NCBI GenBank assembly: GCA_024401215.1
Contig: JAKSLL010000008.1
Location: 1 to 64,000 of the forward strand
Direction of reading: 5' to 3'
Origin: Bacteroidaceae bacterium
Lineage (GTDB): Bacteria; Bacteroidota; Bacteroidia; Bacteroidales; Bacteroidaceae
DNA: 64,000 bases
Within the stretch, counting starts at the first letter, position 1. Each line of letters starts with the position of its first letter. The position numbers and the translations under genes were made by a program. The notes under the pieces are model-generated. The model had not been told where the DNA came from, made no database searches, and worked only from the letters and a program-made list of their open reading frames with translations. This document shows, piece by piece, positions 1 through 64,000 of the stretch.

Positions 1-36
1 AACCTCGTATGCTTTGTTTACAAGTTCTTCTTTCAT
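1..36 (-). CDS. rhaA: L-rhamnose isomerase, N-terminal fragment cut by window edge
   Basis: Only the first 12 codons are present. The minus strand reads from an ATG at 36 into the window edge as MKEELVNKAYEV, which resembles the start of Bacteroidales L-rhamnose isomerases. The ATG lies 28 bp after the rhaB stop on the same strand, the usual rhaB-rhaA order in Bacteroides and Prevotella. The enzyme converts L-rhamnose to L-rhamnulose, the substrate of RhaB. The identification rests on a very short peptide plus gene order, so it is probable rather than certain. Confidence 0.65.
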   Translation of the reverse strand, partial: MKEELVNKAYEV

Positions 37-64
37 TGTTTTAGTAGTTATTTAGCTTAGTTGA

Positions 65-1534
65 TTATTTATTCACAATCTCCAAATACTTCTTATACGC
101 CTCATCCCAAACTTGAGAATCTTGTGGCATATATGACTTCAGTTCTATTGAATCAGCAATAATCTTGCGCATCTCGAACATATCATTCACTACTCCTGCT
201 GCTTTAGCCTGAAGCATTATATTGCCGATAGCAGTTCCCTCGACAGGACCTGTCACTACTGGTAAATTGATGCTGTTGGCAGCAAACTGCATAAGGAATG
301 CGTTGCGTGAACCTCCACCTATTACATGAAGTTTTTCAATTGGGAACGGCGCCATATCCTTCAGATAATCCAGCACCTGCCTATATCGCATAGCAAGACT
401 CTCAAATATGCATCTGGCAATCTCACGGTATGTCTGTGGCACAGGCTGACCAGTCTTCTTGCAATATGCCTGAATAGCCTCCACCATGTTTGAAGGATTG
501 GCAAATTCTGGCGCATCAGGGAAGATGAAACTTCTGAAAGCTGGAGCCTCCATGCTGTCCTTGCAGAGCTGTCCCACATCTTCAGGAGCATCCGTCCATT
601 CGAGACGGCATCGTTCGAGAAGCCACATTCCACAGATATTTTTTAAGAATCGTGTTGTCCCTTCTATGCCTCCCTCATTTGTGAAGTTATATTCAAAACT
701 CTTTTCAGAGATGATAGCGTCTCTTGTCTCAATACCAAGCAATGACCATGTTCCGCAACTAAGATATGCGAAATTTTCGTTCTGGGCAGGAACAGCAGCA
801 ACAGCTGCGCCAGTATCATGACCAGCAACAGCTACTACAGGCACAGGTCCAAGTCCTGTCATCTTCTGTACCTCTGGCGTTATGGTTCCAACCATATCAC
901 TTGGATTCACATATCTGCCAAAATGGCTTTCATCCAAACCTATCACACCAATAAGTTCCTCATCAATCTTCTTTGTGCGCGGGTTAAGGAATTGCGAAGT
1001 GGAAAGTATCGTGTATTCGCACACAGCCTCCCCTGTGAGCATATACATAAGTGCATCTGGCACAAAGAGTATTTTGTCGGCAGCAGCGAGAGCTGAGTCA
1101 TTATTCTTTCTAAGAGTGGACAACTGGAATAGAGAATTAAACTGCATGAACTGAATGCCAGTTTTCTCATACACTTTATCCTTTGGAACAAGTTTGAAGT
1201 AATCCTCCATCGCATTGTCTGTATGCGGGTCACGATAGCAATAAGGGTTGCGAAGCACTCCCCCATCCTTTCCTATAAAGACGAAGTCAACACCCCAGGT
1301 GTCAATGCCAATAGAGGATATTTCTATTCCCTCTTCAGCAACGACCTTCAATCCTCGTATTATCTCACTATAAAGTGCGTATATGTCCCAGTAGAAATGT
1401 CCACCCGTTTCAATAATAGCATTTGGGAAACGAGTTAATTCTCGCTGTTCAAGTTTACCATCAATAATTGAGCCTAAAATGGTACGCCCACTTGTAGCTC
1501 CCAAGTCAACGGCAAAGAAGTTATTAGTTAGCAT
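65..1534 (-). CDS. rhaB: Rhamnulokinase (FGGY sugar kinase family)
   Basis: A 489-aa cytoplasmic kinase that phosphorylates L-rhamnulose to L-rhamnulose 1-phosphate in rhamnose catabolism. The N-terminal phosphate-binding loop DLGATSGRTILG (about residues 10-21) is typical of FGGY kinases. AGHDTGAAVAAV near residue 240 and the adenosine-binding GGGSRNAFLMQ near residue 405 match the two halves of the ATPase fold. The length fits the family. It starts at an ATG about 50 bp downstream of a good Bacteroidota promoter, and the rhamnose isomerase start follows 28 bp after the stop, so the two form an operon. Secreted pectin enzymes elsewhere in the window (PL11, GH51) give a plausible source of rhamnose. 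Confidence 0.93.
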   Translation of the reverse strand: MLTNNFFAVDLGATSGRTILGSIIDGKLEQRELTRFPNAIIETGGHFYWDIYALYSEIIRGLKVVAEEGIEISSIGIDTWGVDFVFIGKDGGVLRNPYCYRDPHTDNAMEDYFKLVPKDKVYEKTGIQFMQFNSLFQLSTLRKNNDSALAAADKILFVPDALMYMLTGEAVCEYTILSTSQFLNPRTKKIDEELIGVIGLDESHFGRYVNPSDMVGTITPEVQKMTGLGPVPVVAVAGHDTGAAVAAVPAQNENFAYLSCGTWSLLGIETRDAIISEKSFEYNFTNEGGIEGTTRFLKNICGMWLLERCRLEWTDAPEDVGQLCKDSMEAPAFRSFIFPDAPEFANPSNMVEAIQAYCKKTGQPVPQTYREIARCIFESLAMRYRQVLDYLKDMAPFPIEKLHVIGGGSRNAFLMQFAANSINLPVVTGPVEGTAIGNIMLQAKAAGVVNDMFEMRKIIADSIELKSYMPQDSQVWDEAYKKYLEIVNK

Positions 1535-1586
1535 AAATTAGTAAGTGTAATAAAAGCTTGTCAGTACTGTTAGTTAAATTCGATTT

Positions 1587-1617
1587 CAAAGTTAGTGTAT
1601 TTTTATCCAATTAACAA
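1587..1617 (-). promoter_or_regulatory. Promoter of rhaB
   Basis: On the minus strand the Bacteroidota -33 element TTG (1615-1617) is followed after 20 bp by TAACTTTG (1587-1594), an exact match to TAnnTTTG. The predicted transcript start would be near 1580, giving a leader of about 45 nt before the rhaB ATG at 1534. Confidence 0.7.
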
Positions 1618-1722
1618 AAAAGAATTCATTTTCTTTACAAAACAATATCAGTTTTGATGTTTATGAGCATTGTTTCGTATAAACTCAAGCAATAAGAACA
1701 CACAAAAGTGGAAAAAACACAA

Positions 1723-1751
1723 AAAGGGAATGGCATCGACCATTCCCTTTT
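1723..1751 (-). terminator. Rho-independent terminator of the giant beta-helix gene
   Basis: An 11-bp perfect stem (1723-1733 pairing with 1741-1751) with a 7-nt loop lies 22 bp after the stop codon of the 4193-aa gene. On the minus strand it is followed by a T-rich stretch. It closes the secreted-protein cluster and separates it from rhaB. Confidence 0.75.
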
Positions 1752-1772
1752 CGCTAATATTATTGGCTCTGC

Positions 1773-4700
1773 TTATCTTGCAAGAACCTTGTATGTTCTA
1801 TTGTTAACCTTTACTACATGAACACCTGCACGAACAGGAGCAACAAACTCAGAAGCTTCTGCTGTGTCGCTCACTTCCATCTGACCGCCTGCTGTAAAGA
1901 TCTTGACTGTCTCGCCTCCAGAAAGGTTCTTGATGCGAATTGTATTATTCACAACATAAACCTTGATGTCAGAAGCAATGTCCTCAAGCATCTCTCTCTC
2001 TTCCTCTTCATCGCCATCATAGTAATAGCGTGCGTTGCGTGCTTTTGCAGAAGAAGATGTTGCCTGCATTGGACGGTAGAATGTGAGAGTCTCCTTGTCC
2101 TTGAGTGTCGCTGTCTGAGTGAAGATTCCCTCACCTACCCAGACTGTTGCGCTCTCGCCTGCTGCAAGATGCCATTGTGTAGCGTCCCAAGAAGGAACAG
2201 AATAGTATCCTGCGCCACCATCAGCCGCAGTACCGTCTGTGTACTTGCCATCATAGTAGAGCCAGAGAGTGTGAGGTACATTCATGTTATATTCACCTGA
2301 GCCATAGTTGCTGCCAGCAGTACTGTAGTCACTTACAAGGTAAGGCATACCGATGCAGTTCCATCCCATGTTCTCCTTGCTTGTGAAGTCAGCTCCGTTT
2401 CCTTGCTTTGATTCATACTCAGAGTCATTATGTTGAACGAGCTCTACGGTCTTGTACTCCTCGTCCTCTTCCTCCGTGTAAACAAATTCACCAGACTTAG
2501 CCGCCTTTGAAGTGAATCGGTAGAGACCAGCAGTTGTAGGAACATAAAGCACACCATTGTTTGCCTCTGCTGCCTTGCTGAGCGCTGTCCAGCATGCAGA
2601 ATTTCCTGCAGCAAACTTATACTGCCAATCTGAGCGGCTGTCACCATTATAAGAGTAAGCCTTAGCATTAGCCTTAGCAAGAGTGAGAATGCCACTTGCA
2701 ACGCTTGGAGCAGTAACGTCGCTATTGTAGTTCATGCTGAATGGCATGCTGACAAGCGAGCCTCCTGCCTTGATGTCTCTTTCGACAGCAACATATCCAA
2801 CATTCACTTCGTTGCCATTTCCGTAAAGGCTCGCTCCCTTCTTCACGAGGAGATAAGCTGGCTTAAAGTTGTCTGTGCCTATGCTGAGAGTCTTATCTTC
2901 CATAATATAGACAACAGAGCCCTCATGTGGATAATAGTTAGCTGCATCAACAGTCTTCACATCCTTGTCTATTCTCCATGTCTCGAATGCACCAGCATCA
3001 ACCTTATTTGCTGATGTCACATCCTTCAAGAGACGTGGGTTGCCGAGGAGGTCAATATCATTTGCATAATCTACGAATCCTCTCAATGCTGCAGGGAGGA
3101 ACTTCTGCGGATTATAAGCATCCTTTGTCTGGTCGCAGAGGTCGATATTTGATGAAGTCTCGACAAGCTGCCAGTTCAAGTTCTCATCTTCAACTTTATA
3201 GAGAACACCAGAGAATGACTTAGCTGTTGCATCGCTGAAGTTTACAAGAGAGTTCTTAGCGTTAGCTGTTGTTCCTGTTGTCTTTCCTTCAACCGTTACG
3301 TTTACTGCATAGCCATTAGCACCTATATTGAGTGCGCTTGCGCTTGTTGTGTTGTTACGAACAAGAGCCTCATAGAGAAGTGCGTTGTTAATATTTACAA
3401 CGTTCACACCTGTACCGCTCACCTTGTTGTCTGCAACAATAACATTGCGCACAGCAACCTTTGAACCAGCTGCACCATATACAGAGAGTGCTGGCGCTGT
3501 AGTAGATACAGGATTTGTGATAACGAATCCGTCAAGGAGAGCAGACGTAGCGATATCTCCCTCGTTAGAAGTAACGCCATTAACGATAGTCTTGTATGCT
3601 AATGGACTTGCCACACCAGTGCGCATCTTTGCTATCATGGCTGCATAATCTGCTATAGCCTTATCTGCTTCAGCAGGAGTTTTTGATTCGTAGTCGCAAA
3701 CATCATAGACATCAGGTATGCTACCATAGATATTGACGCCATTACGCATTGTGACTGTCTCATCAAATCGTCTCTGCTGAGTTGAAGGAGATCCCTTAAC
3801 GAACACATAAGACTCGGCATTATCATTAAGGACGCTGTAGAGAGCTGCATTGTCGATAGCAGACTGAAGATCACCGATGCCCAATGGACCTCCATTGCCT
3901 TCATCATCCTTCTCCCATGATGTACCGTCACCCTTGTCATTAGTGTTAGGGTCAACATATACAACACGAGTAATCTGACTCTTGATTTCGTATGCGCCGA
4001 GGTCTATCTCATCTACAAATCGTGGTGAATTGGCGATATCAACCGTATCTTTCACTGCCTTGTATGAGTAGTCCTTAGCATAACTGCTGAAATAAGAATG
4101 AACACCCTTGTTGAGGAGACGGTTAGCTGTTGCGAAACTGAAGTTTCTGCTTGCTATGTCCTCATTTTCCGGATCAACGAAGTTTGGTCCGTACATGATG
4201 TCGTTATTCTTATCTGAGAGTCCTGCATTGTAGTTCAGACCAGCCAATACCGTAGTATAGTCAAGACTTTCATTACCGCCTGTAAATGCATTATTCTTAA
4301 CATTAGATGTCTTCTTTGTCTTTAATGCTGTAGAAGTATAAGTCGTTGGAGTTGCTGTAACAACAGTAAACTGTGATCCGTAACCTGAAGTTAATGGGTT
4401 GTTCTTCCAGAACACTGAATTGTAGATGTAAGAAGAGCCAACCGAACTTGTAAGCATCACCTGTCCCTTATTCAAAGCAAATGTATTATTCACTGTTATA
4501 GTGTACTCTGCTGATATAGGGTTGCAATTGTTGTCGTGGAACACATTATTATATACTTGTCCACGTCCACCATTCTTTCCTACATAAACCACACTCTTAC
4601 CTTCATTGCTGTAGAATGTGCTCTTGCTGAGAACAAACTTCGTTGCAGTCACTTTAGCTGCATCAGCTTCACGGTCCTTATAATAGATTGCAGAACCTTC

Positions 4701-7700
4701 TGCAGTAGCTGCTGCATTGCTGTTCACGAATGTGAGTCCATCAAACTGCACAGGAATAGTACCAATTGCTGTCACATCTGCATTCGTCGCACCATAATTG
4801 TTGCTTGCGTCGAATACGCCATCGCCATAACGCTGTGTAGCATCATTAATGTAGAACAAGTGGTCACATCCAGAAGCAGAATTGTTGCGACCTGTGATAA
4901 CAGTCTTGAACTCTGCCACATTGCAGCTGTCTTCAAGCATGTTGCTGTAACCGCCCTTAATCATAAGAGAAGCAATCTTCTTATTCTTGAGAGCCAGACT
5001 TGCAGGTGAATGCGCACCAGCATTAGCATCCTTCGTATCGATATAGAAGCAGTAAGTTCTGCCCTCATCTGTCTGGAATCTATTGAAAGGAGCATATTCG
5101 CCTTCAATAATTCTGATCTCCTTCTTCTTGTTGTTACGTGAAGCAAGAAGTGTCTCTATTGCACGCTGGAGGTCAGAAGTTGGCTTCTTCCATGAAGATC
5201 CATCAGGGATTCCATTGCTAACATTCTCCTTTGTTGATACATACAGTACATCTACATCTTTGAGAGGAGCATAGAAGTATTCGTAAGCACCGATATCAAT
5301 ATAAGCGAGCTTATGAGCAGGCGTTGGGTTATAGCAGATACGGTTAATATTCATCTGCTCCTCGTTTGCAACAGGGTAAGCAGTCTTCATATAGAAGTCA
5401 TCTCCAAGTGGGAGATACTTCTTGTATGAGTCGTATGCTGTCACGAAATTCTTTGCGATGAAATGTGACATTGGATAGTAGCCCTTCGCAACATAATCGG
5501 TATTGTCTATTTCTGCTGCCTTATCTACAGGCACTTCAGAACCAGAACCTCCATAATTGTTGTAGCTCATAGTGTAGCCGCCTGGTGTGATTTCTACGTT
5601 CTGCTCCATCACACCTGAACCGTTATCTGTAAGGTCGCTGACTCTTGCACGGCTCCAGTCAAGACCATCGCTGTATCCGGCAATACCAGCCTTATCAGAA
5701 GGTGCTGCAAAGTTTGGTCCATCAAATGCATCATTCTGACTGCTGATGACAACATTGCTGTTCTGAGAGTAGAGTGTTGCCATATCTGTAAGTGCGCTGT
5801 AAGCAACCTCTCGCTTGTCTTCCTTGTTGTTTGGAGTCACACCTCTGCCCTCTTCGTAAGCACAGAACCATGCTGTCTCCATGAACTTGCTGCTGTCATC
5901 AAGATCTTTCTGACTCATAGGAGCAGAACCTGCAGCAAAGTCTGGATTGTAGTCAGCTGTGTTACGTGTTGGACTGCCGTAGTTGCAGATGAGCTGCGAA
6001 GCGAACTTGAAGTAGCTGTTGCCTGCAAACTTCTTAGCCATTGCAGCATTTACCTCGTTACCCCACGCAACTGTGTTTACCATCTGGTTATGGTAAGTTG
6101 CGCTATAGTTCGTTGCAGAAGCATTAACGCCTGCTGTTGTCTCTGGGTTCATCGTGTAAACCGCAGGATAAGCGTTAGCCTGGTTGCGAACGATATCACA
6201 GTTCACGATATGGAAGTAACCATTCTTTCCTACGAATACTGCACCACCAGTACCTCCGACAGTCTTTGCTGTAGAGTTCTGACCTATGAACTTGTACTGA
6301 GTTGGTGTGATGCTGTATGCCTCATCTACCGCTTCATTGTTAGCAAATACAGTATTGTATGCATTGAGATAATGTGTAGCATAAACAGCACCGCCCTGAC
6401 CTGCGTATGACACAGAATTGCCTTCTGCTGTCTCGCTCTTAGCCATCGCCTTGTTATTCTCGAAGATTGAACCGAAGATGTTGAGCGTACCATTTGAACT
6501 AATAGCACCACCATAGCCTGCAGTATTGCCTTCGAAACGGCAATTAGCAATTGTTACAGGAATATCAATACGACCTACTGCCATTGCAACATCTGTTTGC
6601 TGGTAAGCAGCCTTCTCCTGGTTACCATCAATAAGCATACCACCGCCCTGATAGTAATTGTTGATGCCAAGGTCTTTGATTGAGCCGCTCTGATATCCTG
6701 TAGCGTTACCGCCAGTTACAGTCACACCGTCAATCACGATAGGCTGACCTTCATATTGGTCGAATTTGCCATCCACATATTTTGGAGTGTAAGGGTCAGT
6801 AACAGCTGCGCCATGATATACAGAAGCTATTGGCACAGTACCTACTGCGCTTGTGTTTCTTGTAGAAGAAAGCACATGGTATGCCTTAGCTTTATTACCG
6901 CTGAGTATTGTTGTATTCTTGAACTCCCATGGCTCAATGATATTGTTGCCATTCGCATCCTCGCGCTCACGCTCTTCAAGCATTTCGTTTATTGGAAGAT
7001 TGACGAACTGTATGCCAAGCACAGGGTCTGCATCAGCCTCTCCACCAATGAATTCAACATTATCAGAGATAAGCTGAGGATTGCCAGCCTTACCTGTTGA
7101 GTTAGAGGTCATGTTAGTTGTCTTGTCTGTATCCGCCTTGTAGTATCTGCCATAGAAAGTCTTGGCTGCAGGGTCGTACTTGAATCCGCCATAGACGCTT
7201 ACACCTTCAGGGATATTGAATGACGCACCTCTACCGCCAGTCACCTCGTATGTACCACCTGCTATACAGATTTCGAATGGCATATTGTTTGCCTTGTCTG
7301 TTGTGTTCTTGTTTCGTGCAGACACAATATAATCCAAAGCAGCCTTCAAGCCCTCAAACGGATAAGCGAAAGATGAGCCTTGCTGAGAGTAATAAGCGTT
7401 CTTTGTCTGATTGCTCATTGCTGTTGCAAGTTCGCTGTCCAAAGCACCCTCCTCAACAACAAACAGACGAAGCATCACCTCCTTAGGCTGATTTACATCA
7501 TCAAGAGCTCTTGCTCCTATGTCAATACTTGTACGAGTGTTGTTTTTGCTTATCTTGCGGCTTGTATTCATGAAGTCTGCTGGAGAGAGAGCTTCAGATG
7601 CAACAAGCGCATCATACTCATCAAGCGGCATACCTGCCACACAGAGTCGTGATGTCTTATAAAGTCCGAAATATCCAAATTGGTCAAACTTGGTATCACC

Positions 7701-10700
7701 TGCACCCTCTACTGCGAGAGTGTTATTGTCTGTTGCGAAACGTGTGCCCGCACTATTCTTTGGACCTACACTGATGTTATCCTTACCATCTGCCTTAATC
7801 TCCTGAAGAGCTGAGTATGCGAATGGATAATAGATCACATCGTCGGTCTTATCGTCTGCTGGCTTTGAAAGTTCATACGCACCTGCCACATTCGCCTGGT
7901 CTGAACTTGTATTCTGCCAGATAACAGAACTGTTAACACGAACATTGACGCCGCTGCCGTACCAGATACCACCACCAAGCTTTTCAGCCTTGTTGTTTAC
8001 AATTGTAGAAGTATATACGTGAGGCATTTTAGCATCCATAGCTTTGCCCTCAACAGGATCGGTAGAGATATATGTCTTGTCTGAAAGAACATCACCGTCC
8101 TCAAACACATAGATACCACCGCCATAGTTAGCCTTGTTCTTATCGATAAGGCTACCTGAAACAAGCGCTCCGTGAGTCAATGCCAAAGCACCACCATAGT
8201 TTGCTGAATTATCCTGCACAATACAGTTGCGCACATGAGCGAAATCAGTAACGATAGCAGCACCACCAAACTCATTGATGTTCTTGACAGAAGAGCTTGT
8301 GCTCATTCCGTCTGCCTGGCCGCCTGTGATATAGAGACCATCTACAACAGCTCGGTCCTTGATGCCTTTAAGCGTTGTTGTGAGGAGGTCGCCTTCTGCG
8401 TCATACATGTTGTTTGTGAACGTCACAACGTGATATGTAATAACATCAGCATCCTCTACCTTATTATTATAACGCGCATCAAGATAAGTTGGATTGCCTG
8501 TCACATCACGCAAATCCTTGCCATCCTTGTTGAATCCGTTATTAGTATTTGACCATGCACCAGTAGCTGCCTCGTCAGTATAGCCACCCCAGAGTTCAAC
8601 TCCATGTGGAACAAGAATTGACCATTCGCGTGTGCTCTCGTTATCTGTGTCCGTAGAGCTTGTGCGGTTTGCATAGTAAGTGAAGCGTTCACCCTTTGCA
8701 GCCATAGCCTTGCTGTTGGCAAGCTTGACAATAACAGCCTTTGTTGGGTTTGCAAGCTTATAGCGTCCTGCTGCATCGAGCACAAGCTGGAGCTTATCTG
8801 CACATGCTGCATTCATAGGGTCTTTGGCTGATGCCATGCCATGACCATTTGGAGTGACATAGTAAACAGCTTTACCTGCCACAGATGCCAAGTCTGGAGC
8901 GATGTCGTATGCACCGTTATACTCGTATGCGCCAATATCCACTGTACAGTCCTTGATACGGTCTGTGTAATCCATATCATTGTCAGGAAGCTCTACATCT
9001 GTCTTGCCGTCGTAGTCCTTTCCAAGATCTTCTGTACCCTCATTCACACAGTCATAGGCATTGTTATGCAATGCGATGCGGTAGTCAAGATTTGCATTTG
9101 CTGTAGCTATAGGAAGAGCAAATGGATTTGCTGTCGCAGCTGCAGTTCTCTTAAACTCCTTATTATTCTTAAGTGTCACCGCATTGTAGCTATTGACAAA
9201 TTCCGCCTGATTTGTCTGAAGGAAACAGTTGGTGAAGCCAATAGGAGTGTTTGTGCTTGCACGCTGAAGCAGACTCTGTCCATCTTCTGCCATGATAATA
9301 GAATTGTAAACTGTGAGATGTGCATCTGCAGCGGAAGCTGTATAAACTCCAATTGTTGATGCACCGGTATTGTTCACAACTGTATTATTGTAGAAGTTGG
9401 CTGACTCGAAATAGCAGCCTGCACCCTGGCGACTTCCAGATGTCAGCTTATTGCCGCAGACAACAGAATTGTACATGGTACCCTTGATCATGTAGATACC
9501 ACCTCCGTAAGTATCGCTGCTTCCTGCTCCTTCATTATTCATGATGTAGCAGTTGATGACGCTCGAACCGTCGCAATATACACCGCCACCACGTGTGCGG
9601 CCGTTACCATCTGCGAGCTTGTTATCACGAATCACGCAATTGCGAAGCACAACATTCTCATACATCTGAACACCAGCACCACCATTACGTCCACCTGCAT
9701 TCACTCTGTAACCATAGCGGAATGTGAAACCATCCCATTCAGCGCCTTCATAGACATCTCGTGAACGAGGCGTATCACTATCATCAGCAGTTGTCACACG
9801 ACATTCTGCTGGATGAGAAAGCACACTCACATTATTTGTTTTTCTGTCACGCTCTGCAATTGATGTATGTGTCTGGAGGATTGTCTCGTAATCACTCACT
9901 TTCAGTCCAAGCTTCTGATTCTTAACTGACAGAGCGATACCTTCTGACAACTGTGGATGACGAGCATCCATACCTGGAGTTCCTGTCTTAGGGAATCCAC
10001 CATACACCTTTACATGGTTACGAATCTGATAACCCTTATTAGAAGTATATGTACCAGCACCTACCCACACGCTGACTTCCTGATTAGCATCAGAGTCAAA
10101 GTCTTGATATGTATGAGTGACGTTGGCTGTGCCATATACATATTTCTCAGAAACATTTACAACACGAGTCTTAAATGACTTCGACATATCGTCACGTGCG
10201 CTGTTTACAGCAAATTGCAATCCGATAGTACCCTGCACTTCATCGTATGTAACTTTCTTTGTATAGAATCTAAGATTTGTAGATGTAGATGACAAGCCGT
10301 TAACAGTAAGGTATCTGTTCACAGCAGAAGGCTTCTGGCCTGTACCATTACATATTGTACATGTCTGAGTTGTAGGACAAGATTGTGGCACCTTTCCATT
10401 TGTACAATCTGGACATGGGCTTTGCTTCCTGCCATTACATACATCACAATTTATCAAGCCACTGCCCGGTGTTGGACGTCTATCCCAAACATCGCGACCT
10501 CCACACACTGTACAATTTCGGTAACCATATTTATTACATGAAGAACAATCTGTATAACCTTTATGATTACAAGCACCACAATTGGTTGAACCCTTACCAT
10601 TACATGTATAACAATTTCTGAGACCTGTTCCTTTACATGTATTACAATTCCTTGTACTCAAGCCTGTTCCATTACAACCTGTACATGTCAAATTACCCTG

Positions 10701-13700
10701 GCCATTACAATTTGTACATTTCAAATTGCCCTGACCATTACAATTTGTACATGTTCTACCATTCCACCAAGTTGTTCCTGCTCCCCAACATGTTGTACAT
10801 TGAGTTGTCTTGTTGCCCCAACATGTTGTACATGTAGTAGTCTTGTTGCCCCAACATGTTGTACATGTAGGATGTCCTTTTCCGCCACATTGGTCACAAG
10901 CTATTTTTCCATCGTTACACTGTGCGCAAGGAATCTGTCCATCTATACATTGTGGACAATCAACCTTTCCGTCAACACATTTATCACAATCATATCGTCC
11001 ACCATCGCAATTTGGACAGTCTATCTTACCATTTGCATCACAGTGTGTACATTCTACCTGATGGTCACCACCACAAGTGTGACAATCAACATCGACATGT
11101 CCTGTACCACCACAGATAGAGCAGTCTTCTGTTGTAGGACAAGCTACCATTGTGTTATAAGAGAAATACAATGTACCAGTATTTGCATTGGCTGCCGCAT
11201 TTGACTTCCACAAAGAACTATTGTTAAAACTCAAATTATGGTCATCATCATAGCCAACATTCACCTCTCTTCCATTATATGTTGTCTTAATGGTATAGCC
11301 ATTTGCTGGTGTTCCAGTAATATTAAACTCTGTGGCATTCTTGATATCTGTTGTTGTTGTAAATCCAGTGCCATTATACATTATATAGTTATCACCGTTG
11401 CCCAACACCACGTTAGTGCCTGTGAGGACACCATTCTGCTTAGAGGGAATTCCTTCTCCTACTCGACCTCTTTCTGTCTGTCCATGTGCCTCAGCATCAT
11501 AGTAATAAGCATTACCATTGATAGCAGTCGCCCATGACATACCATTTCCTCCTGCAGCATAGTCAATTGTGCCATCCTCGTTACGATAGTCGCGCACAAA
11601 ATACACACTACCGTATGCAGGCTGTCCCTTTGGATTGGCAAATTCACCAACCTCTTCCTGAGTAGAGTAATGGTTTTCTACTGCACCAATATCAGGCAGA
11701 CCACCATTGTCACGAGTTGTGACTGTTGACATATCGGTACCCCATAGAGAATGGTCGCCATTAGCCAATGCTGCATTTGTCATCGGATTGGTATTCAACG
11801 GCTCCCATGATGTGGTACGTCCATAATATGTCACATCACCAGTCTTGCTGACACCTGAGTTCTGAGTGGAGTTCACAAAACGAGGGTAATTAGCATCTTC
11901 TGGATCGAATGTCAGGCTCGCCTTTGTTTCAATGAAACTGTTAAGCTTCAATACTGTCTTATAGTCGAAGAGGTTATTAGTACCAGAATAAGTACCTGTT
12001 CCTTGAAGACCATCCTGACCGTATGAGTCTGCCTTATTGGTTTCACTGCGTACTGCACGCAAGTTTGCATAGACAACAGAATTGTTTATCTCAACATTAC
12101 CAGCATTAACAACTGCTGTTCCTGCATTTCGGATTATATCACCATGATTAAGGATTACTGAAGATCCTGCTTCTGTCTGAACAATACCATAAGTCTTAGA
12201 CGTTACTGACGAAGTCTGATTATTATGGAATATATAGTTTTCAAAGGTGACAGAACTGTTACCTGTTGCATAGACTGCAGCACCCTTCATTGACGTACAT
12301 CCTGCTACAAGACAGTTTCTTACAACATTGCCTGTTGATGCATTCTTGAAATAGAATGCAGAACCGTTTCGTTCTGAAGCTTTTGACCATGTATAAGAAT
12401 TACTGTTTCCGTATCTAAGCTGGAATCCATCAAACACAGCATTTTTCACACCATCGAAAGTAACGAGGTGCATCACATTATAATTATAATCATCTGTGAT
12501 GTTACCTGTGATGACTGTTGGATACAATACCGGATTGCGTCTGCTGATATCTGTACCCTTAAGTTCTTCATCGAAGCCACCGAGCACAGTCACGCCACTC
12601 TTCATATTGATAGAGAGCAGACGTACATGTGAACCCGTAGCCGACTGTACATTTGTGATAGTACCTTCCTTCACATAAATCTTATAACCATCACCTGCCG
12701 CATTGATAGCGTCAGCAAGGCTGAGAGCAGGCTTATCCCAACTTGCACCACCTGTAACATCGGCAGTCTTTGAAGATGGGTCAACAAATATCTCCTTCTT
12801 TGCAGTTGCCACAATCTGCTGAGCGTCAGAAGTGTAAGCACCTATTGTACAACGAGAGTTGAACGCCACATTAAGAATGTCCTTAGGATTAGCAACGGCA
12901 TGAAGCGTATTACCTGTATCTATATCAGCAAGCTGAAGACCTGCATTGCTGAGCGGAGAGCTTGCAAGCGGCTTGAAGTTGTAACTTATAAGATCAGACG
13001 TAGAAGAAAAACCAGAAGAACCTACTGGATTTGTGAAGTTTGGACATGCCTCTTCTGCATCAACATCCACATTTGATGTTGAAAGGGAAACAATGTTGTT
13101 CTTCACTGTGCTGCTCCAGTCAACAAAGTCGTTTCTTGAAAGATATACATAATTGAGTACAGGCTTTTCAACAGATGCAGAAGAGCGTGAGTTAGCATAC
13201 TGCACATTTTTGTTGGCGCTACATGTATTACCCCAAAGCACGCTGTTGTAGATGCGGGCATGGTCGCGGATATACACACCACCAGAACGACCTGTTATCA
13301 CGCCATTCTCATTTGCTCCAGTACCATTACACTGGTTTGTGGCTACAGTCACATTGTCAAGGAGACCGCCGCCATCCATGTAAATACCACCAGCCTCAGT
13401 ATGAGACATATTGTTATTTACGAGGGTAGCTATAGCTGTCATAGCAAACTTGTCTGACTCAATAGAAGCGTCATATAAGAAAGCTATACCACCACCAAAG
13501 CGAGCCACACACTTCATTACAGCAGAATGAAGCACAGAACCTTTGCCATTGACACAGATACCACCACCATAACCGTATGATTTACCGACACCTACAGATT
13601 GTGACATCCATACATAGACATTATCCACAGTACCGCCGCCGTCCATATATATCGCACCACCAGCTCTTGAAGCATAGCACTTGCGGAATATACAGTTTGT

Positions 13701-14354
13701 CACAGACGAACCATCTACCATGTATGCACCGCCACCGTATGCATTATGCGGACGACCAGATGCAATAGTATTTCCTGCATAACCTCCTTCGATAGTACAT
13801 CCGTCAAGGAGAGCCTCGCCACCAATAGCATTAGGCTTTCCGTTGGAGTCGAATCCTTTAGTTGCAAACCACACAACATGATAGCTGTTGCCGTATGTTG
13901 TGACGCTCCACTCCTTCTTGGATGTATTTGGAGTGAAGGCTATTGCCTTGCTGGCAAGGTTACCAGAAAGGACTGTCTCGTTGGAGAAGAATGTGCCGAC
14001 ATTTGTCTTTTTAGTGGCACGCTGCGCCTTGTCGCTTTCTGTTCCAGCAAAACCGCCATACACCTTGATTCCAGCAGGAATGATGAATGAAGAGTAGAGG
14101 TTTGAGGTGTTTGAAGCCTCTGTGGAGCGCGTAGGCTTGTAAGTACCCTTGGCAATCCACACCTCGCCTGTCAGACCATTGTCGGACAACGAATTTATCG
14201 CCGCCTGAACAGTCTTCTTGGCATTAGCCCATGACTTTCCGTCTTTAGAATCGCTACCGTCACTCTTCACATAACGGACGTTCTGCGCTGCCAGCATTAG
14301 AGGAAGCAGGAGCGCAAGACAGAGAACCTGTAACTTAATTTTGAAATTACTCAT
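1773..14354 (-). CDS. Giant secreted multi-module beta-helix protein with DnaJ-like cysteine array
   Basis: A 4193-aa exported protein of unknown function. The N-terminus is a signal peptide ending LLPLMLAAQ. At least seven modules then begin with a YV/FV strand plus a G(T/S)SW...A.......AI motif (near residues 27, 520, 920, 1833, 2295, 3036 and 3463) and end with a DIGAYE-like motif (near 503, 888, 1806, 2280, 3021, 3453 and 3788). Between these are many NCxFxxNxAxxGGG-type rungs of a right-handed parallel beta-helix, as in pectin-lyase-fold and choice-of-anchor Q proteins. Module three is interrupted by a 22-fold CxxC array at residues about 1072-1340. The last 400 residues end in GVHVVKVNNRTYKVLAR, resembling a type IX secretion tail. 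A surface adhesin or glycan-binding role is likely; no catalytic site was recognised. It is last in a same-strand cluster. Confidence 0.85.
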   Translation of the reverse strand: MSNFKIKLQVLCLALLLPLMLAAQNVRYVKSDGSDSKDGKSWANAKKTVQAAINSLSDNGLTGEVWIAKGTYKPTRSTEASNTSNLYSSFIIPAGIKVYGGFAGTESDKAQRATKKTNVGTFFSNETVLSGNLASKAIAFTPNTSKKEWSVTTYGNSYHVVWFATKGFDSNGKPNAIGGEALLDGCTIEGGYAGNTIASGRPHNAYGGGAYMVDGSSVTNCIFRKCYASRAGGAIYMDGGGTVDNVYVWMSQSVGVGKSYGYGGGICVNGKGSVLHSAVMKCVARFGGGIAFLYDASIESDKFAMTAIATLVNNNMSHTEAGGIYMDGGGLLDNVTVATNQCNGTGANENGVITGRSGGVYIRDHARIYNSVLWGNTCSANKNVQYANSRSSASVEKPVLNYVYLSRNDFVDWSSTVKNNIVSLSTSNVDVDAEEACPNFTNPVGSSGFSSTSDLISYNFKPLASSPLSNAGLQLADIDTGNTLHAVANPKDILNVAFNSRCTIGAYTSDAQQIVATAKKEIFVDPSSKTADVTGGASWDKPALSLADAINAAGDGYKIYVKEGTITNVQSATGSHVRLLSINMKSGVTVLGGFDEELKGTDISRRNPVLYPTVITGNITDDYNYNVMHLVTFDGVKNAVFDGFQLRYGNSNSYTWSKASERNGSAFYFKNASTGNVVRNCLVAGCTSMKGAAVYATGNSSVTFENYIFHNNQTSSVTSKTYGIVQTEAGSSVILNHGDIIRNAGTAVVNAGNVEINNSVVYANLRAVRSETNKADSYGQDGLQGTGTYSGTNNLFDYKTVLKLNSFIETKASLTFDPEDANYPRFVNSTQNSGVSKTGDVTYYGRTTSWEPLNTNPMTNAALANGDHSLWGTDMSTVTTRDNGGLPDIGAVENHYSTQEEVGEFANPKGQPAYGSVYFVRDYRNEDGTIDYAAGGNGMSWATAINGNAYYYDAEAHGQTERGRVGEGIPSKQNGVLTGTNVVLGNGDNYIMYNGTGFTTTTDIKNATEFNITGTPANGYTIKTTYNGREVNVGYDDDHNLSFNNSSLWKSNAAANANTGTLYFSYNTMVACPTTEDCSICGGTGHVDVDCHTCGGDHQVECTHCDANGKIDCPNCDGGRYDCDKCVDGKVDCPQCIDGQIPCAQCNDGKIACDQCGGKGHPTCTTCWGNKTTTCTTCWGNKTTQCTTCWGAGTTWWNGRTCTNCNGQGNLKCTNCNGQGNLTCTGCNGTGLSTRNCNTCKGTGLRNCYTCNGKGSTNCGACNHKGYTDCSSCNKYGYRNCTVCGGRDVWDRRPTPGSGLINCDVCNGRKQSPCPDCTNGKVPQSCPTTQTCTICNGTGQKPSAVNRYLTVNGLSSTSTNLRFYTKKVTYDEVQGTIGLQFAVNSARDDMSKSFKTRVVNVSEKYVYGTANVTHTYQDFDSDANQEVSVWVGAGTYTSNKGYQIRNHVKVYGGFPKTGTPGMDARHPQLSEGIALSVKNQKLGLKVSDYETILQTHTSIAERDRKTNNVSVLSHPAECRVTTADDSDTPRSRDVYEGAEWDGFTFRYGYRVNAGGRNGGAGVQMYENVVLRNCVIRDNKLADGNGRTRGGGVYCDGSSVINCYIMNNEGAGSSDTYGGGIYMIKGTMYNSVVCGNKLTSGSRQGAGCYFESANFYNNTVVNNTGASTIGVYTASAADAHLTVYNSIIMAEDGQSLLQRASTNTPIGFTNCFLQTNQAEFVNSYNAVTLKNNKEFKRTAAATANPFALPIATANANLDYRIALHNNAYDCVNEGTEDLGKDYDGKTDVELPDNDMDYTDRIKDCTVDIGAYEYNGAYDIAPDLASVAGKAVYYVTPNGHGMASAKDPMNAACADKLQLVLDAAGRYKLANPTKAVIVKLANSKAMAAKGERFTYYANRTSSTDTDNESTREWSILVPHGVELWGGYTDEAATGAWSNTNNGFNKDGKDLRDVTGNPTYLDARYNNKVEDADVITYHVVTFTNNMYDAEGDLLTTTLKGIKDRAVVDGLYITGGQADGMSTSSSVKNINEFGGAAIVTDFAHVRNCIVQDNSANYGGALALTHGALVSGSLIDKNKANYGGGIYVFEDGDVLSDKTYISTDPVEGKAMDAKMPHVYTSTIVNNKAEKLGGGIWYGSGVNVRVNSSVIWQNTSSDQANVAGAYELSKPADDKTDDVIYYPFAYSALQEIKADGKDNISVGPKNSAGTRFATDNNTLAVEGAGDTKFDQFGYFGLYKTSRLCVAGMPLDEYDALVASEALSPADFMNTSRKISKNNTRTSIDIGARALDDVNQPKEVMLRLFVVEEGALDSELATAMSNQTKNAYYSQQGSSFAYPFEGLKAALDYIVSARNKNTTDKANNMPFEICIAGGTYEVTGGRGASFNIPEGVSVYGGFKYDPAAKTFYGRYYKADTDKTTNMTSNSTGKAGNPQLISDNVEFIGGEADADPVLGIQFVNLPINEMLEEREREDANGNNIIEPWEFKNTTILSGNKAKAYHVLSSTRNTSAVGTVPIASVYHGAAVTDPYTPKYVDGKFDQYEGQPIVIDGVTVTGGNATGYQSGSIKDLGINNYYQGGGMLIDGNQEKAAYQQTDVAMAVGRIDIPVTIANCRFEGNTAGYGGAISSNGTLNIFGSIFENNKAMAKSETAEGNSVSYAGQGGAVYATHYLNAYNTVFANNEAVDEAYSITPTQYKFIGQNSTAKTVGGTGGAVFVGKNGYFHIVNCDIVRNQANAYPAVYTMNPETTAGVNASATNYSATYHNQMVNTVAWGNEVNAAMAKKFAGNSYFKFASQLICNYGSPTRNTADYNPDFAAGSAPMSQKDLDDSSKFMETAWFCAYEEGRGVTPNNKEDKREVAYSALTDMATLYSQNSNVVISSQNDAFDGPNFAAPSDKAGIAGYSDGLDWSRARVSDLTDNGSGVMEQNVEITPGGYTMSYNNYGGSGSEVPVDKAAEIDNTDYVAKGYYPMSHFIAKNFVTAYDSYKKYLPLGDDFYMKTAYPVANEEQMNINRICYNPTPAHKLAYIDIGAYEYFYAPLKDVDVLYVSTKENVSNGIPDGSSWKKPTSDLQRAIETLLASRNNKKKEIRIIEGEYAPFNRFQTDEGRTYCFYIDTKDANAGAHSPASLALKNKKIASLMIKGGYSNMLEDSCNVAEFKTVITGRNNSASGCDHLFYINDATQRYGDGVFDASNNYGATNADVTAIGTIPVQFDGLTFVNSNAAATAEGSAIYYKDREADAAKVTATKFVLSKSTFYSNEGKSVVYVGKNGGRGQVYNNVFHDNNCNPISAEYTITVNNTFALNKGQVMLTSSVGSSYIYNSVFWKNNPLTSGYGSQFTVVTATPTTYTSTALKTKKTSNVKNNAFTGGNESLDYTTVLAGLNYNAGLSDKNNDIMYGPNFVDPENEDIASRNFSFATANRLLNKGVHSYFSSYAKDYSYKAVKDTVDIANSPRFVDEIDLGAYEIKSQITRVVYVDPNTNDKGDGTSWEKDDEGNGGPLGIGDLQSAIDNAALYSVLNDNAESYVFVKGSPSTQQRRFDETVTMRNGVNIYGSIPDVYDVCDYESKTPAEADKAIADYAAMIAKMRTGVASPLAYKTIVNGVTSNEGDIATSALLDGFVITNPVSTTAPALSVYGAAGSKVAVRNVIVADNKVSGTGVNVVNINNALLYEALVRNNTTSASALNIGANGYAVNVTVEGKTTGTTANAKNSLVNFSDATAKSFSGVLYKVEDENLNWQLVETSSNIDLCDQTKDAYNPQKFLPAALRGFVDYANDIDLLGNPRLLKDVTSANKVDAGAFETWRIDKDVKTVDAANYYPHEGSVVYIMEDKTLSIGTDNFKPAYLLVKKGASLYGNGNEVNVGYVAVERDIKAGGSLVSMPFSMNYNSDVTAPSVASGILTLAKANAKAYSYNGDSRSDWQYKFAAGNSACWTALSKAAEANNGVLYVPTTAGLYRFTSKAAKSGEFVYTEEEDEEYKTVELVQHNDSEYESKQGNGADFTSKENMGWNCIGMPYLVSDYSTAGSNYGSGEYNMNVPHTLWLYYDGKYTDGTAADGGAGYYSVPSWDATQWHLAAGESATVWVGEGIFTQTATLKDKETLTFYRPMQATSSSAKARNARYYYDGDEEEEREMLEDIASDIKVYVVNNTIRIKNLSGGETVKIFTAGGQMEVSDTAEASEFVAPVRAGVHVVKVNNRTYKVLAR
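10330..11145 (-). other. DnaJ-type CxxCxGxG cysteine array within the giant protein
   Basis: Residues about 1072-1340 carry 22 CxxC motifs spaced roughly 10 residues apart, many in the form CxxCxGxG (for example CTNCNGQGN, CNTCKGTG, CYTCNGKG). This is the signature of the zinc-binding cysteine-rich domain of DnaJ, which normally has four copies. No J domain is present. Three copies of CTTCWGNKTT or CTTCWGAGTT stand in tandem; at DNA level an identical 18-mer recurs every 33 bp at 10783, 10816 and 10849. The array is bracketed by near-identical motifs, CPTTEDCSICGGTG at the start and CPTTQTCTICNGTG at the end. Zinc binding is inferred from the motif only. Confidence 0.85.
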
Positions 14355-14392
14355 ATATGCGATGTTTTTATTATCTGTATATATATTATAAA

Positions 14393-14406
14393 TGTACGCG
14401 CGTACA
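14393..14406. repeat. Perfect 14-bp palindrome in the gap upstream of the giant gene
   Basis: TGTACGCGCGTACA is a perfect palindrome flanked on both sides by alternating AT tracts that extend the symmetry. It sits between the fimbrillin-like gene stop (14441) and the giant gene start (14354). It could be an operator, an RNA-processing hairpin or an attenuator; no TAnnTTTG promoter was seen in this gap. Confidence 0.6.
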
Positions 14407-14440
14407 TATATATATTATATGCGCATTACATTCGAGAATG

Positions 14441-16270
14441 CTACTCTACGGTGATATCACCTTTCAACCAAGAAGTCCAACCATTTGTTGTCTCTGTGGT
14501 GAAGTTTATCAATCCGTAGGCTCCAGCTTTACCATTCTTTGTCACTCTGACACTAAGCGGGAAGTCTTTCTGCTGAATAGCGTAGAAATAGTCACGTCCG
14601 TAATATTTAGTGCCTGTTGTGGTTTTGTATGAATATGTTTTTGTGCCGGCAGAAGTGTTCTCAGCAGGCTTGAAAAGATAGCCTTTGTCAAGAAGGTATC
14701 TTACATCAAAACCACCAATTGTTGTTGATGTATTTTCAACTCCCCATTGCAAGTCAACCTTTGCAGCAACATGATAGAGTGTTGCGCTTACTGAAGGGTT
14801 GTCGAGCGGAAGACTACCTTCCCAATTTGCTCCTGTATGATAAGGAAGTGAGTAGAGATTCTTCAACACACTCTGGTCAGTAGAAGTGAATGTGGCATTC
14901 TGTATCACCTTCTCATCCACACCAATTGCTATGGCGCTTGTGCCAGTGGCTGTCACAGGCTTATTTGAGGCATAAGCATAAACATGTATAGACTTGACAT
15001 CCTGAATGTTTGGTATATCAGGATAGATTTCATCTGAATACTCATATATCTCATCTTTGACAGTCCACTTTGTAGCAGGAATGCCTGTTATGTTGTTGAT
15101 AGCTTTCAGTTTGCCATCTACACATGTATAGACAACAATATTTGTTGGCCTGTCAAACACATCCTCCACACCAGGGTCACCGTTTGCGGCGCGTGTCTCC
15201 TCCACCTTGTTTCCAAGCTGCCATCTTGTGTTCACCTTCAGTCTGACTGACACCATAGATGTCTCTTTAACTGTTGCCGCATATCCGTAGGCATATCCTG
15301 GCAAGAAATCTTTTCCTGCCAATGCTCCTGTATAGTAGTATTTCGTAGTCTTCTCATCCAATGGGATAAGTGTGGCAACAACAGACTTATCCTTGAGGTT
15401 TGATGCAGGAATTGTGATATAAACAGTCAGAGTTGCTCCTCCATTCACGGTGATGCCATGAGTAGCATCTGTACCTAAGTCAACATAGAACAAGTCATCA
15501 TAGTCCTCACCCTGCTTTGGATCATTGTTCTTATACACATCATCATCTGCCACATCGATAAATGCAGGTTTATAGTCTTCTCCCTGATTTTCGCCTGCAT
15601 TGACGAGGTCGCACACTCGTGTTGTCTGATAGAATGTTCCATCTGTCGTCTTCAGCTCAAGTCGCTTGAATGTGCATGTACCAGCATCTTTCGGCAGAGT
15701 GAGTTTGAAACGTATCACAGATGCGACATGCTTAAATTCAAAACGCACATTATCTGTTCTCTGACATTCTGCGCGTGACACGTTATAGTCGTATGTTGCA
15801 AGATGAGCGTAAGTACCATTCGCTGTCTGACGCTGACCAGAAAAGTCAAAATGGACATTATCCTTATTTGTCTCTTGCTCATTGTATGGGAAGATAGAAT
15901 AGCACATTCTGTCCCAAGTTTTTTCATCTATTGGGAACAAATATCCTCCATCTTCGCTACCTGGATAATGGAACGCAGCATTATTACCAGCTTTGGTATG
16001 TGACTCGAAGCAAACGGGTGCTCCATCCCCAATATACACACCGATCTTATCACCCTCCTCCCATGAGAAAGCCAAGCCTGCGCTATTAGGAATGTATGTG
16101 GATCGAGTCGTAAAGTCACGGTCCTCCATACCCTCTCCGCAGATATAGTCAGAGAGGTATGCCTCACTTTGCAAGCTCCTCACATCACCGCCTGACCCAT
16201 TCTTCTCCTCATCGTTAGCACAAGAGAAGAAAGCTAATGCCAAGACTAACAAAATAAAACTTTTCTTCAT
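14441..16270 (-). CDS. Fimbrillin-like surface lipoprotein
   Basis: A 609-aa exported lipoprotein. The ATG at 16270 is chosen because it gives a clean lipoprotein signal (MKKSFILLVLALAFFSCAN, lipobox FFSC); the longer frame begins with GTG and adds non-signal sequence. After the signal come FSWEEGDKIGVYIG and a series of beta-rich segments (RFEFKHVASVIRFKLTLP, LTVYITIPASNLKD) typical of fimbrillin/Mfa-like (PF13149-type) proteins that form fimbriae or bind their tips in Bacteroidales. The C-terminal half contains a second beta-sandwich-like region. It sits between a 73-aa peptide gene and the giant gene on the same strand. It may be a fimbrial accessory or tip subunit; which one cannot be decided here. 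Confidence 0.75.
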   Translation of the reverse strand: MKKSFILLVLALAFFSCANDEEKNGSGGDVRSLQSEAYLSDYICGEGMEDRDFTTRSTYIPNSAGLAFSWEEGDKIGVYIGDGAPVCFESHTKAGNNAAFHYPGSEDGGYLFPIDEKTWDRMCYSIFPYNEQETNKDNVHFDFSGQRQTANGTYAHLATYDYNVSRAECQRTDNVRFEFKHVASVIRFKLTLPKDAGTCTFKRLELKTTDGTFYQTTRVCDLVNAGENQGEDYKPAFIDVADDDVYKNNDPKQGEDYDDLFYVDLGTDATHGITVNGGATLTVYITIPASNLKDKSVVATLIPLDEKTTKYYYTGALAGKDFLPGYAYGYAATVKETSMVSVRLKVNTRWQLGNKVEETRAANGDPGVEDVFDRPTNIVVYTCVDGKLKAINNITGIPATKWTVKDEIYEYSDEIYPDIPNIQDVKSIHVYAYASNKPVTATGTSAIAIGVDEKVIQNATFTSTDQSVLKNLYSLPYHTGANWEGSLPLDNPSVSATLYHVAAKVDLQWGVENTSTTIGGFDVRYLLDKGYLFKPAENTSAGTKTYSYKTTTGTKYYGRDYFYAIQQKDFPLSVRVTKNGKAGAYGLINFTTETTNGWTSWLKGDITVE

Positions 16271-16284
16271 ATTCCAATTCCTTT

Positions 16285-16506
16285 TTACATATTGTTCCAC
16301 AATGAACCAGAAAAGTCCTGCTGTTCCTGATCAACTGAACCGCCAAAAAATTCTGGTGTTTCAAAAATCTCATCGTAGCGCTCTTTCGCCCAGCCATCGC
16401 CGGCTTCGCCGTCGTCACCTCCACCATAAACAGGCGACAGTGGCTGAAGGTAACAACTTACCTCCATTTCCCTCTTAATGATTTTTGGTGTTAAATATTT
16501 CTTCAT
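16285..16506 (-). CDS. Small acidic peptide of unknown function (73 aa)
   Basis: The ATG at 16506 begins MKKYLTPKIIKREMEVSCYL; the upstream TTG start is less likely. The product has no signal peptide and no membrane segment. After a basic N-terminus comes a glycine-rich stretch PVYGGGDDGEAGDGW and an acidic, aromatic tail. The stop is 14 bp before the fimbrillin-like ATG, so translation may be coupled. A second small gene (17633-17848) shares the N-terminal pattern K(K/R)Y(L/I)xPxI and sits just before another secreted-protein gene. Short proteins of this kind next to secreted proteins are common in Prevotella, but I know of no assigned function. Confidence 0.6.
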   Translation of the reverse strand: MKKYLTPKIIKREMEVSCYLQPLSPVYGGGDDGEAGDGWAKERYDEIFETPEFFGGSVDQEQQDFSGSLWNNM

Positions 16507-16583
16507 ATTATAGAATTTGTTTTTATTCAACTTATTTTTTCATTTATATATGTGGATAATTCCACTATTAAAATCTCACTTTA

Positions 16584-17618
16584 TCAATTTTTAGAAAATA
16601 CTGCACGGATGTTTCTTCCGATATATCGGCAGTCGCTGTTTCGATTCATGTCGTATGACGCAAAAAACAGCCCCCATGCTTCATCATTGTACGTCTCATT
16701 TAATGAGCTTGTCCAGTAATACCCACTATAACCTATCAAATAACCTGTCAGTTTTTTGCAACCTCCCGCAGGCATAAAGATATGCGTGTCAGACAGCGAA
16801 TAGGATGCCATGAGTGTTGGTGAGAAGCAGCTCACCTTGCCTCTGTCGGCCGCCGCTTTCGCTTTATAGACGACGTAACCAGCAACCCCCGAACCTTTGT
16901 AGCTTGTCGTCCATTCCCAATAACAACCCTTCCTCAATTCTTCTTCATCTGCGTATGTCGGCATACGCCATTTGTCGCCCCAGCGTCTGCTTGCCGCATC
17001 ATCAGCAGCTTCAAGCTGGCGTATGTTTGAGATTGTCCCGTAGTAAGTACGAAGACAATACTTTGTCATGCTGTTGCCATCTCCATCACAAAGAGAATAA
17101 TTCTCCCATCCAAAGATGTTCTGAGGTTCAACCTCGCCCCAAGCATAGTAGTCGCCATAGTCATGCGGCGCAGATGCGCCAAGATTGCAGGTCGCCCACA
17201 TCACGTTGAGTCCAAGGTCCACATATTCGTGACCTGCGAGCACCATTGTCGGTTCGTCGGCAAGCACGTATGTTTTCTTTACTGCCTTGCCCAGCAATAT
17301 ATCGACAAGAAGATTCACATCTGAGATATTGACATTCCCGTCATCATTCACGTCACCTGTATAGCGTTCGCCTGTCACACCGCCTCCCAGATATACGCGC
17401 ACCTTCTCCTGCTTCGCCACACCCATCACCTGATAGACAAGTATTGGGACGTCAGAAATGCTCACTTCGCCATCGCCTGCTACATCGCCTGCGTAACGTG
17501 TCTTACTCTGCGCATTGACAAACAATGCGACAGCGAGCATTGCCACAACAGATATTATCTTCTTAAATACATTTAACACCTTATATAATATTGTTTTTGC
17601 GGCAATCAGGATCAGCAT
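16584..17618 (-). CDS. Secreted dockerin-type protein with FISUMP/DUF1566-like domain
   Basis: A 344-aa exported protein. The ATG at 17618 is supported by a GAGGTG Shine-Dalgarno-like site just upstream; the hydrophobic stretch ISVVAMLAVALFVNAQ is a signal peptide, though its N-terminal region is long. Residues about 40-115 hold two dockerin type I-like calcium loops, GDVAGDGEVSISDV and GDVNDDGNVNISDV. The rest (HEYVDLGLNVMWATCNLGA, GDKWRMPT, YYWTSS) matches the Fibrobacter-succinogenes-major-paralogue/DUF1566-like family seen in many Bacteroidales surface proteins. No cohesin is visible in the window. It follows the 71-aa peptide gene by 14 bp. Function unknown; a cell-surface or secreted binding protein is likely. 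Confidence 0.75.
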   Translation of the reverse strand: MLILIAAKTILYKVLNVFKKIISVVAMLAVALFVNAQSKTRYAGDVAGDGEVSISDVPILVYQVMGVAKQEKVRVYLGGGVTGERYTGDVNDDGNVNISDVNLLVDILLGKAVKKTYVLADEPTMVLAGHEYVDLGLNVMWATCNLGASAPHDYGDYYAWGEVEPQNIFGWENYSLCDGDGNSMTKYCLRTYYGTISNIRQLEAADDAASRRWGDKWRMPTYADEEELRKGCYWEWTTSYKGSGVAGYVVYKAKAAADRGKVSCFSPTLMASYSLSDTHIFMPAGGCKKLTGYLIGYSGYYWTSSLNETYNDEAWGLFFASYDMNRNSDCRYIGRNIRAVFSKN

Positions 17619-17632
17619 CCATCACACCTCAT

Positions 17633-17848
17633 TTACCAGAGAGCGTCGTCATCATCGTAGAAATCATCATTTCCGTGACCCATCGTTACCACTCCACGAG
17701 ATTTAGCATCTGCATCAAAGTCGCGACTTGCCACACCGCCAATTTCGATACGAGCATCCGAAAAAGCAAGCATCGGATTTATCAGCGCTATATTAAATTC
17801 GTCTATTTCTGGTTTTATATATCTTTTATTATTATTAAACTTAGCCAT
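17633..17848 (-). CDS. Small acidic peptide of unknown function (71 aa)
   Basis: The ATG at 17848 (a GTG lies one codon earlier) starts MAKFNNNKRYIKPEIDEF. The peptide lacks a signal sequence and ends in a very acidic run, DDFYDDDDALW. The N-terminal KRYIKPEI resembles KKYLTPKI of the 73-aa peptide at 16285-16506; both precede an exported protein by about 14 bp and both have an acidic, tryptophan-containing C-terminus. They may be paralogous accessory peptides. Being embedded in an all-minus cluster with regular spacing supports real coding. Confidence 0.55.
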   Translation of the reverse strand: MAKFNNNKRYIKPEIDEFNIALINPMLAFSDARIEIGGVASRDFDADAKSRGVVTMGHGNDDFYDDDDALW

Positions 17849-17866
17849 CACCTTTGTCTTTTAGCC

Positions 17867-17934
17867 CACTTTCGGAAAGTGTCGCTCCGCACACTCAACA
17901 TCAACAGCAAAAAACACAAATCACGAAAGTGAAT
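17867..17934 (-). other. Short hairpins between leucine-rich gene and downstream peptide gene
   Basis: CACTTT-CGG-AAAGTG (17867-17881) is a perfect 6-bp hairpin, and a second short one, TCAC-GAAA-GTGA, lies nearer the leucine-rich gene stop. Neither is followed by a long T tract on the minus strand, so they look more like processing or attenuation sites than full terminators. Weak evidence. Confidence 0.3.
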
Positions 17935-17940
17935 TGATGT

Positions 17941-19401
17941 TTATTTTACCATTACCTTCTTGACTGTGCCGTCGCTCATCTTAACGATGTTGAGCCCCTT
18001 CTGCTGAGAATAGCGCTTCACGCCACCCACAGAGTAAGTGCCAACAGCATATACAGCGTCTGCATTGCAGATGCCATCCACGGATGTTTCATCCTCCTCA
18101 AATGAGCCATCCTCGCCCCATAAAGCAAAATTCCTTAATTTCGCCTCCGAAGGGGTGACTGTTGGCGCAGCACTAAGGTCAAGATATGCCCTGTACTGCC
18201 CCACACTTGCCGTCACACCTGGCATGATATAAAGGAACTTATTGCCAGAAATGGCGCAACATCCTTCTGGAGCCTTTACAGTCTCAAGACTGAGGTTTCC
18301 TATAAGTCCGTTCATTGGCGTGCTGACATTTGTGCCCGCACCGGTATATGTAAATAACAGAGATGATTTTTTTGTCTTATAAATATATGGAACTCCCTTA
18401 GTGAGTTTTATTTTCCCATTTTGTGCGTTCACTCGTCCTAATGCGAGTCTGTAGTCATCAACCATTTGCCCCTCAAAAGTGAAAAGTGCAAGAGTTGCAT
18501 TATCAGCATCAATGGAAGCATCAAAAGGAAGGCATAATGTACCTGCCCTATAGTCAAAACCAGCAGGTATTGGTTTTGTAAACTCCACGTAATAAGTGCC
18601 CCTTCTTGTGGCACTTGATCCCACATACTGAGGCAATGCATTTACAATATCACTTGAACAAATAATTTCAGAGACAGAACCACCAAAAGGTTCTGATTCG
18701 AGCAAATCCGTATTATTTGGAAGATAAGTAACCTTCAAGTCGTTAGCGTCAAAGCAATATGTGCCAAGACTATTAAGTGAAGCAGGAATTATCACATTCT
18801 GCAAATTTTCATTCTCAGAAAAAGCTAAATCGCCTACTGACAACAATCCTTCAGGCAAATCAAGTTTAGTCACAGCACAAGAGCCAAAGCTTGTTTCTCC
18901 AATACATTTCAAACCTTGATGCAGCGTTAAGCTTGCCATCGATGGATTGCCAACAAAAGCATAATCACCAATAGTTTTTACTGTGCCAGGAATATCAAGA
19001 GATGTAATGTCACAAAATGAAAATGAATATTCTCTAATGTCAATGATATCGCTTGAAGAGAAAGTAACTTTTGTCAATTTATCGCAGGACTCAAAAGCAT
19101 TCTTACCTACAGACTTCACCTTGTCGCCTATCTCCACTTCAAGGATGTCACTGGGGTCAACGCCTTCTTCAAGCCACGGAGCTGTCACATCATCAAAATC
19201 ACCCATATAACCATCACCAGAGAAATACAGCAATCCTGACTCAGGATCAAACTCCCACATCACATTGCACAGCTCCCAGGCTTTCTCTTCATTGTAGGCC
19301 GTTTGCTTGTCACTACCGCAGAAGCCCCATTGCCCCCAGCTGACCGTGCAAAAGCACAGCAGCAACAGCGTCAAGGCAATTTTAAAATTAGCATTTTTCA
19401 T
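17941..19401 (-). CDS. Secreted BspA-type leucine-rich repeat protein
   Basis: A 486-aa exported protein. The signal peptide MKNANFKIALTLLLLCFCTV ends near SWGQ. Residues about 75-240 contain BspA-type (LRR_5) repeats of the form I.IP..V..IG..AF..C..L, for example LDIPGTVKTIGDYAF and LDLPEGLLSVGDLAF. A beta-rich C-terminal part follows, then a tail QKGLNIVKMSDGTVKKVMVK. Very similar tails end the proteins at 47276-50455 and 62134-64000 and resemble Prevotella type IX secretion signals. BspA-family proteins bind host matrix or other bacteria, so adhesion is likely. It is first in the same-strand cluster and has its own promoter and a leader of about 170 nt. Confidence 0.82.
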   Translation of the reverse strand: MKNANFKIALTLLLLCFCTVSWGQWGFCGSDKQTAYNEEKAWELCNVMWEFDPESGLLYFSGDGYMGDFDDVTAPWLEEGVDPSDILEVEIGDKVKSVGKNAFESCDKLTKVTFSSSDIIDIREYSFSFCDITSLDIPGTVKTIGDYAFVGNPSMASLTLHQGLKCIGETSFGSCAVTKLDLPEGLLSVGDLAFSENENLQNVIIPASLNSLGTYCFDANDLKVTYLPNNTDLLESEPFGGSVSEIICSSDIVNALPQYVGSSATRRGTYYVEFTKPIPAGFDYRAGTLCLPFDASIDADNATLALFTFEGQMVDDYRLALGRVNAQNGKIKLTKGVPYIYKTKKSSLLFTYTGAGTNVSTPMNGLIGNLSLETVKAPEGCCAISGNKFLYIMPGVTASVGQYRAYLDLSAAPTVTPSEAKLRNFALWGEDGSFEEDETSVDGICNADAVYAVGTYSVGGVKRYSQQKGLNIVKMSDGTVKKVMVK

Positions 19402-19578
19402 TTGTTCGTATTATTTTAGATTAGTTATTTCGGTTATTTTTCTGATATTTTTTGCATACGCCAATGTGCTTTCAGCATCACCAAAAAGAGATGTTGAAAA
19501 CTCTGCTTGTCTGTATGTTTCTATCTTCAGCATAAGAAAAAATATCATTAGTGTTTTTATCGTACATTATTAAATGTA

Positions 19579-19609
19579 CAAAATTACATTTTTCATCTCA
19601 AACAAACAA
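19579..19609 (-). promoter_or_regulatory. Promoter of the BspA-type gene and probably the whole minus-strand cluster
   Basis: On the minus strand, TTG (19607-19609) is followed after 20 bp by TAATTTTG (19579-19586), a consensus Bacteroidota promoter. Transcription would start near 19572, leaving about 170 nt of untranslated leader before the ATG at 19401. No comparable promoter was found in the gaps further down the cluster. Confidence 0.65.
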
Positions 19610-19740
19610 CTTTTACACATAATAAATAAAGCAAATGCCCAAAATAATTAAGTTTTCAACTCTAACACATCATTTATGGCACCTTCAAAGTGCATCCACC
19701 TCTTGACACTCAACAATGTAACATCCACAATACGCTAAAT

Positions 19741-19877
19741 GTTACACGCGTAACATACGGCATGTTACGCGCGTAACACACGGCGCGTTGCAAGTGTTAC
19801 ACACGGCATGTTGCAAGTGTTACACAGGGCGTATTCAAATATCACAAAAGGCGTGTTACTAATGTCACAAAACTGTA
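19741..19877. repeat. Phased 23-bp repeat array with GTTAC-N4-GTAAC palindromes, upstream of pflB
   Basis: Six degenerate units follow one another at 19741, 19764, 19787, 19810, 19833 and 19855, each 23 bp except one of 22 bp. A looser copy may precede them near 19715. Each unit starts with an interrupted palindrome: GTTACACGCGTAAC, GTTACGCGCGTAAC (a perfect palindrome), GTTGCAAGTGTTAC (twice), then decayed forms. The remainder is ACACGGCAT-like. The geometry (14-bp dyad with a 4-bp centre) is that of CRP/FNR-family operators. The array ends about 70 bp before the pflB -33 element. Confidence 0.8.
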
Positions 19878-19949
19878 TGAAAAAGCTGGGCAAAACCGTC
19901 AAAGTCATCTTTTCGCAATCACTAAGCAAACAATTATAGCATAATGGCA

Positions 19950-19979
19950 TTGATGATAAAGATTTTTTTAGTAAATTTG
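19950..19979 (+). promoter_or_regulatory. Promoter of pflB
   Basis: TTG (19950-19952), 19 bp, then TAAATTTG (19972-19979): a consensus Bacteroidota promoter. The start would be near 19986, giving a leader of about 70 nt. The leader contains a small hairpin (TTGCC/GGCAA, about 19997-20011). Confidence 0.72.
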
Positions 19980-20057
19980 CACAAAATTTCAACGGGGTTG
20001 CCTTGCGGCAATCCTTCAGGATAAGTATTTATAAACACAAAAAAAGAGAAAAACTCG

Positions 20058-22298
20058 ATGAAATTATCTAATCAGATTGAAGGCTTCGAAGGCTACATGT
20101 GGAAGCGCGAAATCAATGTTCGCGACTTTATTCAGCACAACTACACTCCATACGAAGGAGATGAGTCTTTCCTCGTCGGACCAACAGAGAAGACAAAAGC
20201 TCTCTGGGCTCAGCTCTCCGAGATGTTCAAGGTTGAGCGTGAGAAAGGTGTGTATGACGCAGAGACAAAGAAACCACAGACACTTGACACTTATGGAGCT
20301 GGCTACATCGACAAAGACAATGAGGTGATTGTCGGTCTGCAGACTGACGCTCCACTCAAGCGCGGTATCTTCCCTAAGGGCGGCATCCGTATGGTTGAGA
20401 GTGCATTGAAAGCCTATGGCTATGAGCTTGACCCAGCCACAAAGGAGATTTATACAAAGTTCCGCAAGACACACAATGAAGGTGTTTTCTCTGTATATAA
20501 CAAAGACATCCGCGCTGCTCGTCATGCTCACATCATCACAGGTCTTCCTGACGCTTACGGCCGTGGTCGAATCATCGGCGACTACCGCCGCATCGCACTC
20601 TATGGCGTGAACAACCTCATCGAGGAGAGAAAGCGTTTCCACGACCGTCTCGACATCCAGGAGATGACTGAGGAGTGCATCCGCAAGCGCGAGGAGGTGA
20701 CAGAGCAAATCAACGCTCTGAAGGCATTTGTGACAATGTGCGCAAACTATGGCTTTGATGTCACTCGCCCAGCGCAGAACGCACGTGAGGCTGTGCAGTG
20801 GGTGTATTTCGGTTACCTTGGCGCAGTAAAGGATCAGGACGGAGCAGCAATGTCATTAGGTCGTGTGAGCACATTCCTCGACATCTTCATCGAGCGCGAC
20901 ATAAAGGAAGGTCGTCTTACTGAGGAAGAAGCACAGGAGCTTATCGACCAGATGGTTATCAAGCTTCGTATCGTTCGTTTCCTCCGCACACCAGAGTACA
21001 ACGACCTCTTCTCTGGCGACCCAGTATGGGTGACAGAATCAATTGGCGGTATGGGTGTTGACGGCCGCACAATGGTGACAAAGACATCATACCGAATACT
21101 TCATACACTTGAAAACCTCGGTCCTGCACCTGAGCCAAACCTCACTGTACTTTGGGCTCAGAATCTTCCTGAGGCTTGGAAGAAATACTGCGCAAAGATG
21201 TCTATCCAGACAAGCGCAATACAGTACGAGAACGATGACCTCATGCGTCCAGACTACGGCGACGACTACGGCATCGCATGCTGCGTTTCTCCAATGAAGA
21301 TAGGTAAGCAGATGCAGTTCTTCGGAGCTCGTGCAAACCTTGCTAAGTGTCTCCTCTACGCAATCAACGGCGGTAAGGATGAAATCAGCGGAGAGCAGAT
21401 TGGACCTGACTTCGCTCCTATCACAGCTGAGTACCTTGACTATGAAGAGGTGATGTACAAGTTCGAGAATATGATGAGATGGTTGGCGAAGACATACGTC
21501 AACGCCCTCAAAATCATCCACTACATGCACGACAAGTACGACTACGAGGCATACCAGATGTCACTCATTGACGGCGATGTGATTCGTACTCGCGCAACAG
21601 GTATTGCCGGTCTCTCTATCGTGACAGACTCTCTTGCTGCAATCAAATACGGCAAGGTGAAGGTTATCCGTGACGAGCGCGGCATCGCTGTAGGCTTCGA
21701 GCAGGAAGGCACTCCTTCTCTCCCATTTGGAAATAACGACGAGAACACCGACAAGCTTGCTCTTATGATTACAGAGAAGTTTATGGAGTTCCTCCGTCAG
21801 CACGAGACATACCGAAACGGTATCCCAACACAGTCTCTCCTCACTATCACATCTAATGTGGTTTATGGAAAGAACACAGGCGCAACACCTGATGGCCGCG
21901 GCAAGGGCGTTCCATTCGCACCAGGTGCAAACCCTATGAATGGACGTGACGTGAAGGGTGCTGTTGCCGCTCTCTCTTCAGTGGCTAAGCTTCCATTCCA
22001 GCACAGCCATGACGGTATCTCATACACATTCGCCATCTCACCTGCTACTCTTGGCAAGGAGGAGGAGACAAAGATCGACAATCTTGTTGGACTTATGGAT
22101 GGATACTTCACACCAGATGGTGGTCACCACCTCAATGTGAACGTGTTTGACCGTGAACTTCTTGTTGACGCTATGGAGCATCCAGAGAAGTATCCACAGT
22201 TGACAATCCGTGTATCTGGCTATGCTGTGAACTTCGTCAAGCTCACTCGTGAGCAGCAGCTCGATGTGCTCAGCCGTACTATCAACAAGTCTTTGTAA
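20058..22298 (+). CDS. pflB: Pyruvate formate-lyase (formate C-acetyltransferase)
   Basis: A 746-aa cytoplasmic glycyl-radical enzyme converting pyruvate and CoA to acetyl-CoA and formate during anaerobic sugar fermentation. The catalytic cysteine pair is in IACCVSPM (Cys408-Cys409). The glycyl-radical site is in RVSGYAVNF (Gly721, 25 residues from the C-terminus). Full length and well conserved. The activating enzyme gene pflA follows on the same strand. The 23-bp repeat array upstream suggests tight regulation, possibly by a CRP/FNR-type factor. Formate could feed Fhs (50609-52276). Confidence 0.97.
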
Positions 22299-22313
22299 AT
22301 TAAGAGCTAACTG

Positions 22314-22367
22314 CTAGATTTTCTAGATTTTCTAGATCTCCTAGATTTTCTAGAATTTCTAGATTCA
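22314..22367. repeat. Six 9-bp tandem repeats (CTAGATTTT) between pflB and pflA
   Basis: Six contiguous 9-bp units start at 22314, 22323, 22332, 22341, 22350 and 22359: CTAGATTTT three times plus CTAGATCTC, CTAGAATTT and CTAGATTCA. The array starts 15 bp after the pflB stop. Each unit contains CTAG, and TCTAGA is itself a palindrome, so the RNA could fold in several registers. It could be a slippage-prone microsatellite tuning pflA expression or just a spacer. A possible TAGATTTG -7 element (22385-22392) follows it but lacks a good -33. Confidence 0.8.
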
Positions 22368-22473
22368 CCAGGTATTATAGCGGATAGATTTGCAACTTTC
22401 TCGCAATACGAAAATAGCGTTAGTCGCGAAGCGGGACGCGTTTCTAATTTTCACATTGCAATTACCATTCTAT

Positions 22474-23202
22474 ATGATTGGCAGATTACATTCATTAGAA
22501 TCATTTGGCACAGTAGATGGCCCTGGAATTAGGTTTGTAGCCTTCTTTCAGGGCTGTCCTATGCGTTGCGCCTTTTGTCACAACCCTGACACATGGGATC
22601 CAGACGGAGCCGTTCAGTACGAATGGACGCCAGAGCAGCTCATGGAAGAAGTGAAGAAATACAAAAACTTCATCAAGAAGGGCGGAGTGACATGTACAGG
22701 CGGAGAGCCACTCATGCAACTAGAATTTCTCATTGCATTTCTAAAGCTTTGCAAAGATGCGGGATACCATACCGCACTCGACACCAGCGGCGTGATTTTC
22801 AACGAGAAAGCTAAAGAAGCGATAAGATACTGCGACCTTGTGATGCTCGACATAAAGACACTTGACGACAGCATCCACAGCACCTATACAGGATGCAGCA
22901 GAAAAAACAACCAGGCGTTTCTCGACTACTTGCAAGAGGTCGGGAAGACGACATGGATAAGGCATGTTGTTGTGCCAGGATATACCGACAATGATGACAG
23001 GCTCCGCACTCTTGCTCAACACATCTCTAAATACTCTGTAGTTGAGAGAGTGGAGATTCTGCCCTATCACACAATGGGCAAATACAAATACGAAGGATTA
23101 GGCATCCCCTACCCACTTGATGGCGTTGACGACTTAAGCGAAGAAAGGCGAGAGAATGCCAAAAGGATATTCAGGGAATGCGTAAATTGCAAAGTCGTTT
23201 AG
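22474..23202 (+). CDS. pflA: Pyruvate formate-lyase activating enzyme (radical SAM)
   Basis: A 242-aa radical S-adenosylmethionine enzyme that installs the glycyl radical on PflB. The iron-sulfur motif CPMRCAFC (CxxxCxxC) lies near residue 30, and TCTGGEP follows as the SAM-binding GGE motif. The ATG at 22474 (MIGRLHSLESFGTVDGPG) is preferred because it matches the family N-terminus; the longer frame from 22390 adds 28 unrelated residues. It is 175 bp downstream of pflB, separated by the 9-bp repeat array, so it may be co-transcribed or use a weak promoter of its own. Confidence 0.94.
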   Translation: MIGRLHSLESFGTVDGPGIRFVAFFQGCPMRCAFCHNPDTWDPDGAVQYEWTPEQLMEEVKKYKNFIKKGGVTCTGGEPLMQLEFLIAFLKLCKDAGYHTALDTSGVIFNEKAKEAIRYCDLVMLDIKTLDDSIHSTYTGCSRKNNQAFLDYLQEVGKTTWIRHVVVPGYTDNDDRLRTLAQHISKYSVVERVEILPYHTMGKYKYEGLGIPYPLDGVDDLSEERRENAKRIFRECVNCKVV

Positions 23203-23245
23203 CAACGTGCAGAACAACAAAGGGGAATAATAACCATAAATACTA

Positions 23246-24562
23246 ATGAGGAAAATACAAATCACACTTGGCATTGCCACCACAGTTATAGCATTAAATC
23301 TGCCATTCTTCATGGGCAGCTGTTCGTCATGCAGCAGCGAAGAAGAAAAGGCTGACACCATAGTTGTTGACACATTGCCACATCCAACAAAGCACAATAT
23401 CGATATGGGCAACAGGCTTGACAGCCTAATGCACTCACCTCTGCGCATCGATACAGCGAAAATCAGTATAAGCGTCTATGACTTAAATACAAATGCCACA
23501 ATATATCAGCACAAAAGCCAGACACTCAGGGCACCAGCATCATGCATGAAACTGGTCACAGCAATAACAGCTCTGGAGTATATGGGCAGCGACTACATGT
23601 ACAACACAAAATTGTACATGCAAGGAAAGCAGGTCGGAGACACTCTTGACGGTTCTCTGCTGCTTGTAGCAGATGACGACCCTATGTTTTTTGACTTCAT
23701 TTCGCTGGCAGACTCTACAAAGCGGAAAGGGATAAAAGCTGTGACAGGCGGAGTAATTTACCAGCTTGCGCGCACGGACACACTCAAAGCGCATCCAGCA
23801 GCCTCCCCATGGGACATTCTGCACAGCAAGCTTCCAGTACTGCTGAAAGGCGAGAAATGTGTCAAGCAAGAATTTGAGTATATGCTCACATGCAAAGGCA
23901 TAAAACTCAAAAGAGAGGAGAAGAATCAGAGCAATGCCGAAGAGGGAAAAGTCAAACGAGATTCAAGCAAAGGGGAAAAGACGCTGATTGCAGAAACCTC
24001 CCACCCTCTAAATGAGATACTCGCGGAAATGCTCATCCACAGCAGCAATATCAAGGCAGAAGCCATCTTCTATCACTTCAACAAAGTTTTGAACAAGACA
24101 CAGAATGACGGCATCAGCATCTACTCCCATAAAAAGAAGCATAAAGCTGAAGAGTTTGTTGAGAACAAGCTTGGCATCAACATTCAAAAGAGCAAGCTAA
24201 AAATTGATGACGGCAGCGGTTTGTCGCCAGAGAGCAGACTCACAACCGACTTTTTCATCAAGCTGCTTAAATATGCGTATAAGAAGCAAGATATTTTCGA
24301 CTTCTTCATAAACAGCGCGCTTGCCACACCGCAGAACGCTGAAAGGCAAGGCTCTTTAAGAACACGCCTCTATGAGCCTATCTTCAAAGAAGCGATATTT
24401 GCAAAGACTGGCACAATCGTGACGATAGGCGCATCCTCACTTTCGGGCTACGCAAAAGGTTCCGACGGACATTGGTATGCGTTCTCTATCATCGGAGAAG
24501 ACACGCCTATAGGAGAATCACATGTAATACAAGAAAGCATTTGCAGGGAATTAGTGAGATAA
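23246..24562 (+). CDS. dacB: D-alanyl-D-alanine carboxypeptidase/endopeptidase, PBP4 (S13) family lipoprotein
   Basis: A 438-aa cell-wall enzyme that trims or cleaves peptidoglycan peptides. The three penicillin-binding motifs are present: SxxK in APASCMKLVTA (about residue 100), SxN in HSSNIKAEA (about 266) and KTG in FAKTGTIVTIG (about 387). The N-terminus (ALNLPFFMGSCSSC) is a lipoprotein-type signal, so the enzyme is probably anchored facing the periplasm. Length is on the short side for PBP4 but includes an insertion between SxxK and SxN. It starts 43 bp after pflA on the same strand and may share its transcript, though the functions are unrelated. Confidence 0.88.
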   Translation: MRKIQITLGIATTVIALNLPFFMGSCSSCSSEEEKADTIVVDTLPHPTKHNIDMGNRLDSLMHSPLRIDTAKISISVYDLNTNATIYQHKSQTLRAPASCMKLVTAITALEYMGSDYMYNTKLYMQGKQVGDTLDGSLLLVADDDPMFFDFISLADSTKRKGIKAVTGGVIYQLARTDTLKAHPAASPWDILHSKLPVLLKGEKCVKQEFEYMLTCKGIKLKREEKNQSNAEEGKVKRDSSKGEKTLIAETSHPLNEILAEMLIHSSNIKAEAIFYHFNKVLNKTQNDGISIYSHKKKHKAEEFVENKLGINIQKSKLKIDDGSGLSPESRLTTDFFIKLLKYAYKKQDIFDFFINSALATPQNAERQGSLRTRLYEPIFKEAIFAKTGTIVTIGASSLSGYAKGSDGHWYAFSIIGEDTPIGESHVIQESICRELVR

Positions 24563-24767
24563 GCCAACCTGCATACTCATCGAGTTAACTGACTACTCGA
24601 AATAATTTTGCTATTTGGTATGAATCACAGCACAAAAGCTGCATTTGTCAAAAGTGCAAAAACACCTTTTACATTTCTCGTTGTATTTCAGCATAATACA
24701 AATGTTAAATGTTAAAAATGCATTTTCAAAAAAACAAGAACTAACGAATAGAACCCACATCAAAAGA

Positions 24768-24805
24768 GACAAGGGGCTGATCCAAATGCGGACCAGCCCC
24801 TTGTC
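24768..24805. terminator. Terminator between convergent dacB and arabinofuranosidase genes
   Basis: A 12-bp GC-rich perfect stem (24768-24779 with 24794-24805) with a 14-nt loop lies 19 bp past the arabinofuranosidase stop. An A-rich side (minus direction) and a T-rich side (plus direction) allow it to work for both converging genes. The 205 bp between it and the dacB stop hold nothing else I can recognise. Confidence 0.75.
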
Positions 24806-24824
24806 ATATTTTAGTGCAACAGGA

Positions 24825-26834
24825 TTACTTCTTAATCTTATAGATTGCGAATGTCTGAGCAGGGATGCTAACACTTGTCTGTGGAGCTTCTACAGAGACG
24901 CTCTTTGTCTGAGGAGTAATCTTTGTTGGATTCTCAATAGTATTCTCAGCATTGAGGTCATCACTATGAAGAGTAATGAGGGAAGCAGAATATGTGCCCT
25001 TCTTCAATCCTTTGAGATTGAGAGTCACATCCTGAGCTTTACTGCCTACATTTGCAATCTTAATGATAATCTCGTTTGTAGCCTTCTCATAAACAGCAGA
25101 AGCGAAGAGTCCGTCCTGGTCATCATTGCCAGCAACAGCCTTGCCATTCATCTTAAGGTCAAGAACATTTGAGCCCTTGTTTGTTGCATAAAGCTGCTGT
25201 ACATAATAAGAACAAGAATTGAACTTATTCAAGTTGTCGTACCAGATTGCATCTGGACGCCACTGCCATCCTTCAACATGAGCAAAGAGAGGTGCGTATG
25301 TTGCCATCTCAACAACATCAGCATTGCGCTCGATACCTGTCATGAAGGCAGCCTCCATAAGAGCCGCATTGAAGTGATTGTACTTCTTTCCTCTTCCATG
25401 GCAAGCATACTCTCCAGCGAACACCTTCGGACCCTTGCGTGGATAGCTGTCATAACGATTTGCGCCACAGTTAAGCTTATTGCCATCTCTGTCTTTTGCT
25501 TTTCCAAGGAACCACTCCTCATTGCGATAATAGTGCTCATCCACAAGGTCTGCACCAATCTTACGCATCTCTGGCCAGAGGTAGTCAAACTCCTTACCCT
25601 CTGAGTCTGGTCCAGATGTACCAACGATTTTGATATTTGGATACTTCTTACGAACCTGCTCAACAAATGGCTTGAGATTCTCAGGATAGATTGCACCCCA
25701 CTGCTCATTACCAATACCTACATACTTGAGGTTGAAAGGAGCAGGATGGCCCATATCAGCACGAAGCTTAGCCCACTGGTTTATTGCAGGGTCGCCATTA
25801 GCGAACTCTATGAGGTCGAGCACATCGTCGATGTATGGTTGAAGCTGATCAACAGGAACATGAGCATCGCTGCGATTAGCACCATTCTGGAATTCGCAAG
25901 AGAGTCCAACGCTAACAACAGGCAGAGGCTCAGCGCCTATCTCTTCTGAAAGCTGGAAATACTCAAAGAATCCAAGACCGTAAGACTGGAAATAATCTGG
26001 GAAGTAACGATGAGTGAAAGTATAATGCCAGCGATTCTCATTGAGAGGACGATTCTCCACTGGTCCAACTGAGTTCTTCCACTGATAGCGAGTAGCAAGG
26101 TCTGTACCCTCTACAATACATCCACCTGGGAAGCGGAACACTCCTGGATGAAGCTGTTCAAGTGACTCAGCAAGATCCTTACGCATACCATTTTCATGTC
26201 CCTTATAAGTATCTACAGGGAAGAGAGACACATGCTCCAAGTCTGTGGTAACCTTTGAATCGCCCCACACACGAAGATGCGCTTTAGCCAATGTCTTCTT
26301 AGCCTTGATGGTTACAGTATATTTCTTCCACTCACTTCCAGCGATTTCTAGTCCGGCATTACCAATCTTCTGGTCATCAGTCATAGTGGCGTTATCCACC
26401 AAGTCAATCCAGATCTTAGACTTTCCTCCATCAGGGACACGAGCCCATACAGAGAAACGATAGTCTGCATTCTCCTTAACTCCAATGCCAAAGAATCCCT
26501 GATTCTCTATCATAGTATGCTTGTCGCTATGTCCAGAAGGAGCAAGACGCACATAATGTGGGTTCTTCTCAAAAGGTCCGTCGTTCTTCAACGACACCTT
26601 TCCTGAGATTACCCATCCTGCATAATTGTTAGGAAACTCAAAAGAGCGGTTAATAAGAAGTTCTCCATAAAGACCTCCATCTGCAGCATAATTGATATCC
26701 TCGAAGAAGATACCATACATTGTAGAGGCAATAGGAGCGCCAACCTTCGATGTATTTATATCGAAAGTGTGAGTCTGAGCAGACAATCCTGCTGCAACAG
26801 CAAGACCTGCCAACATTGTTCCAAATTTTTTCAT
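24825..26834 (-). CDS. Secreted alpha-L-arabinofuranosidase, GH51
   Basis: A 669-aa exported glycoside hydrolase releasing terminal alpha-L-arabinofuranose from arabinan, arabinoxylan or pectin side chains. The signal peptide is MKKFGTMLAGLAVAAGLSAQ. YGIFFEDINYAADGGLYGEL begins the GH51 region; a carbohydrate-binding-like beta-sandwich (about residues 70-205) follows. The acid/base glutamate is in GIGNEQWG (about residue 375) and the likely nucleophile in FAGEYACHG (about 473). A C-terminal beta domain follows. Length fits two-domain Bacteroidales GH51 enzymes. It stands alone, with its own leader of about 110 nt and terminator. Confidence 0.93.
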   Translation of the reverse strand: MKKFGTMLAGLAVAAGLSAQTHTFDINTSKVGAPIASTMYGIFFEDINYAADGGLYGELLINRSFEFPNNYAGWVISGKVSLKNDGPFEKNPHYVRLAPSGHSDKHTMIENQGFFGIGVKENADYRFSVWARVPDGGKSKIWIDLVDNATMTDDQKIGNAGLEIAGSEWKKYTVTIKAKKTLAKAHLRVWGDSKVTTDLEHVSLFPVDTYKGHENGMRKDLAESLEQLHPGVFRFPGGCIVEGTDLATRYQWKNSVGPVENRPLNENRWHYTFTHRYFPDYFQSYGLGFFEYFQLSEEIGAEPLPVVSVGLSCEFQNGANRSDAHVPVDQLQPYIDDVLDLIEFANGDPAINQWAKLRADMGHPAPFNLKYVGIGNEQWGAIYPENLKPFVEQVRKKYPNIKIVGTSGPDSEGKEFDYLWPEMRKIGADLVDEHYYRNEEWFLGKAKDRDGNKLNCGANRYDSYPRKGPKVFAGEYACHGRGKKYNHFNAALMEAAFMTGIERNADVVEMATYAPLFAHVEGWQWRPDAIWYDNLNKFNSCSYYVQQLYATNKGSNVLDLKMNGKAVAGNDDQDGLFASAVYEKATNEIIIKIANVGSKAQDVTLNLKGLKKGTYSASLITLHSDDLNAENTIENPTKITPQTKSVSVEAPQTSVSIPAQTFAIYKIKK

Positions 26835-26884
26835 AAGTTAGCTTTTATAGTTAATAGTGTTTTGCCTTTGGTAAATAGCATTTA

Positions 26885-26904
26885 AATCTTTGCGTAAAGA
26901 TTTT
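26885..26904. other. Hairpin in the arabinofuranosidase leader
   Basis: AAATCTTT-gcgt-AAAGATTT is a perfect 8-bp stem with a 4-nt loop, inside the predicted untranslated leader 51 nt before the ATG. It could be an operator half-site pair or an RNA structure. Confidence 0.4.
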
Positions 26905-26951
26905 GTGTGTCACAACTAAGCTTTGCGAAACTTGTATAAACAACTTATATG

Positions 26952-26959
26952 CAAAGATA
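26952..26959 (-). promoter_or_regulatory. Probable -7 element of the arabinofuranosidase promoter
   Basis: TATCTTTG on the minus strand matches TAnnTTTG exactly. No TTG lies at the expected -33 distance (GTG instead), so the promoter may need an activator, which would suit a regulated glycan-use gene. Confidence 0.5.
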
Positions 26960-26996
26960 ATGTTTTTTTTGTATTAATGAGGCACCCTACAAAAAA

Positions 26997-27039
26997 AAAT
27001 AACACAAACATGAGACAACTTTTCACGTTTGTGTTATTT
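26997..27039 (-). terminator. Terminator of the UPF0237-UPF0210 operon
   Basis: A 13-bp perfect stem (26997-27009 with 27027-27039) lies about 70 bp past the UPF0210 stop and, on the minus strand, runs directly into a long T tract. A strong intrinsic terminator. Confidence 0.8.
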
Positions 27040-27110
27040 CTGCAAGAAAAACCGCATCGGTTAGCCAACAAATTGTCCGCACCCCTTAAATAATCATGGA
27101 ACGATGTGCA

Positions 27111-28517
27111 TCAATTCTTGAATGAATGTATTGGTGCAGGAATACGACCACCTCTATCAACAAATCGCTGACTTGAGAAAGTGTTAACCGGCATAATAGG
27201 TGCATATCCGAGGAGACCTCCAAACTCAACAGTTTCGCCTACTCCTTTTCCTATTACCGGTATAATTCTGACAGCGGTAGTCTTTTGGTTTATCATACCA
27301 ATAGCACTCTCATCTGCTATGATGCCTGAGATTGTTGTTGCAGGAGTGTCTCCCGGTATAGCAATCATATCAAGTCCTACAGAGCAGACACAAGTCATTG
27401 CCTCGAGTTTCTCTATCGTCAGCGCACCAGCCTCAACAGCATCTATCATGCCCTGATCCTCCGACACAGGGATGAAAGCGCCTGAAAGTCCACCGACATA
27501 GGAAGACGCCATCACGCCGCCTTTCTTAACCTGATCGTTAAGCAAGGCAAGAGCAGCAGTTGTGCCTGGTGCACCAGGATGCTCAACGCCAATACACTTC
27601 AAGATGTCTGCCACAGAGTCACCAACAGCAGGAGTTGGCGCAAGGCTCAAGTCGATAATTCCGAATGGAACTCCTAACCGCTTGCTTGCTTCCTGTGCCA
27701 CAAGCTGTCCTACACGAGTAATCTTAAATGCCGTCTTCTTTATTGTTTCGCACAGCACCTCGAAATTAGCGTCACGCACATGCTCGTCATTGGCTGTCGC
27801 TTTGTTGGCAGACAAATCCATCTGTTCAAGAGCATACTTCACTACACCAGGCCCGCTAACACCGACATTGATTATGGCATCAGCCTCGCTCACACCATGG
27901 AAAGCACCCGCCATGAAAGGGTTATCGTCAGGAGCGTTGCAAAGCACCACAAGCTTTGCGCATCCTAAAGAGTCATTATCCTTTGTCTGCTCCGCTGTCT
28001 GCTTTATGATATCTCCCATAAGACGTACAGCATCCATATTGATGCCCGTCTTTGTGGAGCCCACATTGATGCTTGAGCATATACGCTCAGTACAAGCCAT
28101 AGCCATTGGTATAGAGCGGATGAGAAGTTCATCGCTCTTAGTCATGCCTTTAGACACAATGGCGCTGTATCCGCCAAGGAAATTCACACCAACCTTCTTA
28201 GCCGCCTCATCAAGAGTCTTTGCTATCTTCACATAATCTCCAGGAATGCGGCAGCAAGAGTTGCCAACAAGAGCGATTGGTGTGATGCTTATTCGCTTAT
28301 TAACAATAGGAATGCCAAACTCCTTAGAAATCTCCTCACCTGTTTTCACAAGATCTGAAGCAAGAGTAGTTATCTTATTGTAAATCTTCTCGCATGTGAC
28401 ATTCAAGTCCTTGTCTGCGCAATCAAGAAGATTTATTCCCATTGTTATTGTCCTGACATCAAGATTCTCCTGTTCGATCATCTTGTTTGTCTCAAACACC
28501 TCTGTTATGTTTATCAT
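27111..28517 (-). CDS. UPF0210 (DUF711/PFL family) protein
   Basis: A 468-aa conserved cytoplasmic protein of the UPF0210/DUF711 family, starting [14 protein letters not shown]. Conserved stretches include [12 protein letters not shown] near the start and glycine-rich [16 protein letters not shown] and [19 protein letters not shown] towards the end. The biochemical role is not established. It follows an ACT-domain UPF0237 gene on the same strand; this pairing recurs in many anaerobic bacteria and suggests the ACT protein regulates it or works with it. Length is normal for the family. Confidence 0.88.
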
Positions 28518-28646
28518 AAAAAGAAAAAAACAATTATGTGGTGATAATAAGAAGTTTACTAATTCAACTTATACAAGTTTACGACTTTCTCTGTTATTCT
28601 CTTCATTCTTGATAAATAAAAAAAATTGTTCACTTACTTATCATCA

Positions 28647-28919
28647 TTAAATACGATGCATTTTGTCGAAGATATCCTCAAGCTGCACCTTAACCTGCAC
28701 ACCTGTCTCCTCGCCAATCTTTGCAAGTTCTTCGTTTATTGTGTCGAAAGGTTTTACTGACTTTGTCATATCAACAATCATCATCATATTGAAAAACTCC
28801 TGTACGATGGTCTGAGATATGTCAAGTATATTTATCTGGTTGTCTGCCAAATAAGTACAAACCTTTGCAATGATACCTACTGTATCCTTTCCTACTACCG
28901 TAATAATTGCGCGTGTCAT
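28647..28919 (-). CDS. UPF0237 ACT-domain protein
   Basis: A 90-aa single ACT-domain protein (MTRAIITVVGKDTVGIIAKV), the compact ligand-sensing fold found in amino-acid metabolism regulators. It covers the whole family length. It lies 129 bp upstream of UPF0210 on the same strand, the usual pair. Which ligand it senses is unknown. Confidence 0.88.
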   Translation of the reverse strand: MTRAIITVVGKDTVGIIAKVCTYLADNQINILDISQTIVQEFFNMMMIVDMTKSVKPFDTINEELAKIGEETGVQVKVQLEDIFDKMHRI

Positions 28920-28996
28920 ATTAAAGCTCCCTCATAAGCTCTCGTCTTTATATTCAGAGAGACACCTTTTGGAGCAATGGGTGTTTATGTTATACT

Positions 28997-29659
28997 TTAT
29001 TTATAAAATGTCTTGCTATACAAGCCGTCGTATGTATATACTGTGAAACGTACGCTATCCTCTCCTTCCGGAAAAGGCATAGACAGATACGCATCCTCGG
29101 TGTATGATTCCATATCATTGGCTGGGCGGAGATGCAGAAGAGAATAGCAACCTACACTATCCTCACAAAATGCGAAGGTATGCTTCCCCGTCCCCGTAGT
29201 GAGCATTCCGAGATGCATATTTAAATAGCCCCCGCTCTTCCACATGCTAACGACTTTCATTGGATATCGCGGCAAACCGCCAACCCAATTTTCTCCGCTT
29301 CCTGCATTTTGCAGTTTGAAAGATTCCGCAGGACAAGCAGCTTGAGTGAACGCCCTTTTCAAAGAATACAGAGCCACTCTGCCGCCCTCTTCCTTAGAAT
29401 ATGAGACAAAACATCTGAGCGTTGTATCTCTCATCCCTGCAGACACCCTGTGAGGCACTTCATACCTTTCTCCGCTATCAAGTATCAATTCCTGCACACA
29501 GCTGTCGCTGCCAATTCGGAGCATCGCAATGTCAGACATCAAACCCCAATATCTTCCGTCACTTGTTTCCCTTCTGCAGCCGCAAAGAGCAGATGCAATC
29601 ACAAGTGTTGCAAAAGAGGCGATCAAGCATACCGTCTTAGTTCTTGACAGCCTTCTCAT
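28997..29659 (-). CDS. Small lipoprotein, possibly NigD-like
   Basis: A 220-aa exported lipoprotein of uncertain family. The ATG at 29659 gives a short basic N-terminus then LVIASALCGC, a lipobox; an ATG at 29680 is also possible. The start overlaps the end of the acyltransferase gene by about 20 bp, so they are probably translationally coupled. The second half (GGYLNMHLGMLTTGTGKHTF) is faintly like the C-terminal domain of NigD-like proteins of Bacteroidales, but I cannot confirm this by eye. It is last in the PASTA-rluD-ddl-acyltransferase run. Confidence 0.6.
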   Translation of the reverse strand: MRRLSRTKTVCLIASFATLVIASALCGCRRETSDGRYWGLMSDIAMLRIGSDSCVQELILDSGERYEVPHRVSAGMRDTTLRCFVSYSKEEGGRVALYSLKRAFTQAACPAESFKLQNAGSGENWVGGLPRYPMKVVSMWKSGGYLNMHLGMLTTGTGKHTFAFCEDSVGCYSLLHLRPANDMESYTEDAYLSMPFPEGEDSVRFTVYTYDGLYSKTFYK

Positions 29660-30797
29660 AATTGAAATAAGGGTTAGCATACATTGTCAATATGCGCTCT
29701 CTAAGATATGGCATATCAGGATTGTCTAAGTCTATCTTAGCAAGTTTACCTTTCAGATAAGCCTCAAACTTCGGATCATCGATTTTCTCGCCACGAAGTT
29801 CAGCTGCAGCAGCCTTATTGCCAGAATATATGCGGTAATTCTTATGAATCTCATGATCTATATGTTCGGCGACAATACGGAAGATGTCTGCACGTTCTAT
29901 CTCTTCTGCATTAAGAGTGTCAAGCCAATCATTTATGCAGTCGGCAGCCTGATAGTGGACATGCCCTTTCTGGCCCCATATTCCTATCTTCATATTATCG
30001 AGGTCATCCTGTTTTGCTTTCTTCCATCCTGGGATGTCGCGCTTGCACTGGAACTCCTTAGCTTTCAGATAGTCGCAAGGGTCATACTCATACGAGATGG
30101 CAAGTGGCACGATATTCATGTGGCGCAGATTGGTGATGATGTCAGCGGTAGTCTTTCCCGTTGTCGGACCGCCCATATTAAGCATTTTAAGCACAGACTC
30201 CTGAGTCAAGTCGTTACTATCCTTCGCACGTCCTTCACGCTGGGCAATCCAAATATTCTCATGTTTCTCATTGATGGCGAAGTGCATATACTGGCTCATG
30301 TGTATTGACGACTTGAGCATCTCCTTTGGAGTAAGTCCACGGTTGACGGTGAATGACTTATTCATCCTAACAAGCGTCTTAATCCAAGGATATATAAGGA
30401 GATTGTCACCTATAGCGATTTCGACTGTTGTTGAGAACTTCTCTGCTATAAGCATTACATCAAGAATAGCAGAATCAAGCACAATGTCTCGGTGATTAGA
30501 CATGAATGTGTAATTGCCCTTTTTGTCGAGCGACTGCGGGAAATGGCATGAATGCCCTGTGGCTCCCTTATGCAGCGCATAATAAACCATAGGCTTCATG
30601 AATCTCTTCTGAAAATCGAGCGGAGTCTTCACGCCAGTGAACATCATTCGGAGAAGTCCGTTGCGAATGCCCTTTGGCAGCGGAATGATACCCTGAAGAA
30701 TCTTATCAAACTGGCGGTCGTTGAGCATAGACTCAAACGCCTCCTTCATTTCGCCCTCAGAGCATGGGCGTATATCATCAAAATCTGACAACTGCAT
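29637..30797 (-). CDS. Acyltransferase, glycerol-phosphate acyltransferase-like
   Basis: A 386-aa protein with the acyltransferase motif region FMSNHRDIVLDSAIL (about residue 98) followed by the substrate-binding WIAQREGRAKD (about 185), as in PlsC/PlsB-like enzymes that acylate glycerol phosphate or other acceptors. The family is typical of Bacteroidales and often lies next to ddl. Spacing after the histidine is HxxxxxD rather than the textbook HxxxxD, as seen in this subgroup. It starts 6 bp after the Ddl stop, so it is in the same operon. The exact acceptor is not known. Confidence 0.78.
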   Translation of the reverse strand: MQLSDFDDIRPCSEGEMKEAFESMLNDRQFDKILQGIIPLPKGIRNGLLRMMFTGVKTPLDFQKRFMKPMVYYALHKGATGHSCHFPQSLDKKGNYTFMSNHRDIVLDSAILDVMLIAEKFSTTVEIAIGDNLLIYPWIKTLVRMNKSFTVNRGLTPKEMLKSSIHMSQYMHFAINEKHENIWIAQREGRAKDSNDLTQESVLKMLNMGGPTTGKTTADIITNLRHMNIVPLAISYEYDPCDYLKAKEFQCKRDIPGWKKAKQDDLDNMKIGIWGQKGHVHYQAADCINDWLDTLNAEEIERADIFRIVAEHIDHEIHKNYRIYSGNKAAAAELRGEKIDDPKFEAYLKGKLAKIDLDNPDMPYLRERILTMYANPYFNYEKAVKN

Positions 30798-30803
30798 AGC
30801 AAA

Positions 30804-31799
30804 TTATATTTTCACCTCAATCACCTCATTAAGCACATCTTTCATCTCCATGCCAGCGGCTCTCACCTGCTGCGGGATGAATGAAGTCTGAGTCATTCCT
30901 GGGGTTGTATTTATTTCAAGCATATTTATCACATCACCACCATCTTCATTCTTGCTGATTATATAATCTATGCGGATGATGCCGCTTGCACCAAGAATGT
31001 CATATATGGCGGCTGTGAGAGCCTGCACACGCTTTGTTGTATCTTCTGACAGACGAGCCGGAGTGATTTCTTCAACCTTTCCGTTATACTTAGCATCGTA
31101 GTCAAAGAATTCTGTCTTAGGCACAACCTCTGTGATTGGGAGCACCTTCATCTCGCCTTCCTTATTCTTATACACACCATTGCTAATCTCTGTGCCTACC
31201 ATAATGCTTTCGACAAGCACATCATCACTCTCCTTACGAGCCTTCTCTACAGCAGGCACGACATCGTCAACAGACTTGCATTTTGTGACGCCAAAACTTG
31301 AACCGCCAGCATTTGGCTTGATAAAGCATGGCAAACCAACCTTCTCAACTATTGCAGCAGCATCAACATCCATGCCCTTGCGCACAAGCACCTCTTCTGC
31401 CACCTTCACGCCAAAGCCTTTAAGATACTGATTGAGAGTGAACTTGTCGAATGTCATAGCCTCAACAAGAAGAGAGCTTGTGCTGTATGGTATCTTCAGC
31501 AAATCAAAATACCCCTGAAGAATGCCATTCTCGCCTGGAGTGCCGTGTATTGTGATGTAAGCATAGTCAGGCTTAATGTCCTTGCCCCACTCGTCCTTGA
31601 ATGAGAAATTATGAAGGTGCACCTGCGACATCTTGCCGTTTGGAAGGTGGGCTTTCCAATCCGTGCCTGTCACCTCTACCACATAAACATCATACTTCTC
31701 CTTGTCAATCCAGGAATCAATACCTGCCGCACTTCTAAGCGACACATCATGCTCAGAGCTATCTCCTCCAGCAACAATAGCAATAATTTTCTTTTCCAT
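30804..31799 (-). CDS. ddl: D-alanine--D-alanine ligase
   Basis: A 331-aa cytoplasmic ATP-grasp ligase joining two D-alanines for peptidoglycan precursors. AIVAGGDSSEHDVSLRSA is the N-terminal Ddl signature, GTPGENGILQGYFD the serine-loop region, and FIKPNAGGSSFGVTK and MLEINTTPGMTQTSFIPQQ are ATP-grasp motifs. The ATG at 31799 is chosen over a TTG two codons earlier. It sits between the RluD-type gene (119 bp upstream) and the acyltransferase gene (6 bp downstream). Confidence 0.95.
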   Translation of the reverse strand: MEKKIIAIVAGGDSSEHDVSLRSAAGIDSWIDKEKYDVYVVEVTGTDWKAHLPNGKMSQVHLHNFSFKDEWGKDIKPDYAYITIHGTPGENGILQGYFDLLKIPYSTSSLLVEAMTFDKFTLNQYLKGFGVKVAEEVLVRKGMDVDAAAIVEKVGLPCFIKPNAGGSSFGVTKCKSVDDVVPAVEKARKESDDVLVESIMVGTEISNGVYKNKEGEMKVLPITEVVPKTEFFDYDAKYNGKVEEITPARLSEDTTKRVQALTAAIYDILGASGIIRIDYIISKNEDGGDVINMLEINTTPGMTQTSFIPQQVRAAGMEMKDVLNEVIEVKI

Positions 31800-31917
31800 T
31801 TTCAAAAATGGGGGATGTATTTATACAATGGCAAAAACAACGTCCTGCAGTTTTGCAGCTTACGTTTGCAACAGCAGCACTCCCCTCTAAGCTGTTGTTT
31901 CGCCACCACTTATATTA

Positions 31918-33003
31918 TTAAACTTCTTTTGTGTAATTTCTCCACTTGTCAAGCAATGCTGTTATATCCTCTGGCAATTCGGAATCAAACATCATCTCCT
32001 TCCCTGTCACAGGATGGATAAAGCCAAGAGTCTTTGCATGCAGCACCTGACGAGGACAAAGCTTGAAACAGTTGTCTATGTACTGCTTATATTTGCTTGA
32101 TGTCGTACCCTTGAGCACTTGGTCACCTCCATATCTCTCATCACTAAAGAGCGGATGACCGATATGCTTCATGTGAGCACGAATCTGATGCGTCCTGCCC
32201 GTTTCGAGCACACATTTCACAAGCGAAGTATATCCATATCTTTCAAGCACATAGTAATGAGTCACAGCATGCTTTCCTATCTCGCTGTCAGGAGGGAAAA
32301 CCGCCATGCGCATTCGGTCTTTAGGATCTCTGCCTATATTGCCCTCTATACGTCCGGAATCTTCGGTGAAATTGCCCCACACAAGAGCGTTATACTCTCT
32401 TTTTGTCGTTTTATTAAAGAACTGCAATCCAAGATTTGTCTTCGCGTTAGCAGTCTTAGCCACAACAAGCAGACCGCTAGTGTCCTTGTCTATTCGGTGC
32501 ACAAGGCCTATTTCGGGGTCATTGATGTCATACTGAGGCATATCCTTCAAATGCCAAGCTATAGCATTGAGCATTGTGCCATGCCAGTTTCCAAAACCAG
32601 GATGCACAACAAGTCCGGCAGGCTTGTTTATCACCATCAGGTCATCATCCTCAAACACTATGTCGAGAGGGATGTCCTCTGGAGTTATCTTATTTTCATA
32701 ATGCGGACGGTCGAGCATGACTTGGATAACATCGTCAGGCTTAACCTTGTATGAACGCTTCACAGGTTTGCCGTTCACCATGATGAACCCAGCGTCAGCG
32801 GCTTTTTGCACCCTGTTGCGACTGGTATTGCTCAGATGGATAAGCAAAAACTTATCAACTCTAAGCAGCTTCTGCTTCTTGTCAGCGACAAATCTGTAAT
32901 GCTCATACAACTGAGAGGTTTCATCATCATCAAACTCATCTCTGCCATCAACTTCACCCTCAACCATCTCGTCGTCTATATCATAGTATTCTTCTATACC
33001 CAC
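31918..33003 (-). CDS. Pseudouridine synthase, RluD/RluA family
   Basis: A 361-aa enzyme that isomerises uridine to pseudouridine, probably in 23S rRNA. An acidic N-terminal extension is followed by an S4 RNA-binding domain (LRVDKFLLIHLSNTSRNRVQ, about residues 43-100) and the catalytic domain with HRIDKDTSGLLVVAKT, whose first aspartate after HRI is the catalytic residue. The first start is a GTG at 33003, 12 bp after the PASTA gene stop. The length is normal for RluD with an extended N-terminus. RluD is the likely specificity but RluA-family members are hard to tell apart by eye. Confidence 0.88.
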   Translation of the reverse strand: MGIEEYYDIDDEMVEGEVDGRDEFDDDETSQLYEHYRFVADKKQKLLRVDKFLLIHLSNTSRNRVQKAADAGFIMVNGKPVKRSYKVKPDDVIQVMLDRPHYENKITPEDIPLDIVFEDDDLMVINKPAGLVVHPGFGNWHGTMLNAIAWHLKDMPQYDINDPEIGLVHRIDKDTSGLLVVAKTANAKTNLGLQFFNKTTKREYNALVWGNFTEDSGRIEGNIGRDPKDRMRMAVFPPDSEIGKHAVTHYYVLERYGYTSLVKCVLETGRTHQIRAHMKHIGHPLFSDERYGGDQVLKGTTSSKYKQYIDNCFKLCPRQVLHAKTLGFIHPVTGKEMMFDSELPEDITALLDKWRNYTKEV

Positions 33004-33015
33004 TTTCTACACCTA

Positions 33016-33681
33016 TTATAAATCCAAATCAAAACCATCACTATCTCCGTCATCAGCAGCACCATAATCACCTATGAGGTCATCGTCCATCATATAAGAA
33101 TCGTCAACATCAAGAGTGTCTTCAAGAGTGCCAGCACCTACCACAAGAGTTATCATCTTGTTTCTAGACACCTTCTCACCAGCCTTCACTCTCCTGCCTC
33201 CTACTTTCATTGCCACGACAAGGTCCTTATCCTCTCCGTAAATGCGTTCACAAGGTCCAACCTTAAATCCAAGACTCTTCAACATGCTTTCTGCCTCACG
33301 GATAGAACCATGCTTTACGACATCAGGCAATGCAGCCATTGGCTCGCCCAAGTAATTCACCGTAAGATAGATCATACGACCAGGTTTAACCTCAAAGCCA
33401 GGCTTTGGCATCTGTTCGAGCACAGCACCAGGCTTTGCGCTCTTTTTGTAAACAGAGTCAGTAACAACACCCTTCAACCCTCTCTCCATCAGGATTCTCT
33501 CCGCCTCGGATGCTGTACATCCCTCCACGCTTGGCACCTCTATCTTCTCACCATGTCGAGTGAATGAGTTCATAATCTGAAGGGTGATAAACGGAACAGC
33601 CACAATGAGCGCAATCATCACAATGATGTTAATCCAGAATATCACTCCTGTCTTTCCCGTAAAGTATTTTTTTAGAGACAT
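33016..33681 (-). CDS. Membrane-anchored PASTA-domain protein
   Basis: A 221-aa protein with one N-terminal membrane segment (VIFWINIIVMIALIVAVPFI, residues about 14-33) followed by two to three PASTA domains (IEVPSVEGCTASEAERILM; AALPDVVKHGSIREAESML). PASTA domains bind peptidoglycan fragments. No kinase or transpeptidase domain is attached. The C-terminus is a strongly acidic tail. It is the first gene of the run PASTA-RluD-Ddl-acyltransferase, an arrangement conserved in Bacteroidales, pointing to a cell-envelope role. Confidence 0.88.
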   Translation of the reverse strand: MSLKKYFTGKTGVIFWINIIVMIALIVAVPFITLQIMNSFTRHGEKIEVPSVEGCTASEAERILMERGLKGVVTDSVYKKSAKPGAVLEQMPKPGFEVKPGRMIYLTVNYLGEPMAALPDVVKHGSIREAESMLKSLGFKVGPCERIYGEDKDLVVAMKVGGRRVKAGEKVSRNKMITLVVGAGTLEDTLDVDDSYMMDDDLIGDYGAADDGDSDGFDLDL

Positions 33682-33719
33682 AAATCGTTCTTTTTATTTT
33701 AAATATGTATAAAACAGTG

Positions 33720-33727
33720 CAAAGGTA
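33720..33727 (-). promoter_or_regulatory. Probable -7 element for the PASTA-rluD-ddl operon
   Basis: TACCTTTG on the minus strand is an exact TAnnTTTG match about 40 bp before the PASTA gene ATG. A convincing TTG at -33 is absent. Confidence 0.5.
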
Positions 33728-33786
33728 GCGAAAAGACACGACAGCAGAAAGAAAAAAACAGTATAATATGCATATCAGCAACAAAA

Positions 33787-33820
33787 AAAATGCAGAAGTC
33801 CAATGGAACTTCTGCATTTT
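33787..33820 (-). terminator. Terminator of rpmH
   Basis: A 13-bp perfect stem (33787-33799 with 33808-33820) lies 23 bp past the rpmH stop, with a T tract following on the minus strand. Confidence 0.8.
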
Positions 33821-33842
33821 CTGTATCATAATGTACGGATAA

Positions 33843-33998
33843 TTATTTTCCGTGGTGCTCGCTTGATACTGTGAGAGACTTACGACCCTTCTTACGGCGA
33901 GCTGCAAGAACTCGACGGCCATTAGCTGTCTGCATACGAAGACGGAAACCGTGCTTGTTAATTCTCTTGCGGTTGTGGGGCTGGAATGTTCTTTTCAT
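33843..33998 (-). CDS. rpmH: 50S ribosomal protein L34
   Basis: A 51-aa, very basic ribosomal protein. It starts [20 protein letters not shown] and continues [20 protein letters not shown], the family signature, with a short Bacteroidota-type C-terminal extension ([11 protein letters not shown]). It has its own promoter about 90 bp upstream and a strong terminator, so it is transcribed alone, divergently from efp. Confidence 0.97.
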
Positions 33999-34089
33999 TT
34001 TGCTTATTATGTTTTATTGTTACTATTCAATTCTAAAATTCACATATTATCCCACGCGAAATGCCGCAACATTTCACGGAAAACGACTG

Positions 34090-34119
34090 CAAAATTAGTT
34101 AATTCCAAGAAATCTGCAA
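34090..34119 (-). promoter_or_regulatory. Promoter of rpmH
   Basis: On the minus strand TTG (34117-34119), 19 bp, TAATTTTG (34090-34097). The leader is about 85 nt. Confidence 0.7.
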
Positions 34120-34148
34120 AAGAAAAAACCAAAAAACACTAAACTTTT

Positions 34149-34178
34149 TTGTCATTTTAATGAAAATCCGTAATTTTG
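34149..34178 (+). promoter_or_regulatory. Promoter of efp
   Basis: TTG (34149-34151), 19 bp, TAATTTTG (34171-34178): consensus Bacteroidota promoter, back to back with the rpmH promoter. The efp leader would be about 110 nt. Confidence 0.72.
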
Positions 34179-34229
34179 CACCCGAATTAAGCATGTAGCA
34201 AATCAAATATTAACAATAGAGGAGTTTAA

Positions 34230-34322
34230 GTGGCAGTGAAAAGCAACGCATTTTTTCACTTTTCACTTTTCACTTTTCACAAAATCATTTTTATATATGG
34301 CTATTTTAGCAGGCGACATTAA
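34230..34322 (+). CDS. Possible leader peptide (30 aa) overlapping the efp start
   Basis: A GAGGAG site (about 34218-34224) precedes a GTG at 34230 that opens a 30-codon frame ending at 34322, 26 bp inside efp in another frame. The reading frame runs through the TTTTCAC repeats. The site is a better ribosome-binding sequence than anything just before the efp ATG. Expression of such a leader could couple or attenuate efp translation. There is no homology support. Confidence 0.25.
   Translation: MAVKSNAFFHFSLFTFHKIIFIYGYFSRRH
34253..34280 (+). repeat. Four tandem TTTTCAC units in the efp leader
   Basis: Four exact 7-bp units start at 34253, 34260, 34267 and 34274. GTGAAAAG at 34236-34243 is complementary to CTTTTCAC, which occurs three times across the array, so alternative hairpins are possible just before the efp ribosome-binding region. 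Confidence 0.75.
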
Positions 34323-34866
34323 GAAAGGCGTATGCCTCCGTCTTGACGACGGTAAGATTTGGGTTGTTATTGACTTCCTTCACAAGAAGCCAGGTAAGGG
34401 TAACACAGTTATGATCACAAAGCTTCGCAACGTTGAAGATGGCCGTGTGCTCGAGCGCACATGGATCGTTTCAGCTAAGCTTGACGACGTAACAGTTTCT
34501 CACCAGCAGTTCCAGTACCTCTACAAGGAGGGCGACGACATGGTATTCATGAATATGGAGACTTTCGAGCAGATCAACATCAACAAGGACCTTATCACTG
34601 GTGGAGACTTCCTCAAAGAAGGCGAGACTATGGTTATGGCATCTATTGACGACCAGACAGGCGCAATCCTCACAGCTGAGGCTCCAGTAAAGATTGTTCT
34701 CCAGGTTACATACACAGAGCCAGGACTCAAGGGCGATACTGCAACAAACGCAACAAAGCCAGCTACACTCGAGACTGGTGTTGAAATCCGTGTGCCTCTC
34801 TTCATCAACGAAGGTGACATGATTGAGGTTGACACTCGTGACGCTTCTTATGTAGGTCGCAAGTAA
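34297..34866 (+). CDS. efp: Translation elongation factor P
   Basis: A 189-aa ribosome-binding factor that relieves stalling at polyproline stretches. It has the usual three beta-barrel domains. The modifiable loop reads HKKPGKGN with lysine at position 34, the lysine type as in E. coli and Bacillus rather than the arginine type. The end of the protein (VPLFINEGDMIEVDTRDASY) is the family signature. No modifying enzyme gene is nearby. It has a strong promoter and a terminator with a UUCG loop, so it is monocistronic. Confidence 0.97.
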   Translation: MAILAGDIKKGVCLRLDDGKIWVVIDFLHKKPGKGNTVMITKLRNVEDGRVLERTWIVSAKLDDVTVSHQQFQYLYKEGDDMVFMNMETFEQININKDLITGGDFLKEGETMVMASIDDQTGAILTAEAPVKIVLQVTYTEPGLKGDTATNATKPATLETGVEIRVPLFINEGDMIEVDTRDASYVGRK

Positions 34867-34888
34867 GATTTACACATCAAACAAATAC

Positions 34889-34920
<32 letters not shown>

Positions 34921-35255
34921 TGAGAGCTACTAAGCAAATCGCCACGCCCCCACCCTTACCAATCCACCTAACGAAACGACACCCCTTAAACAAAGCGCTA
35001 TCGGACACGAATACAGCAAAACCGTACAACGTTAGTTGGCGTTGCCCGCTATCGACAACTTGCGTTACGGAACAACGACACATTACGTTACGGGCGAAAG
35101 CATAAAAGTCCAAAACAGAACATCCAAAACAGAACATCCAAAACAGAAAACACCACATACATTGTATTTAGCTGAGGTTCTACGATTTACAGAACACCCC
35201 TTAACACAAATACACATTATTTATAAACAAACGGACAAAAATTCAGCCACACATA
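34921..35255. other. Gap between efp and the SNF2 gene with a 14-bp tandem repeat
   Basis: No gene is convincing here. The SNF2 reading frame stays open back to 35036 but lacks family-like sequence. A 14-bp unit (CAAAACAGAACATC) occurs twice exactly and once partly at 35111-35148. Otherwise nothing was recognised up to the promoter at 35256. Confidence 0.6.
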
Positions 35256-35286
35256 TTGTATTTCTCATTCATAATCGCTATCTTTG
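35256..35286 (+). promoter_or_regulatory. Promoter of the SNF2-type ATPase gene
   Basis: TTG (35256-35258), 20 bp, TATCTTTG (35279-35286). It lies inside the longer open frame and so argues for the ATG at 35324 as the true start. Confidence 0.72.
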
Positions 35287-35323
35287 CAAATTCTTCAATC
35301 ACAAAAGACATCACACAAAGCGA

Positions 35324-38300
35324 ATGGACTATCAAATATACGAGCAACTTAGTGAAGACGGGCAAAGACTTCTCGGCTACATGACACTTGTCGCAAAAAA
35401 CAACGGCAAGCGATTTGTCGAGCATCTTTACTTGCTTAGACACTATTGTTTCTTCATGTTCAACGGAGATAATGCAAAAATCGAATTAGAGAACAGCCAT
35501 ATTCTTTATAAAAGCGGAATTGACACTTTTACAAATTCGCCTATCTACTCTATACGAAATGAACATTATGTTCCTGCGCTTTGTTACATGTATGAGAAGA
35601 GGAAGGATTTGTTTAGCGACTACAAGAAGGTGAAACAGAACGAGGATGAAGAAAGAAAGGAACTAAGAAAGGTAATATCCGAACTTGTAGATTCCAACTA
35701 CACAAATTGTCCATCGGCAAGCCTGCTCACGGAGAAAGACGCCGAACTGCTCCTTCCTATCACATACGACAAACGAGCATACCCATTACTGACAAATCTT
35801 TCTGCTAACACTTTCAACTCTCTTTTCAGCAATATTGTCACATACCTTATCGACAATGACATTGTCTGCAACGCAGGTCCGCTCTATGACGTACTTGCCG
35901 ACTACAAACTCATCACAGAAGCAAATCGCTGCCAATTCATTGCCGCCGTTGACTTGTACAATTTCATTGCACATGGCAAGATGCCTGCAGAAGGTATCTA
36001 TCAGAATATCTATTCCGGTTTTCTGCTCGCCGCACTAAAATTAACAAATACAAGAAAATACGACACCGCCTACAAGATGTTCGCATCAGCAGAAAGGTTG
36101 ATGAGTCACAAAGGCAAAGTGGATCCTATATCCCAGAATGCATTTATACATTTCTTGTATGTAGTATGTATGATACACTTAGCCAAAGGTGATGCAGGCA
36201 ATGACCTTATCAGCGAGGGAAAGGAATCGCTTGAAAACATCATTACGTCTGTCACCATAAGAACATCATTCACATACTTCCCGTCAAAGATACTTGCAGA
36301 AGACCATCTTAACTTTAACAAGAAATTCCATGAAGCAGACATCAAAGCGCTTTATAGGCAAGCAGCGATAGGAGAATACCCAAAAATCTATGGATGCCTG
36401 GCTTTTCTTCTTGCCAAATATCTTGGATATTCAACAAACAAAATGCCATTTGATGCCATAGCACCAAATATGGCATTGCTCAAGCACGAGATGAGTAAAT
36501 ACACGCCATTTGACGATGACGAGAGAGAGGAATTGAGAAAACTGTTTGGCGACGCTCCATCGTTGACGAGCATCTACCATAAGGCTGCTTGGGAGTTCTT
36601 GATAGAAGACCTTGAAAATGAGCTTGACGGCAAGGCGCAAGCCAGCGACAATAGAGACACAAGACTTATGTATGTGCGCCCTAACATGCAGAGTGACAAT
36701 ATCATAGTCAGAGAACAGACTCGCAACAAAAACGGTGAATGGGGAAACGGCAGAGTGATAAGCGAGAACGCATACTATATTGGAGACATAGACAGCATGA
36801 ACGATGCCGACAGACGCATATACAGCAAGATGAAACACTCATATCGCCGCAGTCTGAAACTTGAGGATGTGGTCGAGGAGATGGCAACCGACGAACGCCT
36901 GTATTTTGGAGCAAAAGCACCTTTCGAGAAGGTAAAGGTGGACATCGACGTGCCTTACCTCATTGTAGAGAAGGAGCATGGGCTGTTTGTCGTCAAATCA
37001 AATGTCCCTATTGCAAAAGCAGACAAGGACATCGTCATCATCGAAGATTCGACATCACACTACACCATATTGTCCATTCCCTCAGAAATACACAGCCAAT
37101 ATGTGCGACTCCTCCAATTAGGATCTTTCCCGCTTGAAGCAGAAGGGTCTCTACGCGCCCTCCTTCCAAAATTCGGAGGGAAAATGGAGATTCATTCCAC
37201 ACTCATTGAAGGTGGTTCAACTCTTCCTATTGTGGACGGAACAGCAAAGGCTGGATTCAAAATAACAAAGAAGCAAGGACTGAATTACGAGATAGAGTGT
37301 GTTGTCCGCCCACTCGAAGGAGGAAAACGTACATATAAACTGGGCGAGGGCAACGATGTCATCATAGACGAGAATTCAGATGGAAGAGTGAGGGTCAGAA
37401 GAGACTTAGAGAAAGAGACGGACATACTGAATCATATCCGTTCTTTCTGGGCTTCACAGAATGACGAATTTGACCCACACACAATAAATGTTTACCCTCC
37501 TGAGTTCATCATCGAGCTGCTGCAATTTGTTCAAGACAACAAAGACACCCTATATGCAGAATGGCAAGAGGGTAAAAGCATGAAATTCCACCGCATAAGC
37601 AACGCCTCTAAGTCGTGGAGCGGAGCCGCCATCACAGACAAAGGTCAATGGTTTGACATTGAAGGTTCTGTGATGATTGACGAAGACACTGTTATGAGCA
37701 TCAGTCAGCTTTTGGAATTAGCAAGCAACAGCAAAAACAATTATGTGAAAATCAACGAGGACGAGTTCATCGTTCTTAGCGACAGCCTAAAAAAGCAGCT
37801 GAACATCCTTGACTCTTTCACAAACAGAGAAAGAGGGAAAATAAGAATCTCACCTTTCAGCGCGGCATTGATGGGAACTGACGTATTGTCTGGCGATATA
37901 GAGTTCAAACTTGATAATAAGATTATCGAGATGCGCAAACGCATATACGACAGTTCAGAATATTCGCCAGAAGTCCCTGCTGAGCTGAATGCCACACTCC
38001 GCCCGTACCAGAAAGACGGATTTCAGTGGATTGCACGCCTCAACAGCTGGGGTGCAGGAGCGCTGCTTGCCGACGACATGGGATTGGGAAAGACCATACA
38101 GACAATAGCCTTCCTCTTGCTCAAAAAAGACGAAGGTCCTTCGCTTGTCGTTGCTCCTGCCTCTGTGGCGCCAAACTGGAAGACCGAGCTGGAGAAGTTC
38201 GCTCCAAGCCTCAACAGCCAGATTCTCAACTTCGCAATAAATAGACAGCAAGTCATCAAGGATGCTGGGCCTTCAGACATAATAATCACAACTTATGGCA

Positions 38301-39361
38301 TTCTGCTAAGCATACAAGAGGAGATAACAGCAAAGCACTGGAATGTTGCCTGCCTTGATGAAGCACATATAATAAAGAATAGAGGTGCAAAGACAAGTGC
38401 GGCGGCTATGAAGATAAAAGCCGACAACAGAGTCATGCTCACAGGTACTCCCGTACAAAATCATCTGGGCGAGCTGTGGAGCCTCTTCCAGTTTGTGAAT
38501 CCTGGCTTGTTAGGAAATTATGAGAATTTCTCACGGAAATACATAACGCCGATAGAAGGCTACAAAGATAAAGACAAGCAAGAAATGCTTGATAACATAG
38601 TGCATCCTTTCATGCTGAGACGCACCAAGCAGACTGTGCTCAAAGAACTCCCTGAGAAGACAGAAATCTACCATTCTGTAGAACTCAGCAAGGAGGAAAT
38701 CGCTGTATATGAAGGAATAAGAACAAGGGCAGAAAAACTTCTCGTCGAGAAAGGAGAAGACATTGACATGAATGTCCTTGCTGAAATCACTCGCCTTAGA
38801 GAAGCTGCATGCTCTGTTGAACTTATCGAATCCAAGTGGGCAGGAGAATGTTCGAAGATAACAACTTTGACAGAACTTCTGCAAGGAGTTATTGAGGGTG
38901 GCAACCGTGCTTTAGTATTCAGCCAGTTTGTCCGATTCTTCGACCTTGTGCGCAGAGAACTCGACAAGAAAGGCATGCAGTATTTCTATATCGACGGCTC
39001 TGTGCCAGTGAAAAAACGCACAGAGATGGTGGAAGCATTCCAAAACGGAGAGAAAGCAATCTTCCTCATAAGTCTAAAGGCTGGAGGATTAGGATTGAAT
39101 CTCACTGGCGCAAATTACGTCTTCCATCTTGACCCTTGGTGGAACCCTGCTATCGAGCAGCAGGCTACCGACCGAGCATATCGTATCGGTCAACAACAAG
39201 CCGTGACAGTATATCATCTCGTAAGCAAGCACACCATCGAGGAAAAGATTATTCGCCTGCATCAGACAAAACGCGAACTAGCAGAAAACATCCTCGACGG
39301 AACAGACATCAGCCACAAGCTGACCGGCAAAGAACTGCTTGACATGGTGAGGGAAGATTAA
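35324..39361 (+). CDS. Large SNF2-family DEAH ATPase/helicase
   Basis: A 1345-aa protein. The ATG at 35324 (MDYQIYEQLSEDGQRLLGYM) is chosen because a consensus promoter lies 38 bp upstream. Roughly the first 890 residues have no domain I recognise. The C-terminal SNF2 motor has Walker A LLADDMGLGKTIQT (about 920), DEAH box CLDEAHIIKNR (about 1011) and a helicase C domain ending QQATDRAYRIGQQQ (about 1285). SNF2 ATPases track along double-stranded DNA and move or strip bound proteins; bacterial forms related to RapA act on RNA polymerase and others belong to defence systems. No partner methylase or nuclease gene is adjacent, so a housekeeping role is as likely as defence. Confidence 0.88.
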   Translation: MDYQIYEQLSEDGQRLLGYMTLVAKNNGKRFVEHLYLLRHYCFFMFNGDNAKIELENSHILYKSGIDTFTNSPIYSIRNEHYVPALCYMYEKRKDLFSDYKKVKQNEDEERKELRKVISELVDSNYTNCPSASLLTEKDAELLLPITYDKRAYPLLTNLSANTFNSLFSNIVTYLIDNDIVCNAGPLYDVLADYKLITEANRCQFIAAVDLYNFIAHGKMPAEGIYQNIYSGFLLAALKLTNTRKYDTAYKMFASAERLMSHKGKVDPISQNAFIHFLYVVCMIHLAKGDAGNDLISEGKESLENIITSVTIRTSFTYFPSKILAEDHLNFNKKFHEADIKALYRQAAIGEYPKIYGCLAFLLAKYLGYSTNKMPFDAIAPNMALLKHEMSKYTPFDDDEREELRKLFGDAPSLTSIYHKAAWEFLIEDLENELDGKAQASDNRDTRLMYVRPNMQSDNIIVREQTRNKNGEWGNGRVISENAYYIGDIDSMNDADRRIYSKMKHSYRRSLKLEDVVEEMATDERLYFGAKAPFEKVKVDIDVPYLIVEKEHGLFVVKSNVPIAKADKDIVIIEDSTSHYTILSIPSEIHSQYVRLLQLGSFPLEAEGSLRALLPKFGGKMEIHSTLIEGGSTLPIVDGTAKAGFKITKKQGLNYEIECVVRPLEGGKRTYKLGEGNDVIIDENSDGRVRVRRDLEKETDILNHIRSFWASQNDEFDPHTINVYPPEFIIELLQFVQDNKDTLYAEWQEGKSMKFHRISNASKSWSGAAITDKGQWFDIEGSVMIDEDTVMSISQLLELASNSKNNYVKINEDEFIVLSDSLKKQLNILDSFTNRERGKIRISPFSAALMGTDVLSGDIEFKLDNKIIEMRKRIYDSSEYSPEVPAELNATLRPYQKDGFQWIARLNSWGAGALLADDMGLGKTIQTIAFLLLKKDEGPSLVVAPASVAPNWKTELEKFAPSLNSQILNFAINRQQVIKDAGPSDIIITTYGILLSIQEEITAKHWNVACLDEAHIIKNRGAKTSAAAMKIKADNRVMLTGTPVQNHLGELWSLFQFVNPGLLGNYENFSRKYITPIEGYKDKDKQEMLDNIVHPFMLRRTKQTVLKELPEKTEIYHSVELSKEEIAVYEGIRTRAEKLLVEKGEDIDMNVLAEITRLREAACSVELIESKWAGECSKITTLTELLQGVIEGGNRALVFSQFVRFFDLVRRELDKKGMQYFYIDGSVPVKKRTEMVEAFQNGEKAIFLISLKAGGLGLNLTGANYVFHLDPWWNPAIEQQATDRAYRIGQQQAVTVYHLVSKHTIEEKIIRLHQTKRELAENILDGTDISHKLTGKELLDMVRED

Positions 39362-39472
39362 GTAATGGGAAACGACTATTCCCTCATTACTAATCCGTAC
39401 CGAATCATCGTCATCATTCAATGCTATTATTACGACAGTCAAAAATCACTAAATATCTAAACTAATATCATT

Positions 39473-41959
39473 ATGAAAAAATGTTTACTTGTTCTCACAG
39501 CAGCTGCCGTTGCCGGCAATATGCTGGCAGGAGAATGGCAGAAGCCTGAATACAATGGAGGTTTCCAAGCATTGACAGCCAACGACACTGTTTACATCTA
39601 CAATGTCGAAAGCAAGATGTTCCTTACAGAAGGCAACGACTGGGGCACTCATGCTTCAGTAGGCAACACCGGCCTTAAATTCGTGTTCAAGCAATATGCT
39701 CCAGAAGGCACCGAATGGGACGGACAAACTTACACCATCGAGGACCTCAGCGTGGAGAAAGCGTCAATAATGAATCTGTTTATTACAGACGGAGGCAACG
39801 TGTATGTTGACAGAGGCAAGCAAGAGGATTACTTCTGGTCGTTCAAAGAGATTGGCGACAACACATATTATATATATGGAGCTTCAGCCAACCCTGTATG
39901 GAACGCAGAAGGTGACAACAAGGATTATGTACTTGGACATTATACCAAGTATTACAACTCTCGTGACGGCATCGAGTCGGGCACAGGCGTAATCTATGAC
40001 ATTAACAACGAAGACAATGGCTATGGCAAGGACGAATTCCTCACCACATGGGCATTCGTAAGCATGGACAACTACAAAGGCTATCAGGAGAAAATCGTAG
40101 TCTATGAGGAAGCCATGAAACTGAAGAAGGACATCGAGGAGGCAGAAGCAATAGGCGTGTCTGGCATATCAGAGGAGAAAGCTGTACTCGCTAACACAGC
40201 AAGCACTATCGATGAAGTGTCTGCAGCAAGAAATTCGCTCGAAAAGAAGCTGTTGGCATATTACGAGGAGGTTGTAACGCCAAACAGCCCACAGACAATC
40301 ATAACAGACGAGTGCAATGCCATTGACTCATGGACAAACGAAATCAATGCCACAACATGGAATACCCAAACATGGATTGACGGAAGCTGGTCAGGCTTCG
40401 AAGGCACTACACTCAACATCTGGGGCGCAAGCATGGAGGGTGCCGTATCAAAAGAGCTTAAAGACATCCCTAATGGCGTGTATGTGCTCACTATGGCAGT
40501 TTATTCAGAAAAGCTTGATGGCGCAGTCTTTGCAAACACAAATCAAGCCGCTGTAAAAGGTGCAGCTGCCGGCAATACCTATTCAGTAACAACAAATGTC
40601 ACTTCTGGTTCGCTCAAATACGGATTCACACAAGATGTTGCTGGTACAAACTGGGTGGCTATCGACAATGTTGAAATCAAATACTTCGGCAAAGGAACAG
40701 AAGCACTCAAGTATTGGGTTAAGTCGCTCAAGGACAATGCTCCAGACTTCAAGGGTATTACTGCACAGAAGAAGCTTGTCGATGAACACAATGCTATAGT
40801 TGCATCTATCGACAATGCAGAAACTGACGAGGAGATTCTTGCTATCATCCCTAAATACGAGGACATACTTAACCGCATCAACATCAACGTAGCACTTTAC
40901 AGTTCATTGGCAGACAAGATTAACAATGCAGAGCAATTAAACATCAACGAACTTGTAAACGAATACTACGGCAACATGCTTTCGGATGCAGTCACAGAAT
41001 ACAGCGACATCATCGACGAGCACACTCTATCGTCTGAAGATATGCAGGAGAAAGTGAAAGAGTTCACAGCAATCTATGATGAAGTTCAGAAATATATATG
41101 GAACATCGAAAAACTCGCCTCTGAATTGGAAAAGGCTGCAGCAGTATATGACGAATACAAGTCAACATGCACAGCTAATGCAGTAGATGCTTACAATATG
41201 TTTGTAAACAGCAATCACACAGACAAGAGCAAAAACTACAAAAACGAAGAAGTAGAGAAACTGATTGACGATCTCTATGCTATTGAGTTCGACCTCAAAA
41301 CGCCTGCCGCCCCTGCATCTGATGAAAATCCTGTTGACTACACCGAGAAGATTTTCAACCCTAACTTTGCATCTGCAGGCGAAGGATGGACAAATGAAGG
41401 ATGGACAACATTCGGAAGCAACACATGGACCAGCTTTGCCGATGGCGTAGTATTTGACACCAATTACCTTAACCTCTGGAATGAAAGTAACGCAAAAGCT
41501 TTCCAGATAGTAAAGAATCTTCCAAATGGAGCTTACAAGGTACAGATTTCTGCTTTTGCTGACGCAGAAGGTTTGCAAGTTTATGCAAATGACAATGCAA
41601 AGGATGTGCTTGTAGGACAAAACGAGAATGGTCAGATTGTCTCCTGTGGTGACAGAAATGTAGAAGGAGAAGTTTGGTATGGCAATGTCTATAGCATTGA
41701 TGTTATTATTACTGACAACACTCTTGAAATTGGTGCGAGAAATGTGGGTGGAGCCACTGTATGGGCAATGATTGACAACATAACTCTCACATATTATGGC
41801 ACAGAATCACAAATCATGACAGCTATTTCTGCCACAAAAGAAAGCGCCAATACTAACAATGCTGTGTTCAATATCGCTGGCGTAAAGGTTGCTGATGACA
41901 TCAGCAATGTTGGCAAAGGCATATACATTCAAAACGGACGTAAGATTGTCAAGAAGTGA
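39473..41959 (+). CDS. Large secreted protein with type IX-like tail, function unknown
   Basis: An 828-aa exported protein with signal peptide MKKCLLVLTAAAVAGNMLAG. The N-terminal 200 residues are beta-rich and tryptophan-rich. Two beta-sandwich-like, carbohydrate-binding-like regions follow: about 275-405 (KELKDIPNGVYVLTMAVYSE ... NWVAIDNVEIKYFG) and 625-780 (QIVKNLPNGAYKVQISAFAD ... VWAMIDNITLTYYG). They are linked by a long helical stretch (about 405-620). The tail FNIAGVKVADDISNVGKGIY plus NGRKIVKK resembles a Prevotella secretion signal. The same plan occurs in 47276-50455 and 62134-64000. Its place before the PL11 gene suggests a glycan-related role. No catalytic motif seen. Confidence 0.72.
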   Translation: MKKCLLVLTAAAVAGNMLAGEWQKPEYNGGFQALTANDTVYIYNVESKMFLTEGNDWGTHASVGNTGLKFVFKQYAPEGTEWDGQTYTIEDLSVEKASIMNLFITDGGNVYVDRGKQEDYFWSFKEIGDNTYYIYGASANPVWNAEGDNKDYVLGHYTKYYNSRDGIESGTGVIYDINNEDNGYGKDEFLTTWAFVSMDNYKGYQEKIVVYEEAMKLKKDIEEAEAIGVSGISEEKAVLANTASTIDEVSAARNSLEKKLLAYYEEVVTPNSPQTIITDECNAIDSWTNEINATTWNTQTWIDGSWSGFEGTTLNIWGASMEGAVSKELKDIPNGVYVLTMAVYSEKLDGAVFANTNQAAVKGAAAGNTYSVTTNVTSGSLKYGFTQDVAGTNWVAIDNVEIKYFGKGTEALKYWVKSLKDNAPDFKGITAQKKLVDEHNAIVASIDNAETDEEILAIIPKYEDILNRININVALYSSLADKINNAEQLNINELVNEYYGNMLSDAVTEYSDIIDEHTLSSEDMQEKVKEFTAIYDEVQKYIWNIEKLASELEKAAAVYDEYKSTCTANAVDAYNMFVNSNHTDKSKNYKNEEVEKLIDDLYAIEFDLKTPAAPASDENPVDYTEKIFNPNFASAGEGWTNEGWTTFGSNTWTSFADGVVFDTNYLNLWNESNAKAFQIVKNLPNGAYKVQISAFADAEGLQVYANDNAKDVLVGQNENGQIVSCGDRNVEGEVWYGNVYSIDVIITDNTLEIGARNVGGATVWAMIDNITLTYYGTESQIMTAISATKESANTNNAVFNIAGVKVADDISNVGKGIYIQNGRKIVKK

Positions 41960-42005
41960 CAAACAAATGACAAAAACAACATTGGTATAACAACATTATG
42001 ATGAT

Positions 42006-42045
42006 GAAAGGCGAAATAAACGTGATTATTTCGCCTTTCTTATTT
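42006..42045 (+). terminator. Terminator after the 828-aa secreted protein gene
   Basis: A 14-bp perfect stem (42006-42019 with 42026-42039) with a 6-nt loop, followed by a T-rich run. It lies 46 bp past the stop and separates this gene from the PL11 gene. Confidence 0.85.
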
Positions 42046-42055
42046 TTAAAATATG

Positions 42056-42063
42056 TACCTTTG
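42056..42063 (+). promoter_or_regulatory. Probable -7 element of the PL11 gene promoter
   Basis: TACCTTTG matches TAnnTTTG and lies 42 bp before the ATG. The expected -33 region falls inside the preceding terminator stem and has no TTG, so an activator may be needed. Confidence 0.5.
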
Positions 42064-42105
42064 CGCTCGTATTTACTAACTAATATTACTAACTAATCCC
42101 TCAAT

Positions 42106-45100
42106 ATGAAGAAATTCTTTCTGTATTTGACTCTTGCACTTACTGCGACAACTTCGTTTGCGCAGCGAGTGACAGACAAGTTGGACCGTGGCGTTGTTGC
42201 CATGAAGGCGGCAGCCGGAAAAGGTGTATATGTTAACTGGCGAATAAACGCAGACGAGTACTACGATGTTAAATATAATGTGTACCGCGACGGAACAAAA
42301 ATAAACGGAGAGCCTCTTGACGTTTCTAACTTCACCGACGAAGAAGGTACAATAAGCAGCAAATATACGGTAAGTGCTGTTGTAAGAGGCAAAGAGCAAG
42401 AACAAAGCAAAGCCGCTACTGTATGGGGCAGCAGTTACAAAGAAATCAAGCTCACTCACAAGGACATCGCAAGCAAACTCATCCCTAATGACGCTTGCTG
42501 CGCTGACGTTGATGGCGACGGCGAGGTGGAGATTCTCATGAAGTTTGACAACGAAAGCGAGAAGGTTCAAAGCTATCCAAAAAATGGTCCTACAGTAAAC
42601 GGCAAGGTTACAGGCGAATACTCTATCTTTGAGATATTCAAGCAGAACGGCAATCGTCTGTGGTGGGTTAACTGTGGTCCTAACATGGGAGACTTCCAAA
42701 ATAACGAACAGAACATTGTTGGTTATGACTGGAACATGGATGGCAAGGCAGAAGTTATCATGCGCCTTGAGGAAGGTTCTTCCATCCACATGGCAGATGG
42801 CACTGTTTACACTATTGGCGCAAATGGAAAGAATGGCGGAGCATGGACTAACTATCGCGCTGCAACTGGTGGAGGAACAAACTGGTTCATGTGCGTAGGT
42901 AAGGAATTCCTCGTATATTGTGATGGAGAGACTGGTCAGGTCCTGGATATCATAGACTACCCTCTCGCTCGTCTTGAACCTGGCGAATCAGACCTCAACA
43001 AAGCATGGGGTGATGGCTACGGACACCGCGCAAGCAAATTCTTCTTTGGCGCTCCTTACCTTGACGGCAAGCATCCAAGTATCTTCCTTGCACGAGGCAT
43101 CTATACTCAGATTAAGATGTGCGCATTTGATGTTGATGTCGCAACCAACAAACTTGTTAAGCGCTGGGATTGGCGACAGACAAATGGAGGCTTCTGGATG
43201 TGGCAGGGCTATCATAACTTTGGCATTGCAGATGTTGATGAAGACGGACGTGATGAGATTGTTTATGGCTCTATGGTTGTTGATGACAATGGCAAAGGAC
43301 TCTCTACAACAGGTCTCGGACATGGAGACGCTCAGCATTGCGGTGATTTCAACCCATACACTAAAGGACTTGAAATCTATGCCTGCAACGAGGACCAGCC
43401 AGGCAACAACTACCGTGACGCCACTACTTCCAAGATTTATCACCGTTTTAATTCTGGCAATGACGACGGTCGTGCCATGATGGACAACTTCACAGATGCA
43501 TTCCCTGGTTCTATTGGCTGCTCTGCTCGTGAAGGTGCAATAAGCTCTGTAACTTATGGCGCAGTAAGCGGCATGGATGCAACAGGTATCAACACAAACT
43601 TCCGCATCTATTGGGATGGCGACCTTTGTAGTGAGACTTTCAACTACCAAAACGGCAAAAACACAGCTGGCGTCGTAGCAAAATATGGTTCTTGGAGCCC
43701 AATATATGTTTGCGAAGGTTCAATGACAAACAACGACACAAAGGGAACACCTTGCTACCAAGGTGACATTCTCGGCGACTGGCGTGAAGAAATCATCATG
43801 CGCACGGCAAATGGCAACATACGCATCTACTCTACCCCAACTCCAACAGACTATCGCATCCCTTCTCTTTGGACTGACCATCAGTATCGCAATGCAATGG
43901 TTTGGCAGATGTGCGGATACAACCAGCCTCCTCATGTAAGCTACTTCGTTGGTAAGCTGGAGGGCATTACTCAGGCTCCACCTCCACTCACCATGAATGG
44001 TCGCGAAGAGGTTGCTAATGGCAGCATCATTGACTCTAAGTATGACGACAAGCATGCTATCGTTTGCGAGACTAACGACACAAAAGTGTCTCTTGCGAAT
44101 GGTGCAAAGCCACATGTCTTGACTTTCAACGTACCATCATGGGTTCAAGGAACTGCAGGTACAAACTACACAGCTAAAGATTCAAAAATCACATACAAAT
44201 ATTACACTTGTGATGTTACAGACGGATACCTTGACGGTGATGCTAGTCTTGTGAAGCAGGGAGATGGAATCCTCAACCTGCCTAAGAGTGAATTCAAACA
44301 TTCTGGTGAGACAAACATCTGGGCCGGTGTGTTGAATTTCGATGGCAAACTCACAAATTCTCCTCTATGGCTCAACAGATTCACAGAGTTGAATTCTAAT
44401 GGCGGTGAATTCAAGAGCATAAAGACAAGCTATGCATCTATAATCCGCCCAGGAGGTGAGAACACTTTAGGAAACATCACAACAGGCGAACTCGAACTTG
44501 GTTTTGGTTCACGCATCAAGATAGACTTGTTCAGCAATGACCAGAAAGCAGACCAGATTATCACAAAGTCTTTGAAGATTGAAGCAAAGACAGAGAAGCC
44601 TTGGACTAATGCCGGTCCTAAATACCTCAAGCCAATCATCGAACTTGTTGGCCATTTTGCTGAAGGCGAAACAAAGATGGCACCAGGAAAATATGTAATT
44701 GGAACTGTTGAAGATGGCAACATAGAAGGTGACATCAACAACATTATCATTGAAGGCCTTTCTACTACAAAGAAAAAGCTTTATGTTGAAGGCAACAAAC
44801 TCATTGTTGAGATTTTCGGTCTCCGTGATGCAACATCTGTAATATGGACAGGTACAACTAACAATATATGGGATCTTGCAGAGACTGAAAACTTTGTACT
44901 TGCAGATCCAAGCGCTGAGGCTACTGTGTTTGTTTCTGGCGACAACATCCTCTTCAACGACGATGCGAATTCAAGAACTGTCTCTATCAAAGACAACTTG
45001 ATTCCTGCAACAATAGAGATTAACAATTCAAAGGATAAGAGCTACACTTTCAACGGAAGTGGCTCTATTGCAGGAAACACAAAATTTGTCAAGGAAGGCG

Positions 45101-46749
45101 AGGGCGCTGTTACTATTAGCGGAAATAACTCTTACACTGGTGGCAATGAGTTGAAAGGCGGAACTGTCAAGGTCAACCTCCTTTCTAACCAGTATTCTGC
45201 TGTTGGAAATCTTGGTGGCATATCTGCTGCAGGCAAATTCACTATGGAGAACGGAGCAACACTCCAGACATCAGGCAATGTGCGCCAAGGCTCTCCTATG
45301 AAGATGATAGGCACAGAAGGTGGCGTAATCAACAACTCTGGTGAATTCGTAATGGACGCTGCTTTCACTGGTACTGTGCTTACAAAGAAAGGAAGCGGAG
45401 CATTGAAATCAGGCGTTGCAGGCTCACTCAGTAAACTTATTGTTGCAGGCGGCATTGTTGATGCAAGTCAGAAACTTGCAAACAGCATTGAGGTACAGTC
45501 AAATGCAGACCTTAGAGGTAACGCATTCCTTTCTACACCTATATTCGTTGCAGACAAGGCGAAAGCAAATCTCACTACCATCAACCGAGCAACAACAAAT
45601 CTCGCCCTTACAGGCACAGGACAGATTACAATATGGTGTGCAACAGAAAAGGGAAGCAATTATTATGCTACACGTACCCCAATAGTCCTCAACCTCAAAA
45701 ACTTCGAAGGCACAATCGTACCTGAGGCAACATACGCTGCCGACGGCCGCTTCACTTTCGACACACAGAACGGTGGCGACAAATGGACACTCAACATTCC
45801 ATCTGGCAGATTTGTACAGAACACAGGTAAGACACTGCGCATCGGTCAGGTCACAGGAACAGGAGAACTTGGAGGTTCATGCGCATTCTCTAACAATTCT
45901 TCAAACCCAGCAAACACATGGCAGGTCGGCAATGACAAAGATTTCAAGTTTGAAGGAAAAGTCGTTGGAGCTGACAAGTTCACAAAGATGGGAACTGGCA
46001 AGATGACAACAAACGGCGTTTGGAGCACTTCTGGTGCTGTTAACATCAATGACGGTGAATTGCATTTCAACTCTGGTTCAACTCTTGGCAAAGGCACTCT
46101 TACTGTTGACAAGAATGGTCTTTTGTCAGGAACAAGCAAGAGCGGAGTGCCTATGACTAACAGCATTTTCAACATCAATGGCACACTTCTTCCTGGAATA
46201 TCATCAGATTTAGCAGCAGGTTCCATCAACTTCAACGGTAAGAATGTCAACTTTGGTCAAGAAAGTACACTTCGTATAGGCATGAGCAATGCAAACACTG
46301 CAGAAGGCGTACTCGGAGGATCTGGCATTGAGAATATTAATACTCTGAAATTTGCAGATGGTGCAAAGATTTCTGTTTACCTCAACAAAAAGTTCACTCC
46401 ATCTGTTGGTGATGAGATTCGAGTGTTCACAAACGTTAAGAGCATATCAGGTACACCTATAGTTGTATGCGACACAGAAGGTGTTGAATTTGACACTTCA
46501 AAACTCTCTGAGGGAATTTTGATTGTGACAAAAGCTGACATCGTAGATGCCATCGCAAGCATTGACCCTGCAGACAATGTCATTGTTGAAGTAGTCAGCA
46601 CAAACGGCATCGCTGTTGACAGATACAACAGTACAATGAACAGCGCAGTTGCAGACTTCAAGAAGAGAAACATGAACAAAGGCATTTACATTCTGCGCAT
46701 CACAAGCTGTAACAATAACGGTAAAGCTCAGCTCAAAGTTATTAGATAG
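42106..46749 (+). CDS. Secreted rhamnogalacturonan lyase (PL11) fused to autotransporter-type repeats
   Basis: A 1547-aa exported protein. After a signal peptide (ending TTSFAQ) residues about 20-620 form a PL11 rhamnogalacturonan lyase. The Ca-binding beta-propeller signatures are DVDGDGEVEILMKF, YDWNMDGKAEVIMRL and GIADVDEDGRDEIVYGSMV, then GHGDAQHCGDFNP and GDWREEIIMRT near the end. It cleaves the rhamnose-galacturonate backbone of RG-I pectin. Residues about 900-1480 carry passenger-associated repeats (KEGEGAVTISGNNSYTGG, KMGTGKMTTNG) as in autotransporter beta-helices. The C-terminus (NKGIYILRITSCNNNGKAQL) is a type IX secretion-type domain. Fusion of a PL11 lyase to such repeats is unusual; the extra part may anchor or space the enzyme at the surface. 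Confidence 0.9.
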   Translation: MKKFFLYLTLALTATTSFAQRVTDKLDRGVVAMKAAAGKGVYVNWRINADEYYDVKYNVYRDGTKINGEPLDVSNFTDEEGTISSKYTVSAVVRGKEQEQSKAATVWGSSYKEIKLTHKDIASKLIPNDACCADVDGDGEVEILMKFDNESEKVQSYPKNGPTVNGKVTGEYSIFEIFKQNGNRLWWVNCGPNMGDFQNNEQNIVGYDWNMDGKAEVIMRLEEGSSIHMADGTVYTIGANGKNGGAWTNYRAATGGGTNWFMCVGKEFLVYCDGETGQVLDIIDYPLARLEPGESDLNKAWGDGYGHRASKFFFGAPYLDGKHPSIFLARGIYTQIKMCAFDVDVATNKLVKRWDWRQTNGGFWMWQGYHNFGIADVDEDGRDEIVYGSMVVDDNGKGLSTTGLGHGDAQHCGDFNPYTKGLEIYACNEDQPGNNYRDATTSKIYHRFNSGNDDGRAMMDNFTDAFPGSIGCSAREGAISSVTYGAVSGMDATGINTNFRIYWDGDLCSETFNYQNGKNTAGVVAKYGSWSPIYVCEGSMTNNDTKGTPCYQGDILGDWREEIIMRTANGNIRIYSTPTPTDYRIPSLWTDHQYRNAMVWQMCGYNQPPHVSYFVGKLEGITQAPPPLTMNGREEVANGSIIDSKYDDKHAIVCETNDTKVSLANGAKPHVLTFNVPSWVQGTAGTNYTAKDSKITYKYYTCDVTDGYLDGDASLVKQGDGILNLPKSEFKHSGETNIWAGVLNFDGKLTNSPLWLNRFTELNSNGGEFKSIKTSYASIIRPGGENTLGNITTGELELGFGSRIKIDLFSNDQKADQIITKSLKIEAKTEKPWTNAGPKYLKPIIELVGHFAEGETKMAPGKYVIGTVEDGNIEGDINNIIIEGLSTTKKKLYVEGNKLIVEIFGLRDATSVIWTGTTNNIWDLAETENFVLADPSAEATVFVSGDNILFNDDANSRTVSIKDNLIPATIEINNSKDKSYTFNGSGSIAGNTKFVKEGEGAVTISGNNSYTGGNELKGGTVKVNLLSNQYSAVGNLGGISAAGKFTMENGATLQTSGNVRQGSPMKMIGTEGGVINNSGEFVMDAAFTGTVLTKKGSGALKSGVAGSLSKLIVAGGIVDASQKLANSIEVQSNADLRGNAFLSTPIFVADKAKANLTTINRATTNLALTGTGQITIWCATEKGSNYYATRTPIVLNLKNFEGTIVPEATYAADGRFTFDTQNGGDKWTLNIPSGRFVQNTGKTLRIGQVTGTGELGGSCAFSNNSSNPANTWQVGNDKDFKFEGKVVGADKFTKMGTGKMTTNGVWSTSGAVNINDGELHFNSGSTLGKGTLTVDKNGLLSGTSKSGVPMTNSIFNINGTLLPGISSDLAAGSINFNGKNVNFGQESTLRIGMSNANTAEGVLGGSGIENINTLKFADGAKISVYLNKKFTPSVGDEIRVFTNVKSISGTPIVVCDTEGVEFDTSKLSEGILIVTKADIVDAIASIDPADNVIVEVVSTNGIAVDRYNSTMNSAVADFKKRNMNKGIYILRITSCNNNGKAQLKVIR

Positions 46750-46776
46750 TTCTAAATAATACAGCAAAACATTTAC

Positions 46777-46820
46777 ATTGCGACATGCTTCCTTTTCACA
46801 AAAAGGCTGCATGTCGCAAT
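46777..46820 (+). terminator. Long hairpin after the PL11 gene, probable terminator
   Basis: A 12-bp perfect stem (46777-46788 with 46809-46820) encloses a second 6-bp stem (46791-46796 with 46801-46806). It starts 28 bp past the stop. No clear T tract follows, so it may act as an RNA 3' end stabiliser instead. Confidence 0.5.
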
Positions 46821-46827
46821 ACATTTA

Positions 46828-47011
46828 GTAATGGTGAAATAATAACTTCGGAAGATTTGGCTTGTTTTTTTAGGCTATTTTTTCCTGATGAAGAGGGAGT
46901 GATGCGGGCATCATGACTAATGAATCGGGGCAAAAGAGGCAAAAAGACAAGTCAAAGCTGTTGATATTGATTGCTCGAGAAACTTTAGGAAGTTATTATT
47001 TTCACCATTAC
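46828..47011. mobile_element. MITE-like element with 22/23-bp terminal inverted repeats
   Basis: The left end (46828-46849) and right end (46989-47011) are inverted copies that differ by a single A insertion. Inside, further stretches also pair across the centre (for example GGCTTGTTTTTTT near 46860 with AAAAAGACAAGTC near 46950), so almost the whole 184 bp can fold back. No gene fits inside. This is the pattern of a miniature inverted-repeat transposable element or an insertion-sequence remnant. No target-site duplication was obvious. Confidence 0.6.
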
Positions 47012-47103
47012 GTATATATAGGTTGCCAACGTGTTTTGCAGGCAATCTGATGTGTATTTCACAATCATTTTACTCCCATTCAAGCAAAAACAACGGAAAG
47101 AAT

Positions 47104-47134
47104 TTGTATAATATCACTTTTTTTCGTTTCTTTG
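47104..47134 (+). promoter_or_regulatory. Probable promoter of the 1059-aa secreted protein gene
   Basis: TTG (47104-47106), 20 bp, TTTCTTTG (47127-47134), one base off TAnnTTTG. The leader would be about 135 nt. The rest of the gap between 47012 and 47275 shows nothing else. Confidence 0.45.
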
Positions 47135-47275
47135 CATTCAATTTGAATAGATAGGAATTGTACTTATTCAGGTAACAGCTACAGCTTCAAGCTTTACTAA
47201 GTCTTTCTATTTTTAGTCTTTATCAACGATAACAATAAAGTTTAACAAAAACTACTAACTATTAACTTTCGGTCT

Positions 47276-50200
47276 ATGAAGAAAATCTACTCTTTCATGG
47301 CTTTGACAGCCTTTAGTGCATTCAGTTATGTTGCGAATGCACAGAATGAGCTTATCGTAGGAGATGTTAAGGTGGGAGACCTTATCACACTCAGCGATGG
47401 TTCACAATGGTATGTAGGAACTAACGAAATTACCAATGGCAACTTCGATATGGATCCTGCAATGAACAACAACGAAATCACTGGTTGGACAGTAGGCGAG
47501 AACTACGCTCAAATGACAACAAGCAACTTCAACTGGATTGCTTCTGGCGGTTATGACGGGGGTGCTTACATCCAAGCTTCAGGTCATTCTGGCGCTGGTG
47601 GAAAGAATTCCGTTGCCACTCGCTGGGCTGTTGAGAAAAACACAAGATACTACTTCTCTTTCTATGTATCACACAACTCAGCAAACAACCAGTACATTCC
47701 TGTCATCTCACTTACAGACCAGGAGTCAACAGGTGGTGGTCAGAACGAAGATATAAAAATCATCGGTATGAGCGGTGACACTGCTGACGGATGTCTCGGT
47801 TTTGCAAATTATATTGATGAAGATAACGACGGATATGGTGATTGGTGCCAGACTGCGTGCTCTTTCGAGTCACAAGAATACACTTGGCTTCAGTTCAATG
47901 CTCGCTGGCTCAAAGAGAACAAGATTCAGGCATGTTTTGACGGTGTGTTCCTTGCAAAGCTCTATGATCCTGCAACAACAACACAGTCAATGGTGGCATA
48001 TCTTGCCCTCCAGTCTAAGCTCAACGAATTGATGTCAACAGCCGAGCAATATGCAGAGTACGAAGGTATCGCTTCTGAACTTTCAGACTACGCTCAAGAA
48101 GGCGAAATCAATGGCGAGGTATTTGCTGACATGACATCTTCAACAGAATTGGAGAATCTCCAGGCTGCAATAGATGCAGTTAACGCTAAAATCGAGGCTG
48201 CCAAGGGAGCAATTGCCAACATCAACTCTTTCGTATCACTCATGGAGTCTGCGTCTGAGCTCTTCGAAATGGAAACTACATACCCTGGCATCAACGCATT
48301 CAACAACGAATATAGCAAGTTCGACGGATACGCAAACAACGGATACTACTCTCTCGATGAGTCAATATCTGCTATTGAGTACATCTCTGTAGCAACAGCT
48401 GACTTGGAGAAGGCTATTGCTGCATATCGTTTCTCACAGGAGGCATCAGAAGAGAATCCAGCAGACTACACATTCTATGTTAATCAGCCTCTCTTCATCT
48501 CACAGGGAAAATGGTATATCGGCACAAGCGGCGGTGACCAGCGCATCAAGGCAGATGCTACTGACAACGAAGGTAACCCTGTTTCTTGCTGGAACGCATG
48601 GCGCAATCAGGCAAGCTTCACAGACAACACAATCCAGCAGGATCTCACAGAACTTCCTAATGGATACTATACTGTGACAGCTGACATGTGTACACAGGAT
48701 GGATGTCTCACAGACCAGCATGTTTTCGCAACTTCTTCAATCACTACAGCAGCTTCTCCTTTAATGACACAGACAGGATGGGATCCAATGAACTGGGAGA
48801 CCCTCAAGACTGAGAAGATTCTCGTTGTTGACGGCAAGTTGAAGATTGGTGCTACATCTAACGGTTCTGCTGAACTTCCTTCAGGATTTGAAGATTACCG
48901 CGGTGGATGGTTCTGCGTTCGCAACTTCAAACTCAACTACCTTGGTGAAGCAAGCCAGGAAGATATAGCAGCAGCTATCGCAAATAAATTTGCTGATGCA
49001 GAAGCAGGCATTGAGAGCATTCATTACGCAGCAGATAAAGAAGCTTACAAGCAGTCTATCGCTGACGCAAAAGAAGCATCTGACCTTGACGCTCTTAACG
49101 CAGCAATGAACACTGCTAAAGAGGCAGAGGCAGACTATGAGGCTGTAACAAACGGCACATACAAGGAGCTTTCAGAACTCATTGCGGCTGAGCCAGAGAG
49201 CAACGCTTCTGCTGTAACAAAAGCTGTTGTTGACTTGACAACAAACTACATCAACTCAGCTGCTGCTACTTACAAAGAGACAGGAAAGTACACAGAAATA
49301 CTTCGTTACTACCTCAACAACTACATCCCTGCTATCAACGAAGCAGAGGGTGAGATGGAGCTTATCAACAACGAAAAGGGTAAGGAAGTTATCTCTTCAA
49401 CTATCAAGTCAGAAGTTGCGAAGTTTGCTAAGATTCAGTCACTCCCTGCAATAGCAGATATTGACGAGTCAATCAGCACTATCAAGAAGGCTATAACAAC
49501 TGCTCAGTCTTCAGACATCACTATCGCTGACGGTTCTGATGTAACAGCATACATCGCTAATCCAACAATTGACGACACCTATGCTACAGGATGGACAATA
49601 AAGAAGATTGTAGGCGACGGAAACGGCGCTAAGTCAGGCCAGCAGTATGACGGAAACGGATCAGGTTTCTACATCGACACATGGAATCCAAACGGAGGCA
49701 TCCGTTCTACTTGGTATCAGGTTCTCAATGTTCCAAACGGTACATACACTATCGAAAACCTTATGCGTGCTTCTGGCAGTGGTGCTTATATCTTTGCATC
49801 TGACGCTGCACCTATCACAGACGAAGAGACAGAAACTCTCCACCTCGACATCAATGCAACAAACGTAATGACTGAGGCAGTTCCTGTTTTGACTCCTGCT
49901 AAGTATCTCTATGGCGAAGAAGAGGCACAGACAAAGACTGACACTCACGGTGAGCTCTGGTGTGCTGCTGCTGAAAAGGTTATGGCAAAGCTTGGCATCG
50001 AAGGTCCAACAGAGTCATCTTCTATCTACGACTTGGCATTAGAGTTGAACAATGGTGTTGAAACTTGCCCAGAAGGTATTGATGAAACAGACTGGGCTGT
50101 ATTCTCAGCTTACGAAGGAAAAGGACGTGGATGGTTCGTTAACAGCACTTCTATCGAGGTTAAGAACCACACTCTTGTTGTTGGTGTAACTTGTGACTAT

Positions 50201-50455
50201 GCTTTTGTCAACAAGACAGAAGAAGATGCATTCACTGGAGCTTGGTTCTCTGCTGACAACTTCAAGCTCACACTCAACAAGGTTGGCGACAACACTAACT
50301 GGGATCCAACTACTGGCATCACTTCAGCTGTTGCTAGCAAGTCTGGCGAATCTGCTATCTACAATGTTTCTGGTGTACGCATCAGCGACCTCCAGAAGGG
50401 TATCAATATTGTAAAGAAAGCAGACGGAACTATCACAAAGATTCTTGTTAAATAA
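47276..50455 (+). CDS. Large secreted protein with type IX-like tail, function unknown
   Basis: A 1059-aa exported protein with a signal peptide (ending FSYVANAQ). Residues about 45-235 form a beta-sandwich-like region (TNGNFDMDPAMNN ... FDGVFLAKLY). Helical linkers follow, then similar beta regions about 405-560 (LTELPNGYYTVTADMCTQDG ... VRNFKLNYLG) and 750-1030 (VLNVPNGTYTIENLMRASGS ... SADNFKLTLNKVG). The tail YNVSGVRISDLQKGINIVKK plus ADGTITKILVK matches those of the proteins at 17941 and 62134. It lacks an identified catalytic motif; carbohydrate binding is a guess from the LPNGxYxV beta-sandwich pattern and the neighbouring PL11 gene. Confidence 0.72.
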   Translation: MKKIYSFMALTAFSAFSYVANAQNELIVGDVKVGDLITLSDGSQWYVGTNEITNGNFDMDPAMNNNEITGWTVGENYAQMTTSNFNWIASGGYDGGAYIQASGHSGAGGKNSVATRWAVEKNTRYYFSFYVSHNSANNQYIPVISLTDQESTGGGQNEDIKIIGMSGDTADGCLGFANYIDEDNDGYGDWCQTACSFESQEYTWLQFNARWLKENKIQACFDGVFLAKLYDPATTTQSMVAYLALQSKLNELMSTAEQYAEYEGIASELSDYAQEGEINGEVFADMTSSTELENLQAAIDAVNAKIEAAKGAIANINSFVSLMESASELFEMETTYPGINAFNNEYSKFDGYANNGYYSLDESISAIEYISVATADLEKAIAAYRFSQEASEENPADYTFYVNQPLFISQGKWYIGTSGGDQRIKADATDNEGNPVSCWNAWRNQASFTDNTIQQDLTELPNGYYTVTADMCTQDGCLTDQHVFATSSITTAASPLMTQTGWDPMNWETLKTEKILVVDGKLKIGATSNGSAELPSGFEDYRGGWFCVRNFKLNYLGEASQEDIAAAIANKFADAEAGIESIHYAADKEAYKQSIADAKEASDLDALNAAMNTAKEAEADYEAVTNGTYKELSELIAAEPESNASAVTKAVVDLTTNYINSAAATYKETGKYTEILRYYLNNYIPAINEAEGEMELINNEKGKEVISSTIKSEVAKFAKIQSLPAIADIDESISTIKKAITTAQSSDITIADGSDVTAYIANPTIDDTYATGWTIKKIVGDGNGAKSGQQYDGNGSGFYIDTWNPNGGIRSTWYQVLNVPNGTYTIENLMRASGSGAYIFASDAAPITDEETETLHLDINATNVMTEAVPVLTPAKYLYGEEEAQTKTDTHGELWCAAAEKVMAKLGIEGPTESSSIYDLALELNNGVETCPEGIDETDWAVFSAYEGKGRGWFVNSTSIEVKNHTLVVGVTCDYAFVNKTEEDAFTGAWFSADNFKLTLNKVGDNTNWDPTTGITSAVASKSGESAIYNVSGVRISDLQKGINIVKKADGTITKILVK

Positions 50456-50470
50456 AGAACATAACTAACC

Positions 50471-50508
50471 AAAAAGGCGCATGGATTATTATCTGTGCGC
50501 CTTTTTTT
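50471..50508 (+). terminator. Terminator of the 1059-aa secreted protein gene
   Basis: AAAAAGGCGCA (50471-50481) pairs with TGCGCCTTTTT (50496-50506) and is followed by more T. A strong intrinsic terminator 16 bp past the stop. Confidence 0.88.
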
Positions 50509-50560
50509 ATTTGTTTATTACATTTTCCATTATTACTTCTTCTTTTCTCGCTTAATTTGT

Positions 50561-50568
50561 TAACTTTG
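50561..50568 (+). promoter_or_regulatory. Probable -7 element of fhs
   Basis: TAACTTTG matches TAnnTTTG, 40 bp before the fhs ATG. No TTG at the -33 distance. Confidence 0.5.
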
Positions 50569-50608
50569 CATCGATATTATAAACTGAGAAAAAGACAATT
50601 TCCCACAC

Positions 50609-52276
50609 ATGAAAACAGACATTGAAATTGCTCGCGAATGCCAGCTCAAAAACATTGAGTACATCGCGAATTATATTGGCATCCCTCTTAATGAACTTGA
50701 GATGTACGGACGTTATATTGCCAAAATTCCGGGACGGCTCATTGACCAGGAGAAGGTAGATAAGAGCAACCTTATCCTCGTCACAGCTATCACACCAACA
50801 AAAGCAGGCATTGGAAAAACCACTGTATCCATTGGACTTGCACTCGGACTCAACAAACTTGGCAAGAAGGCTGTATGCGCTCTGCGTGAACCATCTTTAG
50901 GTCCATGCTTCGGAGTGAAAGGCGGAGCTGCTGGAGGAGGATATGCACAGGTACTTCCTATGGAGAAAATCAATCTCCACTTCACAGGTGACTTCCATGC
51001 CATCACTTCTGCTCACAACATGATTTCCGCCCTTTTGGACAATTATATCTATCAGCATCGAGACGAAGGTTTCGCCCTCAAAGAAGTGCTTTGGAAGCGT
51101 GTCATAGACATCAACGACCGCAATCTAAGATATGTTGTCACTGGTCTTGGCGCTAAAACCGACGGAATAACAGCAGAAAGCGGCTTTGACATTACTCCTG
51201 CATCTGAGATAATGGCAATATTATGTCTTTCAAAAGACCTTGATGACCTCAGACGCCGTATCGATAATATAATTCTTGGAATAAAGATTGACGACCAGCC
51301 TTTCAGAGTAAAGGACATGGGCGTTGGAGGCGCAATAACAGTATTGCTCAAAGATGCCATCGAGCCAAACCTTGTTCAGACCACAGAGCAGACACCTGCT
51401 TTTGTGCATGGAGGTCCATTTGCTAACATAGCACACGGATGCAACACTATTATAGCCACAAAAATGGCAATGACTTTCTCTGATTATGTCGTCACAGAAG
51501 CTGGCTTCGGCGCAGACCTTGGCGCAGAGAAGTTCTTCGACATTAAATGCCGCAAATCAGGACTTCAGCCAAAGCTTACTGTTATTGTCGCAACAACTCA
51601 AGGACTCAAAATGCATGGAGGTGTCCCTGTTGAGAAAATCAAGGAACCAGATGCAGAAGGATTAATAAAAGGCTTGAAAAACCTTGACCGACACATCTCC
51701 AACTTAAAGAAATTTGGTCAAAGCGTTGTAGTTTCCTTCAACCGATACGCGACAGACACAGATTATGAGATGGACATAATGCGTAAGCATTGTGAAAACA
51801 TGGGTGTAGGATTTGCTGTAAACAACGCATTCATGGAAGGAGGCGCAGGTGCAATAGAACTAGCACAGGTTGTGATTGACACTATTGAAAAGAGACCTTC
51901 TGAACCTCTCAAGCTTGCATACGAGGATTCAGACGACATAAAGACGAAGATTGAAAAAGTATGCTTCAACCTTTATGGAGCCAAGTCTGTCACATTCGGA
52001 AAAGCAGCAGAAAGAATGCTTTTACGCATCAAAAAGCTCGACATTGAAAATTATCCTGTCTGCATCGCCAAAACACAGTATTCTTTCTCCGCAGACCAAA
52101 AGCTATATGGATGTCCAGAAGGATTCAATATCAACATACGCGACCTTGTGATCAATGCTGGAGCAGAAATGATTGTTGCCATTGCTGGAGATATCATGCG
52201 AATGCCAGGACTCAGCAAGTCACCTCAAGCAGAAAGGATAGACATTGTTGACGGACTCATTGAAGGACTTTCATAA
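50609..52276 (+). CDS. fhs: Formate--tetrahydrofolate ligase
   Basis: A 555-aa cytoplasmic enzyme making 10-formyl-tetrahydrofolate from formate, ATP and tetrahydrofolate. The nucleotide loop is [20 protein letters not shown] (about residues 64-83), followed by the family signatures [22 protein letters not shown] in part and [13 protein letters not shown] (about 130). Full length. It has its own promoter and terminator. With PflB in the same window, formate made by fermentation could enter one-carbon metabolism through this step. Confidence 0.97.
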
Positions 52277-52324
52277 GCCTTCGTGTTTATATACAATTTA
52301 CAAAATTAGTAATTTGCATTCTAT

Positions 52325-52360
52325 AGGCTGTGCGATTGGCACAGCCTTTTTTATTTTTTT
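52325..52360 (+). terminator. Terminator of fhs
   Basis: AGGCTGTGC (52325-52333) pairs with GCACAGCCT (52339-52347), followed by a long T-rich tract. Strong intrinsic terminator. Confidence 0.9.
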
Positions 52361-52370
52361 AAAATTATAT

Positions 52371-52401
52371 TTGTTCTTTTCGCAAAAAAACACTTACTTT
52401 G
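52371..52401 (+). promoter_or_regulatory. Promoter of the BACON lipoprotein gene
   Basis: TTG (52371-52373), 20 bp, TTACTTTG (52394-52401), one base off the consensus TAnnTTTG. The leader is about 60 nt. Confidence 0.5.
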
Positions 52402-52468
52402 CATTTTAATAGTTGAATTATGGGGTGATACGCCCAGTATAGATATAGAAAATAGAATTAAACAGAAT

Positions 52469-55072
52469 ATGAAAATTAAACAATTCTCTCTTTTCGCACT
52501 TGCGTTAGCTTTAACAAGTGTAGTGTTTTTTTCATGTGAAGAACACAAATACATTACACCAGAGTTAACTGTGCCTTATGGTGCTGAGGTTGACTATTTC
52601 GACAACACTATTGACTTTGGTCCAGAAGGAGGAAGCAAGACAATCAAATTCGAAACAAATGTTGATTGGGAAATATCTCCATCATATACTCAAAGCAGCA
52701 AAAAATGGAGTTACCTCTCAAGAAACAGTGGTGTCAAGGGACCAAGTTCTGTAACAATCAGTGTTAAGCCAAACGAAACAGGTATAGAACGCAACCTCGT
52801 CTATACGTTGTATGTTGACTCTATTATAAGAAAAATCAAGATTTTCCAGGAGCAGAATGATATCGTCATTGCAAAAAAGCACCTCTACAATGTAGGAATT
52901 GCAGGAGGAACAATTGATGTATCTGTAAATGAGAATGTTTTCAAATATGCTAACAACAACAGCAATGACTATTTTGACTATTATATAGAATATGTGTCTG
53001 GCGGCAAGGACTGGATTACTCCTTCAAAGGGCACAAAGACTCGCGGACTTATAACCCACAACTATTCATTTGACATTGCTAAGAGTGAAGAGTATGACAA
53101 ACGTACAGGCTTGCTCATCTTCACTTCTAAGAACACAAAAGAAGCTGATACTGTGAAGGTTGTACAATCTGGCTCAAAGATTATGGTTCTTGACCAGAAC
53201 GACTTTACTGTTGAAGGTAATGGAGGTCAGGTAGAAGTTGACATGAACACAAACATCGACTTCGAGTTAGACATGCCAAATGTTGATTGGATTCACCACT
53301 CTCAGACACGTGGTGTGTCAAGCCATCATCTTGTGTTTGACATTGACAGAAACCCATCTTATAAAACTCGTAAGGCAACAATCGTCGTTCGTGACAAACG
53401 AGACCAGAAGCGCGTTGAGAGCATCACTATCCGTCAGCTTGACGGATGGTACATTGGCATCTTGTCTGAGGACTTGCAGCTTGGCGTTGAAGCAGACACA
53501 TTTGCTGTCAATGTCAAGAGTTCTGTTGACTATGAAGTTTCTATCCCAAAAACATACAAGGGACAAAAACTCGACTGGCTGAAGGTTTACACCCCATCTA
53601 ACTCTGCAAAACATCGCGCTGTGACTAAGTCAACAAGATGGTTTAGAGTAACAGAGAGCAAGGAATATGATGTTCGTGAAGGTATCATCTACTTCTCATA
53701 CAAGGATCTTACAGACTCCCTTATGGTATATCAGAGCGGTAGCACACGCCTCGTTCTTGCAAGGCAGTTCACTAACCCTATTACAGGCTCAGACACAACA
53801 ATATCTGTAGTTGTTAAGCATAATATCGCATTCAAAGAGCCGCAGATTTCTGTTGACTGGATTACACCTGTTAATACACGCGCTGTTTCAAGCACAACAA
53901 AAAGCTTCAACGTAGCACCAAACAAGACAAACAAGAACCGTAGCGGCAAGATTACTTTTGTCACAGATAATGATGCTGATGGAGCTGGACGAGTAAGAAC
54001 AGAAAGCGTGACAGTAACACAGAAGCCAATCGTCAGATCTCAATCTCTCGACATTGTTTATGATGAAGAGATGGAGGGATATGTAGGCAAGAGTTACAAG
54101 TTACACTCTACTTCACTCCCAGAAAACGCTTATGTAGAAAGCAAATGGGAGTCAGAAGATGAAAATGTCTTCACCGTAACAGGAAGCGGACGCTATGATG
54201 CAACAATTAAGGCTACAGGTTATGGTTCTGCAAAACTCATCCTTAAAGACGAAAACAGCGACGCTGTCAAGGAGGAGCTTATTCACACAAGAGTTACTGG
54301 CTTTGCATGGAACTCAACTGACGAGAAGCACGACAAGTACAATATGCTCACTATTGCTGTTGGCGAGACAGAGCAACTCGAATACAGCACAAAGCAAGGC
54401 ACTTTCGAGAACTTCTTCAGCGATTGGAAGAATGATTTCATCGTCAAGGACGAAGCAGGAAATGTCATTACAAATCAGTCATTCGTTTCAATCGAAAAAG
54501 ACGGTTCTATTAAGGGATTGAAGAAAGGCATCTTCTCTATTGAGCCAACAGGATACATTGAAGGCAGTGCAGACGAAGCAAAGAACATCCTTTATATCAA
54601 TGTTATCAAGGAATACGAGGAGACTGAGCCTAATGACGACTTCGCAAATGCCAACAGGATAAAGTACGGCTGGCCTATGCGATTTAAGTTCATAGATTGT
54701 ATCACAGAAGAATATGAGATGGAGGACAGTGATCCTGACTTCTTCAAGTTCACATCAAAGGGTCAAAAGGCTAATCTCACTATCAAGTATTACAAGTACA
54801 GTGGCGCAGATCAGACTTTCACAAATCAAAACAAGAAAGTATCTTACGAAATCTACAATGCCAACAAGGCAAAGATAAAAGAAGGAGTTATTGAGTTTGA
54901 CAAGAACGGCGAAGAAAAGTCTATCGGAACAATAGATGTTGCTAACAACTCAACAATTTACATCAAAGTGTACACCGTTATAGACATGAAGCGTTATCCA
55001 AACGGAGACTTCCAGATTACAGTCAACGACCCTAATGCTTCTGCAAAAGCAAGAAAAAGCAGCCGCAAGTAA
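52469..55072 (+). CDS. Surface lipoprotein with five BACON domains
   Basis: An 867-aa exported lipoprotein (lipobox VVFFSC). Residues about 44-520 hold five BACON-type beta-sandwich domains; each ends a strand with a W-I-x-P or similar motif and closes with a VxQ strand (FETNVDWEISP; SGGKDWITPSKGTKTRG; MPNVDWIHHSQTRG; QKLDWLKVYTP; ISVDWITPVNTRA). An Ig-like (BIG2) region follows near 525-620. A C-terminal region starting EYEETEPNDDFANANRIKYG resembles the PPC (pre-peptidase C-terminal) domain. BACON domains are linked to carbohydrate or mucin binding in Bacteroidota. No enzyme domain is present, so this is probably a surface binding or scaffold protein. It is monocistronic. Confidence 0.82.
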   Translation: MKIKQFSLFALALALTSVVFFSCEEHKYITPELTVPYGAEVDYFDNTIDFGPEGGSKTIKFETNVDWEISPSYTQSSKKWSYLSRNSGVKGPSSVTISVKPNETGIERNLVYTLYVDSIIRKIKIFQEQNDIVIAKKHLYNVGIAGGTIDVSVNENVFKYANNNSNDYFDYYIEYVSGGKDWITPSKGTKTRGLITHNYSFDIAKSEEYDKRTGLLIFTSKNTKEADTVKVVQSGSKIMVLDQNDFTVEGNGGQVEVDMNTNIDFELDMPNVDWIHHSQTRGVSSHHLVFDIDRNPSYKTRKATIVVRDKRDQKRVESITIRQLDGWYIGILSEDLQLGVEADTFAVNVKSSVDYEVSIPKTYKGQKLDWLKVYTPSNSAKHRAVTKSTRWFRVTESKEYDVREGIIYFSYKDLTDSLMVYQSGSTRLVLARQFTNPITGSDTTISVVVKHNIAFKEPQISVDWITPVNTRAVSSTTKSFNVAPNKTNKNRSGKITFVTDNDADGAGRVRTESVTVTQKPIVRSQSLDIVYDEEMEGYVGKSYKLHSTSLPENAYVESKWESEDENVFTVTGSGRYDATIKATGYGSAKLILKDENSDAVKEELIHTRVTGFAWNSTDEKHDKYNMLTIAVGETEQLEYSTKQGTFENFFSDWKNDFIVKDEAGNVITNQSFVSIEKDGSIKGLKKGIFSIEPTGYIEGSADEAKNILYINVIKEYEETEPNDDFANANRIKYGWPMRFKFIDCITEEYEMEDSDPDFFKFTSKGQKANLTIKYYKYSGADQTFTNQNKKVSYEIYNANKAKIKEGVIEFDKNGEEKSIGTIDVANNSTIYIKVYTVIDMKRYPNGDFQITVNDPNASAKARKSSRK

Positions 55073-55096
55073 AAAGACTTACAACACTACTACAAT

Positions 55097-55138
55097 AAAG
55101 ACCATGTCTGAATTATCGGACATGGTCTTTTCCTTTTT
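55097..55138 (+). terminator. Terminator of the BACON lipoprotein gene
   Basis: A 12-bp perfect stem (55097-55108 with 55119-55130) followed by TTCCTTTTT. It lies 24 bp past the stop. Confidence 0.88.
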
Positions 55139-55212
55139 ATAAGGAACATTTATAGTCGATTGACATCGAATACAAACAAGACCTGTATTCTTAATGGAAT
55201 AAGTAAGTGGTC

Positions 55213-55450
55213 AAAATTACTTTTATATTTATCAAGAACCGTCAGCTCGGCGTAGCCAATTTAGAGAACCTCGAAGAGCTCGGCGTAGCCAAATTAGTGA
55301 TTTCTTCTTTCTGTTTGTAGCAAACTGTTCTTTTAAATTCAGAATTAAATCGTTACGATTGGAATTAAAAGAAGGCATCCGGATGGCATTCTCTTATTCT
55401 CTTCATTAGCTACGCTGAGGCTAAAGGTTCTTGATTATAAAAATAATTTT
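55213..55450. repeat. Large imperfect palindrome, possible MITE or decayed element
   Basis: About 45 bp at the left end (from 55213) and the right end (to 55450) are imperfect inverted copies: both carry AAAATTA, a T-rich stretch, TATCAAGAACC or AATCAAGAACC, and CGTAGC. A second nested inversion occurs inside (TTCTTTTAAATTC near 55330 with GAATTAAAAGAA near 55365). Two 21-bp direct copies starting AGCTCGGCGTAGCC lie at 55244-55264 and 55277-55297, differing at one base. No gene fits inside. The remaining gap to 55523 shows nothing else. Confidence 0.6.
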
Positions 55451-55523
55451 GTACAGATACTTATAACAAAAGTTTAGCAAAAGAAGAGTTGACAGGGAAT
55501 TGACAGATTAAATCTTCAGATTG

Positions 55524-56108
55524 CTAATCCACATACTCAGCAATACTCAGCACATAGCCTTTCTCCTTATTCACATTCGTTTCAAACACTACATTGCTAT
55601 ACTTACTAAGCACACTCTTTACATCGTCAGTAAGACCGTCACCCGTAAGTTTCAGCAACGCTTCTTTCATTGTCCAATACTTCGTAAACTCCTGATCGGG
55701 AGCAGAAGAAGAGACAACACAATTATATTCGTCATCAGAGAGAACATAACGAGCAAGATCATCATTAAAGCGCCCTACTCTCTCCACATCTACTCCTACA
55801 TCCTTGTCGGACAGCACACAGGCAATGGCATTCTTGCAATGAGAAAAATTGAAATGGATATCTTGCCTGCCAGCAATGACAGGTTTGCCATGTTGGCCAT
55901 ATTCAAATATAGGTTTATCCTTAATGCCGTACATCTCGTCCAAACCTCGGCAAAGCAATAAATAAGAAAAGGCACACTCCTTCTTCCCTTGTTCAAACTT
56001 GAAACGCACAGCCTTCTCTCTCCGCCATTGTGGAAGAGAGTCAATAGCGGCAGTTAGCTCATCCGCCGAAACGGAATCGAGTTCGTCCATCACATATAGT
56101 TTTCTCAT
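55524..56108 (-). CDS. 4'-phosphopantetheinyl transferase, Sfp type
   Basis: A 194-aa enzyme that loads phosphopantetheine from CoA onto carrier proteins. The magnesium motif GVDVERV and the downstream FTKYWTMKEALLKLTGDGL (WxxKEA) are present, with NFSHCKNAIAC as the upstream substrate motif. The ATG at 56108 (MRKLYVMDEL) is preferred; a TTG at 56129 overlaps the channel stop. Size fits short Sfp-type enzymes. It follows the K+ channel gene by 17 bp on the same strand, so they may be co-transcribed. The target (fatty acid, polyketide or other carrier) cannot be told from the sequence. Confidence 0.88.
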   Translation of the reverse strand: MRKLYVMDELDSVSADELTAAIDSLPQWRREKAVRFKFEQGKKECAFSYLLLCRGLDEMYGIKDKPIFEYGQHGKPVIAGRQDIHFNFSHCKNAIACVLSDKDVGVDVERVGRFNDDLARYVLSDDEYNCVVSSSAPDQEFTKYWTMKEALLKLTGDGLTDDVKSVLSKYSNVVFETNVNKEKGYVLSIAEYVD

Positions 56109-56125
56109 AAACAAGGCTTCATGCT

Positions 56126-56950
56126 TCAAAGTTTCTCACCGCAATACTTGCAGTAGTTGGATTGCGAATCTGCCTTCCTATTGCATCGAGGACAGCGAGT
56201 ATGCTTAGCCTTACCCTTCTTCTTTTCATCAATCATCGTAGCAGAAACAATACCTGTTGGTATGGCGATGATAGCATATCCGAGAATCATAACCAGACTT
56301 GACAAGAACTTGCCAAATCCGGTGACAGGTGTTATGTCACCATAACCAACCGTTGTAAGAGTCACTATTGCCCAATATATGCTGGTTGGAATATCCACAA
56401 ATGATGAATCCGGCATCGTACCTTCAACCATATACATCAAAGTGCCAATAATAGTCACAAGAATAAGCACAAAAAGAAAATACACAAGTATCTTCTTCAT
56501 ACTCAGCATGATGCTTTGCAAAAGTATCTGCCCTTCATTGATAAACGCAAACAAGCGCAATACACGGAACACGCGGATAAGTCGGAAAGAGCGGATGATA
56601 AAGAAATATCTTGCTACAGGGAAGAAGAAAGACAGATAAGACGGCAATGTTGACACCAAATCTATGATTCCAAAGAAGCTAAAAACATAATTACGCTTTT
56701 TGGGAACGCAATATACACGAAGCACATATTCTATTGTAAAGAACGATGTCAACACATATTCTAATATGGTAAGTGCTAATTTCCATTCCTCATGCAGGCT
56801 TGGAATGGACTCCACAAAAGCTGCGACCATACTTAATGATATAGCAATCATTACAATGATATCGAAGATTTTTCCTGCTTTTGTGTCTGAGCCAAATATT
56901 ATCACGAACAGCTTACGCTTGTCCCTTATCAAGTCTATAAGTTTTTTCAT
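56126..56950 (-). CDS. Voltage-gated potassium channel with C-terminal zinc ribbon
   Basis: A 274-aa inner-membrane ion channel. It has six membrane segments; the fourth has regularly spaced arginines (IIRSFRLIRVFRVLRLFAF), a voltage-sensor pattern. The pore loop holds the selectivity filter TLTTVGYGDITP. The last about 25 residues form a zinc ribbon (RCPRCNRKADSQSNYCKYCG). The ATG at 56950 gives MKKLIDLIRDKRKL; an earlier alternative adds six residues. A zinc ribbon on a Kv-type channel is uncommon and could serve assembly or sensing. It heads a two-gene run with the phosphopantetheinyl transferase. Confidence 0.9.
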   Translation of the reverse strand: MKKLIDLIRDKRKLFVIIFGSDTKAGKIFDIIVMIAISLSMVAAFVESIPSLHEEWKLALTILEYVLTSFFTIEYVLRVYCVPKKRNYVFSFFGIIDLVSTLPSYLSFFFPVARYFFIIRSFRLIRVFRVLRLFAFINEGQILLQSIMLSMKKILVYFLFVLILVTIIGTLMYMVEGTMPDSSFVDIPTSIYWAIVTLTTVGYGDITPVTGFGKFLSSLVMILGYAIIAIPTGIVSATMIDEKKKGKAKHTRCPRCNRKADSQSNYCKYCGEKL

Positions 56951-57047
56951 GATGCAAAAGTAACACAAATAATTGGTACTGCGAAAATATTACACACTTT
57001 TTTACTTTGCACATGCTTTTTAGGGGTGTGCACTTTTTATGCGATTT

Positions 57048-57076
57048 TATTACACACATAAACTAAGTGTGTGTAA
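57048..57076. promoter_or_regulatory. Operator-like palindrome TTACACACA-N9-TGTGTGTAA
   Basis: Two perfect 9-bp arms (57050-57058 and 57068-57076) around a 9-bp spacer, 27 bp before the -33 element of the acyl-CoA synthetase operon. The 13-mer TATTACACACATA (57048-57060) recurs exactly at 57178-57190, downstream of the promoter, and partly at 56988-56997. Likely a regulator binding site. Confidence 0.6.
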
Positions 57077-57102
57077 AAGCTTAATAATAAAGCATTTTTT
57101 AT

Positions 57103-57133
57103 TTGTCAGTAAGTTTTTTTGTTGGTAATTTTG
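57103..57133 (+). promoter_or_regulatory. Promoter of the CoA synthetase / oxidoreductase operon
   Basis: TTG (57103-57105), 20 bp, TAATTTTG (57126-57133): consensus. The leader of about 100 nt contains the second TATTACACACATA copy (57178-57190). Confidence 0.72.
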
Positions 57134-57241
57134 AACTCGGAAAATACGCCTTTCATTGAATGTGTGCATTTAAAATCTATTACACACATATATAAATATG
57201 ACACAAAAGCGTATCCGAAATCAAAAGAAAAGGAAAAGAAG

Positions 57242-58912
57242 ATGACTAACCCTATGCTTGAGAGATTTCTCAAAAAAACCACTTTTGAATCTCAGGAAGA
57301 CTTCGAAAACAACTTCGAATTTATCATTCCTGAAAACTTCAATTTTGCGTACGACGTAATGGACGAGTGGGCAGAACTCACTCCTGACCGTCTCGCTTTG
57401 TTATGGTGCAACGACAAAGGCGAAGAGCGCCGTTTCACATTTGCAGACATCCGCCGTGAGACGAACAAAGTGGCAACATATCTGCTCTCTATCGGCATAA
57501 AAAAGGGAGATTTTGTGATGTTGATTCTTAAGCGACGCTACCAGTTCTGGCTGACTATGCTTGCGCTCCACAAAATCGGTGCTGTCGCTATCCCTGCTAC
57601 ATTCCTTCTCACAAAGAAAGATATCGTATATCGTGTTAAAAGCGCAGACATCCACTCTATCATCTGCTGTGGCGATGATGAGATTCTGCGCCATGTAAAT
57701 GAAGCGCACGAAGAATGGCCTGCATTAAAGAATCGCGTCAGCATCGGCCCTAACGTCCCTGAAGGATGGCAGGATTTCAATGCAGGCGTAGCAGCTGCCC
57801 AAGAGTACACTGGCGAACGTGTGACAAAGTCATCTGACTACATCCTCATGTATTTCACATCAGGAACAAGCGGTCATCCAAAAATGGTAATACATGACCA
57901 CACTTACCCTATAGGACACATAGGCACTGCGGCATATTGGCATAATCTGCACATTGGAAGCCTTCACCTCACCGTTGCCGACACAGGATGGGCAAAGGCT
58001 ACATGGGGCAAACTCTACGGACAATGGATAGCAGGAGCCACTCTCTTCGTCTACGACCACGAGAAATTCACACCTGCCGACATCTTGTCAAAGATAGGCA
58101 AGTACAAGATAACAAGTTTCTGTGCGCCACCAACAATCTACCGATTCATGATTCGTGAAGATTTGAGCCAGTTCGATTTAAGTTCGCTTGAACATGTGAC
58201 AACAGCAGGCGAAGCACTCAACTCTGCCGTATATGACAAATTCCTGGAGATTACAGGTCTTGAGATAAAAGAAGGATTCGGACAGACAGAGGGCACATGT
58301 CTCATTGCCACCACTCCTTGGATCAAAACCAAGCCGGGTTCAATGGGGCGCCCAATGCCACAGTACGATATCCACCTCCTCAAAAAGGACGGCACAGAGG
58401 CTGGTGTTGGTGAAAACGGACAGATCGCTATCCGAACAGAAAAAAAACAGATTGGCTTGTTCTGCGAATACTATCGTAACTCTGAAGCAACACTTAACGC
58501 TTGGCACGACGGATACTATTACACTGGCGACCTTGCATATAAAGACGAAGACGGCTATTACTGGTTTGTGGGCAGAGCCGACGATGTCATCAAGTCTTCA
58601 GGCTACCGCATCGGTCCTTTCGAGGTTGAGAGTGCGCTCATGACACACCCTGCCGTTGTGGAATGCGCCATAACAGGAGTGCCTGACGACATTCGAGGCA
58701 TGGTTGTGAAAGCAACAATAGTGCTTGGCAAAGAGTGGAAAGACAAAGCTGGCGAAGATTTGGTAGCAGAACTTCAGAACCATGTCAAGAAGACTACTGC
58801 GCCATACAAATATCCTCGTATTGTTGAGTTTGTAGATGAACTGCCAAAGACACATTCAGGCAAGATTCGCAGAGTGGAGATTCGCGAGAAGGACGCAAAA
58901 GGCAAAGCATAA
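57242..58912 (+). CDS. AMP-forming acyl-CoA synthetase (medium-chain/acetyl-CoA synthetase-like)
   Basis: A 556-aa cytoplasmic enzyme activating a carboxylic acid with ATP and CoA. The ATG at 57242 (MTNPMLERFLKKTTFES) is chosen; the longer frame has no family match. Motifs: P-loop YFTSGTSGHPKMVIHD (about 205), GYYYTGDLAYKDEDGYYWF, GRADDVIKSSGYRIGPFEVE and the catalytic lysine motif PKTHSGKIRR near the end. The closest relatives are ACSM-like or acetyl-CoA synthetases. It heads an operon with a TPR peptide and a four-subunit 2-oxoacid:ferredoxin oxidoreductase, so its acid is probably the partner of that enzyme (a branched-chain or aryl acid); this is inference. Confidence 0.9.
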   Translation: MTNPMLERFLKKTTFESQEDFENNFEFIIPENFNFAYDVMDEWAELTPDRLALLWCNDKGEERRFTFADIRRETNKVATYLLSIGIKKGDFVMLILKRRYQFWLTMLALHKIGAVAIPATFLLTKKDIVYRVKSADIHSIICCGDDEILRHVNEAHEEWPALKNRVSIGPNVPEGWQDFNAGVAAAQEYTGERVTKSSDYILMYFTSGTSGHPKMVIHDHTYPIGHIGTAAYWHNLHIGSLHLTVADTGWAKATWGKLYGQWIAGATLFVYDHEKFTPADILSKIGKYKITSFCAPPTIYRFMIREDLSQFDLSSLEHVTTAGEALNSAVYDKFLEITGLEIKEGFGQTEGTCLIATTPWIKTKPGSMGRPMPQYDIHLLKKDGTEAGVGENGQIAIRTEKKQIGLFCEYYRNSEATLNAWHDGYYYTGDLAYKDEDGYYWFVGRADDVIKSSGYRIGPFEVESALMTHPAVVECAITGVPDDIRGMVVKATIVLGKEWKDKAGEDLVAELQNHVKKTTAPYKYPRIVEFVDELPKTHSGKIRRVEIREKDAKGKA

Positions 58913-58918
58913 GAGTAT

Positions 58919-59098
58919 ATGACAGAAGCCGAATACATACAACAAGGGAAAGAGGCATACGCCCGCATGGACTGGAAGACATGCCTCGACTCCTATGCAG
59001 AAGCAATAAAGCTGAATCCTAAATCTGAAGCTGTAGAACTGAGAAAGATGACAATGAACATCATTGAGTTCTACTGCAAGGACAGGTTCAACCCATAA
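58919..59098 (+). CDS. Small single-TPR protein (59 aa)
   Basis: A 59-aa protein starting MTEAEYIQQGKEAYARMDWK and carrying one tetratricopeptide-like repeat (CLDSYAEAIKLNPKSEAVEL). It starts 6 bp after the synthetase stop and ends 34 bp before the ferredoxin gene, so it lies inside the operon. A small TPR peptide in this position occurs in other Bacteroidales operons of this type and may help assemble or couple the complex. The function is unknown. Confidence 0.75.
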   Translation: MTEAEYIQQGKEAYARMDWKTCLDSYAEAIKLNPKSEAVELRKMTMNIIEFYCKDRFNP

Positions 59099-59132
59099 AA
59101 GAAAATCTATTAATAAGTAAAATATTCATATA

Positions 59133-59360
59133 ATGGCAAAAATGAGAGGCGCTATCGTCGTAGATATCGAGCGTTGCAAAGGATGCAACCTCTGCGCGGT
59201 AGCATGTCCATTAAATCTTGTCACATTGAGTGCAACTGTCAACCACAAAGGCTATAACTTTGCGGAACAGAAAGAGTGGGAGAAGTGCAACGGCTGCAGC
59301 AGCTGTGCTATCGTGTGCCCTGACGGATGCATCACTGTTTACAGAAAAAAGGAGGAGTAA
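59133..59360 (+). CDS. Ferredoxin-like subunit of 2-oxoacid:ferredoxin oxidoreductase
   Basis: A 75-aa protein with two [4Fe-4S] motifs, CKGCNLCAVACP and CNGCSSCAIVCP. It is the delta (ferredoxin) subunit that passes electrons from the thiamine-dependent catalytic subunits. It is followed 2 bp later by the alpha subunit gene, and its 3' end provides that gene's Shine-Dalgarno site (AAAGGAGGAG). Confidence 0.95.
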   Translation: MAKMRGAIVVDIERCKGCNLCAVACPLNLVTLSATVNHKGYNFAEQKEWEKCNGCSSCAIVCPDGCITVYRKKEE

Positions 59361-59362
59361 AG

Positions 59363-60499
59363 ATGGACAACAACACAGAGAAAGATTATGTATTGCTGAA
59401 AGGCAATGAAGCTATTGCGAAAGCTGCTATCCGATATGGATATGACGGCTTCTTCGGTTATCCTATAACACCGCAGAGCGAGGTGCTTGAGACTCTCGCT
59501 GCAGACAAGCCTTGGGAGACAACAGGCATGGTTGTTCTTCAGGCAGAAAGCGAAGTGGCATCCATCAACATGCTCTATGGAGCAGGTTGTACTGGTAAAC
59601 TTGCTTTCACATCAAGTTCTTCACCAGGTATCGCCCTCATGCAGGAAGGTATAAGCTATATGGCGGGCAACGAGCTCCCAGGCGTGATTGTTAGCGTTGG
59701 TCGTGGAGGTCCTGGTCTTGGTACTATCCAGCCAGGTCAGGCAGACTATTTCCAGGCTGTATATGGTGGTGGAAACGGTGACTACAACCTCATCGTTCTT
59801 GCTCCAAACAGCGTTCAAGAAATGTGCGACTGCATGGGAAAGGCAGCTAAGCTCACTTTCAAGTGGCGCACTCCTGTCATCATCCTTTCTGACGGCGTCA
59901 TCGGTCAGATGATGGAGAAGGTAGAACTTCCTCCATTCACTCCACGCCGCACAAACGAGGAGATTGGCAAGCTATATCCATGGGCAACAAACGGTATCGG
60001 TCTCAAGAATCGTAAATATAATGTGATGTCAACTCTTGAGTTCGACCCACAGGTTATGGAGGACCGCAACCATGCCATGACAGAGAAATACAGAAGAATC
60101 GAGGCAGAAGAGGTTGACTACGAGCTCTACAAGACAGACGATGCTGAATTCCTCATCATAGCATACGGAATCTCTTCACGAGTAAGCATGAAGACTATCG
60201 ACATTCTTCGCAGCACAGGCGTGAAAGTCGGCATGCTCCGTCCAAAGACATTATGGCCATTCCCTAACAAGGCAATCAGCAAACTCAGCGAACAGATGAA
60301 GTCCATCCTTTGTGTTGAACAGAGCGAAGGTCAGCTCATAAAGGATGTACGCCTTGCCGTTGAAGGTCAGGTGCCTGTTTACCACTTCGGACGCTGCGGC
60401 GGTATTATCGCCACACCTGTAGAAGTTCTTGAGGCATTCAAGAGCATGGCAAAGGAAAGCATCACACGCAACTGGCCTAAGGGCTACTGGATGAAGTAA
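59363..60499 (+). CDS. vorB: 2-oxoacid:ferredoxin oxidoreductase, alpha subunit (VorB/KorA-like)
   Basis: A 378-aa subunit starting MDNNTEKDYVLLKGNEAIAK. YGYDGFFGYPITPQSEVLET is the family signature. The ATG at 59363 is chosen because an excellent AAAGGAGGAG ribosome site precedes it. With the beta, gamma and ferredoxin subunits it forms a complex that oxidatively decarboxylates a 2-oxoacid to acyl-CoA, reducing ferredoxin, or runs in reverse as reductive carboxylation. Four-subunit enzymes of this shape in Bacteroidales are usually called branched-chain (VorB) or 2-oxoglutarate (KorA) types; I cannot decide the substrate by eye. Confidence 0.88.
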   Translation: MDNNTEKDYVLLKGNEAIAKAAIRYGYDGFFGYPITPQSEVLETLAADKPWETTGMVVLQAESEVASINMLYGAGCTGKLAFTSSSSPGIALMQEGISYMAGNELPGVIVSVGRGGPGLGTIQPGQADYFQAVYGGGNGDYNLIVLAPNSVQEMCDCMGKAAKLTFKWRTPVIILSDGVIGQMMEKVELPPFTPRRTNEEIGKLYPWATNGIGLKNRKYNVMSTLEFDPQVMEDRNHAMTEKYRRIEAEEVDYELYKTDDAEFLIIAYGISSRVSMKTIDILRSTGVKVGMLRPKTLWPFPNKAISKLSEQMKSILCVEQSEGQLIKDVRLAVEGQVPVYHFGRCGGIIATPVEVLEAFKSMAKESITRNWPKGYWMK

Positions 60500-60549
60500 T
60501 GCTCCTTCGCCTATAAGCAGAAGAAATACTCAAACAAAAGATTTTTCAA

Positions 60550-61320
60550 ATGGAATTACAAGATATAATAAAACCTGAAAATAAGGTTTACGGCAAGCCT
60601 GCGCTTGTTAACGACACACCTATGCATTACTGCCCAGGCTGCAGTCATGGTGTTGTTCACAAACTCGTTGCCGAGATTATCGAGGAGATGGGAATGGAAG
60701 AGGACACAATAGCTATATGCCCTGTAGGCTGCGCTGTGTTCGCCTATCGTTATGTTAATGTTGACTGGATTGAGGCAAGTCACGGACGTGCTCCTGCATG
60801 CGCCTCTTCAGTAAAGCGCCTTTGGCCAAACAAGCTCGTCTTCACTTATCAGGGTGATGGCGATATGGCATGTATTGGTACTGGCGAGTCTATCCATGCA
60901 ATGAACCGTGGAGAGAATATCGCAATGATATTCATCAACAATGCTATCTATGGTATGACTGGCGGTCAGATGGCTCCAACCACACTTATGGGCATGAAGA
61001 CTGCCACTTGTCCTTACGGACGTCAGGCAGACCTCCACGGATACCCACTCCACATCACAGACATCGCTGCAACTCTCGAGGGCACATGCTATGTCACTCG
61101 TCAGGCTGTCAACACCGTTGCAAACATACGCAAGGCAAAGAAGGCTATTCGTCAGGCATTTGAGAACTCTCTCAACAAGAAGGGATGCTCTCTCGTGGAG
61201 ATTGTTGCCACTTGCGCTTCTGGATGGAAGAAGACACCAGAGCAGGCAAACGAATGGATGACAGAGAACATGTTCCCTTACTACCCTCTTGGCGACATCA
61301 AAAATACAGTAACAGAATAA
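60550..61320 (+). CDS. 2-oxoacid:ferredoxin oxidoreductase, beta subunit (thiamine diphosphate)
   Basis: A 256-aa catalytic subunit binding thiamine diphosphate. MHYCPGCSHGVVHKL near residue 26 and the GDGDMACIGTGESIHAMNRG ... NN motif (about 106-137) are the cofactor-binding signatures. It lies 50 bp after the alpha subunit gene and 16 bp before the gamma subunit gene. Full length. Confidence 0.93.
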   Translation: MELQDIIKPENKVYGKPALVNDTPMHYCPGCSHGVVHKLVAEIIEEMGMEEDTIAICPVGCAVFAYRYVNVDWIEASHGRAPACASSVKRLWPNKLVFTYQGDGDMACIGTGESIHAMNRGENIAMIFINNAIYGMTGGQMAPTTLMGMKTATCPYGRQADLHGYPLHITDIAATLEGTCYVTRQAVNTVANIRKAKKAIRQAFENSLNKKGCSLVEIVATCASGWKKTPEQANEWMTENMFPYYPLGDIKNTVTE

Positions 61321-61336
61321 TCAAGATTCCAAAAAT

Positions 61337-61885
61337 ATGACAGAAGAAATTATCATTTCAGGATTTGGAGGACAAGGTGTCCTCTCAATGGGAAAGATTC
61401 TCGCATACGCAGGAATCATGGAAGGCAAGCAGGTGAGCTGGATGCCTGCATACGGTCCTGAGCAGCGTGGCGGTACTGCCAACGTCACAGTCATCATCAG
61501 CGATGAGATTGTGAGCTCGCCTATCGTAAGCCAGTACGACACAGCTATTGTATTGAATCAGCCTTCTCTTGAGAAGTTTGAGCCATTCGTTAAGCCAGGC
61601 GGCACTATCATCTACGAAGGACATTCAATCATTCAGCCTCCAAGACGCGATGACATCAGCGTTTACCGCATCGATGCCATGGAGGAGGCAGCAAGAACAG
61701 GCAATTCAAAGGTGTTCAACATGCTTGTGCTTGGAGGACTCCTTAAAGTACGCCCTATAGCATCTGTAGAGGACGTCGTCAAGGGACTCCGCAAAGCCCT
61801 TCCAGAGCGTCATCATAAGCTCATTCCAATGAATGAGGAGGCTATCCGCAGAGGCATGGAAATAATCGTAAAGACGAATAAATAA
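61337..61885 (+). CDS. 2-oxoacid:ferredoxin oxidoreductase, gamma subunit
   Basis: A 182-aa subunit with the family N-terminus EEIIISGFGGQGVLSMGKIL and AYGPEQRGGTANVTVIIS. It completes the alpha-beta-gamma-delta complex. It is the last gene of the operon and is followed by a perfect 25-bp stem terminator. Confidence 0.93.
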   Translation: MTEEIIISGFGGQGVLSMGKILAYAGIMEGKQVSWMPAYGPEQRGGTANVTVIISDEIVSSPIVSQYDTAIVLNQPSLEKFEPFVKPGGTIIYEGHSIIQPPRRDDISVYRIDAMEEAARTGNSKVFNMLVLGGLLKVRPIASVEDVVKGLRKALPERHHKLIPMNEEAIRRGMEIIVKTNK

Positions 61886-61893
61886 ATTCATCA

Positions 61894-61951
61894 ATCGCCA
61901 TAAAAAACGAGGAAGGTAACGCAAGCTACCTTCCTCGTTTTTTATGGCGAT
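61894..61951. terminator. Perfect 25-bp stem terminator between convergent genes
   Basis: 61894-61918 pairs without mismatch with 61927-61951 around an 8-nt loop. Runs of A on one side and T on the other lie inside the stem, so it can terminate transcription from both directions (the oxidoreductase operon on plus and the 62134 gene on minus). Confidence 0.88.
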
Positions 61952-62042
61952 AAATACAGCACACAACCCATAGGAATGGCTGCGGCATATCTCATATCGC
62001 ATGCATCCCCTTTCTGCTCAACATACATCAAATCTCTCGCAT

Positions 62043-62078
62043 GGAATCCTCCCCTTTTGGGGAGTTTAGAGGGGGCTC
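62043..62078. repeat. CTCCCCTTTTGGGGAG intergenic repeat fragment
   Basis: A short palindrome (CTCCCC-TTTT-GGGGAG, 62049-62064) followed by TTTAGAGGGGGCT. Similar GC-rich palindromes recur between genes in many Bacteroidota genomes; this looks like one copy. Only one is seen in the window. Confidence 0.45.
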
Positions 62079-62084
62079 AAAAAA

Positions 62085-62113
62085 AAGTGGGTCAGGCGAT
62101 GCCTGACCCACTT
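62085..62113 (-). terminator. Terminator of the truncated secreted protein gene
   Basis: A 13-bp perfect stem (62085-62097 with 62101-62113) with a 3-nt loop, followed on the minus strand by a T tract. It lies 20 bp past the stop. Confidence 0.88.
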
Positions 62114-62133
62114 AATGAGTTATTAAAAATTGA

Positions 62134-64000
62134 TTACTTTACAATCTTACGAGTTGAACCGTCAGACATCTTAACGATGTTAACACCCTTCTGGAGTGAA
62201 GCAACCTTGATACCATTAGCATTGTAGATGCCAACAATCTTAGCGCCGTTAGAAGCGATAGTTTCAACACCTGTAGCAAGCTTCTCAGCAGCTGCTGCGT
62301 AGTCATAACCCTCGAGTGGTGCTACGAAGTAGATAGATGCGTCGTCAACCCATGTGTTAGTATCCCAACCATTTGTTGGCTCACCATTCTTCTCAGCAAG
62401 ACCTGAGTTGTACTTCTCAACAACACCGATAGTAACCTTAGAGCCTTCCTTAACCTTGATGCCCTTAGCAACGCTTACACGAACCTGCTGGTATCCGCCA
62501 ACTGCGAATGGTGCAACAACTGGCTCCTCATCGTCAACCTGAGCGAAGATGTACTTATCCCAAACACCATTCTCATCCTGAGCGTTGTATGTGATAGTGC
62601 CATCAGAATATGTACGAGTGTCAAGACGGAAGTCATAAACACCTACTGGGAGACCTTCGATAACCTGAGATACCTTATAGTCGCTTGCGCCGTAGTTGTT
62701 AAGCATGATGTCTGATACTGGCTTAGTATCTGTAGCTGCGTCACCAGAGAAGTGAACAGTACCTGCGAAGCCGTTTGTATTGCCTTCCTCGTCTGGTTCT
62801 GCGTTGTTCTGCTCAACAACCCAACCTGGGAGATCAGCCTCACCGTTAGCGAAGTTGCCACCACGAGACACAGTATAGAACTTAGGGTTCTTGATATAAG
62901 CGTCGAAGTTGATACCGCTTGTAGCGAGTGGGAATCCTTCTGGGCTGTATTCATTGCCATCATCAGGAATTTCTTCTGGAGCCTCACCTGAGTTGTAGAA
63001 TACCTTCTCATCGAGACCAAGGTCTAAGTATTCACCCTTAGCAACTTCCTTGTAGAATGCGATTGTGTTCTCTCTGTTGAGAGCGTCGATAAGAGCTGAA
63101 TCATCTGTTGCAAGATTCTCAACCTTGTCTGAAGTCTCTGAAGTTACGCCAAGGTAAAGGGCGAGGTTCAAAGCGCGCTCAGCACGGTAAGTAAGAACGT
63201 TTACGATATTTGCAACATTGTCAATCTGACCAGAGAGAGCCTTAACCTTAGAAGCGATATCTGCGAGATCTGCATCAGAAAGATCCTTAGGATTTACTTC
63301 GCTGTAGTCAGCGATAACCTTCTCTACCTCACGAGCAACATCGCTGTTCTTGTACTTGCCATCAAGTTCCTCGTACTTATTCTTAGCTGACTCGAAGCCG
63401 TTTACGAAGTCCTTGTAGTTAGTGATACGGCTAACAAGTGCCTGGCCCTTGCTTGCGAGCTCATCTACGATAGCTTCGATAGCCTGTGGAGTAGTGAATG
63501 AACCTGTCTTAGCCTTCTCAATTGCCTCAGCGAATGCTGTCATAGTCTCACCCTCATAGTTCTCACTTGCACCAGCAAGGATAACGTCAGCATCCTCGAT
63601 AGCTGTCTTGAGCATCTGGATGTAGTATTCTGTTGATGATGATGGCTTAGATGCTACAGAGAACTTAGTAAGGATAAGACCGCCCCATCCTGACTTAGTC
63701 TCAAACTCAACATAGTAGAAGCCATCCTGAGGAACTGTGAAGTCGTAAGTGCTCTCCTTAACGATTGACTCCTCGTTAGCATCACCGACATTTGACTCTG
63801 GAGACTGCTCGTCGATAGAGTAAATAGCCTCGTCAGAAGCACTATAGATATTTACTGTGTACTTCTTACCTGAATCAAGACCCTGCCATGTTGCCATGCG
63901 GTATGAAAGCTGATATTCGCCAGCCTCAAGATAGAGAGCCTCAGCCTCTGTCACACCGTCAGCAAGGTTATTGCCGTCAGAACCCTGAGCAGCGTACTTA
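62134..64000 (-). CDS. Large secreted protein with type IX-like tail, N-terminus beyond the window
   Basis: At least 622 residues; the frame stays open to the window edge at 64000, so the start and signal peptide are missing. A helical middle part (about the first 300 visible residues, with FIVAR-like segments such as AIEDADVILAGASENYEGET) is followed by a beta-sandwich-like region (NFANGEADLPGWVVEQNN ... GLPVGVYDFRLDTRTYSDG ... WVDDASIYFVAPLEG). The tail YNANGIKVASLQKGVNIVKM plus SDGSTRKIVK is nearly the same as in the proteins at 17941 and 47276 and resembles a Prevotella type IX secretion signal. Function unknown; the plan matches the secreted proteins flanking PL11. Confidence 0.75.
   Translation of the reverse strand, partial: KYAAQGSDGNNLADGVTEAEALYLEAGEYQLSYRMATWQGLDSGKKYTVNIYSASDEAIYSIDEQSPESNVGDANEESIVKESTYDFTVPQDGFYYVEFETKSGWGGLILTKFSVASKPSSSTEYYIQMLKTAIEDADVILAGASENYEGETMTAFAEAIEKAKTGSFTTPQAIEAIVDELASKGQALVSRITNYKDFVNGFESAKNKYEELDGKYKNSDVAREVEKVIADYSEVNPKDLSDADLADIASKVKALSGQIDNVANIVNVLTYRAERALNLALYLGVTSETSDKVENLATDDSALIDALNRENTIAFYKEVAKGEYLDLGLDEKVFYNSGEAPEEIPDDGNEYSPEGFPLATSGINFDAYIKNPKFYTVSRGGNFANGEADLPGWVVEQNNAEPDEEGNTNGFAGTVHFSGDAATDTKPVSDIMLNNYGASDYKVSQVIEGLPVGVYDFRLDTRTYSDGTITYNAQDENGVWDKYIFAQVDDEEPVVAPFAVGGYQQVRVSVAKGIKVKEGSKVTIGVVEKYNSGLAEKNGEPTNGWDTNTWVDDASIYFVAPLEGYDYAAAAEKLATGVETIASNGAKIVGIYNANGIKVASLQKGVNIVKMSDGSTRKIVK

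Follow-up and report, generated by a model that had tools for sequence, protein, structure and literature searches.

What is a run of 22 CxxC motifs doing inside a giant protein that appears to be exported? DnaJ is a cytoplasmic co-chaperone, and the four-motif zinc domain of its type is already known. The window analysed here, a stretch of 64,000 nucleotides from the genome of a Bacteroidaceae bacterium, contains an open reading frame in which a first-pass annotation had noticed such motifs in great excess. Our reading, which we hold to be somewhat probable, is that the array would form an elongated DnaJ-type zinc hairpin with up to 11 zinc ions, carried on a separate inserted domain of the exported giant and acting as a stiff spike. 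What is new is a rule on motif number and spacing, which long arrays follow: the number of motifs is mostly even, and the longest spacer lies at the centre.

Results

Table 1. Features of the giant gene and its surroundings (window positions; residues of the 4193-aa product)
Feature	Position	Strand	Basis
ORF hosting the array, 4193 aa, multi-module beta-helix-like giant, exported-looking	1773..14354	-	ORF and translation; choice-of-anchor Q match; homologous giants; modules and signal peptide by eye
Signal-peptide-like N-terminus, residues 1-23	14286..14354	-	by eye from translation
Region of array and flanks, residues 952-1400; other, variable sequence in homologous giants	10155..11501	-	alignments of 14 giants; sequences of nine
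N-terminal flank, residues 975-1071; may form two lobes of a beta-trefoil-like domain	11142..11432	-	repeat pattern by eye
Cysteine array, residues 1072-1340, 22 CxxC motifs, 46 Cys	10335..11141	-	motif count; profile matches
Putative left arm, motifs 1-11, residues 1078-1196	10767..11123	-	spacer analysis
33-bp tandem units adjoining tip, left arm; 2.7 copies, 94% matches	10783..10870	-	units 9-10 91% identical in DNA
Putative tip, residues 1190-1201, within the 16-residue spacing from motif 11 (residue 1186) to motif 12 (1202)	10752..10787	-	spacer rule
33-bp tandem units adjoining tip, right arm; 2.6 copies, 88% matches	10669..10754	-	units 12-13 91% identical in DNA
Putative right arm, residues 1202-1342, motifs 12-22; motif 19 is followed by a 22-residue spacing	10329..10751	-	spacer analysis
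C-terminal flank, possible third lobe, residues 1341-1371	10242..10334	-	by eye
DUF6383-like tail, residues 4127-4191	1782..1976	-	Pfam match E 0.016, under curated cut-off
Terminator-like hairpin 3' of giant, 16 pairs	1719..1754	-	consensus scan
Upstream gene, lipoprotein, fimbrillin-like by eye; 86 bp before giant	14441..16300	-	

The host frame begins with ATG and has zero internal stops. Of a frameshift, named at the outset as one thing that would undo the idea of a surface zinc array, there is no sign, the frame being open throughout and homologues aligning on both sides of the array. The signal-peptide-like N-terminus suggests that the giant is probably exported, in agreement with the first-pass annotation. 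For the secretion-like tail it described there is the sub-threshold DUF6383 match, but a profile search of the giant found no TIGR04183 C-terminal domain, the mark of Type 9 secretion cargo. In the same genome, SprA is present and TIGR04183 tails occur in seven other genes. The giant does carry a choice-of-anchor Q domain (NF041518, residues 1786-1813, E 8.5e-07, 29.1 bits at a cut-off of 25). The upstream lipoprotein gene has zero Pfam matches at 1e-5, and the scan that gave the terminator-like hairpin found 14 sites in the stretch against 11.1 expected.

The count of 22 CxxC motifs in a single frame was confirmed, with motif starts running from residue 1078 to 1332 (motifs covering window positions 10350-11123). 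Of the 84 cysteines of the giant, 46 fall in the array, and shuffles of the whole-protein composition gave a mean of 1.6 and a maximum of 6 CxxC motifs (n=1000). The 10-residue pitch reported initially is only roughly right, as 11 is the commonest interval (12 of 21) and 10 occurs in 4 of 21, the irregular ones being 13, 13, 16, 18 and 22. Nine of the 22 motifs have the full CxxCxGxG form, and five of the six tryptophans of the array lie at residues 1168-1197. Within each arm, the adjacent units that resemble each other most (9-10 on the left, 12-13 on the right) sit near the centre on either side, as if a hairpin had grown by balanced duplication. That said, mis-stacking of the 33-bp units during assembly could have made the precise number of copies incorrect.

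The DnaJ-type character of the array is borne out by these CxxCxGxG units and by its nearest matches among PDB chains, BSD2 (E 0.0017, the best) and DnaJ (0.013). Similarly, a profile built from long CxxC arrays matches BSD2 6ekb (2.1e-4) and DnaJ 1exk (2.6e-4). No J domain appears in the full ORF among Pfam matches up to E 1, as had been stated. The proposed search with PF00684, by contrast, matched neither ORF nor array, and BSD2_CRD (PF25436) reached 14.6 bits, under its cut-off of 27; two of the three small exported arrays examined pass PF00684. The weaker PF00684 matches in the same genome come from UvrA (named by eye), which we rejected as a relative of the array.

The array was initially placed inside a beta-helix module, with a possible role of holding the rod together. 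This view found no support in the comparison with homologous giants, since CxxC is absent from all 15 of them; alignments of 14 stop at residues 696-955 and restart at 1346-1540. We consequently rejected the idea that proteins of this type generally contain a metal element. The synonymous codons of the array also differ from the rest of the gene, with a third-position GC of 59 against 103.4 expected (z -6.3), while the lowest z among 226 windows outside it is -3.0. Together, the two observations argue that the array does not belong integrally to the rod, and the foreign codon use also fits recent acquisition. For the N-terminal flank (query residues 927-1071), no relatives were found in 60 other genomes.

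The first-pass annotation took an exported CxxC array to be without precedent, and yet other arrays look exported too: a signal-like N-terminus occurs in 32 of the 107 array ORFs listed, by a crude rule under which at least four look false. Among the matches listed, exported-looking arrays come from Bacteroidales, Clostridia, Planctomycetota and one archaeon. With the window array as query, no relative came up in viral_contigs at the protein level, and for three viral arrays PHROGs gives unknown function. In the open-access literature queried, in part with broad queries, no title or abstract opening dealt with arrays of more than four motifs.

Our first set comprised 105 arrays with at least eight motifs, 94 cellular (the window array included) and 11 viral; 80 of them came from at least 117 genome_contigs loci, 13 from protein searches, 11 from viral sequences and one was the window array. 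Names were read for 80 of the 117 genome_contigs loci, and two of the 117 (L181 and L283) show the pattern without an open frame. We removed two loci of Gly/Cys noise (L201 and L256), near-identical arrays, Cys-run noise by rule, and arrays with fewer than eight motifs in one group, among them 25 genome_contigs ORFs of which some were split by the gap limit, some are compositional noise and some are unexplained. A first viral pattern lacking glycine was dropped, its matches being mostly Cys-rich noise. The second set, entirely viral, went from at least 107 arrays to 84 non-redundant ones and to 82 after removal of two noise rows; five of these 82 have a near-identical counterpart among the viral arrays of the first set, the loci otherwise not overlapping.

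Among the matches listed, the motif number in the first set is even in 85 of 105 arrays and odd in 20; a single longest spacer occupies the centre of 68 even arrays, against 9.6 expected, and the other 17 have no such unique central maximum. Restricted to the cellular arrays listed, the counts are 74 even of 94 and 59 of 74 with the longest spacer exactly central (8.2 expected); with one vote per cluster they become 34.8 of 43 and 27.1 of 36 (3.6 expected), the votes being fractional because 3 of 47 clusters mix even and odd counts. The second viral set, again among the matches listed, gave 75 even arrays of 82 and a central spacer in 68 of 75 (10.2 expected). The central spacer reaches 44 residues in 10-motif arrays, and three short arrays from protein searches (L008, L025, L032) do not fit the rule.

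In 33 clusters of the first set, the mirror mismatch of the non-central spacers is 164 against 277 +/- 15, the lowest of 2000 permutations giving 218, and mirroring describes the two halves better than direct repetition in 19 clusters, worse in 2 and equally well in 12. In the second viral set, 23 arrays gave a mismatch of 46 under mirroring and also 46 under direct repetition, so that this set replicates only the even number and the central spacer. Facing motifs showed no detectable residue covariation in samples of 66 and 56 arrays.

Discussion

Pairing of motif i with motif n+1-i, the arrangement reported for Ydj1 (1+4, 2+3), would be expected to give an even motif number and a central longest spacer. 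Applied to the window array, whose layout is 11|16|11, this would give a relative of the DnaJ cysteine-rich domain with 11 motifs in each of two antiparallel arms, a tip connecting the arms and motif i lying opposite motif 23-i. Each facing pair would hold one zinc ion through four cysteines, making a row of up to 11 Cys4 sites. The hairpin would project from a separate, perhaps beta-trefoil-like domain (by eye), whose insertion point is the border of the third beta-helix module. It would probably act as a stiff spike, clamped by metal, with the Trp-rich tip displayed outside the cell; a change in length would add one 11-residue unit per arm. We infer zinc, fold, export, surface exposure and spike role alike from sequence. 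The window array alone does not prove a hairpin, as its mirror symmetry is not significant (mismatch 22; permuting all spacers gives 26.0, p 0.23, and permuting them around a fixed centre gives 23.4, p 0.33) and two spacers near the array end, of 22 and 18, are longer than the central one.

Could the cysteines instead serve as disulfides or a redox relay, every CxxC cycling alone at the cell surface? The giant looks exported, and thiol-disulfide activity is reported for the DnaJ cysteine-rich domain (PMC5818400). However, independent CxxC units need neither an even count nor a long central spacer, and VKOR has no match in the same genome at E 0.001. We consider this reading unlikely, and the pairing rule favours zinc over redox. 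A linear chain of beads with no hairpin, each metal being shared by adjacent motifs (1+2, 3+4 and onwards), predicts an even motif number too, but the central spacer would then split a pair in arrays of 10, 14, 18 or 22 motifs, and both the mirrored spacers and the nesting in Ydj1 would be left unexplained, which makes this arrangement very improbable.

The array might also be a fast-growing tandem repeat that serves no particular purpose and is tolerated where the surface protein is variable. The 15 giants that do without CxxC and the 33-bp tandem units, with identity up to 91%, speak for this, yet both cysteines are kept in 22 of 22 units at a mean DNA identity among units of only 47%, and there is little likelihood in it. 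Least of all do we expect an assembly chimera or a wrong copy number, that is, an array from another gene or of another length. The genome is indeed a draft, in 234 contigs and with contamination estimated at 7%, and the codon use of the array does differ; still, the open frame extends across array and flanks with homologues aligning beyond both, and foreign codon use would equally fit recent acquisition.

In addition to the zinc hairpin proposed for this giant, we give about even chances to a wider reading, namely that the DnaJ zinc finger is the four-motif case of a length-variable, two-stranded zinc ladder, of which the window array would be the longest clean example here and recently acquired. 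Such a ladder would have n/2 metal sites, 11 in this surface giant, and would grow by balanced duplication near its tip; it would range across bacteria, archaea and the viruses that infect microbes, and often be used outside the cell. If this is true, a chaperone domain familiar from textbooks belongs to a series of metal ladders in which the sequence tells how many zinc sites there are, and a simple structural prediction follows for many unannotated exported, cytoplasmic and viral proteins. It would also offer a testable route by which a hairpin lengthens without loss of pairing, and possibly a large zinc store or a stiff spike on a bacterial surface.

How does the array compare with known systems? 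With the cysteine-rich domain of type I DnaJ/Hsp40 proteins (PF00684; 1exk, 2ctt; Ydj1) it shares CxxCxGxG units, and the array profile matches 1exk; that domain has four motifs within a J-protein, whereas the window array has 22 and no PF00684 match. According to PMC6584821, the pairing in Ydj1 is nested, Cys143 going with Cys201 and Cys162 with Cys185, with two zinc ions per monomer. BSD2, a chloroplast chaperone (PMC5818400), and ZnJ2 (PF25436; 6ekb, 9ci1) are J-less DnaJ-type zinc domains with neighbouring motifs 11 residues apart, as in the window array, but with four motifs in BSD2 rather than 22. Anti-TRAP (RtpA), with two zinc-bound CxxCxGxG motifs, stands at the two-motif end of the series and is, unlike the giant, a 53-residue, oligomer-forming regulatory protein (PMC2896485). 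The small Bacteroidales arrays (L005, L158, L212, L217, L228, L235, L259 and others) have a signal peptide or lipobox, by eye or crude rule, and 10-16 motifs with a central longest spacer; there the array is roughly the whole mature protein, whereas here it sits inside a giant. Finally, L193, from a Euryarchaeota MAG, differs in being archaeal and in having, as judged by eye, cadherin-like and GLUG-like repeats and a membrane segment at its C-terminus, but it too is an exported-looking surface-type protein, of 1889 aa, with a 12-motif array laid out 6|17|6.

The array and its host protein

The 22 CxxC motifs that the first-pass annotation had placed in this giant open reading frame are indeed there. 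Namely, they start at residues 1078 to 1332, against a mean of 1.6 and a maximum of 6 CxxC in 1000 shuffles of the protein. The full CxxCxGxG form is found in 9 of them, and the spacings from motif start to motif start, with the central spacer in brackets, are 13 11 11 10 10 10 10 11 11 11 (16) 11 11 13 11 11 11 11 22 11 18. The annotation was also right that a J domain is missing: neither this domain nor PF00684 is among the Pfam matches of the giant up to E 1, and PF00684 is absent from those of the array alone up to E 10. The protein is not a DnaJ. A PDB search with the array returned BSD2 (E 0.0017) and DnaJ 1exk (E 0.013), both of which were reached at 2-3e-4 by a profile built on ten stretches of repeats from this array and others; BSD2_CRD, the sole Pfam family listed for the array, scored below its cut-off.

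By eye, the giant has a signal-peptide-like N-terminus and repeated beta-helix-like modules, and its tail gives a weak DUF6383-like match. A sorting-tail profile search did not recognise it as type 9 cargo; the same genome encodes SprA, and in genes other than this one seven type 9 tails are recognised, of which one lies inside the window. A lipoprotein gene, fimbrillin-like by eye, lies 86 bp upstream of the giant gene, and a terminator-like hairpin lies 3' of it. The glycyl-radical enzyme of the window has a counterpart at 89% identity in the Bacteroidales MAG of L223, which comes from goat abomasum.

Coordinates of the giant, its profile-matched domain and neighbouring genes
Feature	Position	Strand	Remark
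Giant ORF	1773-14354	minus	4193 aa
Choice-of-anchor Q domain	giant residues 1786-1813		profile match
Surface-type gene run, upstream of giant	14441-19401		fimbrillin-like lipoprotein and dockerin-like protein (both by eye), BspA-type leucine-rich protein
Pyruvate-formate-lyase-like glycyl-radical enzyme and radical SAM gene	20058-23202
Exported-looking protein	42106-46749		1547 aa; recognised type 9 sorting tail

The array as an insertion

Homologous giants were sought with residues 1440-1830, directly after the array, in 250 other genomes of the family, and 16 of these matched (17 of 251 with the genome itself); the surrounding DNA was taken for all 16. Fifteen of the matching loci encode giants between 2536 and 5162 aa long, of which three are truncated by contig ends; at the remaining locus a 1202-aa ORF matches weakly and contains two scattered CxxC. 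None of the 15 giants has a single CxxC, which speaks against the earlier claim that the array belongs to the beta-helix rod. The array site is covered in 14 giants, the contig of the other (L320) ending before it, and in the alignments listed these 14 stop matching the window protein at residues 696-955 and restart at 1346-1540. Nine giants, including one from the same genus (L317), were inspected by eye between the GSSWxNAIxGN-like and GLQYAV-like segments: in eight this stretch varies in length and content and lacks an array, and the ninth, L319, has hardly any of it. Judging from these comparisons, the array is an insertion in the giant.

Its codons are also unusual. Third-position GC is 59, against the 103.4 predicted when the amino acids of the array are encoded with the codon preferences of the remaining gene (z -6.3), the lowest z among 226 windows outside the array being -3.0, and TGT:TGC is 43:3 within the array versus 22:16 elsewhere in the gene. 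Such a bias would fit an array acquired not long ago from a donor with a different codon usage, or one through which a few unit sequences have lately spread. By eye, residues 975-1071 and 1341-1371 around the array resemble three lobes of a beta-trefoil; no homologue of this flanking region was found in the 60 other genomes searched.

Relatives of the array

According to sequence searches and DNA pattern scans, long CxxC arrays have a wide but thin distribution. At E 1e-6 the array is matched in 10 genomes out of 393 from the order and in 3 out of 395 from the phylum (its own counted in both), with no second giant ORF among these matches. The 80 named pattern matches among those listed include Bacteroidales, Clostridia, Planctomycetota, Spirochaetes, Chloroflexi, and Asgard and euryarchaeal MAGs. 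A crude rule assigns a signal-like N-terminus to 32 of the 107 array ORFs among the pattern matches listed, although no fewer than four of these calls look false (L185, L216, L249, L281); the idea that an exported CxxC array lacks precedent is therefore not supported. Among the Bacteroidales matches listed, small exported arrays and lipoproteins, with 10-16 motifs, are frequent. An archaeal 1889-aa protein (L193, 266-5935) parallels the giant in being an exported-looking host, here with a 12-motif array near its N-terminus.

The one further array protein of the own genome (contig 224; L011, 1429-3315) has 15 CxxC, a TerB-like region below the Pfam cut-off and, by eye, a membrane-like segment; it has a homologue in L006, and upstream of the gene at each of the two loci lies a smaller ORF that resembles it in sequence (by eye). 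Five proteins (L015, L022, L023, L024, L031) carry a terminal four-motif array, 11 (18) 11 or 12 (18) 11, together with a zinc-ribbon-like start, a membrane segment, BACON-like domains and mostly a proline-rich stretch, all by eye. At five other loci (L212, L217, L218, L259, L279) a gene beside the exported array gene encodes a protein that looks exported and has EF-hand-like loops (by eye), and a longer run of neighbours is common to L212 and L279. MORN-like repeats (by eye) lie beside an array in L284 (5127-6092) and are fused to one in L180. Many viral contigs (L040, L047, L082, L093, L108, L334, L396 and others) encode 8-14-motif arrays, and three viral arrays tested against PHROGs fell into unknown-function families only.

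Motif number and spacers

Our first set comprised 105 arrays with at least 8 motifs, 94 cellular (the window array included) and 11 viral, drawn from the matches listed. Among these, 85 have an even motif number, and in 68 of the 85 a unique longest spacer is central, against 9.6 expected; for the cellular arrays listed the values are 74 of 94, and 59 of 74 against 8.2. When each cluster of related proteins counts once, 38.8 of 47 are even and 30.0 of 40 central (4.1 +/- 1.9 expected), or 34.8 of 43 and 27.1 of 36 (3.6 expected) for cellular arrays. The non-central spacers are mirrored between halves (33 clusters; mismatch 164 versus 277 +/- 15, the lowest of 2000 permutations being 218). Mirroring does better than direct repetition of the halves in 19 clusters, worse in 2 and equally well in 12, and the pattern is thus not simply that of a doubled half-array. 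The 20 odd arrays include some with CxxxxC in place of the missing motif (by eye) and others without explanation, and 17 even arrays have no unique central maximum.

In a second set of 82 non-redundant viral-contig arrays among the matches listed, 5 of which have a near-identical viral counterpart in the first set, 75 are even and 68 of the 75 central, against 10.2 expected. The mirrored and direct mismatches are equal (46 and 46), so that even number and central spacer are replicated there and mirroring is not. Short arrays from the protein search mostly conform: several four-motif proteins have 11 (18) 11, L021 has 11 11 (18) 11 11, and two DnaJ have 16 (26) 14. L008, L025 and L032 deviate. 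One exported-looking protein (L030) seemingly has two separate hairpins, 11 11 (28) 11 11 and 9 (27) 9.

Proposed pairing of the motifs

How might the motifs be arranged? If each were an independent redox element, none of the even number, the central spacer and the mirroring would be required. Were neighbouring motifs to pair with each other, the long central spacer of 10-, 14-, 18- and 22-motif arrays would fall inside a metal site. A ladder in which the first motif faces the last and so on inwards, one zinc per facing pair, nested as in Ydj1, would account for even numbers, a central tip and mirrored spacers alike. On balance, we consider a long DnaJ-like zinc hairpin, predicted from sequence and inserted into a surface giant, probably the best explanation of the array.

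For the window array on its own, the symmetry does not reach significance (p 0.23 or 0.33); the spacings of 22 and 18 near its end, which exceed the 16 residues between motifs 11 and 12, are read as bulges near the hairpin base. The closest unit pairs in DNA, 9-10 and 12-13 (both 91%), lie near the tip, one per side, and each arm could recently have gained a single unit, which is what balanced growth would demand. Residues 1168-1197 contain five of the array's six Trp, a hint, no more, of a binding surface near the tip.

The central 16 is similar to the central spacers found in other exported arrays, most of which have 14-18. The solved chains matched by sequence show up to four motifs in the matched stretches, and the extended ladder is therefore a prediction. 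As reported for Ydj1 in PMC6584821, Cys143 and Cys201 belong to one zinc site and Cys162 and Cys185 to the other, with two zinc measured per monomer; in chain order, motif 1 goes with 4 and 2 with 3.
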